DNA from: Negativicutes bacterium | Lineage (GTDB): Bacteria > Bacillota > JAAYKD01 | Reading direction: 5' to 3' | Assembly (NCBI GenBank): GCA_021372785.1 | Contig: JAJFTT010000010.1 | Location: 1 to 35,999, forward strand | Length of the DNA: 35,999 nucleotides | Position numbers and translations under genes: made by a program | Shown here: in pieces, positions 1 through 35,999 of the stretch | How positions within the stretch are numbered: the first letter of the stretch is position 1 | Layout: each line of letters opens with the position of its first letter | Notes under the pieces: generated by a model | What the model was told of the DNA's origin: nothing | Databases searched by the model: none | The model's input: only the letters and a program-made list of their open reading frames with translations

Positions 1-85
1 AGCTGAAACCAATCCACAGCATCCCTTACAGTGTAGCACAAAGACCTTGGAGTGGGTCTCAAAACTACTACTATATAATACGAAG

Positions 86-117
86 AGCTGCAGCAAAATC
101 TAAATTTTGCTGCAGCT
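86..117 (-). terminator. Hairpin downstream of kbl, probable terminator
   Basis: A perfect 14-bp inverted repeat (86-99 with 104-117, loop CTAA) lies 26 bases beyond the kbl stop codon. The lower stem is rich in A and T and the top contains GCTGCAGC. Neither strand has a long uninterrupted U-run after the stem, so termination is likely but not certain. Bases 1-85 show no gene I can support. Confidence 0.6.
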
Positions 118-142
118 TCTGCTTAATGATTGAACACTTGTC

Positions 143-1321
143 TTATTTAATGATTCCCATTTCGCGGCCGACTTTGGCGAATTTCTCCAAAGCATATTCC
201 AGATCGGCTTTTTCATGCGCGGCGGAGATCATCACGCGGATGCGGGCTTTGCCCTGCGGTACGGTTGGGAAGCCAATCGCGCTGGCGAAAACATCTTCGG
301 CAAGTAATCTTTTGCTGAATTCGTGCGCGATACTGGCCTCACCCAGCATAACCGGAGTGATGGGTGTTGCGGAATGGCCGGTATCAAAGCCTAATTTTTG
401 CATTTCAGCTTTAAAGAAACGGCCGTTGTCCCATAATTTATCGACCAAATCGGTATTTTCGCTTAAAATGTGAATGGCTTCCAATGTAGCAGCTACGTCG
501 GCAGCAGGCAAAGCGGAAGAGAAGAGGAACGGACGGGCTTTCTGCTTCAGATAGTCAATCAGAACAGCGGAGCCGGCAATAAAGCCGCCGACTGTGCCAA
601 GCGCCTTGGAGAAAGTGCCAATTTCAACATCGCAGCGGCCATGCAGTTTGAAGTGGTCAACAATACCGCGGCCGCCTTCACCCAGAACGCCTTCGCCATG
701 AGCATCATCCACCATAGACATGGCACCGTATTTTTCACATAATTCCACGATTTTTGGCAGATCGGCTACATCACCATCCATGGAGAAGACGCCGTCGGTG
801 ATGACCAAAACACGGCCGTCATTTTCGCCTTTGAGCAATTCTTCTAATGACTGCATATCGCAATGTTTGAATACTTTAATTTTCGCGCCGGAAAGGCGGG
901 CGCCGTCAATAATGGAAGCATGATTTAATTCATCGGAAAGAATCGTATCGCCTTTGCCAACCAGAGGAGCAATGACCGCCTGGTTCGCTACAAAGCCGCC
1001 TTGTAAGGTCAGCGCAGCTTCCACATGTTTGAATTTCGCTACTTCCTGATCCAGCTGAATGTGAATCGCTTGCGTGCCGGCAATGGAACGGACCGCGCCG
1101 GGACCTACGCCGAATTTGTCGATCGCGTTTTTGGCAGCCTTGTTCATTCGCGGATTGTTGGCTAAACCCAGGTAGTTATTGGCGCACATATTCAGGACTC
1201 GTTTGCCATTAATTTGAATCCAGGCGCCTTGTGCAGATTCGATCGTTTTGATATTGTTATACAGACCGGATGCTTTTAACTCTTCTGTTCTCTCCAACAG
1301 ATACCTTTGATTCTCTTTCAT
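143..1321 (-). CDS. kbl: Glycine C-acetyltransferase (2-amino-3-ketobutyrate CoA ligase)
   Basis: This 392-residue protein is a PLP-dependent enzyme of the alpha-oxoamine synthase family. The family interconverts 2-amino-3-ketobutyrate plus CoA and glycine plus acetyl-CoA, the second step of threonine breakdown. The sequence has the expected [10 protein letters not shown] segment near residue 48, the cofactor-binding [15 protein letters not shown] stretch at 205-219, and the lysine of [10 protein letters not shown] (K239) that forms the Schiff base. Length is normal for Kbl. The ATG start has a very strong ribosome binding site, GGAGGAGG on the minus strand at 1329-1336. No threonine dehydrogenase gene (tdh) lies next to it, so the partner is elsewhere or the enzyme works alone. 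Other family members (8-amino-7-oxononanoate synthase, serine palmitoyltransferase) are less likely given the close Kbl-like sequence throughout. Confidence 0.93.
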
Positions 1322-1460
1322 GAAAATGCCTCCTCCATCAATTCAGGGAACCCGAAAAGCGGTCCCCCATCACTTAATCTAACAATCAATATTTTTCTCC
1401 TTTTTCACAGGATAATCCTTCCCAAGCGGCAAGAATTCCTGAGCAATTATTAAAACATTC

Positions 1461-1489
1461 TGGACAATTTCGTCAGGGTACGTCATAAT
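1461..1489 (+). promoter_or_regulatory. Candidate sigma-A promoter of the radical SAM gene
   Basis: TGGACA at 1461-1466 and CATAAT at 1484-1489 are separated by 17 bases, one mismatch each from the consensus boxes. Transcription would start about 20 bases before the ATG at 1514. The rest of the 1322-1460 spacer must hold the kbl promoter on the other strand, but I could not pick convincing boxes for it. Confidence 0.5.
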
Positions 1490-1513
1490 GGTCCCGTAGA
1501 AAGGGTGAGGAGC

Positions 1514-3310
1514 ATGCGTATTGTCTTGGCTGCGCTGAACAGTCAATTTGTTCATACGGCGCTGGGCATTCGCTATTTACGGGAAGCCTTAAGGCGGCAG
1601 CCGGCGTTTGATGCCTGGGAAATCTCTTGTGCGGAATTCACCATCAACGATCATTGGCCGCAAATTGCCGCTGAGATCCAGGAAATGCACCCGGATTTGG
1701 TTGGCTTTTCCTGTTATATTTGGAACATCAAAGAAACAATTCCCATTGCGAGACGCTTGAAGCAATTTAATCCGCGCCGTATCATCCTGTTCGGAGGGCC
1801 GGAAGCGACCTATCGCGCGGAAGAACTCGTCTGCAGTTATGCCTGGCTGGACGGAGTCGTGGCGGGAGAAGCGGAGGAGACGCTGCCGTTGCTGTTGCGG
1901 CGGTTGGCCGGGGGAGCCGCGGTCACTGACGTGCCGGGTTTTGTGACGCGCGGCGGCAGTCGGAGCGCCCCGGTTTTGATCCCGCAGCTGAACGATCTGC
2001 AGCAAATACCGTTTCCCTATACCCAAGCAGAGTTATCCGGCCAAAGGGAGCGGATCTTTTATTACGAATCCAGCCGCGGCTGTCCTTATGCCTGCCAATA
2101 TTGCCTCTCTTCGGTAGAAAAAGGCGTCAGAGCCTTGCCGCTGCAGCGCGTCTTTGATGATTTACACGCGTTTATCAGCGCCGGTGTGCATCAGGTGAAA
2201 TTCGTTGACCGCACCTTTAATGCCAACCGGGTCCGAGCGCGCCGGATTTGGCAGTTCTTAATCGAGGAAGCCGGCAGCTTGCCAATCAATTTTCATTTCG
2301 AGCTGGCAGCCGATCTCCTGGGCGAAGCGGATGTTGAACTCCTGCGGCAGGCTCCGCAGGGTTTGTTTCAATTTGAAATCGGCATTCAAAGCACCAACCG
2401 CCAAACGTTGAGCTATGTGCAGCGTCCCATGGATTTCAGCCAAATCAGCGATTTTGTGCGAGCCATGCGGCAGCTAGGCACGATTCATCTTCATTTGGAT
2501 TTAATCGCCGGGCTGCCGGGGGAAGGCTGGCAGAGTTTTGCGCAGTCTTTCGATGATGTCTATGCCCTGGGTGCGGAATATCTGCAGCTGGGTTTCTTAA
2601 AACTGCTGCCCGGCACCGGCTTACAGCGGGACGCTGCCCAATATGGCATCGTCGCCGACAGTGAAGCGCCCTATGAAGTGCTCAGAACCAACTGGCTCGG
2701 CTGCGACGAACTGCTGCGCCTGCACCGCATAGAAGAGCTGCTGCAGCGTTATGGCAATTCCGGGCGCTATCAGCAGACGCTGCACCGCTTTTTACAGCAA
2801 TTCAGATCGCCCTTTGCTTGTTATGCGGCGATGGAAGAATTTTGGCGGCAGCAAAATTGGTTTGGCCGTCCGGCCCGGGAAGCTGTTTATTGGCAGCGTT
2901 TCTGGCAATTCATTTGTCTTGTGCTGCAGCAGGAGACGGAAAAAGCAAATTTATTTGCTTTACTGAAATTTGATTTTTGTTTGGCTTATAAAGACGATGA
3001 TTTTCCCATGCCGGCCATGAAACAAAGCCTGACGGAGACAGAAAAAGAGCGTGTCTACCGTTATCTGGCAGCTGCTGACTGGAGCACACAGATGCCGGAG
3101 TTTGTGGGGTTATCGGCAAAAGAAATCAGGAAAAAAATCCGGGTTGAAGTTTTTAATCACTCTATGCAGCAGCTGCTGCAGCCGCAATCCGTGACGGCAG
3201 CGTCCGGTCAGCCGGTGATTCTGCTGTTTGCCTGGCAGCCCTGGCTGCGTGGCGGTCAAAAAAAACTCTGGTGGGAATTGCCGGATGAAAAATCAGAGAC
3301 AACTTGCTGA
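1514..3310 (+). CDS. B12-binding radical SAM protein (DUF4080 type)
   Basis: This 598-residue protein has a cobalamin-binding-like N-terminal domain (about residues 1-150, with a GFSCYIWNI stretch and ILFGGPEA). A radical SAM core follows, marked by C190-x3-C194-x2-C197 in SSRGCPYACQYC, and then a C-terminal extension of the kind called DUF4080. Proteins of this class use a 4Fe-4S cluster and S-adenosylmethionine for radical chemistry, often methylation when a B12 domain is present; the substrate of this subgroup is not known. I place the start at ATG 1514 because GTGAGGAG sits just before it. A GTG at 1505 in the same frame would lie inside that ribosome binding site. The gene begins a plus-strand run that continues with a flavodiiron protein. 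It is not YgiQ, which differs in domain arrangement. Confidence 0.85.
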   Translation: MRIVLAALNSQFVHTALGIRYLREALRRQPAFDAWEISCAEFTINDHWPQIAAEIQEMHPDLVGFSCYIWNIKETIPIARRLKQFNPRRIILFGGPEATYRAEELVCSYAWLDGVVAGEAEETLPLLLRRLAGGAAVTDVPGFVTRGGSRSAPVLIPQLNDLQQIPFPYTQAELSGQRERIFYYESSRGCPYACQYCLSSVEKGVRALPLQRVFDDLHAFISAGVHQVKFVDRTFNANRVRARRIWQFLIEEAGSLPINFHFELAADLLGEADVELLRQAPQGLFQFEIGIQSTNRQTLSYVQRPMDFSQISDFVRAMRQLGTIHLHLDLIAGLPGEGWQSFAQSFDDVYALGAEYLQLGFLKLLPGTGLQRDAAQYGIVADSEAPYEVLRTNWLGCDELLRLHRIEELLQRYGNSGRYQQTLHRFLQQFRSPFACYAAMEEFWRQQNWFGRPAREAVYWQRFWQFICLVLQQETEKANLFALLKFDFCLAYKDDDFPMPAMKQSLTETEKERVYRYLAAADWSTQMPEFVGLSAKEIRKKIRVEVFNHSMQQLLQPQSVTAASGQPVILLFAWQPWLRGGQKKLWWELPDEKSETTC

Positions 3311-3458
3311 TTTTTTGCTTTTTCAAACAAGCGGAAGGAATTGCGCACAGAAAAAGAGAAAATTTACTTTCAGCAAAAGCCGGCAACGCAGGAGAGATCA
3401 GCTGAAAAATTCGCAGCCGGCTGGCTTTCTGAATGGTGAAAGAAAGAGAGGGAATTTT

Positions 3459-4643
3459 ATGATGAATGCATTGCAGATTACACCTCGTGTCGCCTCGGTG
3501 GGAGTATTGCATCCCACCCTACGCATTTTTGATGCTTTTGTGCCGGCTGCCAGCGGTACCAGTTACAATAGTTTTTTAATCCGGGGCAGTGAAAAAATAG
3601 CCCTGATCGATGGAGTACATCAGAATTTCAGCGAGATTCAGCTGGAAAAGATCCAAAGTGTCGTCGATCTGACGAAAGTCGATTATCTGATTGTCCAACA
3701 TGCCGAACCGGATCATTCCGGTTCCATTCAAAAACTGTTGGCAGCGGCGCCGCAAATTCAAATCATTGCCACCAGATCGGCCGGACTCTTTTTAAAAGCG
3801 CAATTGAACCGGGAACTTCCGCTGCAGATCGCGGCGGACGGAGAAACGCTGTCCTTGGGTGATCGGACGCTGCGTTTTATCCACAGCCCGTTTTGGCATT
3901 GGCCGGATACTCTGTTTACCTATCTGGAAGAAGAGCAGCTGCTCTTTTCCTGTGACGGCTTCGGCTGCCATTATGCGGAAGAAACCATGACCGATGAGCG
4001 CTCCGGCGATTTTTGGCCGGAGTTTGTCAGCTATTATACGCACATCATGCGCCCGTTTGCCGATAAAATCATCACAGGCTGTGAAAAAGTGCGTCAGTTG
4101 GAATTAAAGATGATCTGTCCCAGCCACGGACCCGTGCTGACAAAGGATCTCGAACGCTACATTCAGGCCTATGAAGACTGGAGCCGCGCAGCGCTGGCCA
4201 AAGAAAAGACGGTGGCCGTGATTTACATCTCCGTTTATGGCAACACCAAGAAAATGGCGGAAATTGTTGCCGCTGCCATCTCGGAAAGAGGCGTAAAATG
4301 CAAACTGCTGCAGGCAACCAAGCTGGATTTGCTGCAATGCCAGGCGGAACTGGAAACGGTGCAGGGCATTCTCTTTGGTTCTCCCACCATCAACGGCGAC
4401 GCTTTGGCGCCGATTTGGAACGTAATCAGCGCAACACCGTTGCTGGCCAATCGCGGCAAAATAACGGCCGCCTGTTTTGGCTCCTTTGGCTGGAGCGGAG
4501 AAGCCTGCGGACAACTCACGGAGCGCCTCAAAGGGCTGCGCTATAAATTGCCGCTCGCGCCGTATAAAGTGAATTTTACGCCGACCGCGGAGGATGAAAG
4601 CAAACTGAAAGAATGGGCGCAAGCCTTTGTCGCGGCACTCTAA
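3459..4643 (+). CDS. Flavodiiron protein (A-type flavoprotein, O2/NO reductase)
   Basis: This 394-residue protein is a class A flavodiiron protein. These are cytoplasmic enzymes of anaerobes that reduce oxygen to water or nitric oxide to N2O with electrons from rubredoxin or similar donors. The N-terminal metallo-beta-lactamase-like domain carries all expected di-iron ligands: H81-x-E83-x-D85-H86 (HAEPDH), H147 in FWHWPD, D166 in CDGFG and H223 in SHGP. The C-terminal flavodoxin domain starts near residue 252, with the FMN phosphate-binding loop YISVYGNTKK. I chose ATG 3459 (or the adjacent ATG 3462), preceded by AGAGAGGGAA, because the upstream open frame back to 3228 overlaps the previous gene and resembles nothing. 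No C-terminal rubredoxin domain is present, so the electron donor is separate. Confidence 0.92.
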   Translation: MMNALQITPRVASVGVLHPTLRIFDAFVPAASGTSYNSFLIRGSEKIALIDGVHQNFSEIQLEKIQSVVDLTKVDYLIVQHAEPDHSGSIQKLLAAAPQIQIIATRSAGLFLKAQLNRELPLQIAADGETLSLGDRTLRFIHSPFWHWPDTLFTYLEEEQLLFSCDGFGCHYAEETMTDERSGDFWPEFVSYYTHIMRPFADKIITGCEKVRQLELKMICPSHGPVLTKDLERYIQAYEDWSRAALAKEKTVAVIYISVYGNTKKMAEIVAAAISERGVKCKLLQATKLDLLQCQAELETVQGILFGSPTINGDALAPIWNVISATPLLANRGKITAACFGSFGWSGEACGQLTERLKGLRYKLPLAPYKVNFTPTAEDESKLKEWAQAFVAAL

Positions 4644-4754
4644 CGGCTGCGCAGGGGTCAGCTTTTGGTCCTGCCGCATCAGAGAGAAACCGGCAGAAGA
4701 GAAGATTCGATCGGGCCGGCAGGAGAGACTACCGGCGGATGAGGGGGAACGGTC

Positions 4755-5762
4755 ATGCGCGTAGGCAAATTAACACCAACGGAATTGGAACAGAACGTGT
4801 TTCGCCATTTAACCGAACGGCGTGCGGAAGTACTTTCGCGCTCCGGCTTGGGTGAGGATTCCACGATTTTTGATTTTGGCGGACAGTGCTGTGTGATGTC
4901 CACCGATCCGATCACCGGAGCGGTGGAGGATGCGGGGTGGTTAGCGGTACATATTTCCGCCAATGATGTTGCTTCAAACGGCGCAGAACCGGTTTGCTGT
5001 TTATTGACGATCCTGGCGCCTGCCGATTGTGCGATGACGGAAATCGACCGGGTGATGCGGGATGCCGCCCGGGCGGCACAGGAACTCGGGATTGAAATCA
5101 GCGGCGGGCACACCGAACTGACGGCGGCGGTCAATCAAATGGTGCTTTCTTCGACTGTGGTCGGCAAGGTCGAGCGCAGCCGAATCATCAGAAGCGGCGG
5201 CGCCATGGCCGGTGATGATATTGTGGTAACGAAAACCATCGGGTTAGAGGGAACCTCTATTTTAGCCAAAGACTCAGCGTCGTCCTTGCTGCAGTGGTTC
5301 CCGGCCGATTTGCTTGATACCGCTGCCCAACTGGGCAAACGGATCAGTGTGGTCCCCGAAGGCCGCATCGCCGCCGCTTTTGGCGTGCATGCCATGCATG
5401 ACATGACCGAAGGTGGTTTGCTTGGCGCTGTTTATGAAATGGCGTCAGGCGCCGGCAAAGGTTTTTGGCTGGAAGCGGCAGCAGTGCCGCTGCATCCGGC
5501 TACCCTACAATTCTGCCGGCAGCTGCAGCTGAACCCTTTGCGTTTGATCGCCAGCGGCAGCATGCTGATTGCGACAGAGCGTGGAGCGGCGTTGGTGCAA
5601 CAGCTGGCGGCAGCGGGAATTGCTGCCGCTGTGATCGGAAAATTCACGGCCGAACCGAAAAAAGTCCTGATCCGGCCTGAAGGCAGCGCGATCGTGGCGC
5701 CTCCGGAGGGAGACGAATTATGGCGGGCTTTGGCATTTCTGGGCAAAAGCTGCATAAATTGA
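4755..5762 (+). CDS. AIR synthase family protein (HypE/PurM-like)
   Basis: This 335-residue protein belongs to the PurM/HypE/ThiL/SelD ATP-binding superfamily. The N-terminal half has GEDSTIFDFGG and the dimer-interface stretch VHISANDVASNGAEPV; the C-terminal half has MHDMTEGGLLGAVYEMA, which resembles HypE and related proteins. HypE itself ends in a conserved PRIC-type cysteine used to make the iron-cyanide ligand. This protein ends GKSCINstop, so a cysteine is close to the C-terminus, but the motif is not a clean match. No other hydrogenase maturation genes are nearby, so the substrate cannot be named. The ATG follows GAGGGGGAACGGTC. The gene is 111 bases after the flavodiiron gene and may be co-transcribed with it. 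Confidence 0.8.
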   Translation: MRVGKLTPTELEQNVFRHLTERRAEVLSRSGLGEDSTIFDFGGQCCVMSTDPITGAVEDAGWLAVHISANDVASNGAEPVCCLLTILAPADCAMTEIDRVMRDAARAAQELGIEISGGHTELTAAVNQMVLSSTVVGKVERSRIIRSGGAMAGDDIVVTKTIGLEGTSILAKDSASSLLQWFPADLLDTAAQLGKRISVVPEGRIAAAFGVHAMHDMTEGGLLGAVYEMASGAGKGFWLEAAAVPLHPATLQFCRQLQLNPLRLIASGSMLIATERGAALVQQLAAAGIAAAVIGKFTAEPKKVLIRPEGSAIVAPPEGDELWRALAFLGKSCIN

Positions 5763-5861
5763 CGATCCTTGTTCAATGAAAGAGAAAATAACGAAAAAAC
5801 AGTTCCGTGGCAGGTTGACAACCTGCTAACGAATTGTCATGGACTTTTCATCGAAAAAACG

Positions 5862-5897
5862 AAACCCTTGCGACGTATCAAAGCGTTGCAAGGGTTT
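5862..5897 (-). terminator. Hairpin terminator, best read on the minus strand
   Basis: Bases 5862-5875 pair with 5884-5897 in a 14-bp stem with one G-U pair and an 8-base loop. On the minus strand the stem is followed by CG and six Ts, a good intrinsic terminator for the AbiE operon coming from the right. On the plus strand the tail is only AATTC, so it would end the AIR synthase transcript less well. A shorter palindrome (GCAGGTT/AACCTGC, 5810-5826) lies to its left. Confidence 0.6.
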
Positions 5898-6176
5898 AAT
5901 TCATAATAAACAAGCAATGAAGGTATCCCACTTTTTTATGTCGATCATGATGACTTGGTTAAGGATAACCAGAATTTGTACCTGGACGACAAGACAATAC
6001 TCAGCAAAATCACGCTGATTCATCCCAATAAAACTACGAGATAGCCTACTAAAGTTATATGAGTGCTACTCAAAGGCGTTTGTATTCACAAAAGCCACTC
6101 CGTTTTTTGTAGTCCGAGATACATTAACCAATATAATGCCCACAAGAGACGAGGGAAATAGAAAGAAGTATAATAT
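5898..6176 (+). other. AT-rich spacer with possible decayed coding sequence
   Basis: About 280 bases between the hairpin and the AbiEii stop. On the plus strand an open frame runs from after 5903 to a TAG at 6042-6044 (it includes EGIPLFYVDHDDLVKDNQN). A second frame, shifted by one base, runs open from 6043 into the AbiEii end and reads SLLKLYECYSKAFVFTKATP. Together they could be one gene fragment with a frameshift. I recognise no family, and chance open frames of this size are possible. Confidence 0.25.
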
Positions 6177-7153
6177 CTATCTTACTGGTTCATCTTTCGC
6201 GTGATCGCTGCATTTCCAAAGCGACATCGGATGGTTTTTTATTCTTTCCAGAATTTCCACGTTGGTAAACAACAGTTCAGGCCGATATTCTTTCTTACGG
6301 AAGGTGTCCAGAAAATTTAGTTCAGACTCTGTTGGAACAAGCAACTGTTTGAGATAAAGGAGAACTTGGTGCTGTACCACCTCCAGACTAAAAGAAGCAT
6401 TATTCCGCAAAACAGGCAGCAAATCCGTCTTGATTTTGGATTGAGGTAGATTAATGATATTACTGAAATTAAATTTTTTTGGTACCATGTCGGAACCTAT
6501 AGCACTGTAAAACAGGATGCATTTCCGTAAAAGTGACTGCTCAGATTCATCAAATAAACTATATTTCAGCATATTGGATACATCATAAAGATCGCGCGGG
6601 GCAGTACGATTCAGAAGCGCTACGATTTTAGATGCAAATATCTCAAGCGGGGCGACACTAAGCACTGTCATTTCTGTGTCTAACCAAGGAAGCTTGGAAG
6701 CTTAATATTTCTTTGAGATAACGGCAGGATATGGCAGCGAAGCATATAATTGATTTCTATTTTTAGGTTATCTTTCATGGAACCGGCATTCAGATATTCA
6801 TAAACAAATGAATCCAAAGCGTAGTAATTCTTTGATTTTGGACTCAGCGTGTATTGGACAGCCTCCATGTATTTTCCAATACGGTTCGTGATTTGTTGTC
6901 GCATCGACAGCATTTCATCCCTTGAAGAATTTTCAGCCATGTCCAAGTCGATGTCTACAGACAAACGGGGCAGATCAAAAATGGTCAGATTGATGGCTGT
7001 CCCGCCTTTTAACGCGAGGCTATTAGCCAGTAACGGATCTGTTGCCATATAACGCAGAATATCCCCCAAACGCAGAATTTTCTCAAAGGTATCCCAGACA
7101 AATCCGAGTTTCTTTGCCTGTCTGCCAAGAGAAATCCGGTCAAATTGCATCAT
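6177..7153 (-). pseudogene. abiEii: AbiEii-family nucleotidyltransferase toxin, frameshifted
   Basis: Type IV toxin of the AbiE abortive-infection system; family members are nucleotidyltransferase-fold proteins. The 5' part has the family motifs LKGGTAINL and RLSVDIDLDM and the later KIEINYMLR. The 3' part has APLEIFASKIVALLNRTAPRDLYDV, typical of the second half of AbiEii. The two halves are in different frames. The shift lies at a perfect 8-bp tandem duplication (6688-6703). Removing one copy restores a single frame of 322 residues reading RNIKLPWLDTEMTVLSVAPL, the full normal length. As it stands, translation stops at a TAG just after the duplication, giving a 157-residue protein without the C-terminal half. 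The start ATGATG overlaps the end of the antitoxin gene by 14 bases, so the two were translationally coupled. Confidence 0.85.
6688..6703. repeat. 8-bp tandem duplication that frameshifts abiEii
   Basis: GGAAGCTT occurs twice in direct succession (6688-6695 and 6696-6703). Eight bases are not a multiple of three. Deleting one copy makes the toxin gene one continuous frame, so this is very probably the inactivating mutation. Confidence 0.9.
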
Positions 7154-7901
7154 AATCCGATACCCCCTTGTTTATGATGTTCTGGATTGAGTCTGGTGCA
7201 TATAGCTTCCATTTTTCATGCCAGGTCATTCCGTCCCGATTTTTCATCAGATACTGTTTGCTGTTTGAGATATGTTTCTGACATTCAGAAAAAAAGCTGT
7301 CTGGCAGACCGAGTGATGAGTTGAGTGCCTCGAGAATATAGCCGCATTTCTGATATAGAAATCCGTTCTGGTATAAAGCCAAAACTTGCAGTAGTTTTGT
7401 TTGATTCAAAGAAGGTATCAGTGCAAAGCAGCGAAGGGTTTCTTCAAGTCCACCGATTTTTTCTAGATCCGCAATGCTGTCAACAACTGTGCGTTCCAGA
7501 TCGGTGACGCGAACATTTCCGCTTTGAACGACATGTGCATCGGTCCTCTGTGCGACACGATGGTAGCTGATGCCATTATAGGTAAAATCCGGAAAACGGC
7601 TGTTTGTAGTAACATAAGTTACGTAGAATACTTGATTGGAATAACCAAATAACTCTAAGGCACTATGATGAGAGATGCAGGCATCAGGAAACAAACTTGC
7701 GCCGATTTGATAGCGTGAACAAATGGGCTGTTTTGTTTCAAGGCTGATAACAACATATAAGTCGCGGTGCACACGTTCAATATAGCCTTTTTGCAGATAC
7801 TCTCGTATCGTTGAAGCGGCGGTTGCATCACAACCGAGCATTCCGGCCAGTTTACTGCGGGAAAAACAACCAAATTCAATGAGCTTTTCATAATGCTTCA
7901 C
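7140..7901 (-). CDS. abiEi: AbiEi-family antitoxin, type IV toxin-antitoxin system
   Basis: This protein of about 253 residues starts with a winged helix-turn-helix of the AbiEi type (CFSRSKLAGMLGCDATAASTIREYLQKGYIERVHRDLYVV), followed by the AbiEi C-terminal domain, including ACISHHSALELFGY and VTDLERTVVDSI. In studied AbiE systems the antitoxin neutralises the toxin and represses the operon by binding inverted repeats at the promoter. I choose the GTG at 7899-7901 as start because GAGGAGG (7910-7916 on the minus strand) lies 8 bases before it; an in-frame upstream extension to 7958 would run through the promoter. The gene ends inside the start of the toxin gene. Base composition is more AT-rich than the flanking genes, which suggests horizontal transfer. 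Confidence 0.88.
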   Translation of the reverse strand: MKHYEKLIEFGCFSRSKLAGMLGCDATAASTIREYLQKGYIERVHRDLYVVISLETKQPICSRYQIGASLFPDACISHHSALELFGYSNQVFYVTYVTTNSRFPDFTYNGISYHRVAQRTDAHVVQSGNVRVTDLERTVVDSIADLEKIGGLEETLRCFALIPSLNQTKLLQVLALYQNGFLYQKCGYILEALNSSLGLPDSFFSECQKHISNSKQYLMKNRDGMTWHEKWKLYAPDSIQNIINKGVSDYDAI

Positions 7902-7929
7902 AACGCAAACCTCCTCTTCATATGTTCTC

Positions 7930-7958
7930 ATTTTAGCACATAAAGATGTAAATTTCAA
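7930..7958 (-). promoter_or_regulatory. sigma-A promoter of the abiE operon
   Basis: On the minus strand TTGAAA (7953-7958) and TAAAAT (7930-7935) are spaced by exactly 17 bases. The predicted start near 7923 gives a leader of about 22 bases carrying the GAGGAGG ribosome binding site. Confidence 0.65.
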
Positions 7959-8001
7959 TCTTTTCTTGCACTTTCTAAAAACAATAGCGCAAAATTGAAA
8001 A

Positions 8002-8019
8002 AAGGATTATGTGATCCTT
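8002..8019. promoter_or_regulatory. Inverted repeat upstream of the abiE promoter, possible operator
   Basis: AAGGAT (8002-8007) and ATCCTT (8014-8019) form a 6-bp dyad with a 6-base centre, about 45 bases upstream of the abiE -35 box. AbiEi antitoxins are known to bind inverted repeats near their own promoter, but this repeat is short and I see no second copy, so the assignment is weak. Confidence 0.3.
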
Positions 8020-8079
8020 GGTGAAGTAACCTCATAGAGTATACCTACTGCGGAGCTTTTTTTTTAAAAATATTTTTTT

Positions 8080-8106
8080 ATGATGAAGGAATTTTTGCTT
8101 CATCAT
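8080..8106. repeat. Inverted repeat in the mraZ upstream region
   Basis: ATGATGAAG (8080-8088) pairs perfectly with CTTCATCAT (8098-8106) around a 9-base loop. It follows a T- and A-rich tract (8057-8079) and precedes the MraZ boxes. No U-run follows the stem on either strand, so it is not a normal terminator. It may be a protein-binding dyad or an mRNA 5' structure. Confidence 0.4.
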
Positions 8107-8123
8107 GGAATATAGGGGTAAGA

Positions 8124-8149
8124 GTGGGGCAAAGTGGGGAAATGTGTGG
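8124..8149 (+). promoter_or_regulatory. MraZ boxes (three repeats at 10-bp period)
   Basis: GTGGGG at 8124-8129, GTGGGG at 8134-8139 and GTGTGG at 8144-8149 recur every 10 bases just before the mraZ ribosome binding site. MraZ proteins autoregulate the dcw operon by binding short TGGG-type repeats spaced one helical turn apart upstream of mraZ, and this array matches that pattern. I could not pick clear -35/-10 boxes for the promoter itself. Confidence 0.8.
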
Positions 8150-8166
8150 AATAAGGAGGCGGCGTC

Positions 8167-8601
8167 GTGTTTTTAGGAACCTATCAGCATGCACTGGACG
8201 AAAAATCGCGCCTGAGCATACCCTCCCGTTTCCGTGAGGGGCTGGGCAATCATTTCATTGCCACCTTGGGTTTAGACAAAGCGATTTTCCTTTATCCGAT
8301 GACAGAATGGGTGAAAATCGAGGATAAACTGCGCAGCCTGCCAATTACAAGTTCGGATGCGCGCGCCTTCAGCCGCGTTTTCTTTTCCGGTGCCGTCGAA
8401 TGCGAACCGGATAAGCAAGGCAGAATTCTTTTGCCGCCCACCTTGAAAAAACATGCCAATTTGGAAAAAGAAGCCGTCCTTTTGGGGGTTTCTTCCCGCG
8501 TGGAAATTTGGAGCCTAACGGAATGGGAACACTACCAAAGTCAGGCGGTTTCGGTTTATGAACAAACCGCAGAACATTTGGAAAGACTGGTATCCATGTA
8601 A
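8167..8601 (+). CDS. mraZ: Transcriptional regulator MraZ
   Basis: This 144-residue protein is the DNA-binding regulator encoded at the front of most dcw clusters. It has two SpoVT/AbrB-like halves. The first is MFLGTYQHALDEKSRLSIPSRFR and the second GAVECEPDKQGRILLPPTLKKHA, each with the D-x-x-x-R/G-R-I-x-x-P pattern of the family. It assembles as a ring and represses its own operon through the repeats found just upstream. The start is GTG 8167, since MFLGTYQHALD is the invariant N-terminus of the family and AAGGAGG (8153-8159) lies 7 bases before it. rsmH follows 19 bases after the stop, so they form one operon. Confidence 0.96.
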   Translation: MFLGTYQHALDEKSRLSIPSRFREGLGNHFIATLGLDKAIFLYPMTEWVKIEDKLRSLPITSSDARAFSRVFFSGAVECEPDKQGRILLPPTLKKHANLEKEAVLLGVSSRVEIWSLTEWEHYQSQAVSVYEQTAEHLERLVSM

Positions 8602-8620
8602 TCAGCAGCAGGGAGGAGGG

Positions 8621-9598
8621 ATGATCTTGCGGCAATTCCGGCACAGCAGTGTTTTGCTTCAGGAAGTATTGTCAGGACTGTCACCCCATCCCGGCGGCAT
8701 TTATCTCGACTGCACCCTGGGCGGCGGCGGTCACAGCGAAGCAATTTTAGAACAACTGCAGGGAGATGGCCTTGTGATTGGTTTGGATCAGGATCCCGGT
8801 GCGCTGGAGGCCGCCGGGCAACGGTTGCGGCAATACGGCAGCCTGTTTCGCCCGCTGCAAGCCAACTTCAGGAATCTTGATCGTGTTTTACAGGAGAATC
8901 AAATTACTTTGCTGGACGGCGCTTTATTTGATTTGGGCGTTTCGTCACCGCAGCTCGATGTCAAAGAACGCGGTTTTACTTTCCGGGAAAATGCGCCGCT
9001 TGATATGCGCATGGATCCGTCGGCAACTCTCACCGCCACTCAGCTGCTGGCGGATTCTTCGGAAGCCGAGCTGCGAAAAATCTTTTACGAGTATGGCGAA
9101 GAGCGCTGGAGTGCCAGAATCGCACAGTTCATTGTCGCAGAACGGCAAAAAAGGCCGATTGAAAGCTCGGATCAACTGGTGGAGATCATCAAAGCAGCGG
9201 TTCCGGCGTCTGTCCGCCGCGAGGATGGCAATGAGACGCGCAGAATCTTCCAGGCCCTGCGCATTGCCGTCAATGATGAACTGAACGCGCTGAAAATCGG
9301 CCTGAAAAAAGCGATCGACGCGCTGCGGCCGCAGGGTGTGATCGCGGTGATTACGTTTCATTCTCTGGAAGACAGAATCGTCAAAGATTTATTTCGGGAA
9401 TTGGTCAACCCCTGTATCTGTCCGGCCAAACTGCCGGTCTGCGTCTGCGGACGCCAACCGATGCTGGAATTGGTTAACACGAAACCGATTTTACCCAAAG
9501 CAGAAGAGCTGCAGGAAAATCCAAGATCGCACAGCGCCAAGCTGCGCCTCGCCAGAAGATTAGCGACACCCATCATTGACTGCAAGGAGGATAGATAA
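8621..9598 (+). CDS. rsmH: 16S rRNA (cytosine-1402-N4) methyltransferase RsmH
   Basis: RsmH (MraW) methylates N4 of C1402 in 16S rRNA near the ribosomal P site. The protein of about 326 residues has the SAM-binding signature DCTLGGGGHSEAIL, the family motif LFDLGVSSPQLD with RGFTFRENAPLDMRMD, and a C-terminal cysteine-rich stretch (CICPAKLPVCVCG). The start is either ATG 8621 or TTG 8627. The purine-rich GGGAGGAGGG at 8611-8620 directly abuts the ATG, and its spacing to the TTG is better, so translation could begin at MILRQF or at LRQF; the difference is two residues. The gene lies between mraZ and ftsL as in most Bacillota. Confidence 0.95.
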   Translation: MILRQFRHSSVLLQEVLSGLSPHPGGIYLDCTLGGGGHSEAILEQLQGDGLVIGLDQDPGALEAAGQRLRQYGSLFRPLQANFRNLDRVLQENQITLLDGALFDLGVSSPQLDVKERGFTFRENAPLDMRMDPSATLTATQLLADSSEAELRKIFYEYGEERWSARIAQFIVAERQKRPIESSDQLVEIIKAAVPASVRREDGNETRRIFQALRIAVNDELNALKIGLKKAIDALRPQGVIAVITFHSLEDRIVKDLFRELVNPCICPAKLPVCVCGRQPMLELVNTKPILPKAEELQENPRSHSAKLRLARRLATPIIDCKEDR

Positions 9599-9599
9599 A

Positions 9600-10022
9600 A
9601 TGACATCAGCAAAACGCGCCATCATCGAGATACCGGAGATTCAGCCGGAAGAACTGATTGAACAGCAGCCGCTTAGAAAAGAAAATGTGATTGCATTTCC
9701 CCGGCAAAAACCCAAACCGCTGCCGGAAACAGTCAACCTGCCTTTGGCCAGATCGATCATTCTTTTTATCTGCGCTTTTGTGCTGGCAGGCTTCATCTCC
9801 TCCACACGTTCGGCTTATTTATACAGTATTTCACAGGCAATCGAAGCGGAACAGAGCGAAATCACAACGATGCAAAATCAGAACGAGATGCTGCGCATCA
9901 AAATCTATCAGGCTTCCTCTCTGGAAACTATCGAACAAAGGGCCATCGGACTGGGTTTTCATAAACCCGGAATGGATCAGTATCTCAAGCTGCCAGGCCT
10001 GTCTGTGAATCAATCAGACTGA
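9600..10022 (+). CDS. ftsL: Cell division protein FtsL
   Basis: This 140-residue protein is a bitopic divisome protein that forms a complex with the FtsB/DivIC and FtsQ/DivIB proteins. It has a charged cytoplasmic N-terminus of about 55 residues, one membrane segment (SIILFICAFVLAGFIS, about 56-72), and an extracytoplasmic leucine-zipper-like coiled coil (AIEAEQSEITTMQNQNEMLRI). A septum-formation-type tail follows (ETIEQRAIGLGFHKPGMDQY). Sequence conservation in FtsL is low, so the call rests on this layout and on its place after rsmH. The start is ATG 9600, one base after the rsmH stop, with AAGGAGG (9584-9590) 9 bases upstream. The next expected gene, a division transpeptidase (ftsI/PBP2), does not follow. 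Confidence 0.85.
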   Translation: MTSAKRAIIEIPEIQPEELIEQQPLRKENVIAFPRQKPKPLPETVNLPLARSIILFICAFVLAGFISSTRSAYLYSISQAIEAEQSEITTMQNQNEMLRIKIYQASSLETIEQRAIGLGFHKPGMDQYLKLPGLSVNQSD

Positions 10023-10067
10023 TCCAGAAAAACCGGACAGACCTTTGCGCTGGGAAAGCAGGATCAT

Positions 10068-10096
10068 ACCGCCCTCGATCTTCGAGCGGCGGTTTT
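10068..10096 (+). terminator. Intrinsic terminator after ftsL
   Basis: ACCGCCCTCGA (10068-10078) pairs with TCGAGCGGCGGT (10082-10093) in an 11-bp stem with one bulged C and a TCT loop, followed by TTTT. It would separate the mraZ-rsmH-ftsL transcript from murF, which is unusual inside a dcw cluster. Confidence 0.7.
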
Positions 10097-10097
10097 G

Positions 10098-10370
10098 CAG
10101 TCTCAGAAGGAAATGCCTTTCTGCGCCCGTCTTATGCCGAACCCTGCTTTTTCTAATTGCCACAGACGTCCCATTGATTTGCCTGCGCTCGGCCGGCGGG
10201 CGTTCGCAGTAACAAAACAGCGGCTCTTGCGGATGCCTGTCAACATTGACGGGATTCTGTCTCGGGCGACCGCTTTTCCGGAGAATACATCTTGCCGAAA
10301 GGAATTTGTCAGCAAAGAACGAATCTATCTTGATACGCAATTCGAATCTGTTGCAGAGGGAGTGGAGATA
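10098..10370 (+). other. Gene-free gap at the usual position of ftsI and murE
   Basis: These 270 bases lie where most Bacillota carry ftsI/pbp2 and murE. They stay open in the murF frame (no stop from 10095), but the translation does not match the MurF N-terminus and has no ribosome binding site, so I treat it as non-coding. A segment reading KQRLLRMPVNIDGILSRA faintly recalls the N-terminal part of class B PBPs; this is too weak to call a remnant. The promoter for murF should lie here, but I could not identify it. Confidence 0.4.
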
Positions 10371-11771
10371 ATGCCTGACATGACAGTCGGTGAAATTGCT
10401 CAAGTCGTTCAGGGAACCGTCCGGGGAACGTATCAGGATAAAATCGTCACTTCAATTATTACCGACAGCCGTCGGGCGGTGGACGGCGCTTTGTTTATTG
10501 CTCTGAGAGGAGAGCGGGTGGACGGCAATTGCTTCATCGCGGAAGCCCTGGCGGCCGGAGCCGCCGCTGCCCTGACAGAGGAAGCGGAATTAGCGGATGA
10601 TGTTTCGGCCATTGTTGTGGACGACTGCGTCGAAGCCATGGCCCGCTTAGGCAGATATTGTTTGGAGCAGCATCCCGTCAAGGTTGTGGCCGTCACCGGC
10701 AGCGTTGGCAAGACCAGCAGCAAGGACATGATCGCTGCCGTTTTGGCGGAAAAATATGCCGTCTTAAAAACTCAGGGCAATCTGAATACCGAAACGGGTT
10801 TACCGATCACGCTTTATCAGCTGAATGCGCGGCATCAGATCGCCGTACTGGAAATGGGTATGCAGGGTTTGGCTGAAATTGCCCATTTGACCGCCATCGC
10901 TCCGCCGGATTTTGCCGCCATTACCAATGTCCTGGGCGTTCATCTGGAACGGCTGGGCAGCTTAGAAGCCATTGCCGCGGCCAAAAGAGAGATTTTTGAG
11001 GGATTGAAAGCCGGCAGCGGGGTTGCTTTGCTGCGCTGGGATGAGCCCTGGAAAGAGTTTTTATTGCAAAAACTGCGTGGAAAATGTTTTACCTATGGTT
11101 TTGCCGCAGAAGCCGATCTGACGGTTTCAGAAGTGATCAGTCTTGGCTTGTATGGTTCAAAATTTACGCTGCATTTTCCCAATCGGCAACAAGTGACGGC
11201 AGCCATTCCTTTGCCGGGACGACATATGGTGGAAAACGCTTGCCTTGCCGCTGCCATCGGTTATCTCAACGGTCTGACTCCGGCAGAAATTGCCTTGGGA
11301 CTCAGCCATGTTCAGCCTGCCGATCAGCGCAGCAGCATCCGGAAGTTGGGCGGCGACCGGCTGATGATCAATGATTCCTACAACGCCAGCCCCAAATCGA
11401 TGCAGGTTTCGCTGGATTTGATGGCGGAAGTGCGGGCCGATCGTGCTGCTGTGGCTGTGCTGGCAGATATGCGGGAATTGGGCGGGCAGGAAGTTGAGGA
11501 ACATCAAATCATCGGCCGGCGTTTGGCTGCGGAACATTATGATTATCTGTTTGCCCGGGGTCGCCTGGCAACGGCTTTGGCTGAAGCCGCCCTGGCAGCC
11601 GGTATGCCGCCGGAGCGCGTTATATTCTGCCAAGACAATCAGGCCATGGCTGCCGCCGTGCTGCAGCAGGTACCGCAACATGCAATTTTGCTGATCAAAG
11701 GCTCACGCAGCCTGGCTTTGGAAGAAGTGGCGGAGCAATTGCTGCAATACTGGGGTGAAGCGAATGAATAA
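10371..11771 (+). CDS. murF: UDP-MurNAc-tripeptide--D-Ala-D-Ala ligase MurF
   Basis: MurF adds the D-Ala-D-Ala dipeptide to UDP-MurNAc-tripeptide, the last cytoplasmic step before MraY. The 466-residue protein has the N-terminal uridine-binding domain (MTVGEIAQVVQG, DSRRAVDGALFIALRGERVDG), the central ATP-binding loop VTGSVGKTSSKD and the EMGMQGLAEIAHL stretch. The C-terminal Mur ligase domain includes INDSYNASPKSMQ and VLADMRELG. The start is ATG 10371, where similarity begins and where GGGAGTGGAG lies just upstream. The gene overlaps mraY by 8 bases. Its partner ligase gene murE is absent from this cluster. Confidence 0.95.
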   Translation: MPDMTVGEIAQVVQGTVRGTYQDKIVTSIITDSRRAVDGALFIALRGERVDGNCFIAEALAAGAAAALTEEAELADDVSAIVVDDCVEAMARLGRYCLEQHPVKVVAVTGSVGKTSSKDMIAAVLAEKYAVLKTQGNLNTETGLPITLYQLNARHQIAVLEMGMQGLAEIAHLTAIAPPDFAAITNVLGVHLERLGSLEAIAAAKREIFEGLKAGSGVALLRWDEPWKEFLLQKLRGKCFTYGFAAEADLTVSEVISLGLYGSKFTLHFPNRQQVTAAIPLPGRHMVENACLAAAIGYLNGLTPAEIALGLSHVQPADQRSSIRKLGGDRLMINDSYNASPKSMQVSLDLMAEVRADRAAVAVLADMRELGGQEVEEHQIIGRRLAAEHYDYLFARGRLATALAEAALAAGMPPERVIFCQDNQAMAAAVLQQVPQHAILLIKGSRSLALEEVAEQLLQYWGEANE

Positions 11772-12723
11772 CCGTTATCTGATCGTGATGCTGATTGCCA
11801 TGGCGGCGGCGGCTGTCACCGGGCCTCTGCTGATCCCCCTGCTGCATCGTTTAAAATTCGGTCAGAGCATCCGTCAGGAAGGGCTGCAGAGTCACTATAA
11901 GAAAACCGGTACTCCCACAATGGGCGGTTTCATTATTTACCTTGGCCTGCTGGCCGGTCTGCTGTTTGCCGGTCAGTGGACCAGAACCATCGGCGTTTTG
12001 CTGCTGCTTGTGTTTGGCCATGGTCTGCTGGGGTTTGCCGATGATTATATTAAATCCGCCCGGAAAAATCCGGAGGGATTATCGGCCAGGGCAAAATTGA
12101 TCGGTCAGTTCAGCCTGGCGGCGCTTTTCTGCTGGCTGCTGGCCGGTAAGGGTTTGACGACCGAACTTGTGCTGCCCCTCCTGCACTGGCAATTGCCGCT
12201 GGGTTTTTTCTATTGGATTTTGGCGCTGCTCTATCTGGTGTTTTTCAGTAATGCCGTCAACATCATCGATGGCGTGGACGGATTATGCAGCGGTCAGACC
12301 ATGATTGCCACCTTGTTTTGCTTTTTTGTCGCGCTGTTGCAGCAGCAAACCGATTTGGCGGCTTTTTGCGCGGCTCTGATCGGCGCCTTGGCTGGTTTCT
12401 TATTGTTCAACCTGCATCCGGCGCGGATTTTTATGGGTGATACCGGTTCGCTGGGCTTAGGCGCGGCGTTGGCAGCAATGGCGCTGCTCCTGAAAGTGGA
12501 AGCCTTGATGCTCTGGGTCGGCATGGTCTTTATTATCGACATTTTTTCTACCATTATTCAGGTGCTTTACTTTAAAGCAACCAAAGGCAAACGTCTGTTT
12601 AAAATGAGCCCGATTCATCATCATTTTGAATTGTGCGGTTGGAGCGAGTGGAAAATTGTTTTTGTTTTCTGGGCTTGCGGCTTGTTTTTTACCTTGACGG
12701 GTGCGTGGCTGTTTATCGCATAG
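11764..12723 (+). CDS. mraY: Phospho-N-acetylmuramoyl-pentapeptide transferase MraY
   Basis: MraY is the integral membrane enzyme that moves phospho-MurNAc-pentapeptide to undecaprenyl phosphate and forms lipid I. The 319-residue protein has about ten hydrophobic segments and the family motifs GTPTMGG, the aspartate pair in LGFADDYIK, NAVNIIDGVDGL, FMGDTGSLGLGA and the histidine cluster SPIHHHFEL. The start at ATG 11764 overlaps the murF stop, which indicates translational coupling; a GTG at 11755 in frame is possible but would remove the GGTGA binding site. Length is typical for the Bacillota enzyme. Confidence 0.96.
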   Translation: MNNRYLIVMLIAMAAAAVTGPLLIPLLHRLKFGQSIRQEGLQSHYKKTGTPTMGGFIIYLGLLAGLLFAGQWTRTIGVLLLLVFGHGLLGFADDYIKSARKNPEGLSARAKLIGQFSLAALFCWLLAGKGLTTELVLPLLHWQLPLGFFYWILALLYLVFFSNAVNIIDGVDGLCSGQTMIATLFCFFVALLQQQTDLAAFCAALIGALAGFLLFNLHPARIFMGDTGSLGLGAALAAMALLLKVEALMLWVGMVFIIDIFSTIIQVLYFKATKGKRLFKMSPIHHHFELCGWSEWKIVFVFWACGLFFTLTGAWLFIA

Positions 12724-12735
12724 GGGGGGATTCGA

Positions 12736-14091
12736 ATGGAATTACAAGGGAAAAAGGTACTTGTCTTGGGGTTAGCCCGCAGCGGAGTGGCTTCCATCCA
12801 TGTCTTGCTCAAGCATGGCGCCGTGGTGATCGCCAACGATTCCGCCAAACCGGATAAGGTGGCAAAAGACGTAGAAGCATTGGCCGGTCTGCCGGTAGAG
12901 ATTATTTTGGAGCAGCACCCGCTGGAATTGCTCGATCAGGGGCTCGATCTGATTGTCAAAAATCCGGGGATCCCTTATGATATTCCGTTTTTACAGGCTG
13001 CCAGAGCCAAAGGGATTCCGGTGGTCAGCGAGGTGGAACTGGCCTGGCAGGTTACCAAAGCGCCGCTGGTTTGTATTACGGGTTCCAACGGCAAAACAAC
13101 CACAACCGCCTGGGTCGGTGAAATTTTGCGTCATGACAGAGCCAATGTGCATGTCGCAGGCAATATCGGTCTGCCGCTCAGCGAAGAGGTGGATGGTCTG
13201 GATGAAAAGCATATCGTAGTGGTGGAACTCTCCAGTTTTCAGCTGAATGATGTGCTGGATTTTCGTCCCAAAGTCGCCACCCTGCTCAATATCTACAACA
13301 CGCACCGTGACTGGCATCACACGGCTGAAAATTACCTGGAAGCAAAATCGCATCTTTTCCTCAACCAGACTGCGGAAGATTGGGCGATTCTCAATGCGGA
13401 AAATGCGGAAGTCATGTCGCTGCTGCCCAAAATCAAGGCGCATCCGCTGACCTTCAGCCACCTGCAGCCGCAAGAAGAAGGAGCCTGGCTGCAAAATGAT
13501 CTGCTGATGTTCCGCAGCAAAGGCGTTACGGAGGCAATTTTACCGTTAAAAGAATTGGGGATCGGTTATGCCCATAATTATCAGAATGCCATGGCGGCTG
13601 CCCTGACTGCTTACGCGGCGGGGGCATCGCCGGAGGCCATCCGCAAAGGCTTACGCAGTTTTCAAGGGGTGGCGCATCGCTTCCAAATTGTGGCCCGACT
13701 GAACGGAGTTCTCTATATCAACGATTCCAAAGCGACCAATGTGCAGGCTGCTTTGGTGGCTTTGAGTTTACCCGGCGAACCGATTATTCTGATTGCCGGC
13801 GGTTTGGACAGAGGACAGGATTTTACAGAATTTGCTCAGAGCATTCGGCAGCACTGCAAAGCGGTGATTCTCTTGGGACAAACCAAAGAGCGGATCCGGC
13901 AGGCATTGGCGGCAGAGAATTTTAGCAATGTCACGATGGTCCATGATATGGAAGAAGCGGTGGAACAGTCCCGCAGGTTAAGCGAGCCGGGCGATTGTGT
14001 CTTATTATCGCCGGCCTGCGCCAGTTGGGATATGTATCCCGACTTTGAAGTCAGAGGTCAATCGTTTATGGATGCCGTCGTCAGGAAATGA
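12736..14091 (+). CDS. murD: UDP-MurNAc-L-alanine--D-glutamate ligase MurD
   Basis: MurD adds D-glutamate to UDP-MurNAc-L-Ala in the cytoplasm. The 451-residue protein begins with a Rossmann-like domain (VLVLGLARSGVAS) and has NPGIPYD and the P-loop ITGSNGKTTTTAWVG. The central ligase motifs LSSFQLN and the HRDWH stretch follow, and the C-terminal domain carries INDSKATN and LLSPACASWDMY. Length and all motifs are normal. ATG 12736 follows TAGGGGGGATTCGA, a clear ribosome binding site, 12 bases after the mraY stop. Confidence 0.96.
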   Translation: MELQGKKVLVLGLARSGVASIHVLLKHGAVVIANDSAKPDKVAKDVEALAGLPVEIILEQHPLELLDQGLDLIVKNPGIPYDIPFLQAARAKGIPVVSEVELAWQVTKAPLVCITGSNGKTTTTAWVGEILRHDRANVHVAGNIGLPLSEEVDGLDEKHIVVVELSSFQLNDVLDFRPKVATLLNIYNTHRDWHHTAENYLEAKSHLFLNQTAEDWAILNAENAEVMSLLPKIKAHPLTFSHLQPQEEGAWLQNDLLMFRSKGVTEAILPLKELGIGYAHNYQNAMAAALTAYAAGASPEAIRKGLRSFQGVAHRFQIVARLNGVLYINDSKATNVQAALVALSLPGEPIILIAGGLDRGQDFTEFAQSIRQHCKAVILLGQTKERIRQALAAENFSNVTMVHDMEEAVEQSRRLSEPGDCVLLSPACASWDMYPDFEVRGQSFMDAVVRK

Positions 14092-14100
14092 GGTTGCACT

Positions 14101-15207
14101 GTGGCTGGATCTAAAAGGCGTTTACCGGATATCTGGTTATTTCTGACCGTCTTGATGTTAGTGGGTTTTGGCTTGATTATGGTTTACTCCTCCAGCTCGG
14201 TGACGGCGCCGCAGTTGGGTGTGGAGAGCAATTATTACGCGCTGAACCAGGTCAAATGGGCCATCATGGGATTTGCTGTCATGTTCGTTACTGCTTTGCT
14301 TCCTTTGGATTGGTTTAAAAAAGGGGCAATGCCTTTCTACATTTTTGGTTTGCTGCTCCTGGCTGCGTTGTATATTCCCGCCCTGGCCATTAACCGCAAC
14401 GGAGCAACCCGCTGGCTGAACCTGGGTTTCACCACGTTTATGCCATCCGAAGCGGCGAAAATAGCCGTTGTCGTCCTGCTGGCCAAAAAATTCAGTGAGA
14501 TACAAGGTAATTTATGCCAATTGAAAGACGTGGCTTACTGCGCCGTTTTGATTCTGATCCCATGTGCTTTCATTTTGAAGCAGCCGGATTACAGTACGAT
14601 GCTGATTGTGATCGGCACCGCGGCAATCATGATGTTCATTGCGGGCTTACCCTGGATTTATACGATTTTAGCCGGTCTGAGCGGCGGAGCAGCTTTGGTT
14701 TACCTGGCGTTTGGCGAAGAATACCGGATGGACCGAATCAAGACATTTCTCGATCCCTGGCAAGATCCGGTCGGACATGGCTGGCAGGTGATACAGTCGT
14801 TATACGCCATCGCTTCCGGCAGGCTGACCGGTTTGGGGTATGGGAAAAGCAGACAGAAATACGGTTATCTGCCGGAATCCATGAGCGATTTTATTTTTGC
14901 TATCGTTGCGGAAGAAACGGGTTTGCTTGGCGCCGGCGCCCTGATTCTGCTCTTCATTGTTTTTCTTTGGCGCGGTTATCTCATATCCCGCAAAACAGAC
15001 GATATTTTCGCCTCTTTTTTGGCGATCGGTTTTACCTCCATGATCTGTCTGCAGGCAATTGTCAATATGGCGGTGGTTACTTCCTCCATTCCTGCAACCG
15101 GGATCACGCTGCCGTTTATCAGTGCGGGCGGTTCTTCTCTGGTCATGTCGCTGATTGCCGTGGGGTTGATACTGAATGCCTCCCGCGCCAGACCAAGTGC
15201 TTCCTAG
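14101..15207 (+). CDS. ftsW: FtsW/SpoVE-type lipid II polymerase (SEDS glycosyltransferase)
   Basis: This 368-residue SEDS-family membrane protein polymerises glycan strands at the septum together with a class B PBP. It has about ten membrane segments, an early YSSSS motif, RWLNLGFTTFMPSEAAKIAVV, and the large loop with YGYLPESMSDFIFAIVAEETG. The conserved end is PATGITLPFISAGGSSL. The start is GTG 14101 with GAGGTTG just upstream, 9 bases after murD. Its position between murD and murG is the usual one for FtsW or SpoVE; sequence alone does not separate division FtsW from sporulation SpoVE. The partner transpeptidase is not encoded in this cluster. Confidence 0.92.
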   Translation: MAGSKRRLPDIWLFLTVLMLVGFGLIMVYSSSSVTAPQLGVESNYYALNQVKWAIMGFAVMFVTALLPLDWFKKGAMPFYIFGLLLLAALYIPALAINRNGATRWLNLGFTTFMPSEAAKIAVVVLLAKKFSEIQGNLCQLKDVAYCAVLILIPCAFILKQPDYSTMLIVIGTAAIMMFIAGLPWIYTILAGLSGGAALVYLAFGEEYRMDRIKTFLDPWQDPVGHGWQVIQSLYAIASGRLTGLGYGKSRQKYGYLPESMSDFIFAIVAEETGLLGAGALILLFIVFLWRGYLISRKTDDIFASFLAIGFTSMICLQAIVNMAVVTSSIPATGITLPFISAGGSSLVMSLIAVGLILNASRARPSAS

Positions 15208-15228
15208 TGCCGGAAAGGATGTGTTGAC

Positions 15229-16338
15229 ATGCGACTGGTTGTGACCGGCGGTGGTACCGGCGGGCATATCAATCCGGCCATTGCTTTAATCAAGGAATTG
15301 CAGGCGAGACCGGAACCCCTGCAGGTGTTATATCTGGGTACGCAAAGAGGAATGGAATCCGAGTTGGTCATGCAGGAAGGGATCCCATTTTCCGTGATCT
15401 CTTCCCGCGGTTTTCAACGTAAAATCTCTGTGGATACCCTCAAAACAATTGTCACAGCGGCCAACGGTTTTTTTCAGGCGCATGCTTACCTGAAGGAATT
15501 CCGACCGGACGTGGCGGTCGGTACCGGCGGCTATGTTGCCGGACCCGTGATTCTGCAGGCCGCACTGATGGGAATTCCCACTTTAATCCATGAACAGAAC
15601 GCGCTGCCCAGCCTGACCAACCGGCTGCTGGCCAGATTTGTGACCTCCATCGCACTCTCATACCCTGAGTCAAGCCGCTATTTTCCCGACAATAAGCCGC
15701 AGTATGTCATCGGTAATCCGGTCAGACCGGAAATTATGGCAACCGGCAGAGCGGAGGCAATCGAGCGTCTGGCGCTCAATCCAGAACTGAAAACTTTGCT
15801 GGTGGTTGGCGGCAGCCGCGGAGCGGAACCGATCAATGAAGCCGTTTTGGCGGTGCTGCCCGATTATTTATGCCAGAGCGGTCAGCAGGTTATTTTTGCC
15901 ACGGGCAAAGCGCATTTCGCAAAGATTGCGGCAAAACTGGACGCGCTCGGCTACCTGCGGCATAAAAACCTGCATCTGCTGCCTTATTTGTTCGATATGG
16001 CAGCCGGCTTGCAGGCGGCCGATCTGATCATCTCCCGTTCCGGCGGTATGATTGCCGAAATCAATCTGGTCGGTATTCCCGCCATCTATATCCCGTCCCC
16101 CCATGTGGCGGATAATCACCAGGAATATAATGCCAGGGCGATTGAAAGCCAAGGCGCCGGCGTGATGATTCGGGAAAAGGATCTGACCCCAACGCTGCTG
16201 CTGCAGACAATCAACCGGATTTTGTTCGACGAAGAGGAATCGCAGCGGATGCGTCAGGCGGCCCTGGCGATGGCCAAACCGGATGCAACCAGGCAATTTG
16301 CCGACTTAGCCTGTCAAATCGCTAAAAAACAGCAATAA
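15229..16338 (+). CDS. murG: UDP-GlcNAc--lipid I N-acetylglucosaminyltransferase MurG
   Basis: MurG is a GT-B glycosyltransferase on the inner face of the membrane that adds GlcNAc to lipid I to make lipid II. The 369-residue protein has the N-terminal glycine-rich loop TGGGTGGHINPAIA, GTGGYVAGP, PTLIHEQNALP, VVGGSRGAEPINEAV and the C-terminal nucleotide-binding motif SRSGGMIAEI. Length is typical. The ATG 15229 follows GGAAAGGATGTGTTGAC, an acceptable binding site, 21 bases after ftsW. It is followed by about 110 non-coding bases before murC, the longest gap in this part of the cluster. Confidence 0.96.
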   Translation: MRLVVTGGGTGGHINPAIALIKELQARPEPLQVLYLGTQRGMESELVMQEGIPFSVISSRGFQRKISVDTLKTIVTAANGFFQAHAYLKEFRPDVAVGTGGYVAGPVILQAALMGIPTLIHEQNALPSLTNRLLARFVTSIALSYPESSRYFPDNKPQYVIGNPVRPEIMATGRAEAIERLALNPELKTLLVVGGSRGAEPINEAVLAVLPDYLCQSGQQVIFATGKAHFAKIAAKLDALGYLRHKNLHLLPYLFDMAAGLQAADLIISRSGGMIAEINLVGIPAIYIPSPHVADNHQEYNARAIESQGAGVMIREKDLTPTLLLQTINRILFDEEESQRMRQAALAMAKPDATRQFADLACQIAKKQQ

Positions 16339-16450
16339 CAGAAAAAACCGATCGCGGCCAACCAACGCGCACCTGCCTGGCAAAAGGGGAGTTTGCGATC
16401 GATCGGATTGATGGAAAACAACCTGCGCTGTGAAGAGGAAGGTGTTTTAT

Positions 16451-17875
16451 ATGGAAAATTTGGGTCAATATCAAAAAGTCCATTTTGTCGCCATCGGCGG
16501 GATCGGTATGAGTGCTCTGGCGCGTATTTTATTGGGTCGCGGCGTGGCAGTCTCCGGTTCGGATGAAAGCGAATCTCATATCACAGAAGATTTGCGCCGC
16601 CTGGGCGCCAAGGTTTACTGCGGTCATCAAGCGGAACAATTGGGCGATGCGGAGCTGGTTGTGGTTTCATCGGCCATTAAATATGAAAATGCGGAAGTGG
16701 AAGAAGCCGGGAGGCGGGGCATCCCGATTTGGCACCGTTCCAAACTGCTGAATGTTCTGATGGCGGAAAAAGAAAGCATCACGGTGGCCGGCGCGCATGG
16801 GAAAACGACCACCAGCTCGATGCTGACGACGGTCCTGCTCAGTGCCGGCCAAGAGCCCGCCGCAATCCTGGGCGGCGAATTGGCAGAGATCAATGGCAAT
16901 GCCTGTTGGGGGAAAGGACGCTATCTGGTGGCCGAAGTGGATGAAAGCGACGGCAGTTTCCTCAACCTGAACTACAAATACGCCGTGATCACCAACATTG
17001 AAGCCGATCATTTGGACTATTATCCGTCGCTCTGCCATATTGAACAGGCTTTCGTAACGTATTTGAATCAATTGCCGGCCGACGGCTTTGCCATGCTGGG
17101 AATCGATTCCGACAGCGTACGCAAAATCATGCCGCAACTGACTTGCTCCTATCTGAGTTATGGTTTTGCCGCCGATGCGCGGCTGCAGGCAACCAAGGTC
17201 GTTTTGCAGAATGGTCACAGTCAATTTCAGGTTGTGCTGGATCATGCTGTTTTAGGCGAGATTGAGCTGCAGGTCCCCGGCAGACACAATGTGCAGAATG
17301 CTCTGGCTGTTGTGGGAATCTGTCTGCATCTGGGCTTGGGCATGGCCGAGATTCGGCAGGGCCTGGCTGACTTTTGCGGTGCCAAACGGCGTTTTGAAAA
17401 AATCGGCAGTATAGGGGAAATCACCGTCATCGAAGATTATTCCCATCACCCGACGGAAATCAAAGCAGCCCTGGCGGCGGCAAGGACCTATCAGCCCAAG
17501 CGTCTCGTGGTTGTTTTTCAGCCGCATCTTTATTCCCGCACCAGAAATCTCAGAAATGAGTTCGGCAAAGCCTTTTTTGATGCCGACCTGGTCATTCTGA
17601 CCGATATCTTTGCCTCAAGAGAAAAAAGACCGGAACCCGGCGTCGATGGTCAAATGCTGGTCGAAGCAGTGCGCGAATGGGATCCGCAAAGACAAGTCAT
17701 CTATATCGCGGATAAAAAGCAATTGCCGCAGCGGTTGGCACCGCTTTTACGGCCCGGTGATATGGTGATTTTTATGGGAGCCGGTGATATCAATCAATTT
17801 GGGATCCCCTTGCTGCAGGAATTGCAAAATTCACTTTCTGCCGGCGGAGAAAATGCAAAAGGAGAAAGCAAATGA
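16451..17875 (+). CDS. murC: UDP-N-acetylmuramate--L-alanine ligase MurC
   Basis: MurC starts the stem peptide by adding L-alanine to UDP-MurNAc. The 474-residue protein has VHFVAIGGIGMSALARIL at the N-terminus, the P-loop VAGAHGKTTTSSML, and VAEVDESDGSFLNL followed by ITNIEADHLDYY. The C-terminal stretch VIEDYSHHPTEIKAAL completes the set. All are standard MurC motifs. I choose ATG 16451 with AGGAAGG (16436-16442) 8 bases upstream rather than the GTG at 16430, which lies before that binding site. The stop codon overlaps the ddl start. murB, often fused to or next to murC, is missing. Confidence 0.96.
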   Translation: MENLGQYQKVHFVAIGGIGMSALARILLGRGVAVSGSDESESHITEDLRRLGAKVYCGHQAEQLGDAELVVVSSAIKYENAEVEEAGRRGIPIWHRSKLLNVLMAEKESITVAGAHGKTTTSSMLTTVLLSAGQEPAAILGGELAEINGNACWGKGRYLVAEVDESDGSFLNLNYKYAVITNIEADHLDYYPSLCHIEQAFVTYLNQLPADGFAMLGIDSDSVRKIMPQLTCSYLSYGFAADARLQATKVVLQNGHSQFQVVLDHAVLGEIELQVPGRHNVQNALAVVGICLHLGLGMAEIRQGLADFCGAKRRFEKIGSIGEITVIEDYSHHPTEIKAALAAARTYQPKRLVVVFQPHLYSRTRNLRNEFGKAFFDADLVILTDIFASREKRPEPGVDGQMLVEAVREWDPQRQVIYIADKKQLPQRLAPLLRPGDMVIFMGAGDINQFGIPLLQELQNSLSAGGENAKGESK

Positions 17876-18801
17876 TGAAAAATGTTGCGGTTTTAGTCGG
17901 CAGATCATCGGAAAGAGAAATTTCCTTAAAAACGGCTGCGGGTATTATCGCAGCGCTGCAGTCGCGAGGTTATCGCGCTTATCAAATGGAAATTGACGCG
18001 CAGTTACCCGGCGCACTGCAGGCTATGCCGGTCGACGTTGCTTTTATCGCTTCGCACGGCAAATTCGGAGAAGACGGTACTGTCCAGGGTTTATTGGAAA
18101 TTATGGGGATCCCTTATGTCGGTTCCGGCGTTTTAGCCAGCGCCTTGGCGATGAATAAAATCATGTCGAAGAAAATCTTTGAATTTGCACAAATCAGAAC
18201 GCCAAAATGGCTGCCTGTTGATCAATATACGGATTTGCAACACATTCGGGAACAAGTGGAGATTGTTTTCAGCGGCGTGGAGCATTTGATTGTGAAACCC
18301 GCTTCCCAGGGTTCCTCAATTGGCTTGACCTTGGTGAAAGAACGGCAGGCTCTGCTGCCGGCTCTGCGTTTGGCTTTGCAGTATGACACGGAAGTCTTGA
18401 TTGAAGAAGCGATCAGCGGCACGGAACTGACCGTGGCCATCTGGGGTAATCGCGAACTAACCGTTTTACCTTGTATTGAAATAGTTTCTGCCCATGAGTT
18501 TTATGATTATGAAGCAAAATACGCGCTTAATATGAGCAAGCATATAATTCCCGCCCGCATCGCGCCGGCAGTGGAAGCGGAGGCCAAAGCGCTGGCGGTG
18601 CGGGCGCACCGTGCCTTAGGCTGCCGCGGTATTTCACGGTCGGATTTCTTTGCGGACAACGAAGACCGCTGCTGGCTGCTGGAGGTCAATACACTGCCCG
18701 GCATGACGGGTACCAGTCTGGTGCCGGATGCAGCCAAGGCAATTGGCTATTCCTACGCGGATTTGGTGGAGAAATTGATCCAGTTGGCTTTGGAAGCATA
18801 A
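17872..18801 (+). CDS. ddl: D-alanine--D-alanine ligase
   Basis: Ddl joins two D-alanines with ATP to make the dipeptide used by MurF. The 309-residue ATP-grasp protein has the N-terminal VAVLVGRSSEREISLKTA and SHGKFGEDGTVQGLLE, VKPASQGSSIGLTLV and the C-terminal metal and substrate motif LLEVNTLPGMTGTSL. One glycine of the usual GGxSSERE motif is arginine here (LVGRSSERE). The gene starts at ATG 17872, overlapping the murC stop by four bases (ATGA), with a second in-frame ATG at 17875. A ddl gene between murC and ftsQ is familiar from Proteobacteria and some Bacillota. Confidence 0.95.
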   Translation: MMKNVAVLVGRSSEREISLKTAAGIIAALQSRGYRAYQMEIDAQLPGALQAMPVDVAFIASHGKFGEDGTVQGLLEIMGIPYVGSGVLASALAMNKIMSKKIFEFAQIRTPKWLPVDQYTDLQHIREQVEIVFSGVEHLIVKPASQGSSIGLTLVKERQALLPALRLALQYDTEVLIEEAISGTELTVAIWGNRELTVLPCIEIVSAHEFYDYEAKYALNMSKHIIPARIAPAVEAEAKALAVRAHRALGCRGISRSDFFADNEDRCWLLEVNTLPGMTGTSLVPDAAKAIGYSYADLVEKLIQLALEA

Positions 18802-18841
18802 GATCATCGCATCGTTGCAGACGAGGGAAGGGGGCAGCGCA

Positions 18842-19564
18842 TTGAAACGGCTCAAACCGCCGCAGATTGGTTGGAAAATTCGATTCCTTTTGCTGCTGCC
18901 TTTGCTTTTGCTGCTTTCTCTTTTGCTGCTGCCCATTTTCCGTTTGAGCGAATTAACGATTATCGGCAATGTCAAAGCAGATATCAACGAGATTTACTAT
19001 GTGTTGGGGGAACCGGTCGGCAAGCCTTTGCTTCTCTTGCGTTTGCAGCCGCTGCAAGCGAAACTTGTCAAAACGCCTTGGATTGCCCGGGCGCAGATTC
19101 GCTATCTGTTACCCAATAAAATGCAGATCACGCTCACCGAACGTCAAATCATGGCTTATATTCCTTATCATGGCAATTACCTGGCGATATCCGATGAGGG
19201 AATTGCTTTGGAAATTGCAACCCAATTACCGGCGAACGAACAGGCGATCCTGCTGACCGGCATCGAGCTGCCTTTTCTGGGTGTCGGTGACCGCATACCG
19301 GCTGAGCCGGATATCAACCGTGTCAAGCTGCTGATCGGGCAGATGAGCGATACATTTAAAAAAATGGTGGCGGAAATCAAGCTGACGGATGCCCGCTATC
19401 TCACCATTGTTTCGGTGGATAATTATCGGATACAAGTACAAGGCAACGAAGTCAGCAGCGAACAATTGGATAATCTGCGCACCATTATTCTCCTGCTGCG
19501 TGAGAAAAATCAATTGGGTACGATCATTCTGCAGGAAGGAAAACCGGTCTTTATTCCGGACTAA
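18842..19564 (+). CDS. ftsQ: Cell division protein FtsQ/DivIB
   Basis: This 240-residue bitopic protein scaffolds FtsL and the other divisome proteins. It has a short basic N-terminus and one strongly hydrophobic membrane segment of leucines (FLLLLPLLLLLSLLLLPIF, about residues 13-31). A POTRA domain follows (LSELTIIGNVKADINEIYYVLGE) and then the FtsQ domain (NKMQITLTERQIMAYI, and YLAISDEGIAL). The start is TTG 18842; AAGGGGG at 18828-18834 lies 7 bases upstream, and an in-frame TTG at 18815 has no such site. FtsQ normally precedes ftsA, but here ftsZ follows directly. Confidence 0.9.
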   Translation: MKRLKPPQIGWKIRFLLLLPLLLLLSLLLLPIFRLSELTIIGNVKADINEIYYVLGEPVGKPLLLLRLQPLQAKLVKTPWIARAQIRYLLPNKMQITLTERQIMAYIPYHGNYLAISDEGIALEIATQLPANEQAILLTGIELPFLGVGDRIPAEPDINRVKLLIGQMSDTFKKMVAEIKLTDARYLTIVSVDNYRIQVQGNEVSSEQLDNLRTIILLLREKNQLGTIILQEGKPVFIPD

Positions 19565-19590
19565 ATTCTACCAAAGCAGGTTGAAAAAAG

Positions 19591-19607
19591 AGCAGCCGAA
19601 CGCTGCT
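19591..19607 (+). terminator. Small hairpin after ftsQ
   Basis: AGCAGC (19591-19596) and GCTGCT (19602-19607) form a 6-bp stem with a five-base loop, 27 bases after ftsQ. The tail TTGCTTG is only moderately T-rich. A second weak hairpin, GGCTT/AAGCC (19705-19719), is followed by GGTTTTTC. Either could reduce read-through into ftsZ, but neither is strong. Confidence 0.35.
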
Positions 19608-19747
19608 TTGCTTGCCGTCAGCAAAAACGGCGGCTGTTTCTACAGGATATTCTTTCGGAGAACAGGGAGGAATCCCCCGTCAGCAGGACGAATTTTTAGG
19701 CAAAGGCTTTGCGTAAGCCGGTTTTTCAATACGAACAGAGAAAAATC

Positions 19748-19776
19748 CTGTCAGGCGAGCGATAAAAAGGTAAAAT
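19748..19776 (+). promoter_or_regulatory. Candidate ftsZ promoter
   Basis: CTGTCA (19748-19753) and TAAAAT (19771-19776) are 17 bases apart in the 248-base gap before ftsZ. The -35 box is only a partial match. The long gap supports a separate promoter for ftsZ, as in many bacteria. Confidence 0.35.
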
Positions 19777-19812
19777 CATCGGCAGCAAGAATTATGAAGA
19801 GGAGTGGAGCCC

Positions 19813-20901
19813 GTGTTGGAAGTTCAATCTGATATGCAGGAAATCACAAAAATTAAGGTCATTGGCGTAGGCGGCGGCGGCAGCAATGCGGTGGACCGCA
19901 TGATCGCGGCCGGCTTAAAAGGGGTAGAATTTATTGCTGTGAACACAGACGGCGCCGTTTTAGAACACTCTTTGGCGGATCAAAAGCTGCAGATTGGCAT
20001 GAAATTAACACGCGGTCAGGGGGCGGGCGGCAATCCGGACATCGGTTTGAAAGCGGCCGAGGAGAGCCGGGATGAACTGGCTCGCGTCCTGAAAGGCGCT
20101 GATATGGTCTTTGTCACGGCCGGCATGGGCGGCGGTACCGGCACGGGCGCAGCCGCCGTTGTGGCGGATGTGGCCAAAGAATTGGGGGCGCTGACCATCT
20201 CCGTCGTGACCAAACCTTTTGCTTTTGAAGGGCGCCGGCGCGCCGCGCAGGCCGATCTTGGCATCACAAGACTGCGGGAAAAAGTGGATGCTCTGATCAC
20301 CATACCGAATGACCGCCTGATGCAGGTAATCGATAAAAAGACAACCCTGCTTGACGCCTTTAAAATGGTGGATGAAATCCTGCGTCAGGGTGTGCAGGGG
20401 ATTTCCGACTTAATTGTGGTTCCCGGTATTGTCAACCTGGACTTCGCCGATGTCAAATCGATTATGGTTGATTCCGGTACTGCCATCATGGGCATTGGCT
20501 ACGGTCAGGGTGAAGGCAGAGCGGTCCAGGCTGCCAAAATGGCGATTTCCAGCCCCTTACTGGAAACATCGATTGAAGGAGCCCGCGGCGTCTTATTGAA
20601 CATTGCCGGCGGACCGGATTTAACCTTATATGAAACAACGGAAGCTGCCGATATCATTACTCAGGCGGTCGATCCGGATGCCCAGATCATCTGGGGGACT
20701 TCGATTGACGAAAAATTGAAAGACCAGGTGCGTCTGGCCGTCGTAGCCACCGGTTTTGACCAGAAACAGCGGTCTCCCTATTTTGATCCGAACAAGAAGC
20801 CGGAGATGCGGGACGAGCGGACCATCTCCATGGCAATGAAACAAAACCAGGCCAAATCCGGCGCCGATTTTTCCGTGCCGCCGTTCCTGCAAAAAAAGTA
20901 A
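19813..20901 (+). CDS. ftsZ: Cell division GTPase FtsZ
   Basis: FtsZ is the tubulin-like GTPase that forms the division ring. The protein of about 362 residues has [15 protein letters not shown], the tubulin signature [13 protein letters not shown], and the T7 loop [12 protein letters not shown] very short C-terminal linker follows, ending in [11 protein letters not shown], which resembles the conserved tail that binds FtsA, SepF and ZapD-like partners. I choose GTG 19813 because GAGGAG (19799-19804) lies 8 bases before it; GTG 19804 overlaps that site. ftsA is missing upstream, so membrane attachment of FtsZ probably uses SepF or an FtsA encoded elsewhere. Confidence 0.97.
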
Positions 20902-20920
20902 AAATACCATGACAGCAAAA

Positions 20921-20967
20921 CCCGCTGCTCTCTCTCCTGCGCGCAGGAGAGAGAGCAGCGGGTCTTT
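20921..20967 (+). terminator. Strong intrinsic terminator after ftsZ
   Basis: Bases 20921-20962 form a perfect 42-base palindrome, a 19-bp stem with a GCGC loop, followed by TCTTTT. It starts 19 bases after the ftsZ stop and closes the dcw cluster. The bases from there to 21148 hold no gene. Confidence 0.9.
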
Positions 20968-21148
20968 TCAAAATGGCGGAACCACCATTTCCCATTTTTT
21001 CGGCAATGTCCTGCCGCAAAATCCGGAGCAGCCGGCGGCAGCAGATTCTGACCATTGCTTTTTCTGAAAAGCCGTGCTAACATCATACCATATAGGAAAC
21101 AAAAGCTTACTCACATTGAAGTTCATCATAGAGAAAGGTTGTCTGAAA

Positions 21149-21838
21149 ATGCCGGAACAAATCAAATTGACTCAAGAACAAGCCGGGCTGCAGCAGGAGA
21201 TCTTGCAGCCGCAATCACTCTTACCGAATCAGGCAGCACTGCCCGAAAGTGCCGCGCAGCCCAGCCCAACGCCGCTCTGCCGGCACACGCTGATCTTCAA
21301 CGGTTCTCCCCGTAAAAATGGCAACACAGCCTTCTTAATTGAAAAACTGAAAGAACAATTAAGCGGTGAGGTGCGTGTCGTCAACGCCTATGGCAGCAAG
21401 GTCAGTCCCTGCATCGACTGCCGCTATTGCTGGCGCCATACAGGCTGTTCCATTCAGGATGATATGCAGGAAATTTATCGGGAAATTGAAGACAGCGACA
21501 ACGTGGTAATCGCTTCTGCCATCCAGTTTTCCGAATTATCCGGAGCTTTGCTGGCACTGACCTCCCGTTTGCAGACCTATTATGCCAACCGGCGAATCCG
21601 CAAGATCAAACTGCAGATCAAACCGAAACGCGGCGGCATCATCCTTTGCGGCGGCGGCGACGGCAAGGCCGACAGAGCGCGCGCTACCGCCAAGATTCTC
21701 CTGCACGAAATGAATGCCAAATTGGTCGGTGAAGCGGTTTCTCTCGCAACCGATCGCCTCGCTGCCGCTTTCGATGAAAAAGCGCTGCAAGCGGTGGCGG
21801 AACTGGCGGAGAAACTGAATGACGCAGTGAGAGAATGA
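21149..21838 (+). CDS. Iron-sulfur flavoprotein-like NADPH-dependent FMN reductase
   Basis: This 229-residue protein has a flavodoxin-like fold of the NADPH-dependent FMN reductase family. The FMN phosphate loop is FNGSPRKNGNTAFLI (about 50-64). It is followed by a compact cysteine cluster C88-x2-C91-x2-C94-x5-C100 and DDMQEIYREI, the pattern of iron-sulfur flavoproteins of anaerobes. These proteins carry electrons or reduce small substrates; the partner is not known. About 45 residues rich in Gln, Pro and Ala precede the fold and look like a disordered extension. I choose ATG 21149 because GAGAAAGG lies about 10 bases before it; the open frame continues upstream to 21074 without a better site. 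Confidence 0.8.
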   Translation: MPEQIKLTQEQAGLQQEILQPQSLLPNQAALPESAAQPSPTPLCRHTLIFNGSPRKNGNTAFLIEKLKEQLSGEVRVVNAYGSKVSPCIDCRYCWRHTGCSIQDDMQEIYREIEDSDNVVIASAIQFSELSGALLALTSRLQTYYANRRIRKIKLQIKPKRGGIILCGGGDGKADRARATAKILLHEMNAKLVGEAVSLATDRLAAAFDEKALQAVAELAEKLNDAVRE

Positions 21839-22182
21839 GCATCGTTCAGTGGATCGCCAGCCTGCTTTGTGCCGTTTTGCTGGTTTGCCGCATCAGCCGC
21901 AGGCAGAATCAGCCGGCAGCGGAAAATCGGCTCTTGCACAGGCGCCCCAATGACGCGGTTTTGCCAAACAGCGCTGCCGCACCGCAGACAATTCATCGCT
22001 GGCACGGTCTGCGGCTGGCCGCATGGAAGGGTGGCTTTTCGATCCGGATTTGTGTGTCTCTTTTTCCGGGGCCCGCAAATCCATGCCGGATTTCGGTTAT
22101 GGCAGCTGTGAGACGTTGTCGGGGCTCGAAAACAGCTGCCGTGAGCAGCCTTTCCGTGCCTTTGCGGAATACGAGCGGGTAA
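21835..22182 (+). CDS. Uncertain small ORF overlapping the flavoprotein stop
   Basis: This 115-codon frame starts with ATGA overlap on the previous stop, which suggests coupling, and begins with a hydrophobic stretch (IASLLCAVLLVCRI) followed by basic, proline-rich sequence. Composition after residue 30 does not look like a normal protein. In the same region another frame, 22023-22229, reads MEGWLFDPDLCVSFSGARKS and ends in a charged helix (YERVKKERQLVTRLVAKKN), which looks more protein-like but has no ribosome binding site. One reading is a frameshifted gene; another is chance. I do not recognise either protein. Confidence 0.3.
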   Translation: MSIVQWIASLLCAVLLVCRISRRQNQPAAENRLLHRRPNDAVLPNSAAAPQTIHRWHGLRLAAWKGGFSIRICVSLFPGPANPCRISVMAAVRRCRGSKTAAVSSLSVPLRNTSG

Positions 22183-22307
22183 AAAAAGAGCGTCAATTGG
22201 TGACACGGTTGGTTGCGAAAAAGAATTAAGCAACCAAACCTTCTCTTGCTCGAAAAAAATCTGTTTGTTGGAATGAATCGAATGACAGCGGAGTGAGGCG
22301 AAACAAA

Positions 22308-22838
22308 ATGGCAACAGAATATTTTATGCAAAGCGAGCGTATTGGTTTTCGGCACTGGCGCCCGGAAGATCTGCCGTTGGCGCGCCGCTTATGGGGTGAT
22401 GCCGCTGTGACACAATGGATTTGCGCCAGCGGCCGCTTCAGCGAAGCGGAAATCAGCGCCAGACTGACCAAAGAAATTGAAAATCAGCAAATTCATCAGA
22501 TGCAGTATTGGCCGATCTTTCTGTTGAAAACGGAGGAATTCTTAGGCTGCTGCGGTTTACGCCCCTATGCGCCGGAGCAGGGCATCCTGGAAATCGGGGT
22601 GCATCTGGTGCGCCGGCAGTGGGGAAAAGGGTTGGCGACCGAAGCGGCGCGGCGCGTCATGACATACGCCGCGGAAGTTCTGCGGGCCAAAGCGCTTTTT
22701 GCCGGCCACCACCCCAAGAACAGCGGCTCCCAAAAAGTCCTGCAGGGATTGGGCTTTTGTTATCTGAAAGACGAATTTTATGCGCCAACCGGCTTGCTGC
22801 ACCCATCCTATCTCTTTTGGATCCAAAAGGATTCTTGA
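22308..22838 (+). CDS. GNAT family N-acetyltransferase (RimJ/RimL-like)
   Basis: This 176-residue protein belongs to the GNAT superfamily, subgroup Acetyltransf_3 (RimJ/RimL type). It acetylates an amine with acetyl-CoA, often a ribosomal protein N-terminus or a small molecule; the substrate cannot be read from sequence. It starts with SERIGFRHWRPEDLPLARRLWGD, typical for the subgroup, and has the acetyl-CoA loop VRRQWGKGLATEAAR near residue 108 and NSGSQKVLQGLGF near the end. I choose ATG 22308 because GGAGTGAGG lies about 9 bases before it. Its last bases overlap a strong promoter for the sigma factor leader. Confidence 0.88.
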   Translation: MATEYFMQSERIGFRHWRPEDLPLARRLWGDAAVTQWICASGRFSEAEISARLTKEIENQQIHQMQYWPIFLLKTEEFLGCCGLRPYAPEQGILEIGVHLVRRQWGKGLATEAARRVMTYAAEVLRAKALFAGHHPKNSGSQKVLQGLGFCYLKDEFYAPTGLLHPSYLFWIQKDS

Positions 22839-22863
22839 CAGTCGCTACCGCCAATGCTAAAAT
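22835..22863 (+). promoter_or_regulatory. Consensus sigma-A promoter of the ECF sigma operon
   Basis: TTGACA (22835-22840) matches the -35 consensus exactly; TAAAAT (22858-22863) differs from the -10 consensus by one base; the spacer is exactly 17 bases. The -35 box overlaps the last codon of the acetyltransferase gene. Predicted transcription starts near 22870, giving a leader of about 310 bases before the sigma gene. Confidence 0.8.
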
Positions 22864-22892
22864 ATGACAAAATAAGCTTGGGAGATGTAAGG

Positions 22893-22964
22893 ATGCGCAG
22901 CGAAGCTTGCAACAATCGGATAAAAAATAAAAGCGGCGGCAGAGCCGTTGTTTCTTTGTGTTAA
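22893..22964 (+). CDS. Possible 23-residue leader peptide
   Basis: A short open frame (MRSEACNNRIKNKSGGRAVV...) starts 8 bases after GGGAG (22880-22884) and 25 bases after the predicted transcription start. Its end overlaps a small hairpin (22932-22949) followed by GTTTCTTT. It has no run of one amino acid that would point to classic attenuation. It may simply be chance, but its position between a consensus promoter and a terminator is that of a leader ORF. Confidence 0.35.
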   Translation: MRSEACNNRIKNKSGGRAVVSLC

Positions 22965-23045
22965 AAAAGCAAGAGAGCAGCTACCGCCTGACAAAACAGG
23001 GAAACCGGATTTTTCTGAAAGAAAGATCCGGAGGCGTTGCCTGAC

Positions 23046-23086
23046 CTTGCAGCAGACTGCAAGAAACTGCTTTCTTGCGGTCTTTT
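23046..23086 (+). terminator. Attenuator: terminator with a competing stem
   Basis: GACTGCAAGAAA (23055-23066) pairs with TTTCTTGCGGTC (23071-23082), loop CTGC, one wobble, followed by TTTTC: an intrinsic terminator. CTTGCAG (23046-23052) can instead pair with CTGCAAG (23057-23063), which uses the terminator's 5' arm. The two structures exclude each other, as in attenuators. What would switch them is unknown. Confidence 0.6.
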
Positions 23087-23181
23087 CACGAGATGAGCTG
23101 AAATAATGGCTTTGTGCCGCCGCATCCGGCTTGCAGAAATCCTTTTGCAGGGCAGCAGAGAGAGAGAGAGGAGGAAACGCG

Positions 23182-23814
23182 ATGACGCAGGAGGAAGCGA
23201 CCGCACTCGCCCGGCTTGTCTTGGCAGCTCAGCGCAAAGACGAAGCAGCCTTTGAGCAATTGGTTCATCTCTACGAAAAAAAAGTCTATCGATTGGCTTA
23301 TCGCATGGCTGACAATCCCGATGACGCCCTGGAAATGACGCAGGAGATTTTCCTGAAACTCTACCGTTCCCTCAACAGTTTTAAAGGGGAATCCACTTTC
23401 AATACCTGGTTTTATCGCCTGGCTGTCAACGCCTGCCTCGATTTTTTGCGAAAACGACAGCGGGTGGAGAAGGTCGCGTCCTTTAGTTTGAATCAAAAGG
23501 ACATTTTTGAAAAGGAGACGGAGCCGAGCGATGCCGCGCCGCTGCCGCAGGAGCTTTTGGAACGCGCCGATCTGCAGTTTTTAGTGCAGGAAGCCTTAAA
23601 ATTGCTCAATCCGGATCAGAAAATCATCCTGATCCTCTGCGATATCGAAAACAGAAGTTACGAAGAAATTGCAGAGCTGCTGCAATGCAAATTAGGCACG
23701 GTCAAATCCCGTATTTCCCGCGCCCGTTGCGCTCTGCGGCAGATCATCATCGACCAAGCGGAACTTTTTCAGGGTTATCTGCGTCATACTGATCAGAAAG
23801 GAGGTTCCGAATGA
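23182..23814 (+). CDS. ECF-type RNA polymerase sigma factor
   Basis: This 210-residue sigma-70 family protein of the extracytoplasmic function group has region 2 at about residues 20-92 (FEQLVHLYEKKVYRLAYRMA, ALEMTQEIFLKLYRSL, TFNTWFYRLAVNACLDFLRK). Region 4 lies at about 135-190 (LLNPDQKIILILCDIENRSY, then EEIAELLQCKLGTVKSRISRA), with no region 3 between, as expected. It directs RNA polymerase to envelope-stress promoters in related systems (SigW-like). The ATG 23182 has GAGAGGAGG upstream. Its stop overlaps the start of the anti-sigma gene, and the two are co-transcribed from the promoter at 22835-22863. An autoregulated promoter typical of ECF factors (AAC / CGTA boxes) was not obvious. 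Confidence 0.93.
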   Translation: MTQEEATALARLVLAAQRKDEAAFEQLVHLYEKKVYRLAYRMADNPDDALEMTQEIFLKLYRSLNSFKGESTFNTWFYRLAVNACLDFLRKRQRVEKVASFSLNQKDIFEKETEPSDAAPLPQELLERADLQFLVQEALKLLNPDQKIILILCDIENRSYEEIAELLQCKLGTVKSRISRARCALRQIIIDQAELFQGYLRHTDQKGGSE

Positions 23815-25043
23815 TGAATTGTCAGGATTGCAGAACAGAATTGTCTGCTGTTATAGCCCTGCCGGAAGAGCAATGGTCCCCGGAACTCAGACAGCACCTG
23901 GCGGAATGCGCCGCGTGCCGTCAGGAATTTCTTTGGCTGCAGAAAGTTCAGGCTGCAATCAGAGCGGATCATCCGGCGGAACTTCCCCCAAATCTGCATC
24001 GCAGTATCATGGCGGCCATCGCTGGCGAAAAATTGACGGCGGCTGCCGCGGCAAAGCAAACAGCTGACAGCGCCAAAACGAGAGCGGTCCCGGTAAAAAG
24101 AGCAAAACAGCATCGGCGGTTTTGGACTGCCGCCGCGATCGCGGCAATCGCCGCGGTTGCGATGCTGATCCAGACTTCCGGACTTCTGGTTCGGCCGGAG
24201 CAGACGGTTGCAGAGGCTGGTATCACGGATACGGCAAAAGAAAAAGGTACGGCTGCGGACACAAGCGCAGGCACGGAACCGGTGGAAAAAACAGGGCAGG
24301 GGATCAATCGACCGGACCAGCCGGGAGCCGCTCTGACTGTGCCGATGCTACCGGAAGTGAGTGAACCGCCGACCGGCAGCGGGACCACAGACAGCGTGAC
24401 CACAGACAGCGTGGCCACAGACAGCGTGGCTACAGACAGCGTGACCACAGACAGCGGGACCATAGACAGCGTGACCATAGACAGCGGGACCATAGGCAGC
24501 AAGACCATCGCTGCGGGCGAAGCGGCAGGCAGCCAAATACCGGCTGAACCCCCCCGGGCGAACCCCAGCGATCCGCTTCTGGCAAGCCCGGCACCGCTGC
24601 CGCCGGAAGCAAACGCTGCCGGTCCGGACAGCACGGTAGAATCGACCGCACTCTCCGGCATCGCGGCGGTAACGCCGGCCGATCCGCTGCAGGCTGAACC
24701 GCGCAGCGTGCAAATCCAAATAGACCAGGCGCTGCAGGAACTGATTTTAACGGCGGTAAAGGACAGCGCCTTGCCTTTTGAACTCATAAAGGCTACCGCA
24801 GCAGGATCTCTGACAGAATTAAAAATAGAAGGAACCGGGGAGGAACTCGTCGAACTCTTGCAGGGAATCGTGATTCCTGCCGGTTCTACGGTTTTGTTAC
24901 CTGCCTTCAGTTTACAGCCGACGCAAGATTCGGAGAAACCAGCCGACCAAAGCGAGGTCATTGTCTATCCGATCGGTTCTCGCTGCGTAACCTTAGAGGC
25001 AGGAACGGTCTATCAATTGAGTTTTGAGTTTCAAGTTAAATAA
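23811..25043 (+). CDS. Membrane anti-sigma factor with zinc-binding domain
   Basis: This 410-residue protein starts with a zinc-binding anti-sigma domain: C4/C7 and H29-x3-C33-x2-C36 (QHLAECAACRQ), which holds the ECF sigma factor at the membrane. A membrane segment of Ala, Ile and Val lies near residues 105-127. The outside part begins with a low-complexity region that contains eight five-residue repeats of the TTDSV type (191-230). A folded-looking domain of about 110 residues ends the protein (SVQIQIDQALQELILTAVKD to the C-terminus), which I do not recognise. The start ATGATG overlaps the sigma stop, with AAAGGAGG upstream. Release by regulated proteolysis is the usual mode for this class. 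An intrinsic terminator follows. Confidence 0.85.
   Translation: MMNCQDCRTELSAVIALPEEQWSPELRQHLAECAACRQEFLWLQKVQAAIRADHPAELPPNLHRSIMAAIAGEKLTAAAAAKQTADSAKTRAVPVKRAKQHRRFWTAAAIAAIAAVAMLIQTSGLLVRPEQTVAEAGITDTAKEKGTAADTSAGTEPVEKTGQGINRPDQPGAALTVPMLPEVSEPPTGSGTTDSVTTDSVATDSVATDSVTTDSGTIDSVTIDSGTIGSKTIAAGEAAGSQIPAEPPRANPSDPLLASPAPLPPEANAAGPDSTVESTALSGIAAVTPADPLQAEPRSVQIQIDQALQELILTAVKDSALPFELIKATAAGSLTELKIEGTGEELVELLQGIVIPAGSTVLLPAFSLQPTQDSEKPADQSEVIVYPIGSRCVTLEAGTVYQLSFEFQVK
24381..24500 (+). repeat. In-frame 15-bp tandem repeat in the anti-sigma gene
   Basis: Eight consecutive 15-base units of the type GTGACCACAGACAGC fill 24381-24500, with a ninth decayed unit after them. Each unit encodes five residues (TTDSV, ATDSV, TIDSG and similar). 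Because 15 is a multiple of three, gain or loss of units would keep the frame and only change the length of the extracytoplasmic stalk. Confidence 0.9.
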
Positions 25044-25053
25044 TGCTGAGCAG

Positions 25054-25084
25054 AAAGGCAGGAGAAATTATTCCCTGCCTTTTT
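25054..25084 (+). terminator. Intrinsic terminator of the sigma/anti-sigma operon
   Basis: AAAGGCAGG (25054-25062) pairs with CCTGCCTTT (25074-25082), followed by further Ts. It starts 11 bases after the anti-sigma stop. Confidence 0.8.
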
Positions 25085-25090
25085 ACGTGA

Positions 25091-25114
25091 GATCGTTTGG
25101 CAAAGGAAACGATC
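25091..25114. repeat. 8-bp inverted repeat before the rRNA methyltransferase gene
   Basis: GATCGTTT (25091-25098) pairs perfectly with AAACGATC (25107-25114) around an 8-base loop, immediately before the GGGAGGAG ribosome binding site. No U-run follows. It could be an operator or an mRNA structure that limits access to the start. Confidence 0.4.
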
Positions 25115-25128
25115 GGGAGGAGAAAAGT

Positions 25129-25956
25129 ATGACAAAAGACAAAACAATGGAGCGGCAATTTGTGGATTCACCGGAATACCTGGCCAAGAAAGAATATTTC
25201 AAACAATTCATTACTGTTTACGGTAAAAAAACAGTCCATGATCTCTTGGCTTTCCATGCCGATGTCAAAGTGGAACGGGTTTTGGTCGCCAAAGACAGCC
25301 GTTCCGAAGCAATTCGCGAAATCGTACAGCTGGCAAATCAACGTAAAATTACGGTGAAAGAAATGGACCGCGATCAGCTTTCCCGTATATCCAAAAACAA
25401 AGATGAGGATCAGGGTGTGGTGGCGGATGTGGTTGGTAAAATCGATCACAATTGGTCTGCCTGGTTGGCTGTGGCGCCGGCCAATGCCCGTTTGATTGCC
25501 CTGGACGGCATTACTACCCCGGCGAACCTGGGCATGATCATTCGTTCTGCGGTGGCCTCCGGCCTGGATGGCCTTTTGATTCCGGAAGCGGGTATGCCCA
25601 GCATCAATCAACCCTTTGTGATCAAAGCGGCAGCCGCAACCGTTTTCCAGGCGAATATCTACCGCCATCCCACCTTGTTGGAAGCGCTGCAGCAGGCTGT
25701 CACAGCCGGTTTTACCGTCTACGGCTTATCCGGCGACGCCAAAGGCAAAAATCTTTTCGGCACGAAGTTTGCCGAAAAAGCGATTTTTGTTTTGGGTAAC
25801 GAAAGTGTCGGTATTTCTCCGGAAGTACGTGAGGTTTGTCAGCAATTGATCACCATTCCCATGGCCGCAAAAGTGGAATCACTCAATGTTTCCGCTGCGG
25901 CGACCCTCGTCAGCTACGCTGTTTCCAATGCCGGTTTTCTGAATCAACAACAGTAA
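25129..25956 (+). CDS. SpoU/TrmH-family RNA 2'-O-methyltransferase
   Basis: This 275-residue SPOUT-class enzyme methylates a ribose 2'-OH in rRNA or tRNA. The N-terminal 100 residues resemble the SpoU substrate-binding domain. The C-terminal knot domain has the three SpoU motifs: LDGITTPANLGMIIRSA, FVLGNESVGIS and IPMAAKVESLNVSAAATLVSYA. Most likely it acts on 23S rRNA, since similar proteins do, but the exact position is unknown. I choose ATG 25129, which follows GGGAGGAG; the open frame upstream runs through the terminator of the previous operon. Because that terminator ends at 25084, the gene needs its own promoter, which I could not see clearly. Confidence 0.88.
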   Translation: MTKDKTMERQFVDSPEYLAKKEYFKQFITVYGKKTVHDLLAFHADVKVERVLVAKDSRSEAIREIVQLANQRKITVKEMDRDQLSRISKNKDEDQGVVADVVGKIDHNWSAWLAVAPANARLIALDGITTPANLGMIIRSAVASGLDGLLIPEAGMPSINQPFVIKAAAATVFQANIYRHPTLLEALQQAVTAGFTVYGLSGDAKGKNLFGTKFAEKAIFVLGNESVGISPEVREVCQQLITIPMAAKVESLNVSAAATLVSYAVSNAGFLNQQQ

Positions 25957-26040
25957 TCGGCTTAAAAGTGAAATAGCGTTAGCTTGCTCAAATCCACCTT
26001 CAGGTTCCACTGATCCGGATGACAAAAAACCATACTGTGA

Positions 26041-29583
<3,543 letters not shown>

Positions 29584-29619
29584 TGGGTTCGCTGTCGGGA
29601 TTGGCGCAATCGTCAGTCA

Positions 29620-29656
29620 AAAGAGACCGGAATAAATCAGTTCCGGCCTCTTTCTT
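29620..29656 (+). terminator. Intrinsic terminator after pyruvate:ferredoxin oxidoreductase
   Basis: AAAGAGACCGGAA (29620-29632) pairs with TTCCGGCCTCTTT (29641-29653) with a single A-C mismatch and an 8-base loop, followed by CTT. It starts 37 bases after the stop. Confidence 0.8.
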
Positions 29657-29849
29657 GCAGTACCGCACAAAACAGCCGAAAGCAAAGATATAAATTTTGA
29701 GCATAGGGAAGGAAATTTCCCTTGCATCAAAGAATTTAAAAAAGGATCACTTAGTTCGCAAAGTGAAAAAATCAAGGATGGCAGAGAGAAAAAGAGGCTC
29801 TACTCCCGAAGTAGTCGATCTGATATCATTGGAGCAGGGTGGTGAAGGA

Positions 29850-30212
29850 ATGGAATCCATAAACAACCTATCGAAAATGATGGCGGGTTCGCTCGGTTTG
29901 GAAGAACCGTGGTATATCATCGGCGCAGAGTTTAACGAGAAGGAACCTGCCCTACACATTCATGTTGGGATCCAGAAGGGGGCGGCCATTGGCTGCCCCA
30001 AATGCGGCGCGTAAACCAAACGATTCGGTTATGAGACCAGGGAGCGTGTGTGGCAACAGGGGGACGTGATGTTCTATCCGTGCCTGGTACATTGCCGCCG
30101 ACCAAAAGTGCTGTGCCCACACTGCGGAAGCGTCCGGGTCAACGCACCGTTTGAACGGAGAAACAGCCGCCAAACTGGATTGCCCGGCGAATCTGGACCG
30201 CATTCATGTTGA
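29850..30212 (+). pseudogene. Decayed 5' end of an ISL3-family transposase
   Basis: From ATG 29850 (after GGTGAAGG) the frame reads MESINNLSKMMAGSLGLEEPWYI..., then LHIHVGIQKGAAIGCPKCGA, a TAA stop at 30012-30014, and on in the same frame as TKRFGYETRERVWQQGDV, then LVHCRRPKVLCPHCGSVRVN. This is the N-terminal zinc-ribbon part of ISL3-type transposases (CP-x-CG, later C-x2-CG). The rest, including the catalytic DDE part, is absent, and no terminal inverted repeats are apparent. The gene is therefore a truncated remnant with an in-frame stop. Sequence between 29657 and 29849 shows no gene I can support. Confidence 0.75.
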
Positions 30213-30276
30213 CCTGGGGGATTTTGACAGTTTAATTGCCAATTCGGATCCGGCACTGGCAAAAATAGAAATGTAG
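30127..30276 (+). pseudogene. Unrecognised gene-end fragment before the MATE gene
   Basis: In a different frame from the transposase remnant, an open stretch ends at TAG 30274-30276 and reads ANLDRIHVDLGDFDSLIANS followed by DPALAKIEM. It looks like the C-terminus of a real protein joined to the transposase fragment, but I do not recognise it, and a chance open frame is possible. Confidence 0.25.
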
Positions 30277-30282
30277 GTAGTA

Positions 30283-31662
30283 ATGAAAAAATTTATCGGC
30301 AATAAAGCCTTTTATCAGATGGTCCTGCTGTTGGTCGTTCCCATGATCATTCAGCAGGGGATTACCAGTATCGTCAATTTATTGGACAATGTCATGGTGG
30401 GCCGGCTCGGAACGGAAGCGATTTCCGCTGTGGCGATCTGCAGCCAGTTTTTCTTCGTCTTAAACGTTACCATTTTCGGTGGACTTTCCGGCGCCTCTAT
30501 TTTCTCAGCTCAGTTCTTTGGCCGCAAGGATTATGAAGGCGTCATGCATACTTTTCGCTACAAAATTCTCTTTGGTATCGCGATTTGTTTTGCGGCGATA
30601 TTGGCCTTCAACATTTGGGATGTTCAATTGATTCAACTTTTCCTGAATGAAACGGCGGGAGACGCGGCGGATCTGGCGCAAACCATGCTTTTAGCCAGGC
30701 AATATCTCAAAATTATGCTTTGGGGTATCGTGCCGTTTATGATTTCGCAGTGTTTTTCTTCCACCTTACGGGAAAGCGGCAATACCGTCATTGCCATGAC
30801 CGGCAGCATTCTGGCAGTTCTGACCAATCTGGTTGGCAATTATCTGCTCATTTTCGGCAGTTTCGGCTTCCCGCGCCTGGGCGTGGCAGGGGCTGCCATT
30901 GCCACCGTGATTTCGCGTTTGGTAGAAGCGGGCTTTATTGTTGGGGTGACCTGGCTGCAAAGAGACAATTTCTATTTTGTGCGCAAAGCCTTCCAAAGCG
31001 CCTATATCCCGGCGAAGATCCTCAAAGGCATTGCCATCAAAGGCTCTCCCTTACTGGCCAACGAATTGATCTGGTCGATCGCCACCGCCTCGCTCACCGC
31101 CAACTATGCCTTCCGCGGTATCACAGTGGTAGCCGCCCTGAATATAGCATCCACGATTTCTCAATTATTCGCCATCTTTTTTATGTCGATGGGCAATGCG
31201 GTTGGTGTTTTGGTTGGGCAGCAGCTGGGTGCCGGTGATTTCGCCAAAGCCAAAGACACCGATCATAAACTGATTTTTCTCAATGTCTGCACCTCCGTGG
31301 TTCTGGGCTGTCTCTTGGCTTTGTTTTCTTCCTACATTCCGTTGATTTACAATACGGAAGCTGCGGTTCGTCAGATGGCATCCGGCTTCCTGATTGTGGC
31401 TGCTATGGCCTTCCCGCTGCACTCCTTTAACCACAGCGTTTATTTTACGCTGCGTACCGGCGGCAAAACGATCATTACCTTTTTCTTTGACAGTGTCTTC
31501 ACCTGTGTCGTCAGCGTTCCCCTGGCCTTTTTCCTCTCGCGCTATACCAGGCTGCCGATTGTGACGGTCTATCTGATTGTAAACATGGCCGATGGTATCA
31601 AATCGGTCATCGGTTATATCATGCTGAGAACCGACAGCTGGGTAAAAAGTATCATTGCTTAG
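30283..31662 (+). CDS. MATE family efflux transporter
   Basis: This 459-residue membrane protein belongs to the MATE multidrug and toxic compound extrusion family, Na+- or H+-driven exporters with 12 membrane helices in two halves. It begins KAFYQMVLLLVVPMIIQQG, followed by SIVNLLDNVMVGRLGTEAIS, the standard first-helix motif, and has VLTNLVGNYLLIFGSFGFPRLGVAGAA in the first half. The second half has the equivalent QQLGAGDFAKAKDTDHKL region. Length is normal. The substrate is unknown. The ribosome binding site (GTAGGTAG) is weak. Upstream DNA is mobile-element debris and downstream DNA is the palindrome array, so the gene stands alone. Confidence 0.92.
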   Translation: MKKFIGNKAFYQMVLLLVVPMIIQQGITSIVNLLDNVMVGRLGTEAISAVAICSQFFFVLNVTIFGGLSGASIFSAQFFGRKDYEGVMHTFRYKILFGIAICFAAILAFNIWDVQLIQLFLNETAGDAADLAQTMLLARQYLKIMLWGIVPFMISQCFSSTLRESGNTVIAMTGSILAVLTNLVGNYLLIFGSFGFPRLGVAGAAIATVISRLVEAGFIVGVTWLQRDNFYFVRKAFQSAYIPAKILKGIAIKGSPLLANELIWSIATASLTANYAFRGITVVAALNIASTISQLFAIFFMSMGNAVGVLVGQQLGAGDFAKAKDTDHKLIFLNVCTSVVLGCLLALFSSYIPLIYNTEAAVRQMASGFLIVAAMAFPLHSFNHSVYFTLRTGGKTIITFFFDSVFTCVVSVPLAFFLSRYTRLPIVTVYLIVNMADGIKSVIGYIMLRTDSWVKSIIA

Positions 31663-31796
31663 AAGAAAAGATGTTGCCCCAGCGCTCGGCGTTGAAAACA
31701 ACGAATGCCCCAACGCAGCTCCATTGTTTTGCCGGTGTTGATTTACCCATACACAAAATGTTATTGCGGTGTGAATTCAACCTACATACAAGGTAG

Positions 31797-33097
31797 GGAA
31801 CGGTCTTGACCGTTCCGCGTACCCAGTCCCATGCGTTCCGCGTACTCCGTTTCATGCGTAACCACATTATTATTGCGGTGTTTTTTTACCCATACACAAG
31901 GTAGGGAACGGTCTTGACCGTTCCGCGTTCCGCGTACCAGCGTTCCGCGTACCCCGTACCTGTGCATCTCTATTGTTATTGTGGTGTTTTTTTACCCACA
32001 CGCAAGGTAGGGAACGGTCTTGACCGTTCCGCGTTCCCCGTACCTGTGCATCTCTATTGTTATTGTGGTGTTTTTTTACCCATACGCAAGGTGCGGAACG
32101 GTCAAGACCGTTCCCTACATTTGCCCATTGTGTTTTGCACTATGCGATAATTATTCCATTGCTTGGCGGAGTAAATGCAATTGATTTCGGTGTTCCGCAT
32201 ACCCCGTTTCATGCGTAACCACATTATTATTGCGGTGTTTTTTTACCCATACACAAGGTAGGGAACGGTCTTGACCGTTCCGCGTACCCCGTTCCAGCGT
32301 TCCGCGTTCCCCGTACCTGTGCATCTCTATTGTTATTGTGGTGTTTTTTTACCCATACACAAGGTAGGGAACGGTCTTGACCGTTCCGCGTTCCCGGCGT
32401 AGCTTCATCGTTATTTTGGCGTGAATTCAACCTACACGCAAGGTAGGGAACGGTCTTGACCGTTCCGCGTTCCCCGTTCCAGCGTTCCGCATACCCCGTT
32501 TCATGCGTAACCACATTATTATTGCGGTGTTGATTTCACATATACACAAGGTAGGGAACGGTCTTGACCGTTCCGCGTTCCATGTGCAGCTTCATCGTTA
32601 TTTTGGTGTGAATTCAACCTACACGCAAGGTGCGGAACGGTCAAGACCGTTCCCTACATTTGCCCATGGTGTTTTGCGCTATGCGATAATTATTCCATCG
32701 CCCATCGTGTTTTGCGCTATGCGATAATTATTCCATTGCCCATGGTGTTTTGCGCTATGCGATAATTATTCCATCGCCCATCGTGTTTTGCGCTATGCGA
32801 TAATTATTCCATTGCCCATCGTGTTTTGCGTTATGCGATAATTATTCCATTGCCCATCGTGTTTTGCGTTATGCGATAATTATTCCATCGCTTGGCGGCG
32901 TAAATGCAATTGATTTCGGTGTTCCGCGTACCCCGTTTCATGCGTAACCACATTATCATTGCGGTGTTGATTTCACCTACACACAAGGTAGGGAACGGTC
33001 TTGACCGTTCCGCGTACCCCGTTTCATGCGTAACCACATTATCATTGCGGTGTTGATTTCACCTACACACAAGGCAGGGAACGGTCAAGACCGTTCC
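31797..33097. repeat. Mosaic array with eleven 20-bp palindromes
   Basis: The perfect dyad GGAACGGTC-NN-GACCGTTCC occurs at 31797-31816, 31905-31924, 32011-32030, 32095-32114, 32262-32281, 32368-32387, 32447-32466, 32555-32574, 32634-32653, 32992-33011 and 33078-33097. Eight copies have TT at the centre; the fourth, ninth and eleventh have AA. Copies are joined by spacers from a few recurring sequence families (for example one with CGTTTCATGCGTAACCACAT, one with ACCTGTGCATCTCTATTGTT, one with GCTTCATCGTTATTTTGG). Starts are 79-86 or 106-108 bases apart except for two longer steps (167 and 358). An RNA copy would fold into a hairpin with a CUUG or CAAG loop. No U-runs follow, so these are not terminators. 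Short open frames inside the array only reflect the repeat. Bases 31663-31796 hold no gene. Confidence 0.95.
32662..32889 (+). repeat. Six tandem 38-bp repeats
   Basis: Six consecutive 38-base units (32662-32699, 32700-32737, 32738-32775, 32776-32813, 32814-32851, 32852-32889) differ at only three or four positions. Each includes GTGTTTTGCGCTATGCGATA and then ATTATTCCAT. One isolated, slightly diverged unit lies at 32123-32160. In both places the units start nine bases after an AA-centred palindrome and are followed by the same sequence beginning GCTTGGCGG. Confidence 0.95.
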
Positions 33098-33175
33098 AAT
33101 GCCGCCCATTCAAAACGGCAATTGAAAGAATTCTGCAAATTCGGGTAGGACACCTGAAATAGCAAATAATATAAC

Positions 33176-33205
33176 TTGACAAAGCCTCCAACGTCAAGGT
33201 ATTAT
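33176..33205 (+). promoter_or_regulatory. Consensus promoter of the V-type ATPase operon
   Basis: TTGACA (33176-33181) is a perfect -35 box and TATTAT (33200-33205) is one base from the -10 consensus; the spacer is 18 bases. Predicted transcription starts near 33212, leaving a leader of about 290 bases before the first gene. Confidence 0.75.
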
Positions 33206-33256
33206 ATCTTGTCTCTTAATTTTATCACGATATCATAATCATTATTTTCACAACAA

Positions 33257-33316
33257 AGGCGGTCAGTTTTTGAGTGCGAGGAGCGATCCTGACAACTCAG
33301 CCAATACAGGATGGAC
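33257..33316 (+). promoter_or_regulatory. Riboswitch-like leader, candidate Na+ (DUF1646-type) aptamer
   Basis: The leader holds a compact structured segment. TGAGT (33271-33275) pairs with ACTCA (33295-33299); AGGA (33279-33282) pairs with TCCT (33287-33290) around GCGA. GTCAG (33262-33266) can pair with CTGAC (33289-33293), and ATCCTG (33286-33291) with CAGGAT (33307-33312). The last pairing would block the 5' arm of the terminator that follows, the usual expression-platform design. The GAGGAGCGAUCC core and its place before V-type ATPase genes, which are often Na+-coupled in Bacillota, make a Na+ riboswitch my best guess, but I cannot confirm the consensus from memory. Confidence 0.45.
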
Positions 33317-33350
33317 AGGAGGGGTGCGGCTTCTTCCGTCCATCTTTTTT
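33309..33350 (+). terminator. Intrinsic terminator within the V-ATPase leader
   Basis: GATGGAC (33310-33316) pairs with GTCCATC (33338-33344) with further pairing inside (GGA with TCC), followed by TTTTTT (33345-33350). It lies about 150 bases before the first gene, inside the leader, so it most likely serves transcription control. A weaker hairpin with a T-run (33398-33425) follows. Confidence 0.8.
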
Positions 33351-33502
33351 AATGAATCGATAATATAATATCGGTATAATTGTATCGTTATCATGCCGCT
33401 GACTGGCTTCAGCCAAATCTTTTTTATATTCGGTCTTCAAGAGGAACCCGAATTACGTTTCTTTAATACTTCAAGAGGAGCAGGAAAGGTGGTGAGGTAG
33501 CT

Positions 33503-33826
33503 ATGAAAGAAATACTCCGTCAGGTGAAAGATGCCGAGCAGGAAGCAGCTGCCACGGTGGAAAAAGCCAAAATTGAGGCTGAAGAACTGATCTTTCACGC
33601 CAAAACAGAATCAGCGCTCAAACTGGAAAAAACCATCGAGGAAGCGCGCGCCGAAGCAGAGCGTTTGTTATCTGAACGCAAGACTCTCGTAGAAGAGAAA
33701 TTACAGTCGATCAGTCTGGAAAATCAGGAAACAAGACGTCAGATTGTCTCCGGTGCGGAGCAGCATATTCCCGAAGCAATTGCATTGATTAAGGAAAGGA
33801 TGGTGAAGCGCGTTGGCAATCGCTGA
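33503..33826 (+). CDS. V-type ATP synthase subunit H (peripheral stalk, G/F-like)
   Basis: This 107-residue protein is almost entirely alpha-helical and charged, with heptad-like runs (VKDAEQEAAATVEKAKIEAE, then KTIEEARAEAERLLSERKTLVEEKL). That is the pattern of the small peripheral stalk subunit called H in archaea, G in eukaryotes and NtpF in Enterococcus. It pairs with subunit E to connect the membrane and catalytic parts. The identity rests on coiled-coil character and on its place directly before subunit I. The ATG follows AAAGGTGGTGAGG. It overlaps the next gene by 14 bases. Confidence 0.8.
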   Translation: MKEILRQVKDAEQEAAATVEKAKIEAEELIFHAKTESALKLEKTIEEARAEAERLLSERKTLVEEKLQSISLENQETRRQIVSGAEQHIPEAIALIKERMVKRVGNR

Positions 33827-35810
33827 GATGAAAAAAGTCCGCCTCGTCGCTCACCAGACCTGGCAAAAAAAGCTGATTACTTCCTTGCAGGAGTGGGGAT
33901 CTGTCCAATTAGTGGATGTCAAGCAGCAGCTGAAAGACAGTGAATTCGCTGTGGAAATCGATTCCGGCGATCTCGATCTCGATCTCAGCGCCGCTGCCGA
34001 AGCGCAGGCAAGAATCAAATCGGCGTTGGAATATCTCAAACGGTTCAACAAAAAATCCGAAGGTCTGATCGTCAGCTTTATGAATCTGAAAAAGCAGATC
34101 AGCAAGACAGAGATGGCTGATATTATTCAGAATTACGACGGTTTGGCAGTCGCTGACCGCTTCAGTCAGTATGAAAAACGTCTGGCTGAAATCGCCAACC
34201 AATTGAGCCGCTTGGCGGCTGAACGCAGTCAGCTGACGCCCTGGCAAAAACTTGATCTGGCTCCGGCTCAGCTGAATCAACTGCAGGAAACCGAAGCAGT
34301 GCTGGGCAGTATTCAAAATGCGCAGTATCAGGCTCTGCTCAGCAAATTATCGGCAGCGACCCAGCAGCAGGTACATGTTGAGCTGATTGAGCAAAATAAC
34401 AAAGATTGTCTGATGGTAGTGCTGGCAATTCGCCAGGATGAACGAGTGAAACAGGCACTGCGTGAAACGAATTTTTCAGCGGTCGTACTGCCGCGGCCTG
34501 AAAAAACACCAAGTGATGCTCTCATTGAAATCGAAAACGAAATACAGTTGCTGCAAAAAGAGCGCGAGGAAATCGTGGCGACCAGTACCGCAATGCTGGC
34601 GGACCAGCTCAAACTGGAAGCGTTAAGCGATTATTACGGACAGAGAGTACAGAAATATCAGGTGAAAAAGCTGATCGTTTCCACCGAGACCGTTATTTTA
34701 CTGGAAGGATGGCTGGAAGAAAAACAACGCGACGCCTTCCTGCAGAAGATGCAGGAGCACTTTCCTGAGGTGGTCGTTTTGATCACCGAACCGGAAGAAA
34801 GCGACAACCCGCCGATCGTTCTCAAGAATAACGCTGCCGCCACACCTTTCGAGTTCGTCATGAATATGTATGGCTGGCCAAATTATCGCGAGCAGGATCC
34901 CACCCCGGTGTTGGCGCCCTTCTTCGCCTTGTTTTTTGCCATTGCTTTGGGCGATGCCGGCTATGGTTTGTTATTATTGATTTTAGGCTTCTATTTCATG
35001 AAAAAATACGATCTCGATGCCGGCGGCAAGAAATTTTTCCGCTTATTTATGACTTGCGGCGCCTTAACCATGGTTGTTGGTTTGTGTCTGAACGGCTTTT
35101 TCGGTAATTTATTGGATTTGCTGCCGTCACTTGCCTTCCTGCGCCGTATCAAAGATGCAGTCGTACTGATCGATCCCATGTCCAATCCCATCGGCATGAT
35201 GATTCTCTGCGTTGCTTTGGGTGTTGTGCAGGTCTGGACCGGTTATCTGATGAAATCAATCGGCGCCTGGCGCCGGGGCGATAAAATTGGCGCCCTGCTC
35301 GATGGCGGCCCCTGGATGCTCTGGATCGCTGCTTTAACCTTCTTTATTCTCACCGCTACCGTGCCTGCCTTCAGCGGCCTGGCTGCCGTTGGCAAATACG
35401 CAGCCATCGCCGGCGCTTTGGGCATTGTGCTGACCCAGGGCCGCGGTTCCAGCAATATTTTTGCCAAACTGGGCGGCGGTTTATACGCGCTCTATAATAC
35501 CATCGGGCCGTTGAGCGATACCTTATCCTATACCCGCTTGCTGGCTTTGGGCTTATCGGGCGGCGTCATTGCCATGGTGGTCAATACTTTTGCTGTCATG
35601 CTGAAAGACATCCCCTTTGTTGGCTGGCTGCTGATGCTGGCCCTTTTAGTGGGCGGTCACCTCTTCAATATCGTACTTTCCCTGCTTGGTTGTTTCGTCC
35701 ATTCTGCCCGTTTACAGTATGTGGAATTCTTTACCAAGTTCTTCGAAGGCGGCGGAACCCCGTTCCGACCTTTCAGACGGGAAACCAAATATACCGTCAT
35801 CAAAGAGTAA
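33813..35810 (+). CDS. ntpI: V-type ATP synthase subunit I
   Basis: This 665-residue subunit is the membrane stator of the V-type ATPase; it forms the ion half-channels beside the K ring. The N-terminal half is cytoplasmic with long coiled-coil helices (MKKVRLVAHQTWQKKLITSL; later EIENEIQLLQKEREEIV). The C-terminal half, from about residue 350, has seven or eight membrane segments, starting at YREQDPTPVLAPFFALFFAIALGDAGYG, a family hallmark, and including PLSDTLSYTRLLALGLSGG. I choose TTG 33813 because MAIAEMKKV matches the usual N-terminus and GGTGA lies 7 bases upstream; ATG 33828 is possible. Whether the enzyme moves Na+ or H+ cannot be read from this subunit alone. Confidence 0.94.
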   Translation: MAIAEMKKVRLVAHQTWQKKLITSLQEWGSVQLVDVKQQLKDSEFAVEIDSGDLDLDLSAAAEAQARIKSALEYLKRFNKKSEGLIVSFMNLKKQISKTEMADIIQNYDGLAVADRFSQYEKRLAEIANQLSRLAAERSQLTPWQKLDLAPAQLNQLQETEAVLGSIQNAQYQALLSKLSAATQQQVHVELIEQNNKDCLMVVLAIRQDERVKQALRETNFSAVVLPRPEKTPSDALIEIENEIQLLQKEREEIVATSTAMLADQLKLEALSDYYGQRVQKYQVKKLIVSTETVILLEGWLEEKQRDAFLQKMQEHFPEVVVLITEPEESDNPPIVLKNNAAATPFEFVMNMYGWPNYREQDPTPVLAPFFALFFAIALGDAGYGLLLLILGFYFMKKYDLDAGGKKFFRLFMTCGALTMVVGLCLNGFFGNLLDLLPSLAFLRRIKDAVVLIDPMSNPIGMMILCVALGVVQVWTGYLMKSIGAWRRGDKIGALLDGGPWMLWIAALTFFILTATVPAFSGLAAVGKYAAIAGALGIVLTQGRGSSNIFAKLGGGLYALYNTIGPLSDTLSYTRLLALGLSGGVIAMVVNTFAVMLKDIPFVGWLLMLALLVGGHLFNIVLSLLGCFVHSARLQYVEFFTKFFEGGGTPFRPFRRETKYTVIKE

Positions 35811-35882
35811 GTTTTTACAGCGAAAATAGCTGTTGATACTTAGGAGTCTAAAACAAAAAAAATACGTTTGGAGGAATTTTTC

Positions 35883-35999
35883 ATGACAATTGTATCATGG
35901 TTTGGTGTCAACGCCGGTTGGTGTCTCGCAGTTTTTGGTGCCGCTATGGCCGTTTTAGTCGCAGGCATTGGTTCCAGTATTGGTGTTGGTCTTTCCGGA
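35883..35999 (+). CDS. ntpK: V-type ATP synthase subunit K, partial at the window end
   Basis: The first 39 residues of the membrane ring proteolipid: FGVNAGWCLAVFGAAMAVLV followed by AGIGSSIGVGLSG, with a glycine-rich first membrane helix as in subunit K/c. GGAGG (35870-35874) lies 8 bases before the ATG. The gene runs past the end of the window, so the second helix and its ion-binding glutamate are not visible. The 72-base spacer after subunit I is longer than the other gaps in the operon. Confidence 0.85.
   Translation, partial: MTIVSWFGVNAGWCLAVFGAAMAVLVAGIGSSIGVGLSG

Follow-up and report, generated by a model that had tools for sequence, protein, structure and literature searches.

An intergenic array of GTAG-tagged REP elements and its likely RAYT transposase in an uncultured, probably clostridial member of the Bacillota

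Repeats of the GTAG-tagged REP superfamily carry the tetranucleotide GTAG at one end of a 6-13 bp stem that is closed by a loop of 2-3 nt (often TY). They are intergenic, clustered and present in both orientations, and have been described in Proteobacteria, Cyanobacteria, Chloroflexi and the PVC group (Di Nocera et al. 2013, PMC3733652). Firmicutes and Clostridia go unmentioned both in the text of that study and in Nunvar et al. 2010; RepRanger (PMC12306157), applying its own definition, includes REP counts for some Bacillota. In Escherichia coli, REPs of mixed orientation together with spacer modules form BIMEs, and the RAYT gene encoding TnpAREP lies between its own REPs, an arrangement called a REPtron. 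A bulge in the stem is required in E. coli (PMC8266576). The REPtron of Stenotrophomonas maltophilia (group 3 RAYT, REP-Sm) has a short perfect palindrome of 8 bp with a 3-nt loop. Cleavage of REP-Sm requires GTAG, the orientation of the loop and a perfect stem; S. maltophilia TnpAREP barely cleaves GCAG and is severely impaired by a reversed loop (PMC8266576). Inverted pairs of REPs have been described as REPINs (Bertels and Rainey 2011, PMC3116915).

In this study, we analyse a repeat array in a stretch of 35,999 nucleotides of bacterial DNA (the window) and the related repeats in the rest of the genome. The arrangement is of a known kind, a REP/BIME array plus its RAYT. We read the array, with a probability of about 0.88, as a BIME-like cluster of GTAG REPs that was spread by the RAYT P0001, a domesticated transposase encoded elsewhere in the genome, and enlarged locally by segmental duplication. 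Features are collected in Table 1.

Table 1. Coordinates of the REP copies, repeat modules and neighbouring genes in the window, and of the transposase gene on contig C18
Feature	Position	Strand	Remark
REP copy 1	31793..31816	+	GTAG + 9-bp palindrome + TT loop
REP copy 2	31901..31924	+	
REP copy 3	32007..32030	+	
REP copy 4	32095..32118	-	inverted
REP copy 5	32258..32281	+	
REP copy 6	32364..32387	+	
REP copy 7	32443..32466	+	
REP copy 8	32551..32574	+	
REP copy 9	32634..32657	-	inverted
REP copy 10	32988..33011	+	
REP copy 11	33074..33097	+	intact dyad, tag GCAG, loop AA; predicted poor or dead substrate
204-bp spacer-REP-spacer-REP module, copy one	31835..32038	+	repeat family D4; 96% identity to 32192-32395
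204-bp module, copy two	32192..32395	+	repeat family D4
124-bp spacer module, copy one	32121..32244	+	repeat family D7; 93% identity to 32850-32973
124-bp spacer module, copy two	32850..32973	+	repeat family D7
38-bp tandem repeat, 6.1 copies	32662..32891	+	within the longest inter-REP spacer; absent from the initial annotation
MatE-family transporter gene	30283..31662	+	upstream of the array
Best sigma-70-like promoter between array and downstream genes	33176..33205	+	11/12 matches, consensus match only
V-type ATPase subunit I gene	33813..35810	+	downstream of the array
P0001, HUH/Y1 tyrosine transposase, 158 aa	C18:4489-4965	minus	Pfam Y1 match

The initial annotation had reported eleven exact copies of a dyad, GGAACGGTC-NN-GACCGTTCC, in 1.3 kb of DNA devoid of genes, and all eleven were found in the intergenic DNA from 31797 to 33097 (expectation in dinucleotide shuffles, 0). 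The array starts 131 bp past the MatE stop, the next ORF begins at 33503, ahead of the V-ATPase subunit I gene, and array and neighbour genes share one strand. From start to start the dyads are 108, 106, 84, 167, 106, 79, 108, 79, 358 and 86 bp apart. The two classes of distance proposed initially, 79-86 and 106-108, thus hold for eight of the ten; the remaining two, 167 and 358, are the gaps directly after the inverted REP copies. The order of orientations, +++-++++-++, is mostly direct and not alternating, with eight direct copies, two inverted ones (32095, 32634) and one (dyad at 33078) with a decayed tag. The spacers were said to be drawn from a few recurring families; this is borne out by the duplicated 204-bp and 124-bp modules, which also support the suggested BIME-like recombination or duplication within the array. 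A tract resembling a heptamer repeat, (CCGTNCC)n, 3' of several window REPs was set aside as local because its lag-7 autocorrelation genome-wide (0.297) is barely above that of the 5' side (0.279). Elsewhere in the window, a 15-bp in-frame minisatellite of 8.3 copies (24377-24500) encodes TTDSV-like pentapeptides in a 410-aa protein (23811-25043).

A position so soon after the MatE stop, on the strand of both neighbours, would suit RNA elements, i.e. 3' UTR hairpins that terminate transcription or stabilise mRNA. This reading is highly improbable, as no U-run follows the hairpins, no terminator-like site lies within the array, and the array extends over 1.3 kb with both orientations present; the hairpins may still influence mRNA as a secondary effect. 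An Rfam search of the window returned 0 matches.

The repeated element itself was initially taken to be the 20-bp palindrome. The dyad is indeed exact, but the true unit is longer and reads GTAG-GGAACGGTC-TT-GACCGTTCC-GC, 24 bp with the tag plus a conserved GC at the 3' side, and it is directional, since the tag stands on one side alone. A search of the whole genome (2.1 Mb, 74 contigs), as the initial annotation had proposed, yielded 55 exact dyads, so that the window is not their single occurrence; the backwards control pattern yielded 0. Within 3 mismatches, about 72 tagged copies in about 19 clusters are present in the whole genome, and a looser scan of the copy-bearing contig stretches, to which the detailed REP analysis was applied, gave 75 places in 19 clusters. 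Copies occur on 11 contigs, and one decayed copy on a twelfth. Of 71 well-paired copies, 66 have GTAG at the foot of the hairpin. The loop is TT in 65 of these 66 (the remaining one has AT), which links the tag to the loop. One copy (C25:440) bears GTAG at both feet. Folded as single-stranded DNA, the element has an energy of -8.4 kcal/mol (z -3.9). Stem changes in copies within 3 mismatches are paired in 14 cases versus 4 unpaired, the paired ones at three positions (T-A at 5, G-C at 4, A-T at 6); as changes are mostly matched on both arms, pairing has been kept. Ten T-A copies may share one origin, and the claim that can safely be made from these sequences is therefore limited to at least three independent compensatory changes.

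Copies inside and outside genes were also counted. None of 71 lies inside an ORF of at least 200 aa, although such ORFs make up 76% of the DNA examined; the copies represent about 18 clusters, and those sharing a cluster are not independent. Twenty copies share bases with short ORFs (100-160 aa), which for the most part seem to be chance frames formed by the array's own sequence; one copy reaches into the final bases of a 410-aa ORF. The element is thus a many-copy intergenic hairpin within the 20-40 bp range, with GTAG at one foot, as in the GTAG REP superfamily, from whose described members it differs in stem and host. Mixed orientation and recurring spacer motifs are those of a BIME, with copies mostly direct. 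Inverted pairs resembling REPINs are found in this genome on C6, C18, C25, C62 and C73. In the window, in contrast, copies are mostly direct and 79-108 bp apart, so the main unit there is not an inverted pair. Unlike the E. coli REP, the window stem is perfect; it resembles REP-Sm in being a short perfect palindrome, with another stem and loop.

A perfect 20-bp dyad, lying between genes and ahead of a promoter-like site that begins after the array end, would also suit a dimeric protein. The dyad might then be a regulator's operator array or a nucleoid- or gyrase-binding site, repeated through cis-regulatory selection; REPs of other bacteria bind several host proteins (PMC2817692). We consider this origin quite unlikely. 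The GTAG tag and the TT loop are strictly oriented, and a symmetric dimer needs neither. Moreover, the paired stem changes preserve pairing and not sequence, copies are located at unrelated loci and around a RAYT gene, and the stem varies between species along with the RAYT clade. Recombination-site and protein-binding roles of the dyad, both raised initially, are possible as secondary roles of a GTAG REP.

Comparison of clusters reveals two levels of spread. Between clusters, core identity is 95%, as compared to 32% for the 5' and 31% for the 3' flank (40-base flanks); within clusters, flank identity is 52% (5') and 45% (3'). As the core is conserved between loci and the flanks are not, the core disperses and the spacers duplicate locally. 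The dispersing unit is sharply bounded, at about 24-26 bp, and after landing it multiplies locally along with its surroundings, which explains the spacer families in varying order noticed initially. Segmental duplication or slippage alone, making a passive repeat family without any transposase, would be in keeping with the 204-bp and 124-bp modules and the 38-bp tandem repeat inside the array. It is very unlikely as the whole account, because the core is near-identical over about 19 clusters with unrelated flanks, and plain duplication would have brought the flanks along. Such duplication accounts for how the array grew and to this extent belongs to the preferred reading, a REP cluster spread by a RAYT. 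No conserved cleavage dinucleotide was established in the REP flanks.

The assembly consists of 74 contigs with REP clusters at several contig ends, and the end of C18 (L020 14540-14755) and the start of C73 (L114 1-216), both bearing REPs, share about 94% identity. REP clusters probably broke the assembly there, and the copy number is therefore a minimum. That the array as such is an assembly artefact, as these ends might suggest, is extremely improbable: spacer variants within it differ among themselves, copies are spread over the contigs as described, and the same arrangement is seen around RAYT relatives in independent assemblies. The exact number of copies in the array is uncertain. The exact dyad was found in none of 100 relatives, and the search for the V-ATPase I neighbourhood in the three nearest genomes gave no useful recovery.

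The initial annotation had stated that no transposase is encoded in the window. This is correct for the window; the genome, however, has P0001 among other copies of the repeat on contig C18. Searching the genome with Pfam Y1 returned four matches, P0001 among them. REPs lie on both sides of its gene, at C18 4301 and 4377 and, beyond the gene, at 5063, 5160 and 5302. A RAYT gene between its own REPs constitutes a REPtron, as in E. coli, and REPs are also found around relatives of P0001. Against the NCBIfam model REP_Tyr_transpos (NF047646) P0001 scores 69.4 bits, the curated cut-off being 80. A search of the PDB with P0001 as single sequence gave no match; a family profile was needed. With a profile of 39 relatives, the best match is E. 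coli TnpAREP (4er8, 1.3e-11), IS200-type transposases being far weaker. The HUH motif and the single catalytic tyrosine are present in P0001, with H73, H75, Y141 and N145 invariant in relatives. In the profile alignment to 4er8, the HUH motif and the catalytic TnpAREP residues Y115 and N119 are in register with the P0001 family, and so are the GTAG-recognition residues W94, Q95, E100, H101 and R104, which correspond to W120, Q121, D126, H127 and R130 of P0001 (roles of the TnpAREP residues: PMC6006769). Recognition residues, catalytic residues and HUH motif are invariant or nearly so among the relatives, and P0001 thus shares these residues with E. coli TnpAREP. D instead of E100 occurs in RAYT subclasses 2.5 and 2.7 (PMC6006769) and sets P0001 apart from the S. 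maltophilia enzyme. The predicted structure has the Y1 fold (mean pLDDT 88.8). Foldseek ranks IS200-type transposases and TnpAREP together for this model, so that fold alone cannot separate a RAYT from IS200. An IS200/IS605 element, whose transposase gene multiplies in one piece with the hairpin ends that bound it, does not fit: P0001 is single-copy, versus about 72 REPs dispersed without the gene.

A second, longer RAYT-like gene (L022 4300-5800; C36 at about 147 kb) reaches 77.8 bits to REP_Tyr_transpos. On its flanks lie a repeat of another type, TGTGCCAAGGGGACGGGGGTGTTGGCACA-like, and a single decayed window-type REP.

Relatives of P0001 were collected at 79 loci in named genomes, many of them Clostridia, and also Aminicenantes, Cloacimonadota, Desantisbacteria, Parcubacteria and others. 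Within 1 kb of a RAYT relative, the density of GTAG-tagged palindromes is 7 times that found further away (67 in 148 kb versus 19 in 299 kb). By a strict criterion, a tagged palindrome is adjacent in 30 of the 79 loci and absent in 49. Stems near RAYT relatives differ from the window stem and belong mostly to a GGAAC and a GGGCG class, the window dyad being of the GGAAC class. Stem class changes 2 times on the RAYT tree, versus 7.3-8.0 in shuffles (none of 500 gave so low a number), and this holds without near-copies. P0001 groups with GGAAC-class relatives (support 93/89). Palindromes of the form GTAGGGAAC are dispersed in 9 of 9 tested genomes with GGAAC-class RAYTs (2 to 82 pattern matches) and occur in 1 of 5 genomes with GGGCG-class RAYTs; the backwards control pattern gave 0.

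Among 399 genomes of the phylum, 10 contain the GGAAC class when it is searched as a pattern with unconstrained interior; the listed interiors are palindromic, as judged by eye, in 9 of these 10. One of the ten (G261) carries the window stem with a TTT loop, beside an inverted copy sharing the same T-A change. P0001-like RAYTs are present in 4 of 10 genomes with GGAAC-class REPs versus 1 of 40 without (50 genomes, p 0.004), a co-occurrence at genome level that is suggestive, not tight. The lone exception, G240, has a P0001-like RAYT with GGGCG-class REPs beside it. At 1e-6, no P0001-like RAYT was found in G018, G168 and G346, though the REP class is present; therefore either REP class and RAYT are not strictly paired or other RAYTs are at work. 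Palindromes of the form GTAGGGGCG...CGCCC are plentiful in certain other genomes of the phylum, with matches in 14 of 150 (up to 41 in one); they flank RAYTs in L129, L092 and L109, with which locus L138 is grouped.

Among the roles suggested initially, that of a substrate for a REP-associated transposase fits the genome-wide copies, the GTAG tag, the mixed orientation, the flanking Y1 gene, its recognition residues and the co-segregation of stem and clade. Cleavage, transposition, their timing and any host benefit belong to what we infer. In single-stranded DNA, presumably the lagging-strand template, a REP would fold into a hairpin whose 5' foot carries GTAG. By analogy to TnpAREP of E. coli and S. 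maltophilia, P0001 probably recognises tag and hairpin, nicks adjacent to them and joins strands. Strand joining would disperse the 24-26 bp REP, or REP pairs, to intergenic sites. One copy would thus have landed between the MatE and V-ATPase genes and multiplied along with the DNA on either side. Unequal recombination, replication slippage or RAYT strand transfer could underlie this local segmental duplication, which would yield the mosaic of recurring spacers. The last window copy is predicted to be a poor substrate because of its GCAG tag and AA loop, by analogy to S. maltophilia TnpAREP.

The host is probably an uncultured clostridial member of the Bacillota, because the RsmH encoded in the window is closest to that of an Oscillospiraceae MAG (53%; best match beyond its own order and family among the named genomes tested). 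The rsmH gene is part of a dcw (division and cell-wall) gene cluster at 8558-20901 that encodes RsmH, a MurD-like ligase, FtsW, a MurG-like transferase, a MurC-like ligase and FtsZ. A literature search with the letters of the dyad retrieved no paper on the window repeat. Judged against the open literature, the occurrence of GTAG REPs in Clostridia and in several candidate phyla may be a new finding.

These results explain a striking repeat array and tie it to its likely transposase, P0001. We see an even chance that GTAG REP/RAYT pairs form a large and mostly undescribed group in Clostridia, Aminicenantes, Cloacimonadota, Desantisbacteria and Parcubacteria, where the lower stem (GGAAC or GGGCG) is set by the RAYT clade. 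If it is, stem specificity would be readable from the RAYT sequence. Naturally varied REP/RAYT pairs are hereby supplied for a group without description in the open literature, and the covarying stem subfamilies, together with the link between stem class and clade, make the choice of REPs by RAYTs directly testable.
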